64,000 bases of DNA from an uncultured Selenomonadales bacterium (lineage in GTDB: Bacteria > Bacillota > Negativicutes > Selenomonadales > Selenomonadaceae): positions 62,001 through 126,000 of the forward strand of contig CAMZHX010000001.1 in NCBI GenBank assembly GCA_947307055.1. Reading direction: 5' to 3'. The notes below the pieces were generated by a model. It did not search any database. It was not told the DNA's origin and saw only the letters and a program-made list of their open reading frames with translations. Positions 1 to 64,000 of the stretch are shown here, piece after piece. How positions within the stretch are numbered: position 1 is the stretch's first letter; each line of letters starts with the position of its first letter. Made by a program: the position numbers and the translations under genes.

Positions 1-2127
1 GCTTACCTTATCGGCTCAAACAACGTTTCAGATATTATCTACAAAACTAAAAACGGCACTGTCACTAACGAACAGGCAGAAAAGCTCGCAGACAATGCTA
101 AGCTTAGCGACATACTCTTCCAAAATTTAAGTGACGGTTCTCACAACGTTACATCCACCTTGCAATCTCCTGTTGCTGTCACATCGGGCACGATAACATT
201 AGCAAACGAATATACGACTACAAACTTGACCGACAACGGCGACGGCACATATTCCGGTTCAATAACTGGCGGCTTGTACTCTAAAACCTACGCTGACAGC
301 AACGGGACTAAATTGCTCACAAATGGAAGAACTACCTATTTAAAAGAAGTATCGACATCAACTTTCAGCAACGGAAAAGTAACCGAGACCGCAATAACTC
401 AAAATGGCCCAACTACTACCAGCTACAGCGTCGACATTTATGAAACGGATCCTTATAGCGGAGCTCTAACCACAACAACGAAAACATATACCGCACAAGA
501 TGACGGCTCATACAAAGCTTCCGACGGTTCAATCTTGGCTAAAAACGGCGACAATTTCACGATTACGGACTCGACCGATACGGATAATCCCCAGCAAATA
601 TATTTCACGCGCGGAAGTAAAACCGTTGTAGAAGACAGAACCATTACGTTTAATCAAGGGACGACGATTAAAACAACATCTACGAATGAATCCGGAACAA
701 AAACAATTACCGCCGCCACAACCACAACTTCTGAATCAGGATATGCCGGCACCACGTTGAATTCTCTTGACACTTCTACTGGTACTCTCACAGCTGCCCG
801 CAGTAATGTCAGTGCTGGGTATTCTAATGGGCAATATCCGTTAGTTCAAGGCGACGATATAGCGATGCAATTCAAAATAGGTGACGGCACTACAAATACA
901 GAAACAATCAGTTTCACCTACGACGATATTAACGGCGGCAAGACCATGAACGATTTGGTCTCCAAAATCAACGCGGCAACCACTAACGCGGGCATTAACG
1001 TCAAGGCGGCTTATGACAATGTCAACGGCAGATTTTCTATCTACAACACCGACGGCAACAAAGATAGCAAAGTCGAAATAATGACTGTAGATAATAAAAA
1101 TGTAGTTGGTGATGCTAGTAGCGCGCGTAATTACTCAAGCCAGATTACACAAAATTTCTTTAACGCGTTGGGGCTCAAACAGTTTGACGGTACGTCGCTT
1201 AGCAGTGCAGCGAAAACGCTCAGCGGTTCTTCGGCAATTTCGGTGAGCGGCGGCAACGGAGAAATTATAGTTGACGGTCTTGCCTACGAGACTAAGGACA
1301 ACAAAGTTACCGTCGGCGGCGTCACTTACACCGCGACTAATACAACGGGCGTTGCTACTTTAGATGCTAATGGCAAGGTCGCGACTTTCCAATCTTCTGG
1401 GGCGGCAACTGTCACTGTCGGTCAGGACGTTGACGGGATTGTCGACAAGGTTAAATCTTTCGTCGAGAGCTACAACAAAATTCTCGGCAGTCTCTACGAC
1501 GCATACAACGAAAAGCCCGAATCCGGATATACTCCGCTCACGCAATCGCAAAAAGATACCCTGAAGGAAGAGCAAATCGAGAAGTGGGAAGAAAAAGCTA
1601 AAAAAGGCCTGCTCTATCACGACCAAACGCTTTATAAGATTATCAACAACATGCGCAACGCAATTTCCAACGAAGTCGAAGGACTCAACAGCAAATACGA
1701 TTCGGCTTACTCAATCGGCATTTCGACGACGGGCATTTACGGACAACTCGTCCTTGACGAAGATAAATTAAAAAAGGCACTCGCTGAAGATTCGGATGCG
1801 GCCTACAATGTCTTCGGCAAACTTGTTACAACAACTGACTCGACCGGCAAACTTGTTACCGATACCGAAAAAAGCGGCGTTGCTCAAAGGCTCAGCGATG
1901 TTTTCGCTAGTGCAACTAAAAGCATAAGAACTCGTGCGGGTTCTTCGGCGGATATTACTGAGGACAGCGACTTGAATAATCTTTTGCGCGAACTGCAAAC
2001 TAAGATGAGTAACTTTAAAAAGTTGATGAGCGCGTTCGAGGACAAACTCTACAAGAAGTATGACGCAATGGAAGTCGCGCTTTCCAGACTCGGTACCCAA
2101 CTCAACTTCATTACAGGCGGACAATAA
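1..2127 (+). CDS. fliD: Flagellar hook-associated protein 2, filament cap (FliD), 5' end outside window
   Basis: FliD caps the growing flagellar filament and helps flagellin subunits fold into place outside the cell. The reading frame is open from base 1, so the true start lies upstream; a TTG at 160 is internal. The last 230 residues carry the FliD_C pattern: a YNKILGSLYDAYNE helix, a PLTQSQKDTLKEEQIEKWEE segment, KKGLLYHDQTL, and a C-terminal coiled-coil helix. The middle (bases 160-1300) is Thr/Ser/Gly-rich, as in the variable surface-exposed D2-D3 domains. The gene is followed by fliS and a fliT-like gene in the usual fliD-fliS-fliT order. At least 708 residues are present, long for the family because of the enlarged variable region. 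Confidence 0.9.
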   Translation, partial: AYLIGSNNVSDIIYKTKNGTVTNEQAEKLADNAKLSDILFQNLSDGSHNVTSTLQSPVAVTSGTITLANEYTTTNLTDNGDGTYSGSITGGLYSKTYADSNGTKLLTNGRTTYLKEVSTSTFSNGKVTETAITQNGPTTTSYSVDIYETDPYSGALTTTTKTYTAQDDGSYKASDGSILAKNGDNFTITDSTDTDNPQQIYFTRGSKTVVEDRTITFNQGTTIKTTSTNESGTKTITAATTTTSESGYAGTTLNSLDTSTGTLTAARSNVSAGYSNGQYPLVQGDDIAMQFKIGDGTTNTETISFTYDDINGGKTMNDLVSKINAATTNAGINVKAAYDNVNGRFSIYNTDGNKDSKVEIMTVDNKNVVGDASSARNYSSQITQNFFNALGLKQFDGTSLSSAAKTLSGSSAISVSGGNGEIIVDGLAYETKDNKVTVGGVTYTATNTTGVATLDANGKVATFQSSGAATVTVGQDVDGIVDKVKSFVESYNKILGSLYDAYNEKPESGYTPLTQSQKDTLKEEQIEKWEEKAKKGLLYHDQTLYKIINNMRNAISNEVEGLNSKYDSAYSIGISTTGIYGQLVLDEDKLKKALAEDSDAAYNVFGKLVTTTDSTGKLVTDTEKSGVAQRLSDVFASATKSIRTRAGSSADITEDSDLNNLLRELQTKMSNFKKLMSAFEDKLYKKYDAMEVALSRLGTQLNFITGGQ

Positions 2128-2131
2128 AAAG

Positions 2132-2185
2132 CAATTAGGAATGCGTAATTAAAAACTAAAATTATTGCGCATTGCGCATTGCATT
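2132..2185. repeat. Short AT-rich intergenic repeat, AATTAGGAATG/GCGCATTGC type
   Basis: The gap between fliD and fliS contains GCAATTAGGAATGCG followed by ATTGCGCATTGCGCATTGC. Closely similar text occurs at 34604-34680 and 45228-45260, with weaker echoes near 54925 and 61180. It does not encode a recognisable product. The fliS ribosome binding site lies just beyond its right edge. Confidence 0.6.
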
Positions 2186-2204
2186 TTGGAGGTTGGTTAG
2201 AAAT

Positions 2205-2612
2205 ATGGTGATGAATCCGGCAGAACAATATAGACGACAACAAATTTTAAACGCCCCTGCGGAACAGTTAACGCTTATGCTGTATAACGGCTGCCTTAAG
2301 TTTATCGACGACGGCAAAGCGGCTCTCGAAGAAAAAAACTTTGAGGAAGCAAACGTCAATTTGCAAAAGGCGCAACGAATAATTTCCGAATTTCGCTTGA
2401 CATTGAATATGGACTATGACATTTCCCACCAGCTGTTCATGTTGTACAATTACATTTACGACAGACTTGTTGAAGGGAATATCAAAAGCGATATGGCGCA
2501 GATTGACGAGGCGCGCGGCATTGTCGGCGAATTGCGCGACGCGTGGCTTGAGGCCATGAAGCGGGCGCGTTTCGAAAAGGGCGACGGCAAAGGCGGCAAC
2601 GGTTATGCCTAA
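2205..2612 (+). CDS. fliS: Flagellin export chaperone FliS
   Basis: FliS binds the C-terminus of newly made flagellin in the cytoplasm, prevents early polymerisation and delivers it to the flagellar export gate. The 135-residue product has the family hallmarks: an N-terminal NPAEQYRRQQILNAPAEQL segment, LMLYNGCLKFID, and a helical bundle ending in a LRDAWLEAMK helix. I chose ATG 2205 because GGAGG lies at 2188-2192; an in-frame ATG at 2211 is the alternative. The upstream in-frame codons fall inside a repeat and have no ribosome binding site. The stop overlaps the start of the next gene by 8 bases, suggesting translational coupling. Confidence 0.93.
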   Translation: MVMNPAEQYRRQQILNAPAEQLTLMLYNGCLKFIDDGKAALEEKNFEEANVNLQKAQRIISEFRLTLNMDYDISHQLFMLYNYIYDRLVEGNIKSDMAQIDEARGIVGELRDAWLEAMKRARFEKGDGKGGNGYA

Positions 2613-2976
2613 TGATGAGGACGCGCTCAACCCCGAAGAAACTTTGAAAGAGGCGCGAAAGCTTTGGCAAAAATATCTTGCGTTGACAAAGGAGCTTCTG
2701 AAGTTCAGCGACCAAAGGGACAGCGAATTATTTGTCGAACTTGTCGACCAGCGCGGGCAACTCGTCGACAAAATTAAATCGCTCCCGAAAAATAATTATC
2801 GCGAGTCGGAAGAGTGCCAAGCCTTGATTAAGCAAATAATCCCGATGGACAACCAGATAATATATCGGGCGCGGTCGTGGCTCAATAAGTCGCGGCGGCA
2901 AAATAACACGGTGCGCTCGTATGACTTGGTGGGCTCGCAGGAATTGCGCGGCACAATCTTTAACAGGAAATATTAA
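2605..2976 (+). CDS. fliT: FliT-like flagellar chaperone
   Basis: This 123-residue, highly charged, all-helical protein overlaps fliS by 8 bases and is the last gene of the flagellar run. Size, helical pattern (LWQKYLALTKELLKFSDQRD, ELVDQRGQLVDKIKSL) and position fit FliT/FlgN-type export chaperones, which in other bacteria bind FliD or hook-junction proteins. Sequence conservation in this family is poor, so the assignment rests mostly on the fliD-fliS-fliT order. A rho-independent terminator follows directly. Confidence 0.65.
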   Translation: MPNDEDALNPEETLKEARKLWQKYLALTKELLKFSDQRDSELFVELVDQRGQLVDKIKSLPKNNYRESEECQALIKQIIPMDNQIIYRARSWLNKSRRQNNTVRSYDLVGSQELRGTIFNRKY

Positions 2977-2983
2977 ATTAAAA

Positions 2984-3017
2984 AACTCCTCGCCGGTTGA
3001 CGGGGAGTTAATTTTTT
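2984..3017. terminator. Rho-independent terminator after the flagellar genes
   Basis: AACTCCTCG (2984-2992) pairs with CGGGGAGTT (3001-3009) around an 8-base loop, followed by AATTTTTT. It lies between the convergent fliT-like gene and argF. On the plus strand it ends the flagellar transcript; the A-rich left flank could also let it serve argF. Confidence 0.8.
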
Positions 3018-3028
3018 GCTCCGCTGGC

Positions 3029-3958
3029 TCAGCCCATTGTCAGAGCCATAATCGCTTTTTGAGTGTGCAGACGATTTTCCGCCTCCTCAAAAATGACATG
3101 CGCGTTATCCTCTAAAACGTCGTCGGTAATTTCTTCGCCGCGATAGGCGGGCAGGCAGTGCAGGACGATTGCATTTTTGCTCGCATTCCTCAAAAGTTTC
3201 TTGTTGACCTGATAGGGCATGAAAATTTTTTTACGGGCGTCGTGTTCAGCCTCTTGACCCATGCTCGCCCAAGTGTCGGTCGCGATAATGTCAGCGTCTT
3301 CAACAGCTTCAACCGGATTTTCCGTCCAAGAAAGTTTCGCGCCGGTCTCTTCAGCGTCAGCAAGCGCATTGTCGAAAACTTTCGGATTGGGTTTGTAATC
3401 GGCGGGCGTCGCAACTGTAAGCGTCATGCCGACCTTAGCCGCGCCGTAAAGATATGAATTCGTCATGTTGTTGCCGTCGCCGACGTAAGCCATTTTGAGT
3501 GCGCGGAAATTTTTGCCTTTGTGCTCGCGAATCGTTAACAAGTCCGTTAGCACCTGGCAGGGGTGGAGCAAATCGGTTAAGCCGTTAATTATCGGAATGT
3601 CGGCGTACTTTGCAAGCTCCTCGACCTTTTCCTGCTCGAACGTGCGAATCATTATGCCGTTGAGGTAGCGTGACAAAACGCGGGCGGTATCTTTAATGGG
3701 TTCGCCGCGCCCAAGTTGCAAGTCTTTGCTCGACAGGAATAAGCCCGTGCCGCCGAGTTGGAATATCCCGACCTCAAATGAAACTCGCGTGCGCGTCGAA
3801 GATTTTTCAAAAATCATGCCGAGCGTCTTGCCCAGCAAAAGTTTATGTTCGACGCCTGCTTTCTGCATAACCTTTAATTCCGCCGCGAAGTCGAGAATTT
3901 CGGCGACCTCGTCGGTGCTCAAGTCGTGTATCGACAGTAAATCTTTTCCCTGCAACAA
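3029..3958 (-). CDS. argF: Ornithine carbamoyltransferase
   Basis: This cytoplasmic enzyme converts ornithine and carbamoyl phosphate to citrulline in arginine synthesis. The 309-residue product is full length. The carbamoyl-phosphate loop SSTRTRVSFE lies near residues 53-62, the HPCQ motif near residue 132, and the catalytic Cys segment HCLPAYRGEE near residue 269. A DTWASMG segment that binds the ornithine side is also present. It is the last gene of the argB-argD-argF operon, six bases after argD. No feature suggests a catabolic enzyme; arc genes are absent. Confidence 0.95.
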   Translation of the reverse strand: MLQGKDLLSIHDLSTDEVAEILDFAAELKVMQKAGVEHKLLLGKTLGMIFEKSSTRTRVSFEVGIFQLGGTGLFLSSKDLQLGRGEPIKDTARVLSRYLNGIMIRTFEQEKVEELAKYADIPIINGLTDLLHPCQVLTDLLTIREHKGKNFRALKMAYVGDGNNMTNSYLYGAAKVGMTLTVATPADYKPNPKVFDNALADAEETGAKLSWTENPVEAVEDADIIATDTWASMGQEAEHDARKKIFMPYQVNKKLLRNASKNAIVLHCLPAYRGEEITDDVLEDNAHVIFEEAENRLHTQKAIMALTMG

Positions 3959-3964
3959 AATTTT

Positions 3965-5161
3965 TCACTCTCCTAAAACTTCGTCCAAAATTGTTATGAG
4001 TTCGTCGACCTGCGCGGGCGTGATGATAAGCGGCGGGATAAACCTAAGCACCGTGCCGACTGTGCAATTTATAATCGCGCCGTGCTTCATGCACTCGTTG
4101 ACAATTTCGACGCCCGACATTTTCGGCTTATCGAGTTGCGCACCTAAAATTAAACCCTCGCCGCGAATCTCGCTAATCTGCGTGGGATATTTTTTTTGCA
4201 AGCCGATAAGTTTGTCCTTGAAATATTTCCCGACTTCCGCGACGTGCGCCAAAAATTTTTCATCGGGCACAGTGTCTAAAACAACATTCGCCGCCGCGCA
4301 GGCTAGAGGATTGCCGCCAAAAGTCGTGCCGTGATCGCCGGGCTTGAAGGCTTTTGCAACTTCCTCCGTGCAAATGAATGCGCCAATCGGGACGCCGCCC
4401 GCTAAGCCCTTCGCCAACGTGACAATGTCGGGCTTGATGCCGTACTTTTCGTAGGCAAAAAATTTCCCGCTACGACCCATACCCGCTTGAATCTCGTCGA
4501 GAATCAAAAGCGCACCGTATTTGTCGCACAGCTCGCGAACTCTCTTGAGATAATCATTTTTCGGGGGATAAACGCCGCCCTCGCCTTGAATCGTCTCCAG
4601 CATAACAGCGCAAGTCTTATCGGAAATTTTCGCGGCGAGTTCTTCCGCGTCGTTGAAGTGCACATAGTCAAAACCGCCCGGCAATGGCTCAAAGCCCTCG
4701 TGATAATGCGGCTGACCCGTCGCAACCAAAGTCGCCAAAGTCCGCCCGTGAAAACTATCCCATGCTGTAATAATTTGCGTTTTATCGGGCGAAATTTTTT
4801 TGGCGAACTTGCGAGCGAGTTTGATTGCGCCCTCGTTAGCCTCTGCGCCCGAATTGGCGAAAAATGCCCTGTCAAGCCCGCTGAGTTTCACGAGTTTAGC
4901 GGCGGCATTTGCTTGCGGCTCGGTGTAATAAAGATTGCTGACGTGGATAACTTTGGCGGCCTGCTCCGAAATGGCTTTGACGAGCGGCGGATAATTATGC
5001 CCCAAAACATTGACCGCTATGCCTGCCAGAAAGTCAACATATTTCTTGCCGTTGATGTCGTAGAGATATGCGCCCTCGCCGCGCTCCAAAACGATTTTGT
5101 AACGCTTGAACACCGGCAGATAATTTTTGTCGTCGCGCTCAAAAATTTTCTCTTCCGTCAA
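3965..5161 (-). CDS. argD: Acetylornithine aminotransferase
   Basis: This PLP-dependent class III aminotransferase converts N-acetylglutamate semialdehyde to N-acetylornithine. Visible motifs are the phosphate-binding SGAEANEGAIKLARK segment, the ILDEIQAGMGRSGK segment with the PLP-contacting Asp, and the Schiff-base lysine in LAKGLAGGVP. The preferred start is TTG 5161: GGAG stands 8 bases upstream, and the resulting N-terminus (TEEKIFERD) matches the family. An ATG at 5191, overlapping the argB stop as TAATG, would add ten residues and is the alternative. Product about 398 residues. Confidence 0.93.
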   Translation of the reverse strand: MTEEKIFERDDKNYLPVFKRYKIVLERGEGAYLYDINGKKYVDFLAGIAVNVLGHNYPPLVKAISEQAAKVIHVSNLYYTEPQANAAAKLVKLSGLDRAFFANSGAEANEGAIKLARKFAKKISPDKTQIITAWDSFHGRTLATLVATGQPHYHEGFEPLPGGFDYVHFNDAEELAAKISDKTCAVMLETIQGEGGVYPPKNDYLKRVRELCDKYGALLILDEIQAGMGRSGKFFAYEKYGIKPDIVTLAKGLAGGVPIGAFICTEEVAKAFKPGDHGTTFGGNPLACAAANVVLDTVPDEKFLAHVAEVGKYFKDKLIGLQKKYPTQISEIRGEGLILGAQLDKPKMSGVEIVNECMKHGAIINCTVGTVLRFIPPLIITPAQVDELITILDEVLGE

Positions 5162-5190
5162 ATAAATCACTCCTTCAAAAGTTGTTGACA

Positions 5191-6087
5191 TTAACCAACT
5201 TCCGTGCCAAGTCCAGCCGCCGTGAACAGCTCCAAAATTATCGAGTGTGGGAGCCGTCCGTCTATTATGTACGCTTTATTCGCGCCCTTGTCAAGTGCTC
5301 GCAGGCACGCTTCGACCTTAGGAATCATGCCGCCCGAAATTATTCCGCTCTTTATAAATTCGCGTGCGTCGTCAACTTTGAGCGTCGATATAAAACTTTG
5401 CTTGTCCTCGAAATTTTTGTAGACGCCTTCGGTATCAGTCAGGAGCAAAAGTTTTTCAGCCTTGAGTGCGCCGGCAATATCCGCCGCGACGTAATCGGCG
5501 TTGATGTTGTAACTTTCGCCGTCCTCGCCGACGCCAATCGGCGCAATCACTGGAACATAACCTTGACTGATTAAGTCGTTGACAATCTGAATATTGACCT
5601 GCTTGACTTTGCCGACGTGACCAATATCAACCTTAGTTTTCTCGCCCTGCTCGTAGACCGTCGCCAATTTTTTTTCAGCGCAAATCAAATCGGCATCCTT
5701 ACCGCTCAATCCGACCGCCCGAAGTCCGCGACGATTCAGCAGCGTAACTATTTCCGAATTGATTTTGCCGTCGAGAACCATTTCGGCAATTTCGACGGTC
5801 TCTTCATCGGTGACGCGCAAGCCGCTGATAAATTTACTTTCCTTGCCGAGCTTTTTGAGAAAGCCAGTAATTTCGGGGCCGCCGCCGTGAATAATCACGA
5901 CGTTTATCCCAACAAATTTCATCAGCGCAATATCCTGCATAACGCTGGCTTTAAGTTCGTCGTTAATCATTGCGTTGCCGCCGTATTTGATAACCACTGT
6001 GCGGCCGTGAAATTCTTGGATATAAGGCAGAGCCTCGACGAGAATTGCTGCCCTATCGTTCGCGCTGAAATTTTTACTATCAACCAT
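5191..6087 (-). CDS. argB: Acetylglutamate kinase
   Basis: This enzyme phosphorylates N-acetylglutamate, the second step of arginine synthesis and usually the point of arginine feedback. The 298-residue protein shows the amino-acid-kinase fold motifs KYGGNAM near the N-terminus and IIHGGGPEI, and an ADYVAADIAGAL segment. The start ATG 6087 has AGGAGGAA upstream. It is the first gene of this operon; argC, argJ and argG/H are not in the window, so the pathway is completed elsewhere. Confidence 0.95.
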   Translation of the reverse strand: MVDSKNFSANDRAAILVEALPYIQEFHGRTVVIKYGGNAMINDELKASVMQDIALMKFVGINVVIIHGGGPEITGFLKKLGKESKFISGLRVTDEETVEIAEMVLDGKINSEIVTLLNRRGLRAVGLSGKDADLICAEKKLATVYEQGEKTKVDIGHVGKVKQVNIQIVNDLISQGYVPVIAPIGVGEDGESYNINADYVAADIAGALKAEKLLLLTDTEGVYKNFEDKQSFISTLKVDDAREFIKSGIISGGMIPKVEACLRALDKGANKAYIIDGRLPHSIILELFTAAGLGTEVG

Positions 6088-6127
6088 TGCTATTCATTCC
6101 TCCTTGCTGACTTTGCTTGATAATTTC

Positions 6128-6205
6128 TTAGGCTCCCGCTATGACTTTTGGAGAATACCAACCCAAATCAAGTGCTACACCGAGCATTAAAAGGAATATC
6201 GGCAT
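6128..6205 (-). CDS. Possible 25-residue hydrophobic small ORF
   Basis: Between argB and the metallophosphoesterase the minus strand reads ATG followed by PIFLLMLGVALDLGWYSP and a short tail to TAA. It would be a single membrane-spanning peptide. No clear ribosome binding site precedes it (AGAACAATTAGATT). It could be a remnant of a longer membrane gene or a genuine small protein. I do not recognise the sequence. Confidence 0.25.
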   Translation of the reverse strand: MPIFLLMLGVALDLGWYSPKVIAGA

Positions 6206-6228
6206 AATCTAATTGTTCTAAAAATTCC

Positions 6229-6906
6229 CTAATCGCTCTGCCAAATTTTGTCGCTCAAAATGTCTATGCAAGAAATTTTCCCGTTCCGCATGAAAGAGCC
6301 GGTGTCCATTAGCGTAATTTTGTTATGCAATCGAATCGGGTAATACCAATCGCGCTTGATAAACGGCGTGGGCGTATGTCCGCAAATTATATGCGCCTTG
6401 CCACGATACCCGTTATAAAATTTTTCGCGTATCCAAAGCAAATCTTCTTCCTCTTGTTCTTCGAGCGTTTTTTTGGGATTCAAGCCCGCGTGCACGAAAA
6501 TATATTCCTCGTCGCCGACAAAAATTTGATGATAATAGGGTCGCTCGTTTATGAATCGCATTGCCTGTTCAAACGCGGTCGGGTCTTTCTTCTGCCACGC
6601 TTCAAACTCTGCCTTAGTTTTGTCGCCGCCATTCGGTAGCCAAATATAACCTTCGGTGCCGCCCAGCGCGTAGTAATATAACATCATCTGCTCGTGATTG
6701 CCGCGCAGGGCTATGACGTTCGGCTTTTCGCTCATCTCCATTGCCCAACGAAAACACCGCATATTTTCTTCGCCGCGGTCAATGTAATCGCCCAGCAAAA
6801 TCAGGAAATCCTGCCGCTCGTCGAAGTCTATTTTGTGGAACAGCGATAGTAGCCGCGTAAATTTCCCGTGCATGTCGCCGATTACCAATATCCTCCGATA
6901 ATCCAT
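6229..6906 (-). CDS. Calcineurin-like metallophosphoesterase (PrpE/PphA-type)
   Basis: The 225-residue protein has the complete serine/threonine phosphatase metal signature: GDMHGK near residue 10, LLGDYIDRGEEN near residue 37, LRGNHEQMM near residue 69, FVHAGL and ICGHTP. Such proteins hydrolyse phosphoprotein or dinucleotide substrates using two metal ions in the cytoplasm. The substrate cannot be read from sequence. It is monocistronic between the arginine operon and a stretch of gene remnants. Confidence 0.88.
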   Translation of the reverse strand: MDYRRILVIGDMHGKFTRLLSLFHKIDFDERQDFLILLGDYIDRGEENMRCFRWAMEMSEKPNVIALRGNHEQMMLYYYALGGTEGYIWLPNGGDKTKAEFEAWQKKDPTAFEQAMRFINERPYYHQIFVGDEEYIFVHAGLNPKKTLEEQEEEDLLWIREKFYNGYRGKAHIICGHTPTPFIKRDWYYPIRLHNKITLMDTGSFMRNGKISCIDILSDKIWQSD

Positions 6907-6961
6907 CGCTCAATCCTCCGCCGCAAGTATTTTTTAAACGATAACTTTATCAACGCGATTT

Positions 6962-7279
6962 CTATCCCGCATACAAAATCACCTCGTCTTGCTGAATCTC
7001 TGCCAAAAATTTTTTATCCGAAATTCCATAGCTCACTAAATCTACGTGGCAACCGAATTCTCCTTCCAAATCGTAAATGAAGTCTATATAATCAAATGCG
7101 CTTTTAATCTTCCCTTTTTTTTTCGCAATCGGCACCGCTTTTGCTCGAATCTCTTCCAGCGTGTAAACCTTATCGTCCTTGCCCTCGCGCAAAATTTCTT
7201 TCGCCGCCGCCAAAATTTTTTCTAAGGCGTCTTCGGTCGCGTTGTCCAGCAAGTCTATTATATCAGCTCTCGTACTCAT
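6962..7279 (-). pseudogene. MNT-type nucleotidyltransferase with its catalytic core deleted
   Basis: The frame is open for 105 residues from ATG 7279, which has GGAGG six bases upstream. The C-terminal part (KGKIKSAFDYIDF, HVDLVSYGISDKKFLAEI, QQDEVILY) matches the tail of small MNT-domain antitoxin nucleotidyltransferases. The YTLEEIRAKAVPIAKK segment matches their start. The intervening strand-turn that should carry the GSxARGEA and DxD catalytic residues, about 30 residues, is absent, so IAKK joins directly to KGKIK. The first 35 residues form an unrelated helical segment. I read it as an in-frame internal deletion. It may still be expressed, but it cannot be an active nucleotidyltransferase. 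Confidence 0.5.
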
Positions 7280-7350
7280 TGCCGCCTCCGAATTAAATCG
7301 TTGCATTTCTTCTCGCGGCTAATTTCTATCAAAAGTATTTATTTCCTGCA

Positions 7351-7710
7351 TTACTTCCATTTATTCTCGCCACCGACGAAATTATTATCGTCGTCCCAAT
7401 CGCCCGGCATACCCTTAGCGAAAATAACGGGCTTAGTAGAATTATCCTGCACGAACTTTGCGACGGTGCCGAGCGTTTCGGAATCAAAACCGCCGAAGCC
7501 GCGATTGCCCATGACGATTAAATCAAAATCACCCTGCGCGGTGTTGGAATTGTCGTAGAAAATGCCGACAGGCGCGGATTCGCCATTGTAAAAATTTTTC
7601 TCAAGTCCTTGCGGCAGATAAATCACGGCGTCGGCCTCGTCGCGGTAAAAAAGTTCGTCGGTATTGGCGGGCACATTCAAAATCGCCTTGACGCTCCGCG
7701 TGACTGCCTT
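7351..7710 (-). pseudogene. Fused fragments: ABC-2 permease periplasmic segment and universal-stress-protein tail
   Basis: The frame encodes two unrelated scraps in succession. The first (DEADAVIYLPQGLEKNFYNG, SAPVGIFYDNSNTA) resembles the extracytoplasmic domain of ABC-2 type permeases (YbhR/YhgE-like), where a V/I-x-L/I-P-x-x-F-E pattern is typical. The second (FDLIVMGNRGFGGF, LGTVAKFVQDNSTKPVIF) resembles the C-terminal nucleotide-binding signature of UspA proteins. Neither is complete and no start codon with a ribosome binding site precedes them. The frame overlaps the HlyD fragment upstream, consistent with deletion joints. Assignment is by motif resemblance only. Confidence 0.45.
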
Positions 7711-7922
7711 AAGTCTGCGAAGCCTGGAGCTTGCGTCAAAAGTCGGATTGTTCCGCGCACTTTTTTATTATCGGCGACCGTTTGACAAATTATTTCGTCG
7801 CCCTCGCGCAGATTGACTGCTTGTTCCTCCGAAAGGTATATGTCGTAGTAAACGCGCTTTGATTCGAGCAAAATTACCGGCGCGTTTGGAGAAATCATTT
7901 CGCCTTGTTTCTCATAGTTGCA
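7677..7922 (-). pseudogene. HlyD-family membrane fusion protein fragment
   Basis: About 80 residues remain of a periplasmic adaptor subunit. The pieces GEMISPNAPVILLESKRVYY, SEEQAVNLREGDEI and VRGTIRLLTQAPGFADL match the barrel-sandwich/beta-barrel junction of HlyD/YbhG-like adaptors. The N-terminal membrane anchor and hairpin are missing, an upstream in-frame stop precedes 7922, and after FADLR the frame turns into non-homologous sequence and stops. HlyD adaptors and ABC-2 permeases are commonly adjacent, so this and the next fragment are probably the collapsed remains of one export operon. Confidence 0.6.
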
Positions 7923-8041
7923 TCATCTAGTTGAGATTTTTGCCCATTTTATCAAATCAGCGGCGGACAATGTAATAGATGCTCAAAATTTTTATAATAT
8001 GTTGGAGTGTCAAAAATATGTTTACAAAAAAGTGGCGACAA

Positions 8042-8070
8042 TTGACATAACAAAAATTTGTTAGTATTTT
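8042..8070 (+). promoter_or_regulatory. Sigma-70-type promoter for the glycerophosphotransferase cluster
   Basis: TTGACA (8042-8047) and TATTTT (8065-8070) are separated by 17 bases, about 130 bases before the first gene. A further TATAAT stands at 8154-8159 without a well-spaced -35 box. The rest of 7926-8201 is AT-rich and holds no gene that I can support. Confidence 0.55.
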
Positions 8071-8201
8071 GCACATAGGACAAGAGAATTTGACAAGAAG
8101 ATCTTGTTTACTCGCCCATTTGCCCGAATAATTTCTTGAAAAAAATCTCTAGCTATAATATAATTTGCCCGTATTAAGGCAAAATGTTTTTGGAGGTAAC
8201 G

Positions 8202-10556
8202 ATGGCGAAAGTAAATGTTGTAATGATTGTTTTGAACGCAGAATTTTTAGAACGCGCAATACAAAATTTAAATTTCGACAGAGCAAATTTGGCAACGATA
8301 ATAATGGATGGCGACGAAAAATTTGTTCATATCGAAGAAAAAAATTTTCCGGTGAATTCTTTTGCTGATGTTTTGAAAACCGTCAAAAAATATAAGGATT
8401 TTATTTGGCTGATAGTCGGTTATAAGAAAAGTATCGACGACATTTTGAAGATGAAAAAATTTTTGATGTCGTTCGACGTAAGCGAGAAAAATATTGTCAA
8501 CTTTGAAATGCCTGAACAAACTTCTCTGTCGTGGCTTGCCAATTTGCGTTACATTGAAAAGCACGGCGCAGATTTTTTTGCAACGGGCGATAAGCATACT
8601 CAAAATGGTTTAAATTTGGATTTTATTCCTTGTGTTTACGAGAATAAGAATTTCGCGAGAGGCGGAGTAAACCTTGCTTATCCCAAACAAGATTTGCAAC
8701 AGAGTTATTTGACGGCCAGATATGTTTTCAATCACGTCATACCCGGTACGATTAAATTTGTTCTTATCGGGCTTACGCCGGATTCATTTCGTCGCGACAA
8801 CGGCAAAAATTTTTTCGGCTTCCGCCAATTTCTTTCGCTTGCAACAACTGCCGCGCAACCAGATCTAAATTTCGAGACGGTAAAAATTTCCTACAAGCGC
8901 AAATTTTCATTAAAGGCAGCAGTCGATTGGAAGGATAATCAAAAAATTTTGCCGGAAGACGCGGTCGAAAAAAATATCCAGATTCTCAAGGACTACATAG
9001 AGCTTTGTCTTGCTAACGGTGCGAAACCTATTGGGCTAGTTTTTCCGTTTACGTTGCTCATGCATAAAACTTTCGACGAAGAAGTTTTGAAAAGGTTCCG
9101 CGAAACAATTCGCCAACTTGAAGAAGATTACGACTTCATGTGCGTTGATATGTTCGACCTTGAATTTGGTTATCATCGTTTTCAAAATATGACGTATTTA
9201 AACATGGAGGGTAGGCGCGCTGCCAATGCCGTTCTTTCCATGAAACTTTACACTCGCAAACTTCTTCCCATTGAAAATTTCCTCGACATGGACTACAATT
9301 CTTTTGGTGCTCTGGCGCGCTTTATTCCCAAAAATGACTACAACACATTTATAGAGCGCGTATTAAATATTTCTGTGCAAAGGATTCGCCGCAAAGATAA
9401 AATTAAAATTGCTTTCGTGACGCTTGAAGCGGCGCAATGGTGTGGAGAAGATTTATATAATTTCTTTGCTTGCGATAAACGTTTTGAAACTACCGTTTTT
9501 TTGTCTATAGATTTTCATAAGGAAATAAATGAACTTATCATGGACGATTTCCAACGCGGCATTGAACAATTTAGACAGCATGGAATAAATATTGTTGCTC
9601 TGGATAATAAAGAAGATATTGTTCCCGAACAAGATATATTTATCTTTTTGACGCCTTATCTTTCTTGGTTACCCTACATGTTTTTACCTTCAAAAATAAC
9701 GCCTAAAACTTTGTTTGTCCACGTTCCCTATGCCTTTGACTCCGCCTTACATAATGACGAATTTTACAGCAAAATTCTTTTTATAGTCGGTTGGAAAGTT
9801 TTCTTTTCTTCAGTGCCCGGTCTTAAAATTTACGAAGAAAAATCCATTGTCGGAATGCCCCGAGGAGTTTACAGCGGCTATCCTAGAATGGATATTTTCT
9901 TTGATAAAAACGCAAAACTTGAATTCAATTGGAAAATAACCCGCCCTGATGCGAAAAAAATTATTTGGGCTCCTCATCATTCCATAAAAGGCGGGCCGGC
10001 AATTAAATACGCAACTTTCCAATGGAACTACCGATTTATGTACGAATTTGCAAAAGCCCACCCCGAAACGTCTTGGGTAGTCAAGCCACACCCGATGTTA
10101 CTTTATACCTCTGTTACTGAGGGAGTTTTTCCTACGGTCGAAGCTTTCAAAAAATATCTGCAAGCCTGGGACGATTTGCCCAACGCGCAAGTTTACACCG
10201 GTGCTTATTATCAAAATATCTTCGCAACTAGTGACGGCATGATTCATGACAGTGCTTCATTCATCTCCGAATATCAATTTGCGAACAAACCTATGATTTA
10301 TTTGACTCGCGATACCCAGTGGCATAATGAATTAGGCAAAGCAATTTTAAATGTATCATATCTTGTTGACGGGCAGGATTTGGACGGAATTGCTGCGACC
10401 ATTCAAAAAGTTTTTATTGAAGGCAACGATTACAAAGCCGCCGAACGTAAAAAAATTTTCGATAAATATCTCAACTATTTCAAACATAATGGTATGTTGG
10501 CTAGCAAATTTATTTACAAGAGCATTGTCAGCAAATTGAAGAAACGCAAACATTGA
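8202..10556 (+). CDS. Bidomain SGNH-like / CDP-glycerol glycerophosphotransferase-like protein, copy 1
   Basis: First of four tandem paralogs. Residues 1 to about 390 form a domain with NLAYPKQDLQQSYLTARYVF, FVLIGLTPDSF and NGAKPIGLVFPF segments, resembling surface-polysaccharide SGNH-hydrolase-like proteins. In this copy the terminal D-x-T-H-like block reads NMTYLN (near 329), so the Asp-His pair is lost. Residues from about 400 form a GT-B domain of the TagF/CDP-glycerol glycerophosphotransferase type: APHHS near 588, VVKPHP near 627, MIHDSASF near 680 and NKPMIYL. No membrane segment or signal peptide is evident. Start ATG 8202 has GGAGG five bases upstream. The expected role is transfer of glycerol phosphate to a surface glycan; the substrate is unknown. 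Confidence 0.7.
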   Translation: MAKVNVVMIVLNAEFLERAIQNLNFDRANLATIIMDGDEKFVHIEEKNFPVNSFADVLKTVKKYKDFIWLIVGYKKSIDDILKMKKFLMSFDVSEKNIVNFEMPEQTSLSWLANLRYIEKHGADFFATGDKHTQNGLNLDFIPCVYENKNFARGGVNLAYPKQDLQQSYLTARYVFNHVIPGTIKFVLIGLTPDSFRRDNGKNFFGFRQFLSLATTAAQPDLNFETVKISYKRKFSLKAAVDWKDNQKILPEDAVEKNIQILKDYIELCLANGAKPIGLVFPFTLLMHKTFDEEVLKRFRETIRQLEEDYDFMCVDMFDLEFGYHRFQNMTYLNMEGRRAANAVLSMKLYTRKLLPIENFLDMDYNSFGALARFIPKNDYNTFIERVLNISVQRIRRKDKIKIAFVTLEAAQWCGEDLYNFFACDKRFETTVFLSIDFHKEINELIMDDFQRGIEQFRQHGINIVALDNKEDIVPEQDIFIFLTPYLSWLPYMFLPSKITPKTLFVHVPYAFDSALHNDEFYSKILFIVGWKVFFSSVPGLKIYEEKSIVGMPRGVYSGYPRMDIFFDKNAKLEFNWKITRPDAKKIIWAPHHSIKGGPAIKYATFQWNYRFMYEFAKAHPETSWVVKPHPMLLYTSVTEGVFPTVEAFKKYLQAWDDLPNAQVYTGAYYQNIFATSDGMIHDSASFISEYQFANKPMIYLTRDTQWHNELGKAILNVSYLVDGQDLDGIAATIQKVFIEGNDYKAAERKKIFDKYLNYFKHNGMLASKFIYKSIVSKLKKRKH

Positions 10557-10582
10557 CGGAAATATTTTTGGGAGGTTTTAAT

Positions 10583-12928
10583 TTGGATAAAATAGATGTT
10601 GTGCTGGTGGTTTTGAACAAGAAATTTTTAAATCGCGCAATACAGAGTTTGAATCTCGAAAAAGTGAATCTTGAAACGATAATCGCGGACGGTGCCGGGA
10701 AAAATTTTCAGTTCGAGGACAAACAATTTCCTGTAACTTCTTTCGCAAATGCGGCCAGAATTATGGAAAAGTATCAAGATTTTATTTGGCTGATTGTCAG
10801 CTACGAAAAGGGTAACGCCGATGTCTTGAAGATTAAAAAGTTTTTGATGTTGTCCGACGTGAAGGAAGAAAATATCGTCAACTTCGGCTTGGCCTCTAAA
10901 ATTTCTCCGACGTGGCTCGCCAATTTGCGTTACATTGAGGAAAATGGCGCGGATTTTTTTGCGACGGGTAATAAACATACGCGGGACAATTTAAATTTAA
11001 AATATATTCCTAGCGTGAACGCGGATAAAAATCTTGCAAAAGGCGGAGTGAATCTCGCTTATTCCAACCAGGATTTGAGCCAGAGCTACTTGACGGCAAA
11101 ATATGTTTTCGAGCACGTCGAGCCGAACACGATTAAATTAGTGCTAATCGGCCTCACTCCCGATTCTTTTCACCGCGATAACAGCAAAAATTTTTTCGGT
11201 TTCCAATACATTTTCTCTTTAGCGGCGACTGCGGAAAAACCGGATTTAAATTTCAACGCGGTAAAGAAAAGTATTGGCAATAATTTTTCAGTCGAAGCGG
11301 TAATTAATTGGGAGGACGAGAAGAAAGTTTTGCCGACCGACTTTGTAGAAAAAAATATTCAGATTCTCAAAGATTACATAGAACTTTGCCTTGCTAATGG
11401 AGCTAAACCTGTCGGGGTAGTTTTACCTTTCGCGCCGATTGCACGTAAAAATTACGACGCGGAAGTTTTGAAAACTTTTCGTGAAACAATTCGCTCGCTC
11501 GAAGAAAATTACGATTTTATGTGCGTCGATATGTTTGAAAATCTCGACTACGATTCTTTCGGCGATATGACGCATTTAAATTTGGGCGGCTCAATATCAA
11601 TTCATTCTTTGTTTGCCATGAAACTTTATGAGCGCAATCTCATTCCCATTGAAAGTTTCCTCGATATGAAGTATGAATATTTCAGGCGGCTGTCGTGGAC
11701 TGCGCCCAAAGAAAATTACAATCCTTTTATGGAGCGCGTTTTCAAAGCTTCCGCGCAGAACATTCGCGGCAAAGAGAAAATTAAAATCGGCTTTGTGATT
11801 TACGAGGTGGCGCAATGGAGCGGCGACGCGTTATACAATCTTTTCGCCAATGACGAGCGATTCGAGACGACAATTTTTTTATGCCTGCAAGTTTTTATGG
11901 CCGATAACGAACTTGTCCGAAAAGATTTTTTGCATGGCGTCGAGCAATTCAAATCGCATGGTTTGAACGTGGTCGCGTTAGAAGAACGAGATGCCGAAGT
12001 TCCAGAACAAGATGTGCTCATCTACTTGACGCCTTATTTTAATACTCTGCCGATTTCCCTCCGTTTCTTAAACATGACCCCCAAAACTTTGACAGCGTAT
12101 ATCCCTTATTCTTTTGACATAGCGTTAAGTGTAAATTCTTATTATAATTTTGATATCATGCGCATTGCGTGGAAGGTTTTCTTGTCGTCAGCTATCAGTT
12201 TGGAACTTTATAAGGAAAACTCCACGATTGATTTACCGCAAGGAATTTTCAGTGGCTATCCGCGAATGGACATTTTCTTTGAGAAAGATAAAAAATTTAA
12301 GTTTGAATGGAAAATGGCACAACCCGACGCAAAAAAAATTATTTGGGCACCGCATTGGTCGATAAGAGGTACTTCAAATGTCAGATACGCAACGTTTCAT
12401 TGGAATTATAAATTCATGTACGAATTTGCCAAAGCGCATCCCGAAACATCTTGGGTAGTCAAGCCGCACCAAGCGTTATTTTTCTCGACCGTCAATGAAA
12501 AAATTTTTCCGTCCGTTGAGGCTTTCAAAGAATATCTGCAAGCTTGGGACGACCTTCCCAACGCGCAAGTTTTCACAGGGACTTACTATCAAGAAATTTT
12601 TGCCACTTCCGACGCCATGATTCAAGACAGCGGTTCTTTTATCGCCGAATATCAATTTGTGAACAAGCCGATGATTTTCTTGACACGCAATGGCGAAGTT
12701 TTCAACGAATTGGGCAACGAGATTTTAAAAACTTCCTACCTTGTCGACGGAAGAAATTTTAACGCAATCACCGAGGCGATTCAGAAAATTATTATCGAGG
12801 GCAACGACGACAAGGCCGCCGAGCGCAAGGAAATTTTCGACAAGTATCTCAACTATCCCGAATATAACGGCATGTTAGCGAGCGAATTTATTTATAAGAA
12901 CATTGGCGACGAGATTTTGGAGAGATAG
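10583..12928 (+). CDS. Bidomain SGNH-like / CDP-glycerol glycerophosphotransferase-like protein, copy 2
   Basis: Second paralog, 781 residues. The TTG start at 10583 is chosen because GGAGG (10571-10575) stands 7 bases upstream; the open frame reaches back into copy 1 but without a ribosome binding site. The N-terminal domain keeps the DMTHLN block near residue 328 and the VNLAYSNQDLSQSYLTAKY segment. The C-terminal GT-B domain has drifted at three conserved places: APHWS instead of APHHS, KPHQ instead of KPHP, and MIQDSGSF instead of MIHDSGSF. These positions belong to the family's active-site pattern, so this copy may have altered or lost transferase activity. It lies 26 bases after copy 1 and two bases before copy 3. 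Confidence 0.7.
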   Translation: MDKIDVVLVVLNKKFLNRAIQSLNLEKVNLETIIADGAGKNFQFEDKQFPVTSFANAARIMEKYQDFIWLIVSYEKGNADVLKIKKFLMLSDVKEENIVNFGLASKISPTWLANLRYIEENGADFFATGNKHTRDNLNLKYIPSVNADKNLAKGGVNLAYSNQDLSQSYLTAKYVFEHVEPNTIKLVLIGLTPDSFHRDNSKNFFGFQYIFSLAATAEKPDLNFNAVKKSIGNNFSVEAVINWEDEKKVLPTDFVEKNIQILKDYIELCLANGAKPVGVVLPFAPIARKNYDAEVLKTFRETIRSLEENYDFMCVDMFENLDYDSFGDMTHLNLGGSISIHSLFAMKLYERNLIPIESFLDMKYEYFRRLSWTAPKENYNPFMERVFKASAQNIRGKEKIKIGFVIYEVAQWSGDALYNLFANDERFETTIFLCLQVFMADNELVRKDFLHGVEQFKSHGLNVVALEERDAEVPEQDVLIYLTPYFNTLPISLRFLNMTPKTLTAYIPYSFDIALSVNSYYNFDIMRIAWKVFLSSAISLELYKENSTIDLPQGIFSGYPRMDIFFEKDKKFKFEWKMAQPDAKKIIWAPHWSIRGTSNVRYATFHWNYKFMYEFAKAHPETSWVVKPHQALFFSTVNEKIFPSVEAFKEYLQAWDDLPNAQVFTGTYYQEIFATSDAMIQDSGSFIAEYQFVNKPMIFLTRNGEVFNELGNEILKTSYLVDGRNFNAITEAIQKIIIEGNDDKAAERKEIFDKYLNYPEYNGMLASEFIYKNIGDEILER

Positions 12929-12930
12929 AA

Positions 12931-15357
12931 ATGGAAAAAGCAAATGTTGTGATGATTGTTTTGAACAGGGAATTTTTGTACAACGCTATACAAAATTTAG
13001 ACCTCGACAAGGCTAATTTGAAAACGTTAATCATGGACGGAGATTGGAAATTTCTTCAGGTTGGCGAAACAAAATTTCCTGTGACTTCCTTCGCAAATGC
13101 TCCGAAAATTATCAAAACCTACAAAAATTATGTTTGGTTAATTGTCGGTCATGAAAAAGGTATCGGCGACGTTCTGAAGATGAAAAAATTTTTAATGTCG
13201 TTCGACGTGAAGGAAGACAACATAGTCAACTTTGAAATGGACGGACAAATCTCTTCGACCTGGCTTGCCAATTTGCTTTATATCGTGAAACGCGGCGCGG
13301 ATTTTTTCGCGACAGGCAATGAGTATATACGCGACAATTTGGATATGAAATTTATTCCGCGTGCGAACGCAAATAAAGAACTCGCAAAGGGGGGAGTAAA
13401 TCTCGCCGATGTCAAACAGGATTTGCAACAGAGTTATTTGACGGCAAAATTTATTTTCAATCACGTTGCGCCCGGCACAATTAAATTTGTGTTAATCGGG
13501 CTCACTCCTAATTCCTTCCGCTACGACAACGCCAAAGATTTTCCACACTGCGGAAAAAATTTTCAATACGCGGCGTCTCTTAATTCTTACCAAAATGCTC
13601 ATGATATTATGTTGCGAAATTTAATCAGCGATGAAGTCAAAAAATTTTTCGTGATAACTTTGGAGCAAGCGGATTTAAATTTCGACGCGCTAAAAAAATC
13701 TTTTAATGAATTCTCCGTTAAGGCAGTAAGCGATTGGGAAGACGAGCCGAAAATTTTGCCGGAGAATTCAGTCGAAAAAAATATTCAGATTCTTAAAGAC
13801 TACATTAAGCTTTGTCTTGCCAATGGCGCGAAACCTGTCGGGGTAGTTTTCCCGTTCGCGCCGATTGCTCGAAAAAATTACGACGCGGAACTTTTGAAAA
13901 GTTTTCGTGAGACAATTCGTCAACTTGAGGAAAATTACGACTTTACTTGTGTTGATATGTTCGAAAAGCTCGGCTACGATTGTTTTAGCGATATGACGCA
14001 CTTGAATTCCAACGGCACAATATCGACGCATTCCCTGCTTTCTTTGAAACTTTGCAAGCGCGATTGCCTTCCCGTCGAAAGTTTCCTTGATATAAATTAC
14101 GAATATTTTTACAGGTTGGCATGGGCTGCAAGCAAAGATGAATATAATGCTTTGCTGGAACAAATTTTCAAAGTCTCTATGCAGAAAATTCGTCGCAAAG
14201 ATAAAATCAAAATTGGATTTACTATGGTCGAGGCGGCTCATTGGTGCGGAAAAGATTTATACGATTTGTTTGCAAATGATGAACGTTTTGAGACGAGCGT
14301 TTTCTTGTGCAGGGATTTCAGCAAACCCGCAAACGCCGTTGTAAAAAAAGATTTCTGGCACGGCGTAGAGCAACTGGAATCGCACGGAATAAAAGTTATT
14401 GCTGTGGACGACAGAAACGCCGCCATTCCCGCTCAAGATGTACTTATATATTTATCGCCATATGTTAAGCGTTTTTCCAAATTTTTTCAATTTAGCAACG
14501 TCACGCCAAAAACTCTTGTAGTTCACATTCCCTACGGCTTTGATTCATCTTACCATATAAAAGTTTTTTACAGCGGAATAATTTTTCTCACTCTCTGGAA
14601 AGTTTTCTTTTCTTCGCTCATAACCTTCGACATTTACAAGAAGAAATGTGTAATCGGTGCGCCGCGTGGACTTTACAGCGGCTATCCCAGAATGGACGTT
14701 TTCTTTAAAAGCAACACGAAATTTCACTTCGATTGGAAAATGGCACGTCCCGACGCAAAAAAAATTATTTGGGCTCCTCATCATTCCATAGTTGGCGACG
14801 ACTCTATCAGGTACGCGACATTTCATTGGAATTATAAATTCATGTACGAGTTCGCCAAAGCGCACCCGGAAATTTCTTGGGTAGTCAAGCCGCATCCTTG
14901 GTTGCTTTATACGGCGGTGCGTGAAAAAGTTTTTCCTTCAACTAATGCTCTCCAAAAATATCTGCAAAGATGGAACGAACTTCCCAATGCAATGGTTTAT
15001 ACGGGAGCTTATTATCAAGAAATTTTTGCCACCTCGGACGGCATGATTCATGATTGCGGTTCTTTTACCGCTGAATATCAATTTGTCGATAAGCCGATGA
15101 TTTACTTAACTCGCGACACGCAAAAATTTAACGAGCTCGGCGAAGAAATTTTGAAAGTGTCTTATCTTGTCAACGGAAAAGATTTTAAAGGAATTGCCGC
15201 GATTATGCAAAAAGTTTTTATCGAGGGCAACGACGATAAAGCCGCAGAGCGTCGAAAACTTTTCGATAAATATCTCAACTACCCGAAAGCTAACGGCATG
15301 TTGGCTAGCGAATTCATTTACAAGAGCATTGCTGACGAGTTCAAAGAAGATAGTTGA
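12931..15357 (+). CDS. Bidomain SGNH-like / CDP-glycerol glycerophosphotransferase-like protein, copy 3
   Basis: Third and longest paralog, 808 residues. It has an extra block of about 27 residues (NSYQNAHDIMLRNLISDEVK) after the GLTPNSF segment that the other three lack. The N-terminal domain ends with DMTHLN, so the Asp-His pair is intact. The C-terminal domain keeps APHHS and VVKPHP but reads MIHDCGSF, with Cys in place of the Ser of copies 1, 2 and 4. The start ATG 12931 lies two bases after the copy 2 stop, with GGAGAG upstream. Its last 130 bases are almost identical to copy 4, unlike the rest of the gene. Confidence 0.7.
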   Translation: MEKANVVMIVLNREFLYNAIQNLDLDKANLKTLIMDGDWKFLQVGETKFPVTSFANAPKIIKTYKNYVWLIVGHEKGIGDVLKMKKFLMSFDVKEDNIVNFEMDGQISSTWLANLLYIVKRGADFFATGNEYIRDNLDMKFIPRANANKELAKGGVNLADVKQDLQQSYLTAKFIFNHVAPGTIKFVLIGLTPNSFRYDNAKDFPHCGKNFQYAASLNSYQNAHDIMLRNLISDEVKKFFVITLEQADLNFDALKKSFNEFSVKAVSDWEDEPKILPENSVEKNIQILKDYIKLCLANGAKPVGVVFPFAPIARKNYDAELLKSFRETIRQLEENYDFTCVDMFEKLGYDCFSDMTHLNSNGTISTHSLLSLKLCKRDCLPVESFLDINYEYFYRLAWAASKDEYNALLEQIFKVSMQKIRRKDKIKIGFTMVEAAHWCGKDLYDLFANDERFETSVFLCRDFSKPANAVVKKDFWHGVEQLESHGIKVIAVDDRNAAIPAQDVLIYLSPYVKRFSKFFQFSNVTPKTLVVHIPYGFDSSYHIKVFYSGIIFLTLWKVFFSSLITFDIYKKKCVIGAPRGLYSGYPRMDVFFKSNTKFHFDWKMARPDAKKIIWAPHHSIVGDDSIRYATFHWNYKFMYEFAKAHPEISWVVKPHPWLLYTAVREKVFPSTNALQKYLQRWNELPNAMVYTGAYYQEIFATSDGMIHDCGSFTAEYQFVDKPMIYLTRDTQKFNELGEEILKVSYLVNGKDFKGIAAIMQKVFIEGNDDKAAERRKLFDKYLNYPKANGMLASEFIYKSIADEFKEDS

Positions 15358-15415
15358 AAAATTTTCTTCTCTAAAATATAATATCTAGAGATTTTATGAT
15401 TTTTGAGGTGGATAT

Positions 15416-17761
15416 ATGGAAAAAGTAAATGTTGTATTAGTCGTTTTGAATAGGGAATTTTTGGATAGTGCTCTGAACAATTTAGATTTCGATAAAGTAA
15501 ATTTGAGCGCAATTTTTATGGACGGTGGCGACGAAACTTTTCCGTTCGGCGACAAAAAAATTCCCGTTAACTCATTCGCGCTCATTCACAAGGAGATGAA
15601 ACTGTACAAGGATTTTGTGTGGCTGATTTGCGGTTACGTGAATGACGTCGACGACGTTTACAAAATGAAACGTTTTTTAATGACGTTCGACATAAGCGAA
15701 GACAATATCATCAACTTTGAAATGGTCTTAAAAATGTCCCCGACGTGGCTTGCTAATTTGCGTTACATTGAAAAGAACGGTGCGGATTTTTTTGCAACGG
15801 GTAATGAATGCGCTCAGAACAATTTAAATCTAAATTTTATTCCTCGCGTAAATGTCGGTAAAAATCTCGGCGGAGTAAATCTTGCCGATTCCTATCAAAA
15901 TTTGCGTCAAAGCTATCTGACGGCAAAACATGTTTTCGAGCACGTTGCGCACGGCACGATTAAATTTGTCCTCATTGGACTTACGCCGGATTCTTTCCGC
16001 AATGACAGCGAAGAAGTTTTCTTTAATTCTCGCAGTGTCTTTTCTTTTGCTAAAGCCGCCGCGCAACCGGATTTAAATTTTAACAATATAAAGGCTACCA
16101 AAAATAACGAATTCTCCGTAAGAGCCGCAATCGATTGGAATGACGTAAAATCCTTTTCGACCGTTGCTTTTGAAAAAAATGTCGAGGTTCTCAAAAACTA
16201 TATTGAACTTTGCCTTGCTAACGGTGCCAAACCTATCGGAATAGTTTTTCCTGTCGCGCCCGCTTTAAGAAAAATTTACAACAAAAAACTTTTGACCACT
16301 TTCCGCAAAACAATTCACCAACTCGAAGAAAATTACGACTTTGCTTGCGTCGATACATTCGGAATCAATCTTAAATACGATTGTTTCTCCAATATGACGC
16401 ATTTAAACTTAAGAGGTTCCTTGTTCACAAATTCTTTTCTCGCCTTCGAACTCTACAAGAAAAATCTCATTCCTTTAGAGAGCTTTTACGAAATGAATTA
16501 TGATTATCTTGATAATATGCTAAAGCTTTTGGGCGAAGACGAGACAAATGAGCTGATGGAACGTATTTTTGAGATGTCTATTCAAAAGATTCGGCGCAAA
16601 GACAAAATTAAAGTCGGCTTCGTGCTTTATGATTCGTCAATGTGGTGTGGTGACGACTTGTACAATTTTTTTGCCGCTGACAAGCGATTTGAGCCAACGG
16701 TTTTCCTATCATTGCGAATGGACAAGGCCGATAGGGAACTTACAAGAAAAGATTTCCTGCACGGCGTTGAACAATTTAAATCACATGGTTTAAACGTCGT
16801 TGCTCTGAGCGATATAAATGACTTTGTTCCTGAGCAAGACATACTTATTACGTTGACCTATTTTTTCTTGCGTTTATCCAATGCTTTTCATATTGAAAAC
16901 TTGACGCCAAAAACTTTGCTAGTTCATATGCCCTATTCATTTACCGTATCGAGCCATAAAAAAGGTTTTTACAGCAAAAATCCTATCTTCAATATCAACT
17001 GGAAGATTTTCTTTTCTTCGGTTTTCACACTCAATCTTTATAGTAAGAATAACATTTGCGGAATGCCACGTGCTTTTTTCAGCGGTTATCCTAAGCTTGA
17101 TGTTTTCTTTGAGAAAAATGCAAAGTTAGAGTTTGAATGGAAAATGGCTCGTCCCGACGCAAAGAAAATTATTTGGGCACCGCACCATTCCATAAAAGGC
17201 ACCTCAAATGTCAAATATGCAACCTTTCAATGGAATTATCAATTCATGTACGACTTTGCTAAGGCGCATCCGGAAACATCTTGGGTAGTCAAGCCGCACC
17301 CAAATTTACTTTTCACGGCGGTAAGTCAAAAAATTTTCCCGTCTATCGAAGCTTTCAAAAAATATTTGCAGAAATGGGATGACCTTCCCAATGCACAAGT
17401 TTATACCGGAGCTTATTATCAAGCAATTTTCGCCACTAGCGACGGCATGATTCACGACAGCGGCTCTTTCATTGCCGAATACCAATACGTTGATAAACCC
17501 ATGATTTATTTAACCTGTGATAGTCAAAATTTTAACGATCTTGGTAACGAAATTTTAGGCGTCTCCTATCTCGTCGACGGAAAAGACTTGGACGCAATCG
17601 CTGCGCTTATGCAAAAAGTTTTCATAGACGGCAACGACGATAAAGCCGCAGAGCGTCGAAAACTTTTCGATAAATATCTCAACTACCCGAAAGCTAACGG
17701 TATGTTGGCGAGCGAATTCATTTATAAGAGCATCGCTGACGAGTTTAAGGAGGAAACTTAA
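15416..17761 (+). CDS. Bidomain SGNH-like / CDP-glycerol glycerophosphotransferase-like protein, copy 4
   Basis: Fourth paralog, 781 residues, ATG 15416 with GAGGTGG upstream. The N-terminal domain reads NMTHLN where copies 2 and 3 read DMTHLN, so the Asp is replaced while the His stays. The C-terminal domain has the full set: APHHS, VVKPHP, MIHDSGSF and KPMIYL. A 57-base gap separates it from copy 3 and contains a TATAAT-like box, so it may have its own transcription start. Its TAA stop overlaps the ATG of the cytidylyltransferase gene (TAATG), tying the two products together. Confidence 0.7.
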   Translation: MEKVNVVLVVLNREFLDSALNNLDFDKVNLSAIFMDGGDETFPFGDKKIPVNSFALIHKEMKLYKDFVWLICGYVNDVDDVYKMKRFLMTFDISEDNIINFEMVLKMSPTWLANLRYIEKNGADFFATGNECAQNNLNLNFIPRVNVGKNLGGVNLADSYQNLRQSYLTAKHVFEHVAHGTIKFVLIGLTPDSFRNDSEEVFFNSRSVFSFAKAAAQPDLNFNNIKATKNNEFSVRAAIDWNDVKSFSTVAFEKNVEVLKNYIELCLANGAKPIGIVFPVAPALRKIYNKKLLTTFRKTIHQLEENYDFACVDTFGINLKYDCFSNMTHLNLRGSLFTNSFLAFELYKKNLIPLESFYEMNYDYLDNMLKLLGEDETNELMERIFEMSIQKIRRKDKIKVGFVLYDSSMWCGDDLYNFFAADKRFEPTVFLSLRMDKADRELTRKDFLHGVEQFKSHGLNVVALSDINDFVPEQDILITLTYFFLRLSNAFHIENLTPKTLLVHMPYSFTVSSHKKGFYSKNPIFNINWKIFFSSVFTLNLYSKNNICGMPRAFFSGYPKLDVFFEKNAKLEFEWKMARPDAKKIIWAPHHSIKGTSNVKYATFQWNYQFMYDFAKAHPETSWVVKPHPNLLFTAVSQKIFPSIEAFKKYLQKWDDLPNAQVYTGAYYQAIFATSDGMIHDSGSFIAEYQYVDKPMIYLTCDSQNFNDLGNEILGVSYLVDGKDLDAIAALMQKVFIDGNDDKAAERRKLFDKYLNYPKANGMLASEFIYKSIADEFKEET

Positions 17762-18180
17762 TGACAATAGGTTACACGACGGGTGTTTACGACCTCTTCC
17801 ACATTGGGCATTTAAATTTGCTGAAAAATGCTAAGGGGCTTTGCGACAAGTTGATTGTCGGCGTGACAGTCGATGAGCTTGTCAAGTACAAGCACAAACG
17901 CGCCATTATCCCCTTCGAGGACAGATTGGAAATTGTCCGCTCAATCAAATACGTTGACGCGGCGATTCCTCAAGAAGACATTGACAAGTTCGCGGCGTGG
18001 GAAAAGCTTAAGTTCGACATTCTCTTTGTCGGCGACGATTGGTACCAGTCGGATAGTTGGCAGGCTATGGAAGAAAAATTTAAGCGCGTCGGCGTCAAAG
18101 TGGTTTACTTTCCCTACACGAAGGGCGTCAGCTCGACCGTCATAAGCAAAGCTTTAAATTTGGTTAGGGAGATTGATTGA
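17761..18180 (+). CDS. tagD: Glycerol-3-phosphate cytidylyltransferase (TagD/TarD-like)
   Basis: This 139-residue cytidylyltransferase would make CDP-glycerol from CTP and glycerol 3-phosphate. It shows the nucleotidyltransferase HIGH motif in TTGVYDLFHIGHLNLL, a KHKRAIIPFEDRLEIV segment, FVGDDW and a TKGVSSTVI motif corresponding to the RTxGISTT loop. Length matches TagD. GGAGG lies 9 bases before the ATG, which overlaps the preceding stop. Its coupling to copy 4 supports CDP-glycerol as donor for the four transferases. A related activated alcohol (for example CDP-ribitol precursors) cannot be excluded. Confidence 0.85.
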   Translation: MTIGYTTGVYDLFHIGHLNLLKNAKGLCDKLIVGVTVDELVKYKHKRAIIPFEDRLEIVRSIKYVDAAIPQEDIDKFAAWEKLKFDILFVGDDWYQSDSWQAMEEKFKRVGVKVVYFPYTKGVSSTVISKALNLVREID

Positions 18181-18182
18181 GT

Positions 18183-19223
18183 ATGTTTGACAAAAATTTC
18201 TGCATGAGCTCCTATCTTGCGTTCAGGTACATTGAGCGCGACGACATGGATTTTTTCGAGGGACTTCACCACAGAAATATCGCACCGGTTAAGCCGGAAG
18301 ATAAAATCAAAGTTTCTTCTGCCGATGACATTGACGCGGCGATTGAGAAAAATTTTCCCAAGTTGCGCGGCAAGAAACTTGGCTTGATGTTGTCAGGCGG
18401 CATGGACTCGGCAAATTTGGCGGCGTACATGATTGGTTGCGACGCTTACACGTTCAGATTTTTGGACGGCAACTTTCAAAGCGACGAGCTTGAGCGGGCT
18501 AAGTATTATGCCAAAACTTACGGCTTGAAACTTCATTACGTCGACATAAATTGGCAGGCGATTGAGCCGCATGTTGACCCCCTCTTGAAAAATAAATGTG
18601 CGCCCGTTCACTCAATCGAGCCTCAACTCCTCGCGGCGGCCGAGCAGGCTAAAGCTGACGGCGTAGAAATGCTCATCGTCGGCGAGAGTAGCGATTTAAT
18701 TTTCGGCGGCATGGATAAACTTTTGGCGCAAGATTGGAACTTCGACGACTTCGCTAAGCGTTACACCTTCCTGAATCCTGCCGACGCTTTGAAGAATCCC
18801 GTTGACATGAGTTATCTTTTTGAGCGTTATCGTCAAGGCGACAAAATCAATTTCTTGACTTTTATGGACGATGTTTTTTCCATTGAAAGTTCGAGCTCTT
18901 ACTTGAATGCCTTTGAGACCGCGCAGATTGATTACTTTGACCCATATGCAAATTTGGTTATGGCGGAGCCGCTTGACTTGCAGCGCGTCCGCAACGGCGA
19001 GCCAAAATATTTGATTCGCGAGCTGTTCGCTAAAAAATATCCGAACTACCCGATTCCCGATAAAGTTCCGATGCCGCGTCCAGTTGATTTTTATTTTGCC
19101 GATTGGCAGGGACCGACTCGTCCGGAGTTCAAAAAAAATCTCGACATGAAAAAATTCACAGGCAATCAAAAGTGGCAACTTTGGTGCCTAGAAAGATTTT
19201 TAAATCTTTTTGAACCGTTGTAA
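18183..19223 (+). CDS. PP-loop ATP pyrophosphatase, asparagine-synthase-like, without glutaminase domain
   Basis: The 346-residue protein has the adenylation signature LMLSGGMDSANLAAY near residues 75-90 and an IVGESSDLIFGGMDKLL segment, as in the synthetase half of class B asparagine synthetases. The N-terminal Ntn-type glutaminase domain with its catalytic Cys is absent, so it would need free ammonia, a partner, or a different amine. The start is either ATG 18183 or TTG 18177 (GGGAG at 18167-18171 fits both); the latter overlaps the tagD stop. Being last in the cluster, it may amidate or otherwise activate a carboxyl group on the same surface polymer. That role is inference. Confidence 0.7.
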   Translation: MFDKNFCMSSYLAFRYIERDDMDFFEGLHHRNIAPVKPEDKIKVSSADDIDAAIEKNFPKLRGKKLGLMLSGGMDSANLAAYMIGCDAYTFRFLDGNFQSDELERAKYYAKTYGLKLHYVDINWQAIEPHVDPLLKNKCAPVHSIEPQLLAAAEQAKADGVEMLIVGESSDLIFGGMDKLLAQDWNFDDFAKRYTFLNPADALKNPVDMSYLFERYRQGDKINFLTFMDDVFSIESSSSYLNAFETAQIDYFDPYANLVMAEPLDLQRVRNGEPKYLIRELFAKKYPNYPIPDKVPMPRPVDFYFADWQGPTRPEFKKNLDMKKFTGNQKWQLWCLERFLNLFEPL

Positions 19224-19284
19224 ATTTTTATCGAGAAAAACTTTAAACGTTAATTCTGTTTCCTCAAGCGTAATGAACATTTTC

Positions 19285-19313
19285 TTGAAAAGTTTATGGA
19301 CGTATGATATATT
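19285..19313 (+). promoter_or_regulatory. Promoter of toxin copy A
   Basis: TTGAAA (19285-19290) and TATATT (19308-19313) are separated by 17 bases. Both boxes are conserved in unit B although spacer bases differ. Predicted leader to the toxin start is about 55 bases. Confidence 0.65.
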
Positions 19314-19374
19314 TAGTGTGGCAGGCAGTTCGATGCGTCGGCTTACCTTCCTCGGAAGAAGGGAGGTGACGCGT

Positions 19375-19461
19375 ATGGATTTTCTTGACTGGATTGACCT
19401 TGCGTCTAACGTCGGAACGTTCATCATTGCGTTGCTGACATTCTTCAAAGATAAAAAGTAA
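19375..19461 (+). CDS. Putative type I toxin, small hydrophobic peptide, copy A
   Basis: A 28-residue peptide begins MDFLDWIDLASNVGT, continues with a FIIALLTFF membrane helix and ends in a charged KDKK tail. It resembles holin-like/Fst-type toxins, which insert in the inner membrane and depolarise it. GGGAGG stands 8 bases before the ATG. The longer upstream frame is only the leader read through. The 3' end overlaps the terminator of a predicted antisense RNA, the arrangement known for type I toxin-antitoxin loci. The peptide is identical to copy B. Confidence 0.65.
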   Translation: MDFLDWIDLASNVGTFIIALLTFFKDKK

Positions 19462-19559
19462 GCCGTAAAACGTACGGCACCAAACTCGCGTAAATATTAA
19501 CCGAGGAAGGAGCCGACGGGATCAACATCGACACCTGCCATTAAAATTGTCTTTTTGAC
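19452..19559 (-). ncRNA. Predicted antisense antitoxin RNA, copy A
   Basis: A minus-strand promoter TTGAAA (19589-19594) with TATTAT (19566-19571) and 17-base spacing points into the toxin gene. About 80 bases on, a perfect hairpin (GCCGTA 19462-19467 with TACGGC 19473-19478) is followed on the minus strand by TTACTTTTTA, a somewhat interrupted terminator. The transcript would overlap the toxin 3' end and its downstream region. It also contains a 14-codon ORF (19497-19541). Confidence 0.5.
19497..19541 (-). other. 14-codon ORF inside predicted antisense RNA A
   Basis: The minus strand reads MAGVDVDPVGSFLG and then TAA. A-rich AAAAGACAATTTTA precedes the ATG, a weak ribosome binding site. Unit B encodes the same peptide with Ser for the second Asp. 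It may be coincidental conservation within the duplication. Confidence 0.25.
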
Positions 19560-19618
19560 TCCAAGATAATATCACGGCTGGAAGAAATTTTCAAGCCTCA
19601 AGCGCAATGAATATTTCC

Positions 19619-19647
19619 TTGAAAACTTTATGGACATATGATATATT
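19619..19647 (+). promoter_or_regulatory. Promoter of toxin copy B
   Basis: TTGAAA (19619-19624) and TATATT (19642-19647), 17 bases apart, at the same place as in unit A. Confidence 0.65.
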
Positions 19648-19708
19648 TATTGCGGCAGGCAGTTCGATGCGTCGGCTTACCTTTCTCGGAAGAAGGGAGG
19701 TGGCGCGT

Positions 19709-19795
19709 ATGGATTTTCTTGACTGGATTGACCTTGCGTCTAACGTCGGAACGTTCATCATTGCGTTGCTGACATTCTTCAAGGATAAAAAATAA
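19709..19795 (+). CDS. Putative type I toxin, small hydrophobic peptide, copy B
   Basis: Identical in sequence to the 28-residue peptide of copy A: an amphipathic start, one membrane helix and a KDKK tail. GGGAGG precedes the ATG by 8 bases. It is preceded by a conserved promoter and leader and followed by the hairpin of the antisense RNA. Retention of two identical reading frames, while leader and downstream bases differ, argues that the peptide is under selection or the duplication is recent. Confidence 0.65.
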   Translation: MDFLDWIDLASNVGTFIIALLTFFKDKK

Positions 19796-19892
19796 GCCGT
19801 AACCACGGCTCCGAAAATCGCTTAAAGTATTAACCGAGGAAGGAGCCGACGGGACTAACATCGACGCCTGCCATTAAAATTGTCCTTTTGAC
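19786..19892 (-). ncRNA. Predicted antisense antitoxin RNA, copy B
   Basis: Minus-strand promoter TTGAAA (19922-19927) and TATTAT (19899-19904) have 17-base spacing; the -35 box overlaps the stop codon of adenine deaminase. The terminator is AGCCGT (19795-19800) paired with ACGGCT (19805-19810), then TATTTTTT on the minus strand, a good rho-independent signal. The expected RNA is about 105 nt and overlaps the toxin stop codon. Compared with unit A the stem bases differ but pairing is kept. Confidence 0.6.
19830..19874 (-). other. 14-codon ORF inside predicted antisense RNA B
   Basis: The minus strand reads MAGVDVSPVGSFLG then TAA, with AAAGGACAATTTTA before the ATG, a plausible ribosome binding site. 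Compare the copy in unit A. Whether it is translated is unknown. Confidence 0.3.
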
Positions 19893-19923
19893 GCCAAAAT
19901 AATATCACGACTGGAAGAAATTT

Positions 19924-21666
19924 TCAAGCCTCAAGCGCAATGAAATTAAAGCTATCGTAGTCGAAGAGCCCGCGCGCCGTCAATTTTATTTCGGGGATAA
20001 CTGGCAACGACATAAAAGTTAGCGTCATAACCGGTTCGACTTCCTTGCTGATTCCTAATTCGGCGTGCGCTTTTTCGTGAAGGGCATCGAGTTTTTCTTT
20101 GAGCTCCTCGCCCGTTAAGTCGCTCATTAAGCCCGCGATTAGCAACGGTATCATTGAAATAATCCTGCCGCCGTTGACTAAAACCATGCCGCCTTCCATT
20201 TTTATCAGAGCCTCGACCGCGCAGAAAATTTCATCGTTACTTGTTCCCGCCGCGATTATGTTATGCGAATCGTGCGCGACTGATACCGCAATCGCGCCGC
20301 GCTTTATTCCGTAGCCGCTCAAAAATCCCAAGCCAATTTTGCCCGTCTCATGATGACGTTCAATCACCGCGACTTTGCAAATGTCCTGCGCGGGGTCGAA
20401 AATAAAATCGCCGTCTGTGTCGCGTTTGACTTCGGCGATAATTTTTTTGCTCACGACGCCGCCCGGCAAAATTTTTATCACATTGACTTTGCTACTCGTC
20501 AAATGCATTTTCAAGCGGTCGACGGAAAAATTTTTAACCCTGACGCTGCCGCGCACACTCGAAATATCAGCGGGAATAATTTTGGGCAGATACTTCCCAT
20601 TTTCCGCAACGAGCTCACCGCCTATCCAAACTCTATCGACGTGGAAATTTTCTAGGTCATCGAGCAAAACTAAATCGGCATGTCCTCCGATAATTATCGC
20701 GCCCCTGTCGTAAATTCCAACCGACTCCGCAGCATTCACCGTCGCAAGTTGAATCGCCGTTATCGGGTCAAGCCCTTCCGCGATGCACTTTCTTATATCT
20801 TTATCAATGTGGCCGAGTTCCAAAATAGTTTTCGGCTGGCAATCGTCCGAGCAAAGTAAAACGCGGCGGCTGTTCGTAGGCGTCACGCCCTTAATCAAAG
20901 TCTTCAAGTCGTGGCACGCCGAGCCCTCGCGAATCAAAACATACATTCCCTTTGCAATGCGTTCGTGCATTTCCTCTACGGTCGTGCATTCATGGTCGCC
21001 GCCGATGCCCGCGCTCATGTAAGCGTTGAGACTTTTGCCAGTCAACTTCGGCGCGTGCCCGTCAATCAGCTTGCCTAATTTCTGCGCGAGCAAAATTTTA
21101 TCCAAAGCTTTATCGTCGCAGTTGATAATGCCGGGCGCGTTCATGAATTCGCCAAGCCCAAAAATATTTTCGTCGCCGAGAAGTTCTTCCATGTCCGCCG
21201 CCTCAATCACTGCGCCCGCGTCCTCAAAAGGCGTCGCAGGTACGCAACTAGGCATAGCGTAAACGATATTAAGTTTGGTACGCGTTGCGGCGTCGAGCAT
21301 GTAACGAATACCGCGCAGTCCGCAGACATTTGCTATTTCGTGTGGGTCAGCGATAATCGTCGTGGTGCCGTGCGGAACAATTATCCTGCCGAGCTGTTCG
21401 GGGCTTATGTAGGAGGATTCAATATGGATATGCCCGTCGATAAAGCCAGGCGCAAGATATTTCCCGCCCGCGTCGAAAATTTCCTTGCCGTCGTATTCAG
21501 CGTCGCCCATGCCGATAATTTTCCCGTCGTAAATCGCGACCTCGCCCAAAGTAATTTCGCCGCTCAACACGTTGACAATCCGACAATTTTTAATCACGAG
21601 GTCGGCTTTGATTCTGCCCGCCGCCGCCGAGATTAAATTACGCAATAAACTTTTCCCTTCTCCCAT
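19924..21666 (-). CDS. ade: Adenine deaminase (Ade/YerA type)
   Basis: This amidohydrolase converts adenine to hypoxanthine and ammonia for purine salvage. The metal-binding GFIDGHIHIESSYISP segment, the PHGTTTIIADPHEIANVCG segment, LGEFMN, IDGHAP and LCSDDCQP motifs are all present, followed by the typical C-terminal domain. The open frame extends into the permease gene, so the true start is ATG 21666 (580 residues) or TTG 21645; both lie in a GGGAAAAGGG repeat that also supplies the ribosome binding site. It lies 15 bases after the permease stop. The last codons are duplicated in the neighbouring toxin-antitoxin repeat. Confidence 0.92.
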   Translation of the reverse strand: MGEGKSLLRNLISAAAGRIKADLVIKNCRIVNVLSGEITLGEVAIYDGKIIGMGDAEYDGKEIFDAGGKYLAPGFIDGHIHIESSYISPEQLGRIIVPHGTTTIIADPHEIANVCGLRGIRYMLDAATRTKLNIVYAMPSCVPATPFEDAGAVIEAADMEELLGDENIFGLGEFMNAPGIINCDDKALDKILLAQKLGKLIDGHAPKLTGKSLNAYMSAGIGGDHECTTVEEMHERIAKGMYVLIREGSACHDLKTLIKGVTPTNSRRVLLCSDDCQPKTILELGHIDKDIRKCIAEGLDPITAIQLATVNAAESVGIYDRGAIIIGGHADLVLLDDLENFHVDRVWIGGELVAENGKYLPKIIPADISSVRGSVRVKNFSVDRLKMHLTSSKVNVIKILPGGVVSKKIIAEVKRDTDGDFIFDPAQDICKVAVIERHHETGKIGLGFLSGYGIKRGAIAVSVAHDSHNIIAAGTSNDEIFCAVEALIKMEGGMVLVNGGRIISMIPLLIAGLMSDLTGEELKEKLDALHEKAHAELGISKEVEPVMTLTFMSLPVIPEIKLTARGLFDYDSFNFIALEA

Positions 21667-21681
21667 TTCCCTTTTCCCTTT
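21650..21681. repeat. GGGAAAAGGGAAATGGG-type purine repeat at the ade start
   Basis: Minus strand GGGAAAAGGGAAATGGGAGA and following AGGGAAAAG. The same simple motif occurs at 27887-27935, 45541-45570, 47637-47652, 56774-56807 and 62035-62112. Here it forms the translation start of ade. Confidence 0.6.
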
Positions 21682-23042
21682 CAAAGAAACATATACTTCA
21701 AAATGAATAGCACCGTCAAAATGTACATGAGCGGCGTAACGTCTTTGCCCTTGCCTGCGAAAACGTGTAAGATTGTGTAGGAGATGACGCCGAAGCAAAT
21801 TCCTTCCGAAATCGAATACATGAACGCCATTGAGAAAATTGTTATATAAGCTGGAACCGCCGTCAAAGTGTCTTCCGTCCAACTGATTCGGGCGACTTGT
21901 TGCATCATAAGAAAGCCGACAATTATAAGCGCGGGAGCCGTCGCGAATGCCGGAATTGCTAGGAACACTGGCGAGAAGAATAACGCTAAGAAAAATAAAC
22001 AACCCGCCGTGATTGCCGTCAAACCCGTCTTGCCGCCCTCAGCTATGCCCGCTGACGACTCGACAAATGTTGTTATCGTCGACGTGCCCATTAACGAGCC
22101 CGCCGTTGTCCCGATTGCGTCTGTCAATAAAACTTGCTTGACTTTGGGGAGTCTGCCGTCTTTATCGAGGAGATTTGCTTTCGACGCGCAGCCGATAACC
22201 GTCCCGATTGTGTCGAACAGGTCAACGAATAGGAACGCCATAAGCACCGAGAAAAATTCAAACGACATAACCGAGCTGAAATCGACTTGCATTAACGTAG
22301 GCTCAAGCGACGCCGGCATTGAGATTATCCCGTTCGGAAAGAGGCTGAAAAATCCTTTGTCGGGATTGGGGACGTAAAGTCCGGTTGCCTGACAAATCAT
22401 GCCAAGACCCCACGTCAAAATTATTCCGAATAACACCGAGCCTTTGACATTTTTTATCAGCAGGAAGGAAGTCACCAGCAAGCCGATTAGCGCGAGTAAT
22501 ACCGTTATCCCTTCCGATTGGAACATGCCGCCTTCGACCGAACTTTTGAAGGAATACAGCGTGACGAGCGTCGGACCTGCTACGACTATGTGCGCGTTTT
22601 GCAAGCCGATAAAACTTATAAAAAGTCCGATGCCGACCGACACCGCAATTTTCAGCGATGGTGGAATTGCATTGAAGATTGCCTCGCGAATGTTCACAAG
22701 CGATAGGAAAATAAAAATGACACCCTCAACGAAAATTGCTGCAAGTGCTTGTTGCCATGTGTAGCCCATGCCGATAACCACCGTGTAAGCAAAGTAGGCG
22801 TTAAGCCCCATGCCCGCCGATAGTACAAAAGGCATGTTCGCAAGGAGTGCCATACAAAAAGTTGCGAACGCCGAAGCAAGCGCAGTTGCCGTGAAAATCG
22901 CGCCCGTGTCCATGCCTGACGCCCCTAAGATAATCGGGTTGACCGCGAGGATATAAGCCATCGTCATGAACGTCGTAATGCCCGCCATAACCTCAGTCTT
23001 AATGTCCGTGCCGCGCTCTTTGAGTTCAAAAAATTTTTCCAT
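21681..23042 (-). CDS. AzgA-family guanine/hypoxanthine permease
   Basis: This inner-membrane purine transporter has 453 residues with about 12 hydrophobic segments. The AzgA/PbuG pattern is clear: TDIKTEVMAGITTFMTMAY, AYILAVNP, VLSAGMGLNAYFAYTVV and LVDLFDTIGT, plus a SSAGIAEGGKTGLTA segment. It likely imports hypoxanthine, guanine or adenine by proton symport and feeds the adenine deaminase encoded 15 bases downstream. The ATG 23042 has AAAGGA upstream. No purine riboswitch was recognised in the 100-base leader. Confidence 0.92.
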   Translation of the reverse strand: MEKFFELKERGTDIKTEVMAGITTFMTMAYILAVNPIILGASGMDTGAIFTATALASAFATFCMALLANMPFVLSAGMGLNAYFAYTVVIGMGYTWQQALAAIFVEGVIFIFLSLVNIREAIFNAIPPSLKIAVSVGIGLFISFIGLQNAHIVVAGPTLVTLYSFKSSVEGGMFQSEGITVLLALIGLLVTSFLLIKNVKGSVLFGIILTWGLGMICQATGLYVPNPDKGFFSLFPNGIISMPASLEPTLMQVDFSSVMSFEFFSVLMAFLFVDLFDTIGTVIGCASKANLLDKDGRLPKVKQVLLTDAIGTTAGSLMGTSTITTFVESSAGIAEGGKTGLTAITAGCLFFLALFFSPVFLAIPAFATAPALIIVGFLMMQQVARISWTEDTLTAVPAYITIFSMAFMYSISEGICFGVISYTILHVFAGKGKDVTPLMYILTVLFILKYMFL

Positions 23043-23146
23043 AGATGATTCCTTTCTTTAGTTGGATTTAGAAAGGATTTTACACGAAAAGTTTTTCTAA
23101 GTCAAAAAGCAACGCGACTTTGTAACTGCGTGACGACTCGATTACA

Positions 23147-23950
23147 TTAGCTGATTTTGTTTTCTAAGAAGATGACCGCCGCGCAGATTGCAATCACGAA
23201 TGCCGCCGCGTAAAAATCTAAGCTCGTAAGGCGAAGTTGTTTCATATGCGTTCGCCCTTCGCCGCCACGATAACAGCGCGCTTCCATTGCCATTGCTAAA
23301 TCATCTGCCCGCCGAAAACTCGACAAAAATAACGGAACCAATATCGGCACCATTGAACGCAATCTTTTTAGCAAGCCGCCCGAATTGAAGTCTAGCCCAC
23401 GCGATTTTTGCGCCTTGATTATTTTGTCGGTCTCCTCAAGTAGCGTCGGCACAAATCTTATCGCTATCGTCATCATCATCGCCAGTTCATGCGAAGGCAC
23501 GCCAAATTTTTTCAGCGGCGATAAAAGTTTTTCGGTTGCGTCGGTCAATTTAAGCGGCGAGGTCGTGAACGTCAGCAAACTTGCCAAAATTATCAGCAAA
23601 ACCAATCGCAAAGATATTTTCACGCCGTAGAGGATTCCTTCGGTCGTCACTTTGAACACGTAGAATTTTGCTATGACTTCGCCGTCGTGGCTCACGAAGT
23701 GAATCAGCAATGTAAATAAAATTATCCAACTCAGCGGCTTGACGGATTTTAAAACGGTCAGCGGCGGCACTTTCGACAAAAAAATTAGCCCCGCCGTCAA
23801 AATCGTCAGCAAAAAATATCCTTCCCAACTTTCCGCCGCGAAAATTAAAATCATCAGCGCGAATAGCAAAATTATTTTCGTGCGCGGGTCTAGCCGGTGC
23901 AAAATCGATTGTCCTGGAAAAAATTGTCCGAGCGTTATATTTTGTAACAT
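23147..23950 (-). CDS. ecfT: Energy-coupling factor transporter transmembrane protein EcfT
   Basis: EcfT is the scaffold of ECF vitamin/metal importers and links substrate-binding EcfS proteins to two ATPases. The 267-residue protein has five or six hydrophobic segments, HRLDPRTKI near the start, and the two coupling-helix signatures AQKSRGLDF and AMEARCYRGG that contact the ATPases. The usual ecfA1-ecfA2 genes are not beside it in this window; upstream is an unrelated glycosyltransferase. They may be elsewhere, or this may be a dedicated CbiQ-like component. Confidence 0.88.
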   Translation of the reverse strand: MLQNITLGQFFPGQSILHRLDPRTKIILLFALMILIFAAESWEGYFLLTILTAGLIFLSKVPPLTVLKSVKPLSWIILFTLLIHFVSHDGEVIAKFYVFKVTTEGILYGVKISLRLVLLIILASLLTFTTSPLKLTDATEKLLSPLKKFGVPSHELAMMMTIAIRFVPTLLEETDKIIKAQKSRGLDFNSGGLLKRLRSMVPILVPLFLSSFRRADDLAMAMEARCYRGGEGRTHMKQLRLTSLDFYAAAFVIAICAAVIFLENKIS

Positions 23951-23958
23951 TTATCCCC

Positions 23959-25398
23959 CTAAACATCGTCGCGATACATAATCGGCAAAGTTTTTATCCG
24001 CAAATGATTTTTCTTCAGCCAGACCGTCAACATGCGCTCCGAAAAAAATGACATCATGCGCGAATAAACATGCGGCGCGTCGATTAAATTTTTGTCGCCG
24101 ATTTGGACTTTGGCGGCAAGTTCTTCTGTCGCGTCGAGCATGAACGAAAATAACCACTCGCAATACGCATTAAAAATATTTCGGCGCGTAATGTGCATTC
24201 CGTAGAGGAAACAGACGTAGCCGTTGATAACTGCGTCGTAAGCGTCGAAGTAATCGGGCTGATTTTTGGTCAAGTGCTTGCGGACGACTTTTTCGGACAA
24301 CGCGACGAGTTCCGGAAATTTCGTAGAATAAATCATGAGTTCAAGTTGAGTTCGGTCGCTCAAGCGTTCGGTGTGGACGATTATATCGTAGTCGCTCAAA
24401 AGTTTTAGAATCTCGGCTTCGGACAAAAGATTTTTGGCGTTGAAGACGTATTCACCAGGGCGATAAATTTTTTGATTAGTTTTGGTCGTGAAAAAGCGTC
24501 GGTAGTGTACAAAGCCCGTGTGAGTATGCGTCGTATTTTTCCAAAGCCAGTAAAGCGCGGTGACTTCGTCGAGGAAAGGATTTAGGCGGCTGATATTATC
24601 GCCGGTGTCGTCGCCTATGTAGCCGAAATCATTTTTAGCGCGAGCGTGTCCGGCGTGAATAATTTTGTAGCAGGGCGGGAGCTTAGCAAGTTTAGCGTCC
24701 TTGTGCGTGACGATATAAATTCCGACATCGGCGGGCGGTACGGATTTTTTAATCAAACACCACGCGCCGTTCTCCGTAGCAAAACTTTCAACTTGCGCGA
24801 AGATTTTTTGATTAGTTGCGAGCCAACTTTCAAGCGGCGAATTTTTCCTGACGAATAGCAAAATTTTTTCCGTCGCGTCGTTAGTTTGAATCATCACGTC
24901 GATAAATTCTTCGGGCGACCGCTCCTCACTTAAAATAATCGCGTCGAAGATATGAAATTTACATTCGTCGAAGTCGCGATAAATTTTGTCGTAAATATTT
25001 TCGGCAATAGGGAAGAGATTTTGTCCGACGCAATCAAGCGCAATTTTCAAATCGCCGCGAGTATTGAAATCGCTTTTAGTTATGTAGGCGTCAAAGTCGA
25101 GGGCGCGAGCGGAAATTTTTTGATTGAGGACTTGCACGAGGACGGCGAGGGCTTTGTTTGAAAAGAAGCCGTCGAAAGATTTTTTAGCGAAGGCGACAGC
25201 TGACATAACTTGAGTATTCAGCGGGAAGCTTTCAAGATAGTTTGTGAGCTTAATTTGGTCGGTGAAAATCAAATACTCCGCGTCGAAATTTTTATCAGGG
25301 AAATCTATCTGCCCGACGACTTCGACGGGTTTATCGCCGATAATTTTTTTGAACTCATCGAGGTCGCCGCAAATCAGCACGCGAGGCACATAAGTCAT
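23959..25398 (-). CDS. DUF4422 glycosyltransferase with extra N-terminal domain
   Basis: The C-terminal 260 residues carry the DUF4422 pattern of capsule-type glycosyltransferases: GIYIVTHKDAKL, GDDTGDNISRLNPFLDE, ALYWLWKN, GFVHYRRFF and a NGYVCFLYGMHI segment. The first 220 residues form a different Rossmann-like domain (VLICGDLDEFKKIIGDK) also seen ahead of sugar-transfer domains. Total 479 residues, no membrane segment. ATG 25398 has AAGGAGG upstream. It ends 8 bases before ecfT begins, so the two are probably cotranscribed by chance of position. It probably builds a surface glycan; acceptor unknown. Confidence 0.75.
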   Translation of the reverse strand: MTYVPRVLICGDLDEFKKIIGDKPVEVVGQIDFPDKNFDAEYLIFTDQIKLTNYLESFPLNTQVMSAVAFAKKSFDGFFSNKALAVLVQVLNQKISARALDFDAYITKSDFNTRGDLKIALDCVGQNLFPIAENIYDKIYRDFDECKFHIFDAIILSEERSPEEFIDVMIQTNDATEKILLFVRKNSPLESWLATNQKIFAQVESFATENGAWCLIKKSVPPADVGIYIVTHKDAKLAKLPPCYKIIHAGHARAKNDFGYIGDDTGDNISRLNPFLDEVTALYWLWKNTTHTHTGFVHYRRFFTTKTNQKIYRPGEYVFNAKNLLSEAEILKLLSDYDIIVHTERLSDRTQLELMIYSTKFPELVALSEKVVRKHLTKNQPDYFDAYDAVINGYVCFLYGMHITRRNIFNAYCEWLFSFMLDATEELAAKVQIGDKNLIDAPHVYSRMMSFFSERMLTVWLKKNHLRIKTLPIMYRDDV

Positions 25399-25494
25399 AA
25401 AAAATTCCTCCTTTGCTCGAAAATTTTAAGCAGGGAGGTTTAATTCGTCAAGCGGATTGGTTATAATGGGAAAAATTTTAGGAAGGTGAGCGAT

Positions 25495-26073
25495 TTGACG
25501 GAAAAGGAAAAAATGCTCGCGGGGCAATGGTACGACGCGAATTTTGACCCGAAGTTGATAGAGGAGCGCGTATTTGTCAAAGATTTATGCCTTGAGCTAA
25601 ATTTGACACGTCTGCAGGATTTGAATCGGCGCAGAAAAATTTTGCGGGAGATTTTGCCGAAAGTCGACGTGGAGACGGTAGAAATTTTATCGCCGTTCAT
25701 GGTCGATTACGGTTACAACATTTTTTTAGGCGCGGGAACTTTTTTGAATCACAACTGCTATCTCATGGACTGCGCGGAGATTCGTCTTGGCAAGAAAGTT
25801 TTCGTCGGCCCGAATTGCGGCTTTTACACGGCGATTCACCCGCTCGACTTTGTTAAGCGCGCTGAAGGTTTGGAGCGCGCTGAACCGATTGTGATTGGCG
25901 ACGACGTTTGGATTGGCGGCGACGTGACGATTTTGCCTGGCGTGACGATTGGGCGCGGCGCAGTTATCGGTGCGAAATCACTTGTAACAAAAGATATTCC
26001 CGAAAATGTTATGGCGTTTGGGAATCCGTGTCGTGTCGTGAAAAAAATTGGGCTGGAGACTTTACTTGTATGA
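25495..26073 (+). CDS. Sugar O-acetyltransferase (maltose/galactoside acetyltransferase family)
   Basis: The 192-residue protein is a left-handed beta-helix acetyltransferase. The N-terminal Mac domain (MTEKEKMLAGQWYDANFD) and hexapeptide repeats are visible: NIFLGAGTFLNHNC, VFVGPNCGFYTAIHPLD, VIGDDVWIGGDVTILPGVT and GAKSLVTKDIPE. It transfers acetyl from acetyl-CoA to a sugar hydroxyl. TTG 25495 is preferred because AGGAAGG lies 8 bases upstream; the GTG at 25486 abuts that site. A TATAAT box lies at 25462-25467. The stop overlaps the next ATG (ATGA). Confidence 0.88.
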   Translation: MTEKEKMLAGQWYDANFDPKLIEERVFVKDLCLELNLTRLQDLNRRRKILREILPKVDVETVEILSPFMVDYGYNIFLGAGTFLNHNCYLMDCAEIRLGKKVFVGPNCGFYTAIHPLDFVKRAEGLERAEPIVIGDDVWIGGDVTILPGVTIGRGAVIGAKSLVTKDIPENVMAFGNPCRVVKKIGLETLLV

Positions 26074-26627
26074 ATCGCGACAAAGATTTTTATTGGAAGC
26101 TGTTCAAGTCGACGTTTATCGTGAGCATGTTCACGGTTGGCGGCGGCTACGTGATAATTCCGCTACTCAAAGCAAAGTACGTTGACGAGTACCACTGGAT
26201 AAGTGACGAGGAGACTTTGAACATGGTCGCGATAGCGCAATCGACGCCGGGCGTTATGGCGGTGAATACGGCGATAATGTTGGGCTATCGCATGGCGGGT
26301 GTTATGGGCGCGTTGACGGGACTGTTCGCGACTGTCCTGCCGCCGCTGATTATAATTACAATCGTGGCGACGTTTTACGACATAGTTGCCTCGAACGAAT
26401 ACGTCCAACTGGTCTTGAAGGGTATGCAATGTGGCGCGACGGCACTTTTATTGAACGTGGCGATTGACCTGCTCAAAAAGCAATTCTCCAAGAAACTAAT
26501 CTTGCCGATTGTGATAATTATCGGGACATTTGTCGCGAACTTATTTTTCAACGTGAACATAATGATATTGGTAGCGATTGACGGCGTGATAGGATTTTTC
26601 CTTATGCGCGACAAAAAGTACGAATGA
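26070..26627 (+). CDS. chrA: Half-size chromate transporter (CHR family)
   Basis: A single CHR domain of 185 residues with five or six membrane segments. The family motif FTVGGGYVIIPLL near the start and the STPGVMAVNTAIMLGYR segment are clear. Half-size CHR proteins normally work as a pair encoded by adjacent genes; here only one is present before a terminator. The substrate may be chromate, sulfate or another anion. The start overlaps the acetyltransferase stop by four bases. Confidence 0.85.
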   Translation: MNRDKDFYWKLFKSTFIVSMFTVGGGYVIIPLLKAKYVDEYHWISDEETLNMVAIAQSTPGVMAVNTAIMLGYRMAGVMGALTGLFATVLPPLIIITIVATFYDIVASNEYVQLVLKGMQCGATALLLNVAIDLLKKQFSKKLILPIVIIIGTFVANLFFNVNIMILVAIDGVIGFFLMRDKKYE

Positions 26628-26629
26628 AA

Positions 26630-26653
26630 AAGCCCGCCTGTTACGACGGGCTT
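26630..26653. terminator. Bidirectional rho-independent terminator between chrA and rpoC
   Basis: AAGCCCG (26630-26636) pairs with CGGGCTT (26647-26653), with A-rich sequence on the left and TTAAAATTTT on the right. On the minus strand the stem is followed by TTTTTC, so it probably ends the rpoBC transcript. Confidence 0.75.
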
Positions 26654-26669
26654 AAAATTTTAGATATGG

Positions 26670-26700
26670 ACTTCTGCCGTTGAGTTGGCAGGAGTTTTTT
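26670..26700 (+). terminator. Second terminator, overlapping the rpoC stop
   Basis: ACTTCTGCC (26670-26678) pairs with GGCAGGAGT (26687-26695) with one G-T wobble, followed by TTTTTATT. It works in the plus direction, behind chrA, and overlaps the last codon of rpoC. Confidence 0.6.
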
Positions 26701-29700
26701 ATTGTTCGACTGTTTCTGCAGGTATTTCCGCTTCTTTATCGATGACGGTCAGTTCGCGATAGCGAGCCATACCGGTGCCTGCGGGGATAAGTTTACCGAT
26801 GATGACATTTTCCTTGAGACCGACGAGCGGGTCGATTTTGCCTTTGATAGCGGCGTCGGTTAAAACTCTAGTAGTTTCCTGGAAACTTGCCGCGCTGAGG
26901 AAGGAATCTGTTGCGAGCGAGGCTTTAGTAATGCCCAGAAGGATTGGTTTAGCGACGGCGGGTAAATTGTCTTCTTCGATTGCCTTAGTATTAGCCGCCT
27001 CGAAAACGTTCATATCGACGAATTCACCGGGTAGAAATTCGGTTGAGCCGCTGTCTTCAATCTTCACTTTGTGAAGCATTTGCCTGACCATTACCTCGAT
27101 ATGTTTGTCGTTTATTTCGACGCCCTGAGACTTGTAGACCTTCTGAACCTCTTTCACCAGATAACGGTGCGTCTCCTTTAAGCCGCAGATACGCAAAATG
27201 TCATGCGGATTCTTCGCGCCGTCTGTTATCGATTCGCCTGCTTTTATGCGCTCGCCTACTTTCACGCGCGGTATAACTCCAAACGGTATCGAATACTCTC
27301 GTCGCTGTAAATTCTCTCCGTCCTCCGGCTCCACCACTAGCACTCGTAAACCATTCTTGTCTGGCTCGCCTTCTCGCACTATCCCTCCTATCTCACTTAT
27401 TATCGCACTCATTTTCGGTTTGCGCGCCTCAAATAACTCCTCCACCCTTGGTAAGCCCTGCGTGATGTCTCCGCCCGCTACTCCTCCAGTGTGGAACGTC
27501 CTCATAGTCAGCTGCGTGCCCGGCTCCCCGATACTCTGCGCCGCGATTATCCCTACCGCTTCGCCTACCTCAACCTCGCTTCGGTTCGCTAGGTCCCAAC
27601 CATAACACTTCTTGCACACTCCTTGCCGACATTTGCACGTCAGCACACTACGAATTTTTACCTTGTCCCTTACACCGCTTATCGCTTCCGCTAGCTCCTC
27701 CGTGATTAAGGTGTTAGGTTTTAGGTGTTCGGTGTTAGATAGCTCCACTTCCTCCGCTAAAAACCGTCCCACTATACGGTCCTTCAGGCTCTCTATCACT
27801 CCCCGACTGCCCTCTTTTATCGCCTCGACCTCTATACCCCTTATCTTATTGTGCCGTATCTGTATCGCTGCTATGCGCTCGTCGGTCAGTAAAGGGGAAA
27901 GGGATATGGGCGAAGGGGAAAGGGTTGATGTTGGGGTTATTTTCGTTCCGTCATTCATTATTACGCAAACTACCTCTTTGTCCCCATACTCGCGTTCAAA
28001 CGCCCCCCTTATTTGCTCCCGCTCCAACGCGTCTCGCGTGCCCAATATTATTACTTCCGTCACTCGACTGTGATTCACCGCTTCAGGCGCACTCAAATTC
28101 GTCCCTCTCAAGACCACCGTTGCCGCGCCACTCTCCCCTATTTTTATCAGCTTCTCCTCGTCCAATACCGTATCCGCTCTTAACGCGACTTCCCCAGTCT
28201 CCGCATTTATCACGTCCGCGCCTAAGACTCGCCCCATTAGCTCTTCGCTCAGGATCTCCAGCGCGTCAAATGTATCCTCCGCTAAACGCGCCCTCACCAG
28301 CTTTAAATTAACCGTCTCGACGTCGCAGTCATCTTCACGAACTATTACATCCTGCGCTACGTCCACTAGTCGCCGCGTCAAATACCCACTGTCCGCCGTC
28401 CTCAATGCCGTGTCCGCTAGGCCCTTGCGTGCTCCGTGACTGCTTATAAAATAGTCCGAGACGCTCAAGCCTTCCCTAAAATTCGCCGTTATCGGTAGGT
28501 CGATTATCTTACCACTAGGATCCGCCATTAATCCGCGCATTCCCGCTAATTGCCTCATCTGCTGTTTGTTGCCGCGCGCTCCTGAGTCCGCCATCATGTA
28601 TATAGGATTGAATTCGTCCATGTTCGCCATCATCGCGTCCGCTACGTCGTCCGTCGCCTTGTTCCATAACTCAACTACCTTGTCGTACCTCTCCTTGTCC
28701 GTCAATATCCCGCGATTGTAATAACCCTCGATTTTTTTCACCGACTCCGCCGTCGCCGCTATTATATCCGCCTTCGCCGGCGGCACTATGCAATCCGATA
28801 TTGCTACCGTCATGCCCGCTAGGCACGCATAGTGATACCCTAGTTTCTTTACCTCGTCTATTACCTCCGCCGTGCGCGTCGCTCCATATTCCTTGTAACA
28901 CGCCGCTACTAGCTTGCCCAATTCCTTTTTGTTCATCACTTTGCCTAGCGTCGGCTCCGGTTCCATGCTGAACGCACGCAAACTAGCCGGCAGTTTTTCA
29001 TTGAATATCAGCCGGCCTAAGCTCGTTTTGACTATTAAGGTGTCAGGTTTTAGGTTTGAGGTGTTAGGCAATTCTTCGCGACGCAACCGCACCAATATTT
29101 CCGCTTGCAAATGCAATTCCCCGCGCTCGTGCGCCATTATCGCTTCGTTTATTCCTGTATATCTGCGCCCTTCGCCCGGCGCGCCCTTCCGTAGCTTCGT
29201 CAGGTAGTACGTTCCCAATACCATGTCTTGCGTCGGCACTATGATTGGCTTTCCGTCTTTGGGCGCGAGGATATGATTCGCCGCTAACATCAACACCCGC
29301 GCTTCCGCTTGCGCCTCCGCACTCAAAGGTAAATGTATCGCCATTTGGTCGCCGTCGAAGTCTGCATTGTACGCCGTGCACGCTAACGGGTGCAATTTCA
29401 ATGCGCGACCCTCCGTCAATACCGGCTCGAACGCTTGTATCCCCAGCCTATGCAACGTCGGTGCGCGGTTCAGTAACACCGGGTGCTCCTTTATTACTTC
29501 CTCCAATACCGCCCATACCTCGGCGTTGGCGCGGTCTACTTTCTTCTTCGCCGCCTTGATCGTCAGCCCGTAGTCGCTCGATAGCTTCTTCATCACAAAC
29601 GGTTTGAACAGTTCCAACGCCATTTCCTTTGGCAACCCACATTGGTGCAGTTTGAGTTCCGGCCCGACTACTATTACCGACCGCCCGCTGTAGTCTACGC

Positions 29701-30706
29701 GCTTGCCCAATAAGTTCTGGCGGAATCGCCCTTGCTTGCCTTTGAGCATATCCGATAGCGATTTCAGCGGCCTATTGCCAGGACCCGTGACTGGCCGACC
29801 CCGCCGTCCGTTATCTATCAGCGCGTCCACTGCCTCTTGGAGCATTCGCTTTTCATTCCTCACGATTATATCCGGCGCGCGCAATTTCAATAGCCGATTC
29901 AGCCGATTATTTCTATTTATTACTCGCCGGTACAAGTCGTTTAAATCCGAAGTCGCGAACCGGCCCCCGTCTAGCTGCACCATCGGGCGTAGTTCCGGCG
30001 GGATTACCGGTATTACATTTAATATCATCCACTCCGGCCGATTCCCGCTCTTTCTGAATGCTTCCACTACTTCCAACCGCCGAATTGCTCGCAACCTTTT
30101 TTGCCCGTTTGCTGTTTGCAATTCCTCTCGCAATTCCCTACTCATTTCTTCCAAATCCAGATTCTTCAGTAGCGTTTCTATAGCTTCGGCTCCCATGCCC
30201 ACTTTGAACGCCCCGCGGCCCCATTGCTCCCTTTTATAGCGGTATTGCCCTTCCGAGAGCAACTCTTTGACCTGCATATCCGTTTGTCCCGCGTCCAATA
30301 CTATGTAATTTGCAAAGTAGAGCACCCGCTCCAACGCTCGCGGGCTCATATCCAATAGTAGCCCCATTCTCGACGGTATTCCCTTGAAATACCAAATGTG
30401 ACTGACCGGTGCCGCCAACTCAATGTGCCCCATTCGCTCGCGTCTCACCTTCGCACGCGTCACTTCCACGCCGCACCGGTCACAAATCGTCCCTTTGTAG
30501 CGAACTCTTTTATACTTCCCGCAATGGCATTCCCAGTCGCGCGTAGGCCCAAAGATGCGCTCGCAAAAGAGTCCGTCGCGTTCGGGCTTTAAGGTTCTGT
30601 AATTGATAGTTTCAGGCTTTTTAACTTCACCATAAGACCAAAGGCGAATTTTCTCAGGAGAGGCGAGGCCAATGCGCATAGAGTGGAAGAAATTAACATC
30701 AAGCAT
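26699..30706 (-). CDS. rpoC: DNA-directed RNA polymerase beta' subunit
   Basis: Catalytic subunit of RNA polymerase, 1335 residues. Landmarks are the N-terminal zinc site [20 protein letters not shown], the active-site [12 protein letters not shown] with three metal-binding Asp, the [13 protein letters not shown] zinc site, and a [20 protein letters not shown] trigger-loop region. ATG 30706 with GAGGAGG upstream lies two bases after the rpoB stop. Three in-frame inserts encode repeat-derived peptides ([25 protein letters not shown] and [12 protein letters not shown]) at positions that are loops in other beta' proteins. Past the first 350 bases the gene uses many ATA, CTA, AGG and GGG codons. 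Confidence 0.97.
27705..27747 (-). repeat. Repeat-derived in-frame segment in rpoC, GTGTTAGGTTTTAGG type
   Basis: Plus strand AAGGTGTTAGGTTTTAGGTG then TTCGGTGTTAG; encodes [12 protein letters not shown] on the minus strand. Its closest match is 29032-29070 in the same gene. Confidence 0.6.
27887..27935 (-). repeat. Repeat-derived in-frame segment in rpoC, GGGAAAGGG type
   Basis: Plus strand AAAGGGGAAAGGGATATGGG and following CGAAGGGGAAAGGG encode [13 protein letters not shown] on the minus strand. It matches the purine repeat found between genes at 45541, 56774 and 62035. Confidence 0.6.
29032..29070 (-). repeat. Repeat-derived in-frame segment in rpoC, GTGTCAGGTTTTAGG type
   Basis: Plus strand AAGGTGTCAGGTTTTAGGTT then TGAGGTGTTAGG; encodes [12 protein letters not shown]. 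Sister of 27705-27747. Confidence 0.6.
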
Positions 30707-30708
30707 AA

Positions 30709-34581
<3,873 letters not shown>

Positions 34582-34603
34582 TAAAGGCGTCACTCCTTTT
34601 AAG

Positions 34604-34680
34604 AGCAATTAGGAATGCGAAATGCGCAATGCGCAATGATTAACGTTCTTTAACTATGCATTAAACACCACGCATTACGC
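34604..34680. repeat. AATTAGGAATG/GCGCAATGC repeat in the rpoB leader
   Basis: GAGCAATTAGGAATGCG is followed by AAATGCGCAATGCGCAATG and, after a gap, inverted-looking CACGCATTACGCAATATT. The arms can pair, so the rpoB leader may fold into a hairpin. It matches the repeat before fliS. The rest of 34582-34883 holds two divergent promoters and no gene. Confidence 0.55.
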
Positions 34681-34689
34681 AATATTTTC

Positions 34690-34717
34690 ACTATATAATT
34701 TCTCCATATATTGTCAA
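34690..34717 (-). promoter_or_regulatory. rpoBC promoter
   Basis: On the minus strand TTGACA (34712-34717) and TATAGT (34690-34695) stand 16 bases apart. The leader to rpoB is about 100 bases and runs through a repeat. Having its own promoter suggests rpoBC is separate from any rplJL transcript here. Confidence 0.7.
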
Positions 34718-34801
34718 TCAGTAGCTTTGAATTTTATCGCCAAATCCGTTTTCTGTCAAGTAATTATAAAAAAATCTTTTATTGGTGTATTGGATTCTGC
34801 A

Positions 34802-34830
34802 TTGTCATTTAAAAATTTTTCTGATATAGT
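34802..34830 (+). promoter_or_regulatory. Promoter of the BvgS-like kinase
   Basis: TTGTCA (34802-34807) and TATAGT (34825-34830) are separated by 17 bases, about 50 bases before the kinase start. It diverges from the rpoB promoter. Confidence 0.65.
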
Positions 34831-34883
34831 TTCAAGCAATCGCAAAATAAATTTGAAAGGTCACCGCTCGGAAGGGAAAGTCT

Positions 34884-37133
34884 ATGAACATGCAAGCTCC
34901 GCAAAAAAATTTCTTTGCTAAAAAAATTTCTCTCGTGACGGCGGCAATCGCCCTGCCGATAGTCCTTGCGATAATCTTCGCGGGAATCTATTTTAATTTG
35001 TCGGGCATTTTTAGAGAAGCTCCGAAAGTCGAAGTCAAACCGCTCAATAACTTCAAGAAAACTCTGCACGTCGTCACCGACATTGACTACGCGCCCTATT
35101 CCTACGTTGACACCGACGGCAGCTATCAAGGCTATGATGTCGAGATGATGAACGAAATTGCTAACCGCTTGCAGATGAATCTTGACTTATCGCTTATGGA
35201 TTGGAACGACGCCAACAAAATTTTTCTCGGCGGCGGCGCGGATATCATTATGAACATGGAAAGCGATTTGATTATAAACAATCCCGCGATTATTGCGACG
35301 TTGCCCACAACCGAAAAGCAATATGTCGTTTACGGGCGCAAAGATATTTCTTCGGTCGCTGAACTTTACGGGCGCAGAGTTGCTTCCCTGCATAATATGC
35401 CCGGTCTCGGTCTCGACGACGAAATTTCCTACGTCCACTCCTACAAAAAAATTTTCGACGGGCTTAAGAGTGGCGAGTATGAATTTGCTATTTGTCCGAT
35501 TCAAGTTGGCGGGGCATTCGTCGAAAAGCTCAACCTTGATGACGTGTTCCCAAGTTATGCTGTCCAGCACGTTTACGGAACGCTCGCTATGCACCCAGAA
35601 GATACTCAACTGCGCGTCAGGGTCAATGCCGTTTTGATTCAAATGCAGCAAGAAGGGCGGCTCGATGCGCTAACAAAAAAATGGATTATCAATCGCTACG
35701 AAAATATCACGCTCGAAGAAATGATAACCAGTCGCCCGTGGCTAATCGCGCTGATTTTATGTTCCGCGCTCTTGGTGATTCTGCTAATCGGCTACACGAT
35801 TCTACAAGTGCGCTATCTGCACTCGCAGGAACAATATACGCACCAACTGCAAGAAAATTTAGACACAATCAAACTACAGGGCGAAGAGCTAAAGAATCAG
35901 CAAAAAGAACTTATCGCGGAGAAGGAGCGCGCCGAGGAGGCTAACAGAGCTAAATCAACTTTCTTGTCGAACATGAGCCACGACATCAGAACGCCTATGA
36001 ATGCAATCGTCGGTTATCTCAACCTCGCCAAAGATTTGCACAAGATTTGCGAAAATTGCCCGTCCTATAAAAATGAACCGTGCAAAGATAATATCCCCGA
36101 TAGAATGTTCGACTTCCTGAGGAAAATTGACGCGTCGAGCCAACATTTAATCGCGCTGATTAACGACGTGTTGGAGATGAGCCGAATTGAAAGCGGCAAA
36201 ATGGAACTCGAACTCGTGCCGGATAATCTAGTTGAGACTATGGACGAGGTGCACGACATGTTCGCGACCCAAATGCGCAACAAAAATATTTCGTTCACGG
36301 TCAACAGCTCCGAAGTCAAAAATAAATTTGCGGTCTTCGATAAAAATCGCCTCAACCGCGTTTTGCTGAATCTTTTGAGCAATGCTTACAAGTTCACGCC
36401 TGACGGCGGCAAAATTTCCGTGACGCTTAAGCAAATCGGCACAAGTCACGACGACTCGGCGGATTATGAATTGCGCGTCAAGGATAGCGGCATTGGTATG
36501 ACGCCCGAATTCGCCGCAAGAGTTTTCGAGGCGTTCGAGCGCGAAAGGACTTCGACAGTCAGCAAGATTCAAGGCACGGGGCTTGGCATGGCGATTACGA
36601 AAAGCATCGTCGACTTAATGAACGGCGATATAAAAGTTGTCACCGCGCCCGGCGAGGGCACTGAATTTATCGTCAACGTCAATTTCAAACTTGCCGAAGA
36701 GATGGAAGAAGAACTTACTGCACAGACCGCCGCGCAGGTTATCGACTTCACCGACAAAAAACTTTTGCTCGTCGACGACATCGAAGTCAATCGCGAAATC
36801 GCTAAAATGTTGCTTGAGAGTGAGGGCTTTATCGTTGATACGGCTTCAGACGGTTCAGAGGCTGTCGAGAAGGTCGCGAACTCCAAACCGGGTGATTATG
36901 ATTGTGTGCTTATGGATATTCAAATGCCGATTATGAATGGCTACGACGCGGCAAAAAAAATTCGCCAGCTCGAAAATCCCGAACTCGCGAAAGTTCCTAT
37001 TGTCGCTATGACTGCAAACGCCTTCAGCGAGGACGTTAAAGCCGCGCTTGAGGCCGGAATGAATGCGCATATTGCTAAGCCTATCGACGTTGCCAACATG
37101 ATGGAGACGCTTGCGAAAATTCTGCCCGCTTAA
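34884..37133 (+). CDS. BvgS-like hybrid sensor histidine kinase with solute-binding sensor
   Basis: The 749-residue inner-membrane kinase has a membrane helix near residues 17-38, a periplasmic family-3 solute-binding domain (about 50-275; TDIDYAPYSYVDTDGSYQGY), and a second helix near 290-315. A coiled coil, a HisKA domain with SHDIRTPMNA near 365, a HATPase domain with GTGLGMAI, and a receiver near 630-745 (LLVDDIE, VLMDIQMPIMNGYDA) follow. Between the HisKA helices an insert carries three Cys (ICENCPSYKNEPCKD, near 386-402). It probably senses an amino acid or similar small ligand. No response regulator is adjacent. Confidence 0.9.
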   Translation: MNMQAPQKNFFAKKISLVTAAIALPIVLAIIFAGIYFNLSGIFREAPKVEVKPLNNFKKTLHVVTDIDYAPYSYVDTDGSYQGYDVEMMNEIANRLQMNLDLSLMDWNDANKIFLGGGADIIMNMESDLIINNPAIIATLPTTEKQYVVYGRKDISSVAELYGRRVASLHNMPGLGLDDEISYVHSYKKIFDGLKSGEYEFAICPIQVGGAFVEKLNLDDVFPSYAVQHVYGTLAMHPEDTQLRVRVNAVLIQMQQEGRLDALTKKWIINRYENITLEEMITSRPWLIALILCSALLVILLIGYTILQVRYLHSQEQYTHQLQENLDTIKLQGEELKNQQKELIAEKERAEEANRAKSTFLSNMSHDIRTPMNAIVGYLNLAKDLHKICENCPSYKNEPCKDNIPDRMFDFLRKIDASSQHLIALINDVLEMSRIESGKMELELVPDNLVETMDEVHDMFATQMRNKNISFTVNSSEVKNKFAVFDKNRLNRVLLNLLSNAYKFTPDGGKISVTLKQIGTSHDDSADYELRVKDSGIGMTPEFAARVFEAFERERTSTVSKIQGTGLGMAITKSIVDLMNGDIKVVTAPGEGTEFIVNVNFKLAEEMEEELTAQTAAQVIDFTDKKLLLVDDIEVNREIAKMLLESEGFIVDTASDGSEAVEKVANSKPGDYDCVLMDIQMPIMNGYDAAKKIRQLENPELAKVPIVAMTANAFSEDVKAALEAGMNAHIAKPIDVANMMETLAKILPA

Positions 37134-39302
37134 TCATTTGCCTTTGAAACGAAGCGCGAACATTGTAATATCATCGGATTGAGCCGCCTCGCCGACATGA
37201 GCCGCCACATCGCCGCGAATATTTTTCAGGAGCGTTTGCAAATCTGCGCGGCAGTCGGTCTTGTTCATGAAGGCAATCAAGCGGTCGGGCAGGTATTCTT
37301 CGTCAGCCTCGTTCAAAGCTTCGGTTACGCCGTCAGTGTAAATGAAAATCAAATCGCCCGCCTTCAAAGAAATTTTCTGTTCGACAAAGGGAATGTCGTC
37401 CATAGGTCCCATAACGAAATTTTTCTTTACGTCGAGGAAGTCGCAATGATTATCTGCGGCGTGATAAATGACGGGTGGATTATGCCCGGCGTTGACGTAA
37501 GTAAATTCACCGGTCTCCAAGTCAAGCACGCCTATAAAAACCGTCACGAACATCATAGCCTCGTTACTGGCGCAGAGTTTATCGTTGGCGGCGGCGACGA
37601 CTTCGGCGAGGCCTTCGCTGTTGTGCTTCGAGACCGCGAAGTTATTCAAAATGGTTTTGCTGATGACCATGAACAGCGCGGCGGGAATTCCTTTGCCGGA
37701 CACGTCAGCGACGGTTATAGCAATATGTGTTTCGTCGAGGAAGTAGAAGTCGTAGAAATCGCCGCCGACTGCCTTAGCGGGCGTTGTTGTCGCTAGCAGT
37801 TCAAAATCTTTGCGGTTAGGGAAATCTTTTGGGAGCAAGCCGTTTTGAATTTCAGTAGCGACGTTGAGTTCGGTTGCGATGCGTTCGCGTTCGGCGGTTA
37901 CGTTCGTCAAGTTCGCCATGTAAGTTTTAAGCTCGTCGGTCATTGCATTGAAACAGGTCGCGAGGTGTTCTATTTCGTCGCCGGTTTTGAGGTTTAATTT
38001 TTTATCGAAGTTGCCACTAGAAATTTCGCGCACGCCGTCCGAAAGTTTATGTAGCGGAGCGATTAGACGCCGCGAAAAGTTGTTACTTGTCGAGAACATG
38101 ACATGGAGCCACCACGCGAGCAAAAATATTGCGGCGAGCGTCATTATAAAAAATTCGTTTTGCAACTGCCGGAGGAAGAGCTCAATTTGGTCGAAGAAAT
38201 ATTTTTTGCTATTATCAGCGGCGGCGTCAATATTTTTCTTCAGCGTCAACGTTGCGAAACTCCAGCCAATATTTTTGACGGGCGCATAAGCTAAATAATA
38301 TTCTTCATTGTTAATCGTCACGGCTAAAATTCCGCTTTGTCTTTTGACCATTTTTCCTGCCGCGTAGGCCAAACTTTGTCCCGGACTTTGCCGGAGGTCT
38401 TTTCCGCTCAAAAGTTCGACCAATTCTTTATTTTGCGTAGTGCAGAAAATTATTTCGCCTTCTTCATCTAAAACGAAACTGAAGCCGCTTTCGCCGGCGG
38501 TTATATCGGAAATAATTTTGTAAAGGTCACGGGTAGAGACATCGAGCCCGACGACGCCCGCCACGCCATTTTTATCGTAGTAGGGCGCGGAGCAACTGAC
38601 AAGTTGATATTCGCCAATGTTAAAGTGATGATAAATATCGGAGAAGACTGGCGCGTTAGCCGCAATTGCGGCTTTATACCAGGGACGCTCGCGCGGGTCG
38701 TAGTCGAAAAACTCGCTCTCATCGAAGGGCAATGGGCCTTGATGATTTGGGAAAACGCTACTGCAGATAAACCAGCCGTGTTTGGAGCCGACATAGAACG
38801 CGGATTTGTAATCGGAAAAAGTTTTAGCCATGGGCGTCATGACCGTGCTAATATTTCCGGCGATTCCGATTTCGTATTCCAATTCGGGCGTCAAGCCGTT
38901 GCGTTTAACGTCGGGGCCGTAAGTCAGGTAAGTTTCGGTGTTATGGATGGGGTCAAATTGCGGGTTGAGGAGTTCGACGGGCTTATAATTTTCGGGGTGA
39001 GTTGCGATTTGGGTCATAATGTTCGCTAATATTTTGACATCTTGCCGAACCAATTCTACTTCCTGTTCGATAAAGTCTGCGCGGGATTTTGAGACTTCGC
39101 CGAGCGTTTTTTTCATCTGGTACATAATCAGATTTCGGGTAAAGCTCGCGCCCGCCTTGCCGACTTCGCCGCCGACCTCCTCCATTTCGCGATGTACCGT
39201 GTTCATGCCATAAAAAGAAAAACTGCTCAAGGTCAGGAAGGACAAAATCCCCGCCATTAAGACGAGGGCGAGCAGTCTTTTTTGGATATTCCATTTCTTC
39301 AT
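37134..39302 (-). CDS. RsbU-like PP2C phosphatase with dCACHE and HAMP
   Basis: This membrane-bound serine phosphatase has an N-terminal membrane helix, an extracytoplasmic dCACHE sensor (about residues 45-360; YDPRERPWYKAA, GVVGLDVSTRD), a second helix, a HAMP domain (SGNFDKKLNLKTGDEIEHLA) and a SpoIIE-type PP2C domain. The latter shows GGDFYDFYFLDE, ADVSGKGIPAALFM, NAGHNPPV and FIYTDGVTEA. By family rule it dephosphorylates a phosphorylated STAS protein, here most likely the one encoded two genes upstream in the operon. 722 residues; ATG 39302 follows the RsbW-like stop by nine bases. Confidence 0.9.
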   Translation of the reverse strand: MKKWNIQKRLLALVLMAGILSFLTLSSFSFYGMNTVHREMEEVGGEVGKAGASFTRNLIMYQMKKTLGEVSKSRADFIEQEVELVRQDVKILANIMTQIATHPENYKPVELLNPQFDPIHNTETYLTYGPDVKRNGLTPELEYEIGIAGNISTVMTPMAKTFSDYKSAFYVGSKHGWFICSSVFPNHQGPLPFDESEFFDYDPRERPWYKAAIAANAPVFSDIYHHFNIGEYQLVSCSAPYYDKNGVAGVVGLDVSTRDLYKIISDITAGESGFSFVLDEEGEIIFCTTQNKELVELLSGKDLRQSPGQSLAYAAGKMVKRQSGILAVTINNEEYYLAYAPVKNIGWSFATLTLKKNIDAAADNSKKYFFDQIELFLRQLQNEFFIMTLAAIFLLAWWLHVMFSTSNNFSRRLIAPLHKLSDGVREISSGNFDKKLNLKTGDEIEHLATCFNAMTDELKTYMANLTNVTAERERIATELNVATEIQNGLLPKDFPNRKDFELLATTTPAKAVGGDFYDFYFLDETHIAITVADVSGKGIPAALFMVISKTILNNFAVSKHNSEGLAEVVAAANDKLCASNEAMMFVTVFIGVLDLETGEFTYVNAGHNPPVIYHAADNHCDFLDVKKNFVMGPMDDIPFVEQKISLKAGDLIFIYTDGVTEALNEADEEYLPDRLIAFMNKTDCRADLQTLLKNIRGDVAAHVGEAAQSDDITMFALRFKGK

Positions 39303-39311
39303 TGAACGACC

Positions 39312-39719
39312 TCAGAAGAATTTTTTCATACGCAGAATATTTTTCCCGTCGGCGTATTCGTAAAAGATTTCGTCGACATTTTTTTTGACAAGAAAAATCC
39401 CTAAGCCGCCGACGTCGCGCTCGTCAATGTCAAGGGTAGTGTCGGGGTCTTTCTTTTCGAGCGGATTATAAGGTTTGCCGCCGTCAATGAAAGTTATAAC
39501 GACTGCGGCGGGATTTTCTTCAAACTCCATGCAGAACGTCGCGGCACCTATTTCGGGGTGATAAGCGTAGCTTGCAATGTTGACGAAAATTTCCTCAATG
39601 ACGAGCTCCAACTGCATTGAAGCTTTCATGGGGCATTCGCGCGCCTCTAATTTTTCCGTTGCGAAGTCGATAACCTCTTGAAGATTTTCGAGCACCGCAT
39701 CAACTGTAATCTTTTCCAT
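39312..39719 (-). CDS. RsbW-like serine kinase / anti-sigma-type regulator
   Basis: A 135-residue single-domain GHKL ATPase. The N box ELVIEEIFVNIASYAY, the DGGKPYNPL segment and the GGLGIFLVKK loop are those of RsbW/SpoIIAB-like proteins. In the partner-switching scheme it binds and phosphorylates a STAS antagonist and, when free, holds another partner. No sigma factor is adjacent, so that target is unknown. It sits between the STAS and PP2C genes. Confidence 0.88.
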   Translation of the reverse strand: MEKITVDAVLENLQEVIDFATEKLEARECPMKASMQLELVIEEIFVNIASYAYHPEIGAATFCMEFEENPAAVVITFIDGGKPYNPLEKKDPDTTLDIDERDVGGLGIFLVKKNVDEIFYEYADGKNILRMKKFF

Positions 39720-39731
39720 AAAGACACTCCG

Positions 39732-40028
39732 TCAAGCAATCGTCATTAAACTTGCAAAGCCTGTCATGTCAAGAACTTCCAAGACCGATTCGCTGACGTT
39801 GATGAGTTTCATTGAGCCCTGTTTGTTCATGCGCTTTTGAGCGACAAGCAACACGCGCAAGCCCGCCGATGCGATATATTTCAGCTCGGCGAAGTCGAAA
39901 GTTAAATCGGTTACGTCATTGAGGGCGGTCGTGAGTTCTTTGGAGAGTTCGGGCGCGCTACCGGCGTCGAGTCTTCCGATGACTTTGATTGTTAAAGCGG
40001 TTCCGTTTTGTTCCTTTTTGATTTCCAT
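39732..40028 (-). CDS. STAS-domain anti-sigma factor antagonist
   Basis: A 98-residue STAS protein like RsbV/SpoIIAA. The phosphoacceptor region reads ELKYIASAGLRVLLVAQ, with the conserved Ser followed by AGLR. ATG 40028, with AAAGGA upstream, is one base after the kinase stop. It is the likely substrate of the RsbW-like kinase and the RsbU-like phosphatase of the same operon. Confidence 0.9.
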   Translation of the reverse strand: MEIKKEQNGTALTIKVIGRLDAGSAPELSKELTTALNDVTDLTFDFAELKYIASAGLRVLLVAQKRMNKQGSMKLINVSESVLEVLDMTGFASLMTIA

Positions 40029-40029
40029 T

Positions 40030-41670
40030 TTAGATTTCCTTTCTTGCAGCAATATATTTATTTACCGACGCGATGAGTTGCACCACGTCGAAGGGTTTAG
40101 CAATGTGATAATTCATGCCGCTTTCCATGCTCATGCGCTTATCTTCGTCGCGGGAATTGGCACTGAGCGCGATTATCGGCAGAACTTTAGCGTCGGGTCG
40201 GTCGAGCGCACGAATTGCCCGCGTTGCCTCGTAACCGTTCATAATCGGCATTTGTATATCCATCAGAACTAAATCGTAATAACCGGGCGGGTGTTTGGTA
40301 AAAGCTTCGACGGCGTCGCAACCGTCCTCGACCGTCTCGACTGAAAAGCCTGATTCCTCCAAAATAGTTTCAGCGAGCAGGCGATTTAATTCGATGTCGT
40401 CAACCAAAAGAATTCTATGACTGTAGTTGTCGTCGAGGGAATATTTTTCGGTGGAGACATCTTTTTTGTCGTCGTTATCGCGAACGATTTTGAATGGCAA
40501 GCCGACAGTAAAAGTTGTACCTTTGCCCTTGTTGCTGACGACTTCGATTGAGCCACCCATAGCGTCGAGGAGTTTTTTAGTAATGGCGAGGCCAAGACCC
40601 GCGCTAATATGTCCGGTGACTGTCGAAGTTTCTTCGCGCTCGAAGGTTTCGTACATGCGCTTCATAAATTCTTCAGTCATGCCGACGCCGTCATCAGAAA
40701 TTATGAATTCGCAGCGGACGTAGCCTGAATCAGAAACTTTTTTCTTCCGCGCAGAAATTTTGACGTGACCGCCGGCGGGCGTAAATTTTATGGCGTTATC
40801 GATGAGGCTGGAAAGAATTTTCCTGAAGTTCACGTCGTCAGTATAAACTAATTCGCGGGGTAAATTCAAGACGCTTTCGAGGGAAATATTTTTAGCTTCG
40901 GCGGCGAGTTTGAAGGCGTGCAGGACGACTAGAACTTGTTCTTCCAAATCGCAAATTTCGTTGCGGAGTTGGGTTTTGCCGTAAGTGATTTTGCTCATAT
41001 CGAGGAGGTTATTGACGAGGTCGAGCATTTGGCGGCTACTCTCATCGACTTTGGCGAGGTAATCTTTTAGAAGTTCGGGTTCGTTAATGTGACGGCGTGC
41101 CAAATCGGTGAAGCCCATTATTGAATTTAGCGGCGTCAAGATGTCGTGCGAGATGTTGAATAGAAATGCCGCTTTAATTTCGCTAGCTTGTTTTTCCTTT
41201 TCCAATGCCATTTCCATACGCAATTTTTCCTCCTGAATGTGCCGCCGTTCGGTTATGTCGCTTATAAAGACGTAAAAAGCGTCGCCGTGTTCTGGGAAGG
41301 TCGCGAAGTGCCCGTAGTCGTCAATCCAACGGATTTCGCCGTCCTTGCGCGTGATTCGATATTCTACGTGGTCTAGCCGGTCGTTATCGGGGTCGGCGAT
41401 TTGTTCTTCGATTGACTCTTGAATTTCGTCGAAGTCTTCGGGATAAACCATGCCTTGAAAGGTGTAACCGGTCAGCTCCTTGAATTCGTCGAGATTTGCG
41501 CAACCGTAAATGTCAAGGACAGCGTTATTGGCGTAGAAGAGTTCGTAGGGTTCTTTGGCGGAGTAAACGAAGAAACCGCCGGGGACGTGTTCAGCGACCC
41601 ACTTGAGCATCGGCAAGACTTCATAAAGATATTTCTTGCCCAAAAAATTATCTCTTGGCATTTTTTCCAC
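40030..41670 (-). CDS. PAS-containing hybrid sensor histidine kinase
   Basis: The first gene of the partner-switching operon, 546 residues, without membrane segments. Domains in order are PAS with a PAC tail (about 20-145; EVEYRITRKDG-like RITRKDGEIRWIDDYG), HisKA with FNISHDILTPLNSIMGF near residue 175, HATPase (IDNAIKFTPAGG, SAGLGLAITKKLLDAMGG), and a C-terminal receiver (LLVDDIELNRLLAE, LVLMDIQMPIMNGYEATRA). It may link a cytoplasmic signal to the STAS/RsbW/PP2C switch. The phosphate acceptor beyond its own receiver is not visible. Confidence 0.9.
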   Translation of the reverse strand: MEKMPRDNFLGKKYLYEVLPMLKWVAEHVPGGFFVYSAKEPYELFYANNAVLDIYGCANLDEFKELTGYTFQGMVYPEDFDEIQESIEEQIADPDNDRLDHVEYRITRKDGEIRWIDDYGHFATFPEHGDAFYVFISDITERRHIQEEKLRMEMALEKEKQASEIKAAFLFNISHDILTPLNSIMGFTDLARRHINEPELLKDYLAKVDESSRQMLDLVNNLLDMSKITYGKTQLRNEICDLEEQVLVVLHAFKLAAEAKNISLESVLNLPRELVYTDDVNFRKILSSLIDNAIKFTPAGGHVKISARKKKVSDSGYVRCEFIISDDGVGMTEEFMKRMYETFEREETSTVTGHISAGLGLAITKKLLDAMGGSIEVVSNKGKGTTFTVGLPFKIVRDNDDKKDVSTEKYSLDDNYSHRILLVDDIELNRLLAETILEESGFSVETVEDGCDAVEAFTKHPPGYYDLVLMDIQMPIMNGYEATRAIRALDRPDAKVLPIIALSANSRDEDKRMSMESGMNYHIAKPFDVVQLIASVNKYIAARKEI

Positions 41671-41843
41671 CGCTAAAAAGTTTTTTGCAATAATACCACA
41701 GCTTGCCGGATTTATGCAAAAAAATTTTTAAAGTCGCCCGAAATTTTTCTGCTGTTAAAAATTTTCGATCGTCGTCGCGCATAGCAGATTTTTTTTGCGG
41801 CGTGTGATATAATCGGGAAAATTTTTATAAGCGGAGAGATTTA

Positions 41844-42728
41844 ATGACTTCAAAGAAAATTTATCGGGATTCGCTGTTCCGAGATTATTTTAGAGACAAG
41901 GAAAATTTCGTGCAACTTTGCAACGCGGTAACCGGTTTGAACTTGAAGCCCGAACAGCTTAGCGAAAATACTGTCGAGGAAATTTTATTCAGCAGTTTGC
42001 GCAATGACGTATCGTTTAACGCGGGCGATAATTGTTTTGTATTTTTCGAGCACCAAAGTACAAGAAATTTCAATATGCCGCTTAGAATGCTTTTCTATTT
42101 GTCGCTACTCTATCGCGAGACGATCAAGCCGGATTTAATTTATCGCACGAAAATTATCAAGTTGCCCGCGCCGAAATTTTTTGTCTTCTACAACGGCAAA
42201 GAACCTTGCCCCGAAGAAAGTACCCTGAAAATTTCGGACGCTTTCACTATGGCGGGCGATATCGAATTAACTGTCAAAGTCTATAACATCAACTATAACA
42301 AAAATTTCCGGCTGATTCGCGATTGCCTGCCCGCTCACGATTACAGTTGCTTTGTCAACCGCGTCGAAATGAATCGCGCAAGGGGAATGAGTCGCGACGA
42401 GGCGATTATCGAGGCTATGAATTGGTGCATAGCTAACGGCATTATGCGCGATTACCTAAAAGTTCGCATGAAGGAGATATTTATGATGGTAAATTTAATT
42501 TGGAATGAAGAGGACGCCCGCAAATCTTATATCGAACAGGGCAGGGAAGAAGGCAGAGAAGAAGGCCGCCAAGAAGGTCGCCAAGAAGGCCGCCAAGAAG
42601 GCAAGGTTGAGAATGCTCTCGAAAATGTTCGCAACTTGATGAAAAACTTTAAACTAACGGCAAGGGCGGCAATGAATGCTCTGGGGATTTCGCCCGAAAT
42701 GCAAAGGGAACTTGAACCGCTAATCTAA
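41844..42728 (+). CDS. Rpn-family PD-(D/E)XK nuclease / putative transposase
   Basis: The 294-residue protein belongs to the recombination-promoting nuclease family. Signs are the KKIYRDSLFRDYFRD start, a VEEILFSSLRNDVSFN segment, FVFFEHQSTRNFNMPLRML (with the nuclease core Glu and Gln), and the FFVFYNGKE segment. A REEGREEGRQEGRQEGRQEG helix encoded by 12-base repeats is typical of the C-terminus. Such genes occur in many copies per genome and cut or nick DNA. TATAAT lies at 41808-41813. It is monocistronic. Confidence 0.88.
   Translation: MTSKKIYRDSLFRDYFRDKENFVQLCNAVTGLNLKPEQLSENTVEEILFSSLRNDVSFNAGDNCFVFFEHQSTRNFNMPLRMLFYLSLLYRETIKPDLIYRTKIIKLPAPKFFVFYNGKEPCPEESTLKISDAFTMAGDIELTVKVYNINYNKNFRLIRDCLPAHDYSCFVNRVEMNRARGMSRDEAIIEAMNWCIANGIMRDYLKVRMKEIFMMVNLIWNEEDARKSYIEQGREEGREEGRQEGRQEGRQEGKVENALENVRNLMKNFKLTARAAMNALGISPEMQRELEPLI
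42535..42604 (+). repeat. 12-base tandem repeat within the Rpn gene
   Basis: GAAGGCCGCCAA-type 12-base units repeat five to six times, encoding the (R-Q/E-E-G)n charged helix. Copy number could vary by slippage without frameshift. Confidence 0.8.
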
Positions 42729-42752
42729 AATATTTATAAAGGAGTTTATTCC

Positions 42753-45245
42753 TTGCAAATACTTTACAACCTCGCGGCGATACTCGTCGTGATTCTAATT
42801 ATCCCGGTGTTTATGATTCGTTCGATACGCGAGCGCGGCTTCGTCGAAAGAATCAGGCAAAGTTTCGGATTCTTCCCGAAAGGCGCACTCGACCCCGTCG
42901 CGAAAAAAAATTGTATCTGGGTACACGCGGCGTCGGTCGGAGAAATCGTAGCGACAAGCCCGCTCATAAAAGAATTCCGCCGCGAATTTCCTAAATCGCC
43001 AATACTCGTCTCGGTCGTGACAACTTCGGGCTACGAAATGGCAAATCGCATAATCAAAGACGCTGACAGCATAATTTATTTCCCGCTCGATTTGCCGTTC
43101 GTGTCGGAGTCGGTGTTCAAAAAAATTTTCCCGCGCGTCTTCTTGAACGTCGAAACCGAACTTTGGCCGAACTTCCTAAAAGCCGCAAGGGAAAATCAAG
43201 TGCCGGTCATGATGGTCAACGGGCGCATTTCAGAAAAAAGCGTCAAGCGTTATAAGTACATGTTCTCAATTTTGCGCGACATGATTGGTACCGTGAAACT
43301 TTTCGCTATGGCGTCGGGCGTTGACGCGGGTTACGTCAAACAACTCGGCGCGCCGCCCGAACTCGTAACCGTCACGGGCAATACCAAATTCGACCAAACC
43401 TACACCGACGTTACCGACGTCCAACGCAAAAAAATTTTGTCGGACATGGGCTTGACTGACGCTAAGGAAATTTTTTTAGCGGGTAGCACTCATCGCGGCG
43501 AGGAAAATTTTGTTCTCAAGGCGTTCAAGGCGATTCGCGAAAATCACCCCAAAGCGCGGCTCGTGATTGCTCCGCGCGAACTCTTGCGCACTCGCGAAGT
43601 CGTCGCACTATGCAAGGCGGCTGGCTTTACCGTCGGCACCCGTACCGAACTCCAGAAACGTCCGCCCGCTAACGAAGATATTATTATCCTCGACACGATT
43701 GGCGAACTCGGTCAGGTTTACAGCGTCGGCAATGTGATTTACGTCGGCGGCAGTTTGGTTTCGCACGGCGGACATAATATCCTTGAGCCGGCCGCGCACG
43801 GCAAAGCAATTATCGTCGGGCACCACATGGAAAATTTTAAGGACTTGCACGCGCTGTTCAAAAATCGCAACGCTTGTATTACGGTCAACGACGCGGAAGA
43901 ACTCGCCGCGCAGGCTAAAAAACTTTTCGACCAACCGTCCGAACGTCAACGCCTTGAAGAAGAGACCATTAAAATTGTCCATGAAAATCGCGGCGCGTCG
44001 AGGAAATCGGCGATACTTTTGCGGCAAATGCTCAACGAGTACGAAGCCAAAGAAAGTGCGCGGCGACTTCGCACGACAGAGAAAATTGAAAATCTGCAAA
44101 CATATTTCCTGCGGCTGATTCACGACGAACAATCGCGCGGCGTTTTCACAACGTTGATGATTTGCGTAACTTATATCGGCTCGCTGATTTATCGCGGACT
44201 GGTCGATTTGCGATTGCTCGGCTATGAACTGGGCTTTTCGGGCAAAGAGCGTCTGAATTGTTTCGTGATAAGTTTGGGAAATATCACGGTCGGCGGAACG
44301 GGTAAAACTCCGACGGCTCAACGGCTCGCCAAAGAAATTCGCGACATGGGTTATCGGGTCGTGATTTTAAATCGCGGGTACCGTGCTAAATTTCGCGGCG
44401 AAGTCGGAATAGTTTCAGACGGCAAGACTTTGCAAATGGACGCGGCGGAGGCCGGCGACGAAGCTTACATGTTGGCTAAGCACCTGCCGAACGTCCCAGT
44501 TCTGATTGGTGCAAGGCGAGCCGTCACCGGTCAATACGCCATTGAAAATTTCGGCGCGCAAGTCGTTATCCTCGACGACGGCTTTCAACATTGGCAAGTT
44601 ATTCGCGACTTCGATATTTTGCTAATCGACGCGGTGTCGGTCTTCGGCAATGGCTATCTTTTGCCGCGTGGGATTTTGCGCGAGTCGATGTCCCATATAA
44701 GCCGCGCTGATGTCTGCCTTATGACCAAAGTCGACCAGGCTCGCGAAGGCTCCTGCGATTTTATTCGCGAGACCGTCGCAAGGTATAATTCTTCCGCGCA
44801 AATTGTCGAGAGCATTCATCAACCGCGCTGTCTGATTCCGCTTGCCGATTGGTCAATCAATTTGGCCGGCGATGGCCTTCCGGTTGAGATGATGTCGGGG
44901 CGCAAAGTTATGGCGGTCTCGGCTATTGGGAATCCGGCGTCGTTCGAGAGGACGATTAGGGATTTGGGCGCGGAAATTATTTCTAGTTTGCGATACCCCG
45001 ACCACCACGACTACACGATTATGGAAATGGAAGACATTTTGCGCCGCGCAGATTCTTTTGCGGCTGAAATGATTGTCGTTACGGAAAAGGATGCCGTCAA
45101 AATCCCCGAAGAGGTCGCTAAGGAAAATTGGAATATCCCAATCTACGTTATCTGCGTCGAAGTGAAATTCCTAGAGGGCGCGGACGAATTCAAAGCCGAA
45201 TTGCGCCGCCGACTCGCAGAAAAGCAATTAGGAATGAGGAATTAG
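42753..45245 (+). CDS. Fused Kdo transferase (KdtA/WaaA) and tetraacyldisaccharide 4'-kinase (LpxK)
   Basis: One 830-residue protein joins two lipid A steps. Residues 1-425 are KdtA: an N-terminal membrane anchor, IWVHAASVGEIVATSPLIKE, LNVETELWPNFL, MMVNGRISEKS, and GGSLVSHGGHNILEPAAHGK. Residues from about 470 are LpxK, with the P-loop SLGNITVGGTGKTPTAQRLA near 505 and the VVILDDGFQHWQVIRDFDIL segment. TTG 42753 is the start, with AAAGGAG 8 bases upstream. The C-terminal QLGMRN is encoded by an intergenic repeat, so the end has been extended. It implies an LPS-bearing outer membrane. Confidence 0.93.
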   Translation: MQILYNLAAILVVILIIPVFMIRSIRERGFVERIRQSFGFFPKGALDPVAKKNCIWVHAASVGEIVATSPLIKEFRREFPKSPILVSVVTTSGYEMANRIIKDADSIIYFPLDLPFVSESVFKKIFPRVFLNVETELWPNFLKAARENQVPVMMVNGRISEKSVKRYKYMFSILRDMIGTVKLFAMASGVDAGYVKQLGAPPELVTVTGNTKFDQTYTDVTDVQRKKILSDMGLTDAKEIFLAGSTHRGEENFVLKAFKAIRENHPKARLVIAPRELLRTREVVALCKAAGFTVGTRTELQKRPPANEDIIILDTIGELGQVYSVGNVIYVGGSLVSHGGHNILEPAAHGKAIIVGHHMENFKDLHALFKNRNACITVNDAEELAAQAKKLFDQPSERQRLEEETIKIVHENRGASRKSAILLRQMLNEYEAKESARRLRTTEKIENLQTYFLRLIHDEQSRGVFTTLMICVTYIGSLIYRGLVDLRLLGYELGFSGKERLNCFVISLGNITVGGTGKTPTAQRLAKEIRDMGYRVVILNRGYRAKFRGEVGIVSDGKTLQMDAAEAGDEAYMLAKHLPNVPVLIGARRAVTGQYAIENFGAQVVILDDGFQHWQVIRDFDILLIDAVSVFGNGYLLPRGILRESMSHISRADVCLMTKVDQAREGSCDFIRETVARYNSSAQIVESIHQPRCLIPLADWSINLAGDGLPVEMMSGRKVMAVSAIGNPASFERTIRDLGAEIISSLRYPDHHDYTIMEMEDILRRADSFAAEMIVVTEKDAVKIPEEVAKENWNIPIYVICVEVKFLEGADEFKAELRRRLAEKQLGMRN

Positions 45246-45260
45246 GAATTAAAAATTTTG
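45228..45260. repeat. AATTAGGAATGAGGAATTAGG repeat at the lpxK 3' end
   Basis: GCAATTAGGAATGAGGAATT then AGGAATTAAAAATT. It spans the stop codon of the kdtA-lpxK gene and the gap before the ACT gene. Related to 2132-2185 and 34604-34680. Confidence 0.65.
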
Positions 45261-45271
45261 AGGTGATAGAA

Positions 45272-45541
45272 ATGAAATTAGTCGTGACGGTCGTCGGCAA
45301 AGATCGCGTCGGCATAATCGCCAGCGTTACCAAAATCCTCGCCGATAACAACGTCAACATTCTCAGCATCAATCAAAATATTTTGGACGGCTTCTTCAAT
45401 ATGATTCTGTTCGCTGAAGCGTCGGAAAGTAAAATTCGGCTCGTCGACCTGCAACAAAAACTCCGCGAACAGGGCGAAGCTATCGGCGTCGAAATCAAAA
45501 CGCAACACCAAGATATTTTCGACGTAATGCACAAGATTTAG
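45272..45541 (+). CDS. ACT-domain regulatory protein (UPF0237 type)
   Basis: An 89-residue single ACT domain: KLVVTVVGKDRVGIIASVTK, ILADNNVNILSINQNI and a DLQQKLREQGEAIGVEIK segment. It fits the UPF0237 family, found beside UPF0210 genes. The ligand is probably an amino acid. ATG 45272 has GAGGTGAT upstream; the longer frame into lpxK lacks a start signal. The next gene begins 30 bases on, across a purine repeat. Confidence 0.9.
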   Translation: MKLVVTVVGKDRVGIIASVTKILADNNVNILSINQNILDGFFNMILFAEASESKIRLVDLQQKLREQGEAIGVEIKTQHQDIFDVMHKI

Positions 45542-45570
45542 GGAGAAGGGAAACGGGAGAAGGGAAAAGT
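45541..45570. repeat. GGGAGAAGGGAAACGGGAGAAGGG repeat
   Basis: Fills the gap between the ACT gene and UPF0210 and supplies the AAGGG ribosome binding site of the latter. Confidence 0.6.
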
Positions 45571-45571
45571 T

Positions 45572-46933
45572 TTGATAACTATTGAAGATATTTTGGAAAC
45601 AAATCGCATGATAACCGTCAACAAACTCGACGTGCGCACAATAACTATGGGCATTTCGTTGCGCGATTGTGCTCACCCGAACCTGCGCGACTTCTGCCGC
45701 AATGTTTACGACAAAATCACTCGCGCCGCCGAATTTTTAGTCAAGACCGGCGAGGAGATTGAAGCCGAATACGGCATCCCGATTATCAATAAAAGAATTT
45801 CCGTCACGCCCATTGCGATTGCCGCAGAAAGTTGCAAGGCCGAAAGTTACGTGCCGATTGCCGAAACTCTCGACCGCGCCGCTAAAGAAGTCGGCGTTAA
45901 TTTTATCGGCGGCTTCAGTGCACTCGTTCAAAAGGGCTACACGCCAGGCGACAGGATTTTAATTGAGTCGATACCGCAAGCCCTTGCCGCGACCGATTTG
46001 GTTTGTAGCTCGGTTAATCTCGCATCGACGAAGGCCGGCATAAATATGGATTGCGTGCGCGAAATGGGCGAAATCATTAAGCGGACGGCGGAACTTACTA
46101 GAGACCGGCAAGCTATCGGCTGCGCTAAGCTCGTAATTTTCGCCAATGCCCCCGAAGATAATCCATTTATGGCGGGAGCATTTCACGGAGTCAGCGAGCC
46201 TGATAAAGTTATCAACGTCGGAGTTAGCGGGCCGGGCGTCGTCAAACACGCGCTCGAAGATTTAAAGGGCGCGAACTTCACCGAGATTGCCGAGACGATT
46301 AAAAAGACCGCGTTCAAAATTACTCGTGTCGGGCAACTCGTAGCGCAAGAGGCTTCGCGGCGATTGGGCGTGCCGTTCGGGATAATCGATTTGTCATTAG
46401 CTCCGACTCCCGCAGTTGGCGATTCGGTCGCGAGGATTTTGGAGGAAATGGGGCTTGAGGCTTGCGGGGCACCCGGTACGACCGCCGCGCTTGCCCTGCT
46501 CAACGACGCGGTTAAAAAGGGCGGGCTTATGGCGAGTTCGCACGTCGGCGGACTAAGCGGCGCATTTATTCCCGTCAGCGAAGATGAAGGAATGATTCAC
46601 GCCGTCAAGTCGGGTAGCTTGTCGATTGAAAAGTTGGAGGCTATGACTTGCGTTTGTAGCGTCGGGCTAGATATGATTGCGGTTGCGGGCGATGTGAGCG
46701 CGGCGACTTTGAGCGGGATAATTGCTGACGAGGCGGCCATTGGCGTCGTGAACAACAAAACAACCGCCGTCCGACTGATTCCCGTGCCCGGCGCAAAGGT
46801 CGGCGACGTTGTCGAATACGGCGGTTTGCTCGGTTATTGTCCGATTGTTCCCGTTAAAAATCAGTGGAGCTCGGAGGCGTTCATAGCTCGCGGCGGAAGA
46901 ATCCCCGCGCCCGTCAGAAGTTTGACGAATTAA
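45572..46933 (+). CDS. UPF0210 (PFL-family / DUF711) protein
   Basis: The 453-residue protein matches UPF0210 over its full length: [57 protein letters not shown] and [18 protein letters not shown]. The fold is related to glycyl-radical-enzyme barrels, but no biochemical role is established that I know of. TTG 45572 with AAGGG upstream is the start. It is conserved next to the ACT protein. Its 3' end overlaps recX on the other strand by 20 bases. Confidence 0.9.
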
Positions 46934-47369
46934 AACCTTCTGCGGCTGATGAAATTATTTCCCCGTCGAAACCTCGCGCCGCTAAAAATTGCCACGCCTT
47001 AGCTTTATCGAAATTTTTGCCGGCAAATTTCTTCGCAAGCAACTTTTCCGCAACAAGCCGTTCATGTTCCTCGAAGTCGTCGGGAATTAGTTGCTCGATA
47101 AAATTTTTATCGAAGCCGCGCTGAATCAACTTGACCAAAATCTGTCGCAAACTTAACTTGCTCTCCGAATAAAAATTTTCAAACTGCCGCCGACAAATTT
47201 CCGCGTCGTCAAGGTAGTTGTATTTTTTTAGCTTTTCGATTGCCTCGTTGACCTCTTGCGCATCGTACTTCCTAGCGAGTAATTTTTTCCTCAAGACTTC
47301 CGAACCTTGCTCCTGATTCGCTAATAACTCCGTTGCCTTCATGAGCGCGGATTTTTTTTTCCTAGTCAT
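46914..47369 (-). CDS. recX: RecA regulator RecX
   Basis: RecX binds RecA filaments and limits recombination. The 151-residue protein has three-helix repeats: [58 protein letters not shown] and [13 protein letters not shown] 47369 has AGGGGTGA upstream; the further upstream frame has no such signal. recA is not in the window. It converges with UPF0210. Confidence 0.88.
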
Positions 47370-47399
47370 TGCAATCACCCCTACGCGAGCCGCTAACAT

Positions 47400-47540
47400 T
47401 TTGTGATCTGTTGAATATTTTTTGGGTAGAACTATTGCCTACGCAATGCCAATGATATAAGTGGCAGGAATAATCTAACGTTAAACATTAAACCAAAGAG
47501 TCTTGGCAAAAGTCAAGGCTCTTTTCGATTGCGCCAGAAA
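47400..47540. other. Intergenic stretch with plus-strand hairpin
   Basis: No gene is supported here. AAGAGTCTTG (47496-47505) pairs with CAAGGCTCTT (47514-47523), followed by TT, a weak terminator. TATAAG at 47456-47461 could be a -10 box, so a small RNA of about 60 nt is conceivable but unsupported by a good -35. Confidence 0.3.
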
Positions 47541-47573
47541 AAGAAAAATCCCGCCAAACTTGTCGACGGGATT
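47541..47573 (-). terminator. Rho-independent terminator of the aldo/keto reductase gene
   Basis: AATCCCG (47547-47553) and CGGGATT (47567-47573) pair; on the minus strand the stem is followed by TTTTTCTTTTT. It lies 85 bases after the stop of the reductase gene. Confidence 0.75.
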
Positions 47574-47657
47574 ATAAATATCCATTTTATACCGAACGGC
47601 TTAGCCAAATCGCAAGCATGGGTATTTCCGGCTTCTCGCCCTTTTCCCATTTAAAAT

Positions 47658-48782
47658 CTATTTGCCGAATGCCTTAGCCACTTTGACGAGATTGGCGCGA
47701 ATCGGAATGTGTTGCGGACAAACTCTTTCGCAAGCTCCGCACTTCACGCAATCGCCAGCATTATTCTTGTCGTGCCGATTAACCAGCCAATGATATTGTC
47801 CGCTGGCGAACTCTTTGTTCTTGTAAAGCGTCAAAATGTTGTACGCCGTAAACGAACCGCTTATTCCGATATTTTGCGGACAAACTTTGGCGCAATAGTC
47901 GCAGGTCGTGCAGGGGATAATCGGAATGCCCGCCAAAACTTTGCGCGCCTCTTCGACGGTTTTTTGTTCGGAGTCGTCAAGCCGCTTGAAATTTTCCATG
48001 TAGCTGACATTGTCTTCCATTTGCGCAAGAGTGCTCATGCCCGACAAAACCGCTATGACCCCGTCGAGGCTCGCGGCAAATCTTATCGCCCAAGACGCTA
48101 ACGACGCATCGGGATTAGCGGCTTTGAAAACGACGGCGACTTCGTCCGGAGGAGTGGCTAAAGTTCCGCCCTTAATCGGCTCCATGATGACAATCGGCTT
48201 GCCATGCTTGCGAGCCACTTCGTAACAGCCGCGCGATTGAATAGCAGGATTTTCCCAGTCCGCGTAGTTTATCTGAAGCTGAACGAATTCCGCTTCGGGG
48301 TGCTTAGTCAAAATTTCGTCGAGTTCTTCTGGCGTCGAGTGGAACGAAAAGCCCACATGCTTTATCAAACCCTCGCGCTTCTTCTCGAAGACAAAATCCC
48401 ACATCTTGAACCGCTCAAAAAATTCGGTGCGCATCTCGCCCAAATTGTGTAGCAGATAAAAATCAAAATAGCCCGCGCCTGTCTGACGGAGCGAAGTCTC
48501 AAATTGCGCAATCGCATCTTCGCGAGTTTTGCAGTTAATCCACGCCGCATTTTTAGTAGCAATCGTGAACTTGTCACGCGGATAACGCTCGACTAAAGCT
48601 TGACGGATAGCATCTTCGCTGCCTGGATATGCCCACGCCGTATCAAAATACGTGAAGCCCTTCGACAGGAATAAATCGACCATCTGTTTGACTTGCTCAA
48701 GGTCAATGGTCTCGTCGCTGAGTCTCGGAAGCCTCATAAGCCCGAAGCCCAGCTTTTTAATTTCTTCGCCGAGATATGCCAC
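47658..48782 (-). CDS. Aldo/keto reductase with C-terminal 4Fe-4S clusters
   Basis: The 374-residue protein has an aldo/keto reductase barrel (KKLGFGLMRLPRLSDET, FDTAWAYPGSEDAIRQAL, YLLHNLGE, HVGFSFHS) followed by a ferredoxin domain with CTTCDYCAKVCP near 295 and CVKCGACERVCPQHIPI near 345. Such proteins are common in anaerobes; electron partners and substrate are unknown. The GTG start at 48782 has AGGAGGG upstream. It is monocistronic with a terminator. Confidence 0.9.
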   Translation of the reverse strand: MAYLGEEIKKLGFGLMRLPRLSDETIDLEQVKQMVDLFLSKGFTYFDTAWAYPGSEDAIRQALVERYPRDKFTIATKNAAWINCKTREDAIAQFETSLRQTGAGYFDFYLLHNLGEMRTEFFERFKMWDFVFEKKREGLIKHVGFSFHSTPEELDEILTKHPEAEFVQLQINYADWENPAIQSRGCYEVARKHGKPIVIMEPIKGGTLATPPDEVAVVFKAANPDASLASWAIRFAASLDGVIAVLSGMSTLAQMEDNVSYMENFKRLDDSEQKTVEEARKVLAGIPIIPCTTCDYCAKVCPQNIGISGSFTAYNILTLYKNKEFASGQYHWLVNRHDKNNAGDCVKCGACERVCPQHIPIRANLVKVAKAFGK

Positions 48783-48836
48783 AAGAATCCCTCCTAAAAT
48801 ATTTTATACGCTTGAAATTATTTTATCAGTTGAAGT

Positions 48837-49199
48837 TCAGTCAAGGTCGGGACGAAGATTTTTCGCGCCGCCCAAGTAAACGTGCCGAATATCCTTTTGC
48901 GCCCTGTCCGTGTCCGCCAAAATTAAAACCCGTATGCAAAGCCGCAACGAATTTTCTACAGCAGGCTCGCGCGTGTCGAAAAGCGGCACCAACCTCAACG
49001 CCGGCAACTGTCTGACTGACGAACTCGGAAAGGCTGCTGTCAAATCCTCCGTCGTCGAAAAAATTATCGCGCCGACGTTCTCCGCTCGTAATTCGTTCCG
49101 CGATAAAATCTCCGTGACTAATAGCCGCGCCATCGACCAAATCTCTTCCCTATTATCTTCCGCAACCGTCACCGCGCCCCGAATCCCTCGCAGTGCCAT
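48837..49199 (-). CDS. aroH: Chorismate mutase, AroH type
   Basis: AroH converts chorismate to prephenate in Phe/Tyr synthesis. The 120-residue protein shows the AroH start ALRGIRGAVTVAEDNREEIW and the ENVGAIIFSTTEDLTAAFP segment, with a C-terminal LRLCIRVLILADTD and VYLGGAKNLRPDL. ATG 49199 has GAGGAG upstream. It follows the ABC-F gene by 12 bases and may share its transcript. Confidence 0.9.
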   Translation of the reverse strand: MALRGIRGAVTVAEDNREEIWSMARLLVTEILSRNELRAENVGAIIFSTTEDLTAAFPSSSVRQLPALRLVPLFDTREPAVENSLRLCIRVLILADTDRAQKDIRHVYLGGAKNLRPDLD

Positions 49200-49211
49200 A
49201 AATACCACTCC

Positions 49212-50282
49212 TCACAACTTGTACTTCTCTTTTATCTGCAACTTTACCGTCTCGTTCGCTAAAAATTCGTCGTAAGTCGCGATTCTGTCAACCGTGCCCT
49301 GCGGCGTTATGTCCATTATCCGATTCGCTATCGCCCGTATGAATTCCCTGTCCTCGTCGACAAAAATTATCGTGCCCGGAAAATATACCAGCCGCCGCTC
49401 CAATTCCTCTATCGTCGGCAAATCTAAACACGCCGTCGCGTTGTCCAGTAGCAAAAAGTTCGCCGTCCCGAATTCCAACTTGTCAAACTCCGCGCGCGCC
49501 GCCGCCACCGTATACACTCGCGGCATATAAAATACTTTCGCGCCGTCCGGAAATTCGATTGTCCCGTGCAAGCAGCCGCCGTTGTCGTGATTCTGATACG
49601 CATTCGCTAATGTCTTTAGCAATTTCGTTTTGCCGCGCTCATTCTTCCCTACGAACGCTACTTTTTGCCCCTGCCGTATCGTGAAACTCACGTCTTTGAA
49701 AAGCGGCTCGCCGTCGCGATTTTTTAACAGCCCGTTCGCCTCAAGCACTACCGGCACTTCTCCTGAAGGCGTCTGCGGTAAAAGTTCCGCGCAGTCAACC
49801 CTTATCGGCTCGACCTCTGCGCCTTCAAGCTCGATGATTCGCCCGCAAGTTTCCTTCAAAAAATATCTGTCGCTGCTGACTATCGCCGCCGTTAAATTCT
49901 TGTGCTCCAATAAAAATTTTATCAACCACTCGACGCCCTCGCTATCCAAATTTTTCGTCGGTTCATCGAGGAGCAAAATTATTTCGTCGTCATTGAGCCC
50001 GCCTAATGCTCGTTTCAACTTATCGACCGCTGACATCTCAACCATGCGCAGTTCTGAAAAATCCGCGTAGACTGTCCCGTCGACTGTGAAGACTTCGCCC
50101 GAAATTTTGACTTCGCCAGCATTCGGCGCGATTCTGCCCGCGATTATGTCCAAAAGCGTCGATTTGCCCGAACCCTCGCCGCCAATTATCCCAACCTTTT
50201 CGCCGCGCCCAATCTCCAAATTAAATCCCGAAAAAATTTCGCGCCGCCCAAGTTGTAATTCCAAATTCCGTATCTGTATCAT
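49212..50282 (-). CDS. Miniature ABC-F-like ATPase with degenerate second domain
   Basis: Two ABC domains in 356 residues, where ABC-F proteins usually need over 500. Domain 1 has Walker A GGEGSGKSTLL and Walker B IILLLDEPTKNLD, but the LSGGQ signature is replaced (SAVDKLKRALGGL). Domain 2 has GKNERGKTKLLK, lacks a signature, and its Walker B reads FLLLDNATACLD, with Asn for the catalytic Glu. The interdomain linker helices that reach the ribosome in ABC-F proteins are nearly absent. It may be a regulator or inactive relative rather than a translation factor. ATG 50282 has AAAGGAG upstream. Confidence 0.75.
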   Translation of the reverse strand: MIQIRNLELQLGRREIFSGFNLEIGRGEKVGIIGGEGSGKSTLLDIIAGRIAPNAGEVKISGEVFTVDGTVYADFSELRMVEMSAVDKLKRALGGLNDDEIILLLDEPTKNLDSEGVEWLIKFLLEHKNLTAAIVSSDRYFLKETCGRIIELEGAEVEPIRVDCAELLPQTPSGEVPVVLEANGLLKNRDGEPLFKDVSFTIRQGQKVAFVGKNERGKTKLLKTLANAYQNHDNGGCLHGTIEFPDGAKVFYMPRVYTVAAARAEFDKLEFGTANFLLLDNATACLDLPTIEELERRLVYFPGTIIFVDEDREFIRAIANRIMDITPQGTVDRIATYDEFLANETVKLQIKEKYKL

Positions 50283-50339
50283 CTTTTCAACTCCTTTTTG
50301 CGAAGAATATATCAACTGCCGCCCGCTGTCAATTTCCGG

Positions 50340-50367
50340 TTGAATTTTTCGCCGCGCCGATTATAAT
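50340..50367 (+). promoter_or_regulatory. hisD promoter
   Basis: TTGAAT (50340-50345) and TATAAT (50362-50367) are 16 bases apart, 27 bases before the hisD start. The short leader leaves no room for a T-box or attenuator. Confidence 0.65.
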
Positions 50368-50393
50368 TGACTAAAATTTTTGGAGGTGTGCTC

Positions 50394-51710
50394 ATGAAAA
50401 TCGTAAACAGTTCCAAAATCGGTCGCGCCGCCGTCGAAAGTCTGCTGATTAAAAAATCTTTCGACGAGGTCGAACTGTCGCCCAAAATCCGCGCCGCTAA
50501 TAAAAAAATTTTCGGCTCCGACCTTAGCGCAGTCGAAATCGTCCGCAAAATCGTTTCTGACGTGCGCAAGCTCGGTGACGCTGCCGTTATCGACTACACT
50601 AAAAAAATCGACGGCGTCCAACTCACAAGTTTTACCGTCCCACCCGAAAAAATAAACTCGGCTGAAAAATTCGTCGAGCCAAAAGTTTTAGCGTCGATTA
50701 AACTTGCCGCCGAAAATATTCGCCGCTTCCATGCCGAACAACTTCCGAAATCTTGGATAACTTATCGCGGAGAAAATTCTCTGCTCGGTCAAGCGATTAT
50801 TCCTTTGGATAGGGTCGGCGTTTATGTACCTGGCGGCACGGCGGCTTACCCCTCAAGCGTCTTGATGAACATTATCCCCGCCAAAGTCGCTGGCGTTCGC
50901 GAAGTCATCATGTGCACGCCCAACGCAAATCCCCACGTCCTAGCCGCCGCCAAAATTGCGGGCGTCGATAAGATTTTCAAAATCGGCGGAGCGCAGGCGA
51001 TTGCGGCTATGGCTTTCGGCACTGAACAAATCCCGCGCGTCAACAAAATCGTCGGACCCGGAAATATTTTCGTCACGCTCGCCAAAAAGGAAGTCTACGG
51101 CCATTGTGATATTGATATGCTCGCCGGCCCCAGCGAAATTTTAATCATAGCCGACGACACCGCCAATCCGATTTACGCCGCCGCCGATTTGCTAAGTCAA
51201 GCCGAACACGACCCGCTCGCCTGCAGTATTCTAATCACGACCAGTCAAAGCCTCGCCGAAAAAATTTCCGCGCAGGTCGACGAACAATTACAAAAGCTTC
51301 CGCGCAAAGAAATTGCCGCCGCGTCAATCGAACGCAACGGCTTAATCGTCGTGGCTGAAAATCTCGACGAGGCCGCAGACTTCGCTAACTTCTCCGCGCC
51401 CGAACATTTAGAATTGCTGATTCAAGAACCGTTCGCGCTCCTGCCCAAAATAAAAAATGCCGGCGCAATCTTCTTGGGAGCCTATTCGCCCGAACCGCTC
51501 GGCGATTACCTCGCGGGTCCCAATCACGTCCTGCCGACCGGCGGCACCGCTAAATTTTATTCCGTCCTCAACGTCGAAACTTTCCTCAAGCGCACAAGTT
51601 TAATTTCCTACACGCAAAAAGATTTGCTAGCCAACGCCGCCGACATTATCCGCCTTGCCAACGCCGAAGGCCTTACTGCGCACGCCAACGCTATCGCTAT
51701 CCGAACTTAA
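50394..51710 (+). CDS. hisD: Histidinol dehydrogenase
   Basis: HisD oxidises histidinol to histidine in two NAD-linked steps. The 438-residue protein contains YVPGGTAAYPSSVLMN, KIGGAQAIAAMAFGTE, KIVGPGNIFVTLAKKEVYG, DMLAGPSEILIIAD and the zinc-site SQAEHDPLA, plus LPTGGTAKFYS near the end. ATG 50394 has GGAGG upstream. No other his gene is nearby, so the pathway is split in this genome. Confidence 0.95.
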   Translation: MKIVNSSKIGRAAVESLLIKKSFDEVELSPKIRAANKKIFGSDLSAVEIVRKIVSDVRKLGDAAVIDYTKKIDGVQLTSFTVPPEKINSAEKFVEPKVLASIKLAAENIRRFHAEQLPKSWITYRGENSLLGQAIIPLDRVGVYVPGGTAAYPSSVLMNIIPAKVAGVREVIMCTPNANPHVLAAAKIAGVDKIFKIGGAQAIAAMAFGTEQIPRVNKIVGPGNIFVTLAKKEVYGHCDIDMLAGPSEILIIADDTANPIYAAADLLSQAEHDPLACSILITTSQSLAEKISAQVDEQLQKLPRKEIAAASIERNGLIVVAENLDEAADFANFSAPEHLELLIQEPFALLPKIKNAGAIFLGAYSPEPLGDYLAGPNHVLPTGGTAKFYSVLNVETFLKRTSLISYTQKDLLANAADIIRLANAEGLTAHANAIAIRT

Positions 51711-51712
51711 AA

Positions 51713-52021
51713 CTATTTCTTCTTCAAAACTTTTTTCGCGACGGCTTTGACTGCAAACGTTATGCTTTTGACTACGCGCTTGCCATTCGCCTTCGCCAAA
51801 TCCGTCGTCGTCTCCTTCAAGCCTACTCGCGCTTGCTTCGACCTGTTGCAGTGCTGGCATAAACATTGCAAATTGCCAACATGGTCAATTTTTTTATACT
51901 TCTGCGGGATAATGTGGTCAATATCGACTTCCGACTTGCGAAGTTTCTTCCCGCACTTCGCGCAGGTGTACCACCCATGATCCGACTTGTTCTCCGCAAA
52001 CCAATCTTCCCTATAGCCCAT
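51713..52021 (-). CDS. HNH endonuclease domain protein
   Basis: A 102-residue protein with a CAKCG zinc knuckle, the HNH core SEVDIDHIIPQKYKK and a second NLQCLCQHCNRSK knuckle, then a lysine-rich tail. It may be a small nuclease from phage or mobile DNA, or a housekeeping HNH of unknown role. It converges with hisD with two bases between the stop codons. Confidence 0.82.
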   Translation of the reverse strand: MGYREDWFAENKSDHGWYTCAKCGKKLRKSEVDIDHIIPQKYKKIDHVGNLQCLCQHCNRSKQARVGLKETTTDLAKANGKRVVKSITFAVKAVAKKVLKKK

Positions 52022-52069
52022 TTCCTATTCGCCCTTTTCATAAAAAATTCATCGACGCCTGGGGGATAT

Positions 52070-52215
52070 ACCCTACTCGCGCTCTTCGCATTTGGGTTTT
52101 ATCGTCAACAACTTTCTCTCGAAAGCCGCAGGCTTCCGGAGGGTCTCCCTAACCAACCGCCCCCCAACCCCGCTGGGGTGGTTCGACGCAACTTCCCCAA
52201 ATTCCTGCTTGCCAA
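52070..52215. repeat. GC-rich interspersed element, copy 1
   Basis: The stretch holds GCCGCAGGCTTCCGGAGGG, TCTCCC, a CCCCGCTGGGG hairpin and CTTCCCCAAATTC. Read on the minus strand, 60400-60475 has the same order of elements. It lies in the 290-base gap before secA, which otherwise contains only the secA promoter. Confidence 0.5.
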
Positions 52216-52254
52216 CAAAAAAATTTTTAAAAAATTTTTTCCACCCTCCAAAGT

Positions 52255-52283
52255 TTGCCGCATAGGACTTTTTTTGTTATCAT
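52255..52283 (+). promoter_or_regulatory. secA promoter
   Basis: TTGCCG (52255-52260) and TATCAT (52278-52283) are separated by 17 bases, 28 bases before the TTG start. Confidence 0.55.
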
Positions 52284-52311
52284 TAAAAAAATTTCGCAAG
52301 GAGTGATAACT

Positions 52312-54921
52312 TTGTTCGGATTCGGATTCCTAAAAAGATTCTTGGGCGATAACAACGACAAGGAAATCAAACGTCTGCAAAAGACCGTTGATAAAATCAA
52401 TGCGCTTGAGGCCGGCCTCCAAAATTACACCGACGATAAATTAACCGCCTCGACCGAAAAATTCCGCGACCGCCTCCAAAACGGAGAAACTATGGAAGAT
52501 ATTCTCCCTGAAGCCTTCGCCGTCTGTCGTGAAGCCTCGCGCCGCGTTCTGGGCATGAGACATTTCGACGTGCAACTTATGGGCGGCATGTGCCTCCACG
52601 AAGGTAAAATCGCTGAAATGAAAACCGGCGAAGGTAAAACCTTAGTCGCGACCCTGCCCGTATACCTCAACGCGCTCGCCGGTAAAGGCGTTCATATGGT
52701 CACCGTAAACGACTACCTAGCCCGCCGCGATAGCGAGTGGATGGGGCAACTTTATCAATTTCTAGGTCTGACCGTCGGGCTGATTCTCCACGATATGGAC
52801 TTCCCAGAAAGAAAATTCGCTTACAGCTGCGACGTAACTTTCGGCACCAATAACGAGTTCGGCTTCGATTACCTGCGCGACAATATGGTCGTCCATGAAG
52901 AACAAATGGTTCAACGTCCCCTCAATTACGCTATCGTTGACGAGGTCGACTCAATCCTTATCGACGAGGCACGCACCCCGCTGATTATCTCCGGTCCAGG
53001 TGCGAAGTCTACCGAAATGTACGCCGTTATGGCTCGCGCCGTCGCCAACCTCAAAGAAGATGTCGATTACAAAGTCGATGAAAAACAAAAAACCGTCGCG
53101 CCTAACGACGATGTCATTCCCAAAATTGAAAAGTTCTTGGGTATTCAAAACCTCTACGCCCCAGAAAATATCGAGCTGTCCCATTGCTTCACGGCCGCCC
53201 TTAGGGCTAAAGCTCTTATGAAACGCGACCGCGATTACGTCGTCCGCGATGATGAAATTGTTATAGTCGACGAATTCACCGGCCGCCTCATGACCGGCAG
53301 AAGATATTCCGACGGATTGCACCAAGCTATTGAGGCTAAAGAGGGCGTAAGGATTCAGCGCGAATCCCAAACCCTAGCAACTATCACGTTCCAAAATTAC
53401 TTCCGCATGTATGACAAGCTCGCCGGTATGACCGGTACTGCTAAGACCGAAGAAGATGAATTCTTGAAAATTTACAAGTTGCCCGTCGTCGTTATCCCAA
53501 CGAATAAACCCGTCCGCCGCGTCGATCACCCCGACGTAGTTTACAAAAATAAACGCGCTAAATATCGCGCCGTCGCGTCGACTGTCGAGGAAGTTCACGG
53601 CAAAGGGCAGCCCGTCCTTATCGGCACAACTTCTATCGAACAATCCGAAGAGCTTAGCGGCTACCTCAAAAAGCGCGGAATCCCTCACAGCGTCCTAAAT
53701 GCTAAGTTCCACGAGAAAGAAGCGCAAATCGTTGCCGACGCCGGGCAGAAAAATGCAGTCACAATCGCAACAAATATGGCCGGTCGCGGTACCGACATCA
53801 AACTTGGCGAGGGCGTCCCAGAACTCGGCGGATTGTTCATAATAGGCACCGAACGTCACGAATCACGCCGCATAGATAATCAGTTGCGCGGCCGCTCCGG
53901 TCGTCAAGGTGACCCCGGCGAGTCAAGATTTTATATATCGCTCGAAGATGATTTAATGCGGCTGTTCGCGTCCGAAGCAATCGCTAAAGTTATGGACAAA
54001 CTCGGCATGGAAGAGGACGAACCTATAGAACATTCGCTGATAACAAAGTCAATCGAACACGCTCAAAAGAAAGTCGAGGCGCGTAACTTCGATATTCGTA
54101 AACACGTCTTAGAGTATGATGACGTTATGAACCAACAGCGCGAAATCATGTACGGCGAACGCAGAAAAATTTTGCGCGGAGAAAATTTGCGCGATAACAT
54201 TCGCGGCATGGTCAATCACATCATCAAACAGGAAATGAGCCAGTACGCAAACGAAAAACTTTATCCCGAAGAATGGCAACTAGATGAGCTAGTTAAAGAC
54301 GCCGAAAAAATTTACGCGCCGCCAGGAGCTTTGAAAGTCTCGGAACTCGAAAATATGAGCCGCGACGAGCTCAAAGAGCATTTGGAAAAATTAGCCGAAG
54401 ATATTTACAAACAGCGCGAGGCAATGTTCAGCGAACCGGTTATGCGCGAACTCGAAAAAGTCGTTATGCTCCGAATCGTCGATAACAAATGGATGGAACA
54501 TCTTGACCATATGGACATGTTGCGCGAGGGAATCAACTTGCGAGCCTACGGACAACGCGCCCCGCTTGTCGAATACAAAATCGAAGCCCTTGCAATGTTC
54601 GAGGAAATGGAAGGCGCAATTCAAGACCAAATCGCTACGACAATGTATCACGTGGCAGTAGTTCAGCAGGCACCGCAAGAAGACGAAGAATCCGAGCCGC
54701 CGCAAATAGAATCAAAAGAGGCAGAAGCCGCAATCCGTCGCGAACAAGCTAAGGTCGAAGATAGATTGCAAACGGCGCGAGCCTCTCACGGCGAAGATTC
54801 AAGCCCTGCCGAATCTCGTAAACGTCCCAAAACTGCCGACGGTAAAAAAATAGGTCGCAATGACCCATGCCCTTGCGGCTCCGGTAAAAAATATAAAAAT
54901 TGTTGCGGTCGCAATAAATAA
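52312..54921 (+). CDS. secA: Protein translocase ATPase SecA
   Basis: SecA drives export through SecYEG. The 869-residue protein has Walker [12 protein letters not shown], the DEAD-like [30 protein letters not shown], and [13 protein letters not shown] helicase motifs, and a C-terminal zinc tail [21 protein letters not shown] 52312 with AAGGAG upstream gives the usual start ([12 protein letters not shown]); the longer open frame begins in the promoter. rnc converges from the other side with only two bases between. Confidence 0.97.
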
Positions 54922-54923
54922 TT

Positions 54924-55688
54924 TTAACTCCCAATTCCTAACTTTCGTAACGCCGCTTTAGCAGCTTCTTGCTCGGCGGCTTTTTTGCTGCGCCCGACGC
55001 CCCGACCAAAAATTTTCCCGTCAATCAATGCTGCCGATTCAAAGCTACGCATATGGTCAGGGCCACTCGCGCCCAAATCCGCGTAAGAAAGTTTTTTAGG
55101 CGGCTGCTTCTGAATCACTTCCTGCAACTTGCTCTTGTAATCTTTTGGAATGCCCGTGACTTTGACGCGCTCAAATTCAGATTCAAATTGCCGGAATACA
55201 TAATCGCGAGCAACTTCCCAACCGCAATCAAGATAAATCGCGCCAATAACCGCTTCCATGGCGTCTTCCAAATTTGAATCGCGCCCACGCGCCGAATTTA
55301 TTTCAGTCGGACCAAGTAAAAGCAAGTCGTCAAGCTTTATTTCCTTCGCAACGCGCGTTAAAGTCGATTGACGAACTATCCCCGAACGAGTTTTAGTCAG
55401 CTCGCCCTCTTTTAGGTGAGTGAAGTGCTCAAAAAGATAAGTCGCCGTCGCCAAGCCCAAAACCGCATCGCCTAAAAATTCTAAACGCTCATTGTATTTA
55501 ATGCGCGGCTCAAATTCATTCGCGTAGGATTTATGCGTCAAGGCAACGTGCAAAATCTCTATATGCTCAAACGTCACGCCAAGCCTTTTAGCAAAATTTT
55601 CCAACGCCGCCAACCGCTCGTCAGTCAAAAATTCTTCTACCCACTCTTCGCCCGCCGGCTCCTCAAAAATCTTCTCGTCTATCGTCAA
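54924..55688 (-). CDS. rnc: Ribonuclease III
   Basis: This double-stranded RNA endonuclease processes rRNA and other structured RNA. The 254-residue protein has the RNase III signature YNERLEFLGDAVLGL and the DAMEAVIGAIYLDCGW segment with catalytic Asp/Glu, then a dsRNA-binding domain (DYKSKLQEVIQKQ, GRSKKAAEQEAAKAALRKL). The TTG start at 55688 has GGAGG 8 bases upstream. It could also act on the sense-antisense duplexes predicted at 19262-19928. Confidence 0.95.
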   Translation of the reverse strand: MTIDEKIFEEPAGEEWVEEFLTDERLAALENFAKRLGVTFEHIEILHVALTHKSYANEFEPRIKYNERLEFLGDAVLGLATATYLFEHFTHLKEGELTKTRSGIVRQSTLTRVAKEIKLDDLLLLGPTEINSARGRDSNLEDAMEAVIGAIYLDCGWEVARDYVFRQFESEFERVKVTGIPKDYKSKLQEVIQKQPPKKLSYADLGASGPDHMRSFESAALIDGKIFGRGVGRSKKAAEQEAAKAALRKLGIGS

Positions 55689-55724
55689 AGCATTCGCCTC
55701 CGAATTTATTGTTGATGATTCATT

Positions 55725-56312
55725 TTAAATATCGGTGCGCAGGTTGTCAAAAAATTTTTTCGGCGTCAAGACGGCATCAACTTTAGCGTCGTGAAGTTCG
55801 GTCGGCAAGCTCTCGACAACTTGAAAGTCATAAGCGAGCGCGACTTTTTTAGCATTGACGGCGCGGGGCAAAAATCTATCGTAGTAGCCGCCGCCCAAAC
55901 CCAATCGCCCGCCATGAATGTCGAACGCCGCGCCAGGTACTATCACGCAATCAATCTGCGCAGGCTCGATAAATTTTCTGCTACTCTCTTTGACGGTCGG
56001 GATATTAAACGCGCCTATCTCCAAAGCGTCAAAGCTCGGAACTTCGACGGCTGACATTTCGCCCTTGCCGATTATGAACGGTATCGCTAAAATTTTCCCG
56101 TCGGCAAAAATCGCGTCGAAGAGTTCGCTCATTTGCAACTCGTCAGGCGTCGAGGCGTATGCCATTATGATTTCCGAGTCGCTGTAAAGTCTCGTCGCTA
56201 AAAATTTTCTAATCAGCTCGTGACTGACAAAATCCTGCTCGCAAATCGGAACGACGGCGCGTCTGGATAAAAATTCCTTCCGCAAAATTCTTTTCCGCGC
56301 TCTTATGTCCAT
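55725..56312 (-). CDS. 5-formyltetrahydrofolate cyclo-ligase
   Basis: The enzyme converts 5-formyl-THF to 5,10-methenyl-THF using ATP. The 195-residue protein has the N-terminal RARKRILRKEFLSRRA basic helix, IMAYASTPDELQM and the hallmark GGRLGLGGGYYDRFLPRA. ATG 56312 is preferred; a TTG/ATG three codons upstream is possible. It lies 36 bases after rnc and may be cotranscribed with it. Confidence 0.92.
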   Translation of the reverse strand: MDIRARKRILRKEFLSRRAVVPICEQDFVSHELIRKFLATRLYSDSEIIMAYASTPDELQMSELFDAIFADGKILAIPFIIGKGEMSAVEVPSFDALEIGAFNIPTVKESSRKFIEPAQIDCVIVPGAAFDIHGGRLGLGGGYYDRFLPRAVNAKKVALAYDFQVVESLPTELHDAKVDAVLTPKKFFDNLRTDI

Positions 56313-56356
56313 TCGCAACACCTTCGAAAAATATTTTCAAGCTATGCTAATTTTCT

Positions 56357-56385
56357 TTGTACTTTTTGAAAAACCCTGTTATAAT
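56357..56385 (+). promoter_or_regulatory. Promoter of the HPt-kinase pair
   Basis: TTGTAC (56357-56362) and TATAAT (56380-56385) are 17 bases apart, 33 bases before the HPt start. Confidence 0.6.
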
Positions 56386-56418
56386 CGCGTTGTAATTTTA
56401 CATTTGGGAGGCAATGCA

Positions 56419-56757
56419 ATGCTCACGATTGACAGACTGCAAGAATACGGCATCAACACTAAGGAAGGCCTCGCCCGCTGCATGAATATGGAGAAATTTT
56501 ATTTCCGTATGCTCGGCATGGGGCTTAAAAATGATTCGTTCGACAAGCTCGAAAAATTTCTCGCGGAAGGCAATTTGGATGAGGCCTTCGAGCAAGCGCA
56601 CGCCCTTAAAGGTGTCGTCGGCAATCTCGCTATCACGCCCATTTTCAAACCGCTCAGCGACATAACCGAATCCCTCCGCGCTAAAGAAAATTTGGATTAC
56701 GTCTCGCTCTACAAACCGATTAAGGAATTGCGCGACAAACTTGTTTCCGAACTCTAA
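56419..56757 (+). CDS. HPt-domain phosphotransfer protein
   Basis: A 112-residue histidine phosphotransfer protein. The phosphorylated His lies in QAHALKGVVGNLAI near residue 55, within the helical bundle. GGAGG precedes ATG 56419. It is encoded immediately before a two-receiver hybrid kinase and so is the likely shuttle between that kinase's receivers, or to a distant regulator. Confidence 0.9.
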   Translation: MLTIDRLQEYGINTKEGLARCMNMEKFYFRMLGMGLKNDSFDKLEKFLAEGNLDEAFEQAHALKGVVGNLAITPIFKPLSDITESLRAKENLDYVSLYKPIKELRDKLVSEL

Positions 56758-56761
56758 GACA

Positions 56762-59533
56762 ATGTGTAATGAACTTTTCCCTTCTCCCATTTCCCATTTC
56801 CCTTTCACCGTCCTAATTCGCATCGAGCCCGACGAAAAATTTTTCCCGGTATGGTGCTCGCCCGAATTCGCTGAGATGTTGGAGGGCACGCCCGAAGAAA
56901 TTTTAGCTCGCGACGACTTCCAGAAAAATATTCACCCCGACGATAGGGAAAAAGTCGCTTACCTCTTGCGCCATAAAGTTTCGCCTAAGGGTAAAAATAA
57001 TTTGACGCTCCGCCAGCAGACCCTCAAAGGGAATTGGATTTGGATTAACATTTACTGCGCGTTCGTCGAGGACGGCGGCATTGAGTTTGCCTATTGCACT
57101 TGCTCCGACGTTACGAAATTCAAGCGCAATGAGCAACGCGCTAAAATTCTTTATGAGGGCGTCCGCGCAGAACTCGAAAACCTTTCCGCTAATACTCTGG
57201 TCGCCCTGCGTATCAACATCACGCAAGATATTATTGAGGACGGGCGCGGGCGCGAGCTACAAAATATTAACCTGCGCGGCATGAAAGTTTCTGAGCAATT
57301 CGAGCAACGCGCAAATTATTTCCCACTCGAACGCGATAGGAAAAAATTTTTGGCGGAATTCAATAGGGAACGGCTACTTGAGGAATTCGCTCGCGGGAAA
57401 AATAATCATTCCGCCGTTTTCTTCAATCGCCGCCCCGACGGTCGCGAGTGCTTTGTAAATTACAACGTCACCTTGCGCCGCGACCCCGATTCCGAAGACA
57501 TTATCGCCTTCGCCACCGAACAGGATTACAACAACGAGATTGTTAGCCGAACCGTTTTGAGTAAAGCCCTCGCCGACCAGTACGACATGATAACTTATAT
57601 CGTCGGCGGCAATTACGGCGTAGTTATCGGCGACGAGTCGAAGATTCAACGCGGTAGCATTTTCCCGCGTAAACGCACCGGACGTTATGAAGATTATCTC
57701 AACGAACAGATTCGCCCCGCGTTGACCGGTACCGCTGAAGAGCAGGAGAAATTTTATAATGCCTTGACGCTTGAGAAGGTCGAGAACGCTTTGGAAACGC
57801 GCGAGCCTTATGAAGTCAATATTCATTGCTTCCTCGACGACGAAATTTATCACAAGCGTTTTGTATTTTATCTGGTCGACAAGGACGCGAAATTTTATAT
57901 CCTGCTCAAAAGCGACACGACTAAAATTCAGCGCGCGCAATTCGCTAAAAATGAACAGCTCAAAACCGCGCTCGAAATAGCTAATCAAGCTAACGTCGCT
58001 AAAACTGCGTTCCTGTCCGCGATGAGTCACGAAATCCGCACGCCTATGAACGCCATTATCGGACTTGATACAATCGCGCTAAAGGAACCTGACTTGGAAA
58101 AAGTTCGCGAGTACCTCAAAAAAATCGGGTCGAGTGCGCGTCATCTGCTCGGCATCATCAACGACATTTTAGACATGAGCCGTATCGAAAGCGGCCGCAT
58201 GATTCTAAAGCACGAAGAATTTTCCTTCAACAACATGTTGGAGCAGATTAACACGATGGTTAACAGCCAATGCCGCGATAAGGGCTTGCACTACGATTGC
58301 ACGATTCGCGGGCACGTCGAAGACTTTTATATCGGCGACGACATGAAGCTTAAGCAGGTCTTGATTAACATTCTCGGCAACGCGATTAAGTTCACCGATA
58401 AGGGCGGCGAAATTGTTTTCACGATTGAGCAGGTCGCGCACTTCGAGGATAAATCGACTTTGCGCTTTGTCGTCAAAGATACCGGCATCGGCATTGAAAA
58501 AGAATATCTGCCCAAAATTTTCGAGCCGTTCAGCCAAGAAGATTCCGGCTCGTCGACTTCCTATGGCGGAACAGGTTTGGGTATGGCGATTACAAAAAAT
58601 ATCGTCGAGACCATGAACGGAAATATTTCTGTCAAGTCGGATAAGGGCGTCGGCTCGGAATTCACCGTCAATATCACCCTGCGCAATTCGCCTAAGACCG
58701 CCGATTCCGTCAAGGGCAAAAAAATTAACGTCACCGATTTGAGCGTCCTGATTGTCGACGACGACCCGATTGCTTGCGAACATGCTAAAGTTGTCCTAGA
58801 AGAGGTCGGGATAAAAGCTGACATTTCCAGGAGCGGTCGCGACGCAGTTAAAAAAGTTCGGCTCAAGCGGGCGCGTCATGAACTTTATAACATTTTGCTA
58901 ATCGATTTGCGAATGCCTGACGAGGACGGCATAGAAGTTACACGCCGCGTCCGAGACATTATCGGTAACGAGTCGGCGATTATAATTTTGACGGCGTACA
59001 GTTGGGACGACCTAATCGAAGAGGCAATGTCGGCGGGCGTCGATAGATTCATGGCAAAGCCGCTGTTCGCCTCGACCGTCGTAAACGAATTTCATCAGAC
59101 GCTTGCAAAGAAAAATATCGGCGAGCCGACTAAAAAACTTGCCGAGTTGGAAGGGCGTAAAATCCTAATGGCGGAGGATATGCCGGTCAACGCGGAAATA
59201 ATGATGATGGTTTTATCTATGCGCGGAATGGAGGTCGAGCACGCGCCCAATGGTCAAGAGGCAGTCGACACGTTCGCGAATTCGCCGCCGAATCATTTCG
59301 ACGCGGTGCTAATGGATATAAGAATGCCAATAATGGACGGGCTTAAGGCGACAGAGACAATACGCGCCCTATCTCGCCCCGACGCCAAAACCGTCCCGAT
59401 AATCGCAATGACAGCCAACGCCTTTGACGAGGACGTCCAACGGAGTTTGCAAGCGGGCATGAACGCGCACTTATCAAAGCCGGTCGAGCCGGAACATCTT
59501 TTCAAGACATTGGCGGAACTAATCGAGCCGTGA
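56762..59533 (+). CDS. Hybrid sensor histidine kinase with two receiver domains
   Basis: About 923 residues, cytoplasmic. A PAS domain with PAC (about 25-130; FAEMLEGTPEEIL, WIWINIYCAFVEDG) is followed by a long linker with a second PAS-like region, HisKA with SAMSHEIRTPMNAIIGLD near 425, HATPase with YGGTGLGMAI, a first receiver (VLIVDDDPIA, LLIDLRMPDEDGIEV) and a second receiver (ILMAEDMPVNAEI, VLMDIRMPIMDGLKA). The start is uncertain: ATG 56762 lacks a ribosome binding site, TTG 56741 lies inside the HPt gene, and the first residues (LFPSPISHFPF) come from a purine/pyrimidine repeat. Confidence 0.88.
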   Translation: MCNELFPSPISHFPFTVLIRIEPDEKFFPVWCSPEFAEMLEGTPEEILARDDFQKNIHPDDREKVAYLLRHKVSPKGKNNLTLRQQTLKGNWIWINIYCAFVEDGGIEFAYCTCSDVTKFKRNEQRAKILYEGVRAELENLSANTLVALRINITQDIIEDGRGRELQNINLRGMKVSEQFEQRANYFPLERDRKKFLAEFNRERLLEEFARGKNNHSAVFFNRRPDGRECFVNYNVTLRRDPDSEDIIAFATEQDYNNEIVSRTVLSKALADQYDMITYIVGGNYGVVIGDESKIQRGSIFPRKRTGRYEDYLNEQIRPALTGTAEEQEKFYNALTLEKVENALETREPYEVNIHCFLDDEIYHKRFVFYLVDKDAKFYILLKSDTTKIQRAQFAKNEQLKTALEIANQANVAKTAFLSAMSHEIRTPMNAIIGLDTIALKEPDLEKVREYLKKIGSSARHLLGIINDILDMSRIESGRMILKHEEFSFNNMLEQINTMVNSQCRDKGLHYDCTIRGHVEDFYIGDDMKLKQVLINILGNAIKFTDKGGEIVFTIEQVAHFEDKSTLRFVVKDTGIGIEKEYLPKIFEPFSQEDSGSSTSYGGTGLGMAITKNIVETMNGNISVKSDKGVGSEFTVNITLRNSPKTADSVKGKKINVTDLSVLIVDDDPIACEHAKVVLEEVGIKADISRSGRDAVKKVRLKRARHELYNILLIDLRMPDEDGIEVTRRVRDIIGNESAIIILTAYSWDDLIEEAMSAGVDRFMAKPLFASTVVNEFHQTLAKKNIGEPTKKLAELEGRKILMAEDMPVNAEIMMMVLSMRGMEVEHAPNGQEAVDTFANSPPNHFDAVLMDIRMPIMDGLKATETIRALSRPDAKTVPIIAMTANAFDEDVQRSLQAGMNAHLSKPVEPEHLFKTLAELIEP
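56774..56807. repeat. CTTTTCCCTTCTCCCATTTCCC repeat at a kinase start
   Basis: CTTTTCCCTTCTCCCATTTC then CCATTTCCCTTTC. It is the reverse of the GGGAAATGGG family and is translated as the N-terminus of the kinase. Confidence 0.6.
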
Positions 59534-59535
59534 AT

Positions 59536-60270
59536 CTACAAGTTATAGCCGCGCGGCGTGAGCATAAAGCCCGCCTTAACGAAAGTTTGAGAATTGCCAA
59601 TCAGAACCAGCGAAAACATATTGACATCTTCGCGAGTGAAATTTTCCAGCGTGGAAATAATTTTGGATTCGCCGACGCGCCCGGCATTAGTCACGATTCC
59701 GACGGGCGTATTTTTTTCGCGATACTCCAGCAAAATTTTCTGAACGTCTTGCAGTTGAGTAACGCGGCGTTTACTTTTGGGATTGTACAGCGCGATAACG
59801 AAATCACCTTGAGCGGCGGCTCGCACACGTCGTTTAATGACTTCCCAAGGCGTCATCAAATCGGAAAGGCTTATAACAGCGAAATCGTTCATCAAGGGCG
59901 CACCTAAAATCGCCGCCGCCGCATTGACTGCCGAAACTCCCGCGATAACTTCAAATTGCGGCTGCTTATCTTCGGGAAGGTTCAAAATCATTTCGACGAC
60001 CAAACCCGCCATGCCGTAAATCCCAGCGTCGCCACTCGACACGACCACGACATTTTTGCCCGACAAAGCCTCTTCAATCGCGAGCTTGCAACGTTCGACT
60101 TCCTGCATCATCGCCCGCCCGATAACTTTTTTTCCACCGATAATTTTTTCAATGAGCTTTATATAAGTGTTGTAGCCCGCTACGACTTCGGCATTTTCAA
60201 TCGCCAGACGAGCACGCGGCGTCATTTCGTCGAGACTGCCCGGTCCAATTCCTACCACAGAAATTTTCAT
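59536..60270 (-). CDS. cobJ: Precorrin-3B / cobalt-factor III C17-methyltransferase
   Basis: CobJ/CbiH methylates C17 and contracts the ring in corrin synthesis. The 244-residue protein has the SAM-dependent tetrapyrrole methylase pattern: VVGIGPGSLDEMTPRA, VAGYNTYIKL, VVVVSSGDAGIYGMAGLV, FEVIAGVSAVNAAAAILG and ALYNPKSKRR. ATG 60270 has GAGGTGA upstream; the longer frame runs into a repeat. No other cobalamin gene is adjacent. An anaerobic cobalamin pathway is plausible for this lineage but the substrate form is inference. Confidence 0.93.
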   Translation of the reverse strand: MKISVVGIGPGSLDEMTPRARLAIENAEVVAGYNTYIKLIEKIIGGKKVIGRAMMQEVERCKLAIEEALSGKNVVVVSSGDAGIYGMAGLVVEMILNLPEDKQPQFEVIAGVSAVNAAAAILGAPLMNDFAVISLSDLMTPWEVIKRRVRAAAQGDFVIALYNPKSKRRVTQLQDVQKILLEYREKNTPVGIVTNAGRVGESKIISTLENFTREDVNMFSLVLIGNSQTFVKAGFMLTPRGYNL

Positions 60271-60399
60271 GCTATCACCTCGTATAATCAAAGTAGTAGT
60301 TATTAACGTCCCCCTCCAAGGACGGCTATAATTCAAACGATGTTGTGGATTAGTTGCTTTGAGGTTGTTAGTTACCGTAGCGTTATCGTGCAATCTTTC

Positions 60400-60475
60400 C
60401 GATGGGGAAATTCTCCCACACCCCCTTTGGGGGGACACCCTCCGCCTACGGCTCCCCCCGATGTAGTATTCTATC
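60400..60475. repeat. GC-rich interspersed element, copy 2
   Basis: GGGGAAATTCTCCCACACCC, a CCCCCTTTGGGGG hairpin, GACACCC, TCCGCCTACGGCTCCCCCC. It is the reversed counterpart of 52070-52215. The 562-base gap 60271-60832 holds this element, a long inverted repeat and the rplS promoter, and no gene. Confidence 0.5.
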
Positions 60476-60528
60476 CAACGTTATCACAACCGCAAGTTCT
60501 CGAAATTTCTAACCGAAGTGTATAGTAA

Positions 60529-60615
60529 AAAAGAACATCCTGTCCGATTTATCCGAACGTTTTCGTAAATTTCAAGTTTTCGACTTTGACCAGTATTAAC
60601 GTCGGATGTTCTTTT
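60529..60615. repeat. 12-bp perfect inverted repeat with 63-base loop
   Basis: AAAAGAACATCC (60529-60540) is exactly complementary to GGATGTTCTTTT (60604-60615), followed by AATTTTA. It may be a terminator, a structured small RNA or the ends of a tiny mobile element. Confidence 0.5.
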
Positions 60616-60738
60616 AATTTTATTTTTACTCAAGGTGCAATTCTAACATAATCGCTGACCTTTGCAATAAACAATACAAGAGAATTGAAGCGCAATTTTA
60701 AATTGATAATTCGACGGGCCGAAAAGTCAATAAAAATC

Positions 60739-60768
60739 TTGACAGCGATAAAATTTTTGTGTTAGACT
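60739..60768 (+). promoter_or_regulatory. rplS promoter
   Basis: TTGACA (60739-60744) and TAGACT (60763-60768) are 18 bases apart. The leader of about 60 bases includes GAGGCGTTCCTC, which can fold; an L19-leader-like role is possible but not shown. Confidence 0.5.
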
Positions 60769-60832
60769 TTGCGAGCTATTGAGGCGTTCCTCTGCGTTGC
60801 GGGCATGAACGTCGAACAAAGGAGGACTTAAT

Positions 60833-61180
60833 TTGAATATCATTGAACTTTTGGAGAAAGAACAACTGCGCGATAACATTCCGCAATTTGCGCCGGGCGA
60901 TACAGTTCGCGTCCATGCAAAAATCGTCGAAGGCAATCGCGAACGCATTCAGATTTTCGAGGGCGTCGTTATTGGTCGTCAAGGTAGCGGCGTGCGCGAA
61001 ATGTTCACCGTCCGCAGAATTTCTTACGGCGTCGGCGTCGAAAGATTATTCCCTGTGCATTCGCCCCGCGTCGAGAAAATCGAAGTCGTTCGTCGTGGCG
61101 CGGTTCGTCGTGCAAAACTCTATTACCTGCGCAAACTCACTGGCAAGGCTGCGCGTATCAAGGAAAAGAAAAACAAGTAG
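60833..61180 (+). CDS. rplS: Ribosomal protein L19
   Basis: A full-length 115-residue bL19. Family segments include [60 protein letters not shown] and [20 protein letters not shown]. The TTG start at 60833 has AAAGGAGG upstream. It stands alone, without the usual rpsP-rimM-trmD neighbours, and has its own promoter and terminator. Confidence 0.97.
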
Positions 61181-61200
61181 GAATTACAATTACGAATCAA

Positions 61201-61234
61201 AAAACCCCCTGACAAAATATCGGGGGATTTTTTT
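61201..61234 (+). terminator. rplS terminator
   Basis: ACCCCC (61204-61209) pairs with GGGGGA-side bases (61222-61226) around TGACAAAATATC, followed by ATTTTTTTATT. Confidence 0.85.
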
Positions 61235-61235
61235 A

Positions 61236-61424
61236 TTAACGGGATTTTTCTTCGTTAAGTTTTCGCGGAGGATATATGCCCGCTGCCGCAACCTCGTCGA
61301 GCTCTTCAAGCGACATCTCCTCATTGATTGCTCTGCGGCGAAGTTTCAATCTGAGTAAGAGACTGTCCTTTACTTTGCTGAACTGCGAGAAGTCAACCTG
61401 TCCGAATCTATCTTCCATTGTCAT
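61236..61424 (-). CDS. Small protein with RiPP-leader-like end, next to an ECF sigma gene
   Basis: A 62-residue protein begins MTMEDRFGQVDFSQFSKVKD, continues with a basic LLLRLKLRRRAINEE stretch, and then reads MSLEELDEVAAAG before a 13-residue tail IYPPRKLNEEKSR. The LEELDEVAAAG segment resembles the end of Nif11/double-glycine-type leader peptides (E-L-x-x-V-A-G/A-G). AAGGAG lies 8 bases before ATG 61424. No modification or export gene is adjacent; the upstream gene is an ECF sigma factor 55 bases away in the same direction. It could instead be a small regulator of that sigma factor. Confidence 0.55.
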   Translation of the reverse strand: MTMEDRFGQVDFSQFSKVKDSLLLRLKLRRRAINEEMSLEELDEVAAAGIYPPRKLNEEKSR

Positions 61425-61479
61425 TTCAATCACTCCTTAATTTATTTCTTGCCTCTTATACGTTTGAAATCCGATTTTG

Positions 61480-62025
61480 TTACATGTCTGTTAAAAATTT
61501 TTTCAACTTGGCAAGAGTGCGGTGGAGTGTCGTACGGACGTTGCTTTCGCTAATCATCAAAATTTCTGCGATTGAGCGCGTATCCATATCCGAGAAAAAT
61601 TTAAGTTCGACAATTCGCCGCTCGCGCTCTGAAAGTTTATCCAATGCCGCAAAAAGTTCGCGATGACCTTCCTTTTCCAAAGTTTGCGCTTCGGGCTCCT
61701 GATATTCGGGCGCGGCAGGGTCGAAGAATTCTTCCCACTCGGTCTCCTGATTTTTTTCTACATGGCGCGTATGGTCGATGATTGAATTCGTCGCGATTCT
61801 GAAAAGCCACGTCGAGAACGCCGCTTGCGCTGGATTGTATTTCTCCAAGTTCTCGTTCATCTTCATGAAAGTTATGCTTGTGATGTCATCGGCGTCCGCA
61901 GAATTTTTAACCCGCGCATAAATGAAATTGTACACGCGCGGGAAAAAGTGTTCGTAAAGCTCCTCGAAGGCGTCTTCGTCAGTCGTAGCTTGTTGCGCCA
62001 GCAGGTTGTAATCTTTTTCTGCCAT
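61480..62025 (-). CDS. ECF-type RNA polymerase sigma factor
   Basis: A 181-residue sigma-70 factor with region 2 (EELYEHFFPRVYNFIYARVK, DADDITSITFMKMNENLEKY, FSTWLFRIATNSIIDHTRH) and region 4 (LDKLSERERRIVELKFFSDM, SIAEILMISESNVRTTLHRT). No anti-sigma factor gene is adjacent; the small protein downstream is the only candidate partner. The start lies just after a long purine repeat, which supplies no clear ribosome binding site. Confidence 0.88.
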   Translation of the reverse strand: MAEKDYNLLAQQATTDEDAFEELYEHFFPRVYNFIYARVKNSADADDITSITFMKMNENLEKYNPAQAAFSTWLFRIATNSIIDHTRHVEKNQETEWEEFFDPAAPEYQEPEAQTLEKEGHRELFAALDKLSERERRIVELKFFSDMDTRSIAEILMISESNVRTTLHRTLAKLKKFLTDM

Positions 62026-62034
62026 AATCTTGTT

Positions 62035-62112
62035 AAGGGAAATGGGAAAAGGGAAATGGGAAAAGTCTTCTCCCTACCCTTTTCCCTTCTCCTTTCTCCC
62101 TTCTCCCTCAGT
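62035..62112. repeat. Inverted pair of GGGAAATGGG and CCCTTTTCCC repeats
   Basis: AAGGGAAATGGGAAAAGGGA and onward is followed within 10 bases by CCCTTTTCCCTTCTCC and CTTTCTCCCTTCTCCCTC. The two arms can form a long hairpin between the sigma gene and glgB. It is the longest copy of this repeat in the window. Confidence 0.65.
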
Positions 62113-64000
62113 TCTTCCACAACACGACGCCACTACGCGCCGGAATGTAAAGCTTAAGCCAATCTTTGTCCTGTCTGTCGTAAACAGGGTCGTAATTCGT
62201 GTAGTGAGGAACCGTGTCGTCCGTCAAGCCGAAGCCGCCAAAAGCTTTGTCGTCCGTGTTGAGCATAACGTCGTAATCGCCCTTCGGAACCAAAAAGCCA
62301 TAATCGACAAAAGATTTGGTCGGCGAGAAGTTGAACACGAACAGCAACCGCCCGCGCATATACGCTAAAACTTGGTCGGCGTCGTCGTGCCAAATCTCGC
62401 GAACAGGCAAACTAGCAAAATCGGGCTCCGCCTTAATGACAGCTATCATAGCCCTATCGAAGTCGCCCAGCTCGTGATAGCAAAGCGATTTATCGTCCGC
62501 CAAATGCCATTGACGTTGCGCGTATTTATGGCTCCAACCGTTACCTTCGCGCGGGAAGTCAATCCACTCTGGATGCCCGAACTCATTGCCCATGAAGTTC
62601 AGATAGCCGCCGTTCATCGTCGAGAGCGTCACGAGCCGAATCATTTTGTGCAACGCTATGCCGCGATTAGCTATGTCGTTTTCGTCGCCCTTCTTGAAGT
62701 GCCAATACATATCGGCATCAATCAGCCGGAAAATAATTGTCTTGTCGCCGACAAGGGCTTGGTCGTGACTTTCGGCGTAGGAAATAGTTTTTTCATCTGC
62801 GCGGCGATTGGTCATCTCCCAGAAAATACTGGACGGTTTCCAATCCTCGTCGCGCTTCTCCTTAATCATCTTAATCCAGTAATCCGGGACATTCATAGCA
62901 AGTCGGTAGTCGAAGCCAAAGCCGCCGTCCTCAAATTTGCTAGCGAGTCCGGGCATTCCGCTGACATCCTCCGCAATCGTGACGGCATTGGGCTTGACCT
63001 CGTGAATCATTTTGTTCGCCAACATCAGATAACAAATCGCGTTGTCGTCTTGGTGCCCGTTGAAGTAGTCTCCGTAGCCCATGAACGCCTCGCCTAAGCC
63101 GTGACTGTAATAAAGCATGGAAGTTATGCCGTCGAAGCGGAAGCCGTCGAAGTGATATTCCTGCAACCAGTATTTGCAATTCGACAGCAGGAAATGTAAA
63201 ACGTCGTCCTTGCCGTAATCAAAGCAGAGACTATCCCACGCGGGGTGCTCGTGACGGTCGCCCTCGTAGAAAAATTGATTTGGGTCGCCCGCTAAGTTCC
63301 CTAAGCCTTCGACCTCGTTTTTGACGGCGTGGCTATGTACAATGTCCATTATAACGCCAATGCCCATTTGGTGAGCCGCGTCAATCATATCCTTGAGTTC
63401 GTCGGGGGTGCCGAAACGACTTGACGGCGCAAAGAAGCTGCTAACATGATAGCCGAAGCTGCCGTAGTAAGGGTGCTCCTGAATCGCCATAACTTGAATC
63501 GCGTTGTAACCGGCTTGCTTGACGCGCGGCAAAACATTTTCTTTAAACTCGGTGTAGGTGCCGACCTTCTCAGCGTCCTGCGACATTCCAACGTGGCATT
63601 CGTAAATCAAAAGCGGCTTGGTATCGATTTTGAATCCGGCGTCGTGCCACTCGTGCGGGTGTTCGGGATTCCAAACCTGCGCGGAGAAAATTTTCGTTTG
63701 GTCGTCCTGCACGACGCGCTGACACCATGCCGGAATTCTTTCGCCCTCGCCGGTCTCCCAATGCACTTTCATTTTATAGAGGTCGCCGTGTTTGAGCTGA
63801 TTCTCCGAGAGTTTCAATTCCCAGTTGCCGCCGATAAGCCGCTCGCAACGATAAGCTTCGTCCTCTTGCCAGTTGTTGAAGTCGCCGATTAAATAAATTT
63901 TGGTGGCATTCGGAGCCCATTCGCGGAAAACCCAGCCGTAGCCGGTCTTATGCAGGCCGAAATACAAATGCCCGTCCGCGAAGTCAGAAAGAGTGCGCTT
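62108..64000 (-). CDS. glgB: 1,4-alpha-glucan branching enzyme, eukaryote-type (5' end outside window)
   Basis: The enzyme makes alpha-1,6 branches in glycogen. The frame is open to base 64000, so the start lies beyond the window; 630 residues are visible. A CBM48 region (GWVFREWAPNATKIYLIGDF) leads into a GH13 barrel: GYHVSSFFAPSSRFGTPDEL, DIVHSHAVKN, the nucleophile Asp in FDGFRFDGITSMLYY, the Glu in TIAEDVSGMPGL and YAESHDQALVGDKT. These motifs are of the GH13_8 (eukaryote/Bacteroides) type rather than the E. coli type. Confidence 0.93.
   Translation of the reverse strand, partial: KRTLSDFADGHLYFGLHKTGYGWVFREWAPNATKIYLIGDFNNWQEDEAYRCERLIGGNWELKLSENQLKHGDLYKMKVHWETGEGERIPAWCQRVVQDDQTKIFSAQVWNPEHPHEWHDAGFKIDTKPLLIYECHVGMSQDAEKVGTYTEFKENVLPRVKQAGYNAIQVMAIQEHPYYGSFGYHVSSFFAPSSRFGTPDELKDMIDAAHQMGIGVIMDIVHSHAVKNEVEGLGNLAGDPNQFFYEGDRHEHPAWDSLCFDYGKDDVLHFLLSNCKYWLQEYHFDGFRFDGITSMLYYSHGLGEAFMGYGDYFNGHQDDNAICYLMLANKMIHEVKPNAVTIAEDVSGMPGLASKFEDGGFGFDYRLAMNVPDYWIKMIKEKRDEDWKPSSIFWEMTNRRADEKTISYAESHDQALVGDKTIIFRLIDADMYWHFKKGDENDIANRGIALHKMIRLVTLSTMNGGYLNFMGNEFGHPEWIDFPREGNGWSHKYAQRQWHLADDKSLCYHELGDFDRAMIAVIKAEPDFASLPVREIWHDDADQVLAYMRGRLLFVFNFSPTKSFVDYGFLVPKGDYDVMLNTDDKAFGGFGLTDDTVPHYTNYDPVYDRQDKDWLKLYIPARSGVVLWKN

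Follow-up and report, generated by a model that had tools for sequence, protein, structure and literature searches.

Tandem pseudo-SGNH phosphotransferases of a rumen Selenomonadaceae bacterium accompany an enzyme pair that may make an amidated CDP-linked acid

Introduction

The PF04464 family includes TagF, TarF and TarL as well as TagF-like capsule polymerases and transition transferases, such as Cps7A and CgoT, and its members are partnered by cytidylyltransferases of the TagD/TarD type, which belong to the PF01467 superfamily and carry an HxGH motif. In the accessible text of PMC11666461, TagF has two catalytic histidines, that of a WHG motif and a later one, and a tyrosine replaces the WHG-motif histidine in Cps7A. 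Two other systems touch on the chemistry proposed below. Caulobacter CpgD makes CDP-glycerate, and the available part of PMC12275187 assigns it to COG1213, states that it is without homology to TagD, links it to a sphingolipid head group and reports no amidation. D-glyceramide 2-phosphate occurs in the O-polysaccharide of Providencia alcalifaciens O22 (PMC6222762, available in part); no biosynthetic genes for this polysaccharide turned up among the papers listed by a literature search, and PMC9491580 lacks the terms looked for.

Here we describe a gene cluster in a 64,000-nucleotide stretch of DNA (the window) from a rumen bacterium, a Selenomonadaceae metagenome-assembled genome, in which PF04464-like transferases are fused to an SGNH-like domain and followed by a cytidylyltransferase (CTase) and an asparagine-synthetase-like (AS-like) enzyme. 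Neither the fusion nor the transferase–CTase–AS-like triplet is described in any title or abstract listed by a literature search that took in few subscription papers, in keeping with an earlier sequence-only reading that knew of no named system, and searches of this kind showed no described route to glyceramide phosphate. In the accessible part of PMC10434189 the relevant terms occur, but in separate gene lists.

Results

The cluster occupies positions 8202-19223 of the window, with all genes on the forward strand, and consists of four tandem transferase genes followed by a TagD-like CTase and a glutaminase-less AS-like gene, confirming the layout given by the sequence-only reading, whose further supposition of an LPS-bearing host agrees with the presence of LpxC. 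GT1 (8202..10556), GT2 (10553..12928, with a true start that is probably a TTG near 10583, judging by alignment), GT3 (12931..15357) and GT4 (15416..17761) each encode about 780-808 amino acids in a shared architecture, a pseudo-SGNH domain joined to a PF04464-like phosphotransferase, and a 71-bp exact run is common to GT3 and GT4 near their 3' ends. The CTase gene (17761..18180) and the AS-like gene (18183..19223, with an alternative TTG start at 18177) complete the set. Promoter-like sites precede GT1 (8136..8164, forward strand) and GT4 (15354..15382, forward strand), each defined purely by a consensus match at 11 of 12 positions, and Rfam gave no match in 7000-26000 up to E 0.1. No teichoic-acid priming, export or anchoring genes lie within the cluster itself. 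Taken as a whole, its genes resemble a phosphotransfer system that works with CDP-activated donors.

Flagellar-looking genes, which we take to be FlgK-, FlgL-, FliD- and FliS-like, extend over the 6.8 kb that precede the window and over window positions 1-2976, and L038:16296-17603 matches Flagellin_N at 43.3 bits, raising the idea that the cluster decorates flagellin. We consider this very unlikely: other genes, presumably including three of arginine biosynthesis, intervene between the flagellar-looking genes and the cluster, the same transferases adjoin housekeeping-like genes elsewhere, and a plasmid-borne version of the CTase/AS-like cassette (below) sits in a locus that also holds Wzz, CpsD and CpsB.

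The modelled N-terminal half adopts an SGNH fold, as judged by a fold search with the predicted structure. The SGNH-like domain of the sequence-only reading was thus recovered as a fold, but without its catalytic serine: the position of the nucleophile is held by Lys in GT1 and GT2 (Lys133 of the modelled sequence) and by Glu in GT3 and GT4, and block V reads NxxY, DxxH, DxxH and NxxH in GT1 to GT4, respectively. Because the nucleophilic serine is missing in all four copies, the N-terminal halves are probably catalytically dead pseudo-hydrolases. They differ in this from PatB, DltD and TesA, which have the same fold, and also in being fused to a phosphotransferase. Residue 1 of TesA aligns to model position 124, so that Ser10, which we take to be the TesA nucleophile, falls at K133 if there is no gap between. 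A placement of SGNH block I at GGVNLA was rejected in favour of FFATGxS, based on stand-alone relatives and the TesA alignment.

The C-terminal half was assigned by profile comparison. Sequence searches of the PDB with full-length GT2 returned weak matches (E 0.16 or worse), the full-length fold search barely covered this half, and its AlphaFold model (mean pLDDT 47.9) was too poor to use. Whole-protein PF04464 scores of GT1 to GT4 were 22.1, 30.1, 27.5 and 26.7 bits against a cut-off of 22.1, with GT1 exactly at the limit, and the matches covered only positions 141-353 of the 367 in the model. A profile search of the PDB gave a single hit below E 0.1, TarL (8va1, E 2.9e-4), and hhalign against nine PF04464-type proteins gave 95.3% over 318 columns. 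By these profiles the C-terminal halves are remote PF04464/TagF relatives, as the sequence-only reading had expected of such a search, although fusion to a pseudo-SGNH domain sets them apart from TagF-type enzymes. The KPH motif, which contains the later histidine, is invariant (32 of 32 transferases). No WHG motif was seen among the 32 aligned transferases; a (Y/H)xPY motif tentatively placed at its position has Tyr in 17, His in 11 and other residues in 4, a placement that is unsure as hhalign puts WHG elsewhere.

A tree of 49 C-terminal domains, drawn from fetched loci rather than from all genomes and with some unsupported nodes (0.09), paired two of the four window copies with sister sequences from other species, at support values of 0.999 and 1.0, so at least two of the copies are, on sequence grounds, old paralogues. 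The four-fold expansion is not peculiar to this genome, since another four-gene array is present at a different site in G108. If the GT-B rule for PF04464 is followed in deciding which sub-domain binds what, the presumed donor side is 67-76% identical among the four window transferases and the presumed acceptor side 49-55%. A test for homogenisation within genomes was modest in outcome, with the nearest neighbour in the same genome for 8, 6, 2 and 5 of 21 in the four regions against shuffled maxima of 7, 6, 7 and 7. Elsewhere, relatives of the window transferases lie beside housekeeping-like genes, among them ones that we take to be mreB-like and ffh/rpsP/trmD-like. Within the genus, one phosphotransferase family adjoins many different donor-making genes.

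The CTase belongs to PF01467 (84 bits) and retains the HxGH motif, and its best named match is still TagD/TarD. Against the TagD equivalog TIGR01518, however, it scored 94.3 bits, below the cut-off of 165.4, whereas two genuine TagDs of the same genus, in clusters with sister transferases (G170 and G117), scored 206.6 and 204.6 bits; none of five further CTases reached the cut-off (64-111 of 165 bits). A subfamily motif, PYTKG(V/I/T)SST, stands where TagD has RTEGISTT (PYTKGVSST in the window, PRTEGISTT in 1coz). By these sequence criteria the CTase is a member of a subfamily separate from TagD, and glycerol is not the best guess for its substrate, because it falls below the cut-off that the genuine TagDs of the genus pass. 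The glycerol-phosphate pathway of the sequence-only reading therefore keeps its PF04464 transferases and its TagD-superfamily CTase but not the equivalence to TagD (94 of 165 bits, against 205-207).

The AS-like enzyme matches PF00733 (59.9 bits, cut-off 21), and its profile matches AsnB (1ct9, E 1.9e-8), while a single-sequence search of the PDB with its PP-loop enzyme sequence gave no match. It contains SGGMDS, which we take to be the PP-loop, and GESSDLIFGG, presumably the GExxD...GG motif, with roles assumed to be as in AsnB. The protein (346-348 amino acids) gave no match to a glutaminase domain, a difference from AsnB, and scored below the cut-off for asparagine synthetase B (TIGR01536, 39 of 267 bits). 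AS-like enzymes form two subfamilies that are about 40% identical.

The AS-like gene travels with the CTase. Among the 66 genomes of the genus, 18 have an AS-like match, and an intact window-type CTase lies directly upstream in 16 of these 18; the remaining two are G136, in which the CTase is broken, and G086, an 80-position fragment. Counted by adjacency, the AS-like gene adjoins a window-type CTase (at least 66% identity) in 16 of 19 genomes (exceptions G092, G125 and G170). In G140 the two enzymes are fused in a single 487-amino-acid ORF (PF01467 at 5-128, PF00733 at 207-334). Beyond the genus, a CTase relative, 44% identical to the window CTase in G329, lies less than 2 kb from the AS-like gene in all eight loci viewed (G025, G027, G329, G616, two in G604, G673 and G686). 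The AS-like gene occurs in 22 of 189 genomes of the family, 5 of 150 of the family of G329 and 3 of 398 of the phylum (the last including the window's own genome and one weak partial match); a phage collection held no relative. In Lactiplantibacillus plantarum, all six plasmids with an AS-like gene carry the CTase (65-66% identical), whose match abuts a gene with the annotation CDP-glycerol glycerophosphotransferase family. Two of these plasmids were viewed, and both show the order glycerophosphotransferase-family gene, CTase, AS-like gene within a polysaccharide locus. The amidation that the sequence-only reading had raised as a possible further step retains its enzyme, but the G140 fusion and the plasmid cassette tie that enzyme to the CTase rather than leaving it a loose extra.

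This linkage bears on the view that the CTase makes CDP-glycerol, that the transferases add glycerol phosphate and that the AS-like enzyme amidates another part of the glycan, for example a uronic acid. The PF04464 membership of the transferases and the TagD/TarD enzymes at the head of the CTase's named relatives speak for it, as does one transferase, L056_7 of G170, which adjoins a genuine TagD and lies inside the clade holding GT1 and GT3, in a tree that does not sort by CTase type. We nevertheless regard it as unlikely, given the shortfall of the CTase against the TagD cut-off, the G140 fusion and the fact that the AS-like gene follows the window CTase subfamily, with no AS-like match in G170 or G117.

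Discussion

Our preferred reading, held tentatively and at a little less than an even chance, is that the locus both produces and consumes a single amidated acid in CDP-activated form, likely derived from phosphoglycerate, and places it on several acceptors. The CTase would couple CTP to a carboxylate-bearing phosphate of central metabolism, with 2- or 3-phosphoglycerate the likeliest candidate, to give CDP-X; the AS-like enzyme would adenylate the carboxylate and convert it to an amide, drawing either on free ammonia or on a donor acting in trans, to yield, for example, CDP-glyceramide; and the four PF04464-type transferases would move X-phosphate onto different acceptors of a cell-surface glycan. 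We saw no further biosynthetic gene that the window shares with both plasmid loci viewed, so the X-phosphate should be a central metabolite. A conserved donor half and a diverged acceptor half would suit one tag and several acceptors, and the pseudo-SGNH domain, a relative of SGNH acyl and D-alanyl transferases (PatB, DltD), probably binds or positions the glycan. What X is, the placing of the amide on X instead of on a sugar, the differences between acceptors and the SGNH role are all inferred.

Several observations count against this reading. The genuine-TagD neighbour within the GT1/GT3 clade means that sister enzymes may use CDP-glycerol; the four transferases of G108 (94% complete) are unaccompanied by a CTase match at E 1e-10; CTase relatives 46-57% identical adjoin a LicD or PF04464-family gene in stretches with no AS-like gene; and the best named match remains TagD/TarD. 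Alternatively, X could be the phosphate of an amino alcohol, for example ethanolamine phosphate, with the AS-like enzyme joining its amine to an adenylated acid and so acylating X. The absence of a glutaminase domain would accord with this, the human CTase for ethanolamine phosphate ranks third among the PDB matches of the window enzyme (TagD, 70 bits), and in one locus of G604 (C18) a HisC/CobD-kind aminotransferase between the CTase and AS-like genes suggests an amine-bearing substrate there. We think this improbable and give it lower odds because the 68.5 bits of the human enzyme are a sum over its two domains, of which the better scores 44.6; moreover, the aminotransferase was seen at that locus only, and no amine-making gene was seen in the window cluster or the two plasmid loci.

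The amidated acid that we favour has its nearest counterparts in CpgD, which resembles the window CTase in proposed product class, CDP-glycerate, but comes from an unrelated family, and in the Providencia O22 O-polysaccharide, which resembles the system proposed here in final tag chemistry. More speculatively, and less likely than not, the CTase and the AS-like enzyme may together form a portable route of two steps to a new activated donor. This would be CDP-glyceramide or a different CDP-linked carboxamide, and PF04464 and LicD transferases would use it in Negativicutes, in another family of their phylum and in Lactobacillaceae. In the rumen genus the pair may supply a set of pseudo-SGNH transferases that recombines and that takes other CDP-linked tags as well. 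A PF04464 gene beside a TagD-like gene would then not automatically signify glycerol phosphate. Glyceramide phosphate is already known as a structure, and the cassette offers two candidate enzymes for its route, one version of which sits on plasmids of a tractable food bacterium, L. plantarum. A surface glycan that bears phosphate-linked tags can differ in charge, in immune recognition and in phage binding.

Gene cluster and host genome

The gene cluster claimed by the sequence-only reading is real: the forward strand at 8202-19223 carries four tandem genes of one architecture (GT1-GT4, each a pseudo-SGNH N-half joined to a TagF-like C-half), followed by genes for a TagD-like cytidylyltransferase (CTase) and a glutaminase-less, asparagine-synthetase-like PP-loop enzyme (AS-like enzyme). 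Gene ends overlap or nearly abut, with a single 58-base gap ahead of GT4, and G+C is 38-41% in GT1-GT4 versus 43-52% in the other window genes listed. The MAG (family Selenomonadaceae, completeness 88%), whose closest named relatives are water-buffalo gut MAGs, encodes LpxC. It has two more genes with the GT architecture, on contigs C19 and C28, and contig C2 carries a divergent PF04464 gene.

At 19262-19944 a unit of ~334 bp is directly repeated, its two tandem copies agreeing at 95% over 207 nt and 93% over 120 nt; the genome has more partial copies, found as tandem pairs on C13 and C3. An identical hydrophobic 28-aa peptide (16.2 bits against Hol_Tox, under the 23.3 cut-off) is encoded in both window copies, and the unit is perhaps a type I toxin-like module. 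A DUF4422 protein (23959-25398) has an N-terminal part of ~220 aa in which no Pfam match was found.

Transferase C-halves

PF04464 had been expected in the C-halves, and GT1-GT4 score at its cut-off or above, albeit in short, weak matches (22.1-30.1 bits, within model positions 141-353 of 367). In agreement, a PDB search with a nine-row C-half profile returned TarL as the sole credible match (E 2.9e-4; runner-up 0.69), and hhalign gave 95.3% over 318 columns when the comparison set was nine PF04464-type proteins (Pfam gives 150-246 bits for five of them; the other four were chosen by similarity or annotation). All 32 full-length relatives keep KPH as well as the D and E of the final motif, and none of them showed the WHG motif of TagF in the alignment. 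We tentatively placed (Y/H)xPY at the WHG position, although hhalign put WHG elsewhere; if our placement is right, the motif would recall the Tyr described at the corresponding position of Cps7A (PMC11666461). By these sequence comparisons, the C-halves belong to the PF04464 superfamily, TagF polymerase being a candidate identity only.

The cytidylyltransferase differs from TagD

The CTase (17761-18180) is a PF01467 member (84 bits), but it falls below the TagD model cut-off (94 versus 165 bits) and carries PYTKGVSST, whereas 1coz and 2b7l have RTEGISTT. Four CTase relatives and a fusion from genome G140 also miss that cut-off (64-111 bits). Genuine TagDs of the same genus, from clusters with sister transferases, score 206.6 (G170) and 204.6 bits (G117), and the former reaches 196.5 against 1coz versus 70 for the window CTase. 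G170 holds both CTase types in one cluster, each immediately after its own transferase. The match to human ethanolamine-phosphate CTase (68.5 bits) is a two-domain sum, the better domain giving 44.6. Of the proposed glycerol-phosphate pathway, the PF04464 superfamily transferases and the LpxC-encoding host are supported, but the CTase is no TagD by the model cut-off.

Pairing with the AS-like enzyme

The AS-like family (window gene, 18183-19223) retains the asparagine synthetase PP-loop and GExxD...GG motifs in 12/13 aligned members (GDxxD in the exception, locus L081), and a profile search matches AsnB 1ct9 (E 1.9e-8). The gene is present in 18/66 genomes of the genus. An intact window-type CTase lies directly upstream in 16, including G128, where the two are 0.6 kb apart with an AS-like fragment between; of the other two, G136 has a broken CTase and G086 gives a fragment. 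Window-type CTases (at least 66% identity) occur in 19 genomes and adjoin the AS-like gene in 16, and in G140 both form a single ORF of 487 aa. Outside the genus, all eight loci viewed (G025, G027, G329, G616, two in G604, G673 and G686) have a CTase relative <2 kb from the AS-like gene, on the opposite strand in G616 and with an intervening gene in G604 C18; further matches occur in G062, G087 and G239. Both genes are also found on six L. plantarum plasmids; the two viewed have the order PF04464 transferase, CTase, AS-like gene, then flippase, and in one Wzz, CpsD and CpsB lie upstream.

A 705-aa ORF of G153 (L058:3079-5196) joins two AS-like domains that belong to different subfamilies (74% and 41% to the window); its product may be a two-step or heterodimeric enzyme. 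At two loci of G329's family, the gene after the AS-like one encodes a protein of ~400 aa (L104:6547-7755; L107:3307-4509, which matches DUF362 at 103 bits). In low-G+C islands, two proteins of 741 and 774 aa (L062:5746-7971, L063:6652-8976) carry a C-terminal CTase (42-47% identity) behind a long N-part, for which no Pfam match was seen in the L062 protein.

Four-copy repertoire

A gene of G108 groups as sister of GT1 (support 0.999) and one of G148 as sister of GT3 (support 1.0), the positions of GT2 and GT4 being unsupported; since GT1 and GT3 have sisters in other genomes, the array, as judged from the tree, contains old paralogues. Identity among the four is 67-76% on the donor side and 49-55% on the acceptor side. 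Nearest neighbours lie in the same genome for 2/21 acceptor sides and 8/21 first N regions (shuffled controls: mean 1.4, maximum 7 each), and GT3 and GT4 have 71 exact bases in common near the 3' end. This modest signal suggests that copies exchange sequence while acceptor specificity stays diverse.

Relatives beside other donor-making genes

Other family members neighbour an NTP-transferase/CobD-like aminotransferase fusion (L048:7450-11378, also L047, L049 and L074), accompanied in L048 by octopine-dehydrogenase-like and ornithine-cyclodeaminase-like genes, a set that would fit CDP-linked N-(1-carboxyethyl)ethanolamine; the phosphate of this compound is named for Proteus/Klebsiella O-polysaccharide structures in a legend (PMC9630907). 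Others lie near IspD with an epimerase, or near a TagD-MocA fusion, in which a CTase is joined to a GFO/IDH/MocA oxidoreductase (L060:4548-8616, L059, L081:12412-13761; Pfam supports the fusion in L060 and L081). The L060 fusion is followed by genes for an Asp/Glu racemase-like protein, a HAD phosphatase and an NTP-transferase beside an SGNH transferase, and these fusion loci probably make another CDP-linked tag. LicD genes are also neighbours: one immediately follows another SGNH transferase on C19 of the same MAG (L039:13794-14948), and LicD also immediately precedes a window-type CTase in L064, whereas in L070 a single gene separates the two. PF04464-type halves are also fused to family 2 glycosyltransferases in place of the SGNH domain (L069:4939-7359, L053:11361-13514, L068:4095-6164, L070:4540-6795), close to this type of CTase, to the AS-like gene or to SGNH transferases: the N-domain is swappable.

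Which tag is made

Since conserved gene order and one fused ORF link this non-TagD CTase to an enzyme that forms amides, we propose that the CTase would activate a carboxylated phosphate and the AS-like enzyme would amidate the activated product. The phosphate would be drawn from central metabolism, because beyond the cassette we saw no biosynthetic genes common to the window and the plasmids. Phosphoglycerate fits best as the candidate substrate, since D-glyceramide 2-phosphate is described as an O-polysaccharide substituent (PMC6222762) and CDP-glycerate as the bacterial product of CpgD, reported to prefer 2-phospho-D-glycerate (PMC12275187; PMC13228409, preprint); CpgD, whose product is of the proposed class, is unrelated to the window CTase. 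Several observations count against this reading: the aminotransferase in G604 C18, the G108 transferases, for which no CTase match was seen, relatives of the CTase that have no AS-like gene beside them, and a transferase next to a genuine TagD that falls within the clade of the window copies. The cluster is of greater interest as a candidate portable cassette for an amidated donor, with a predicted substrate, than as a case of glycerol phosphate in a diderm.
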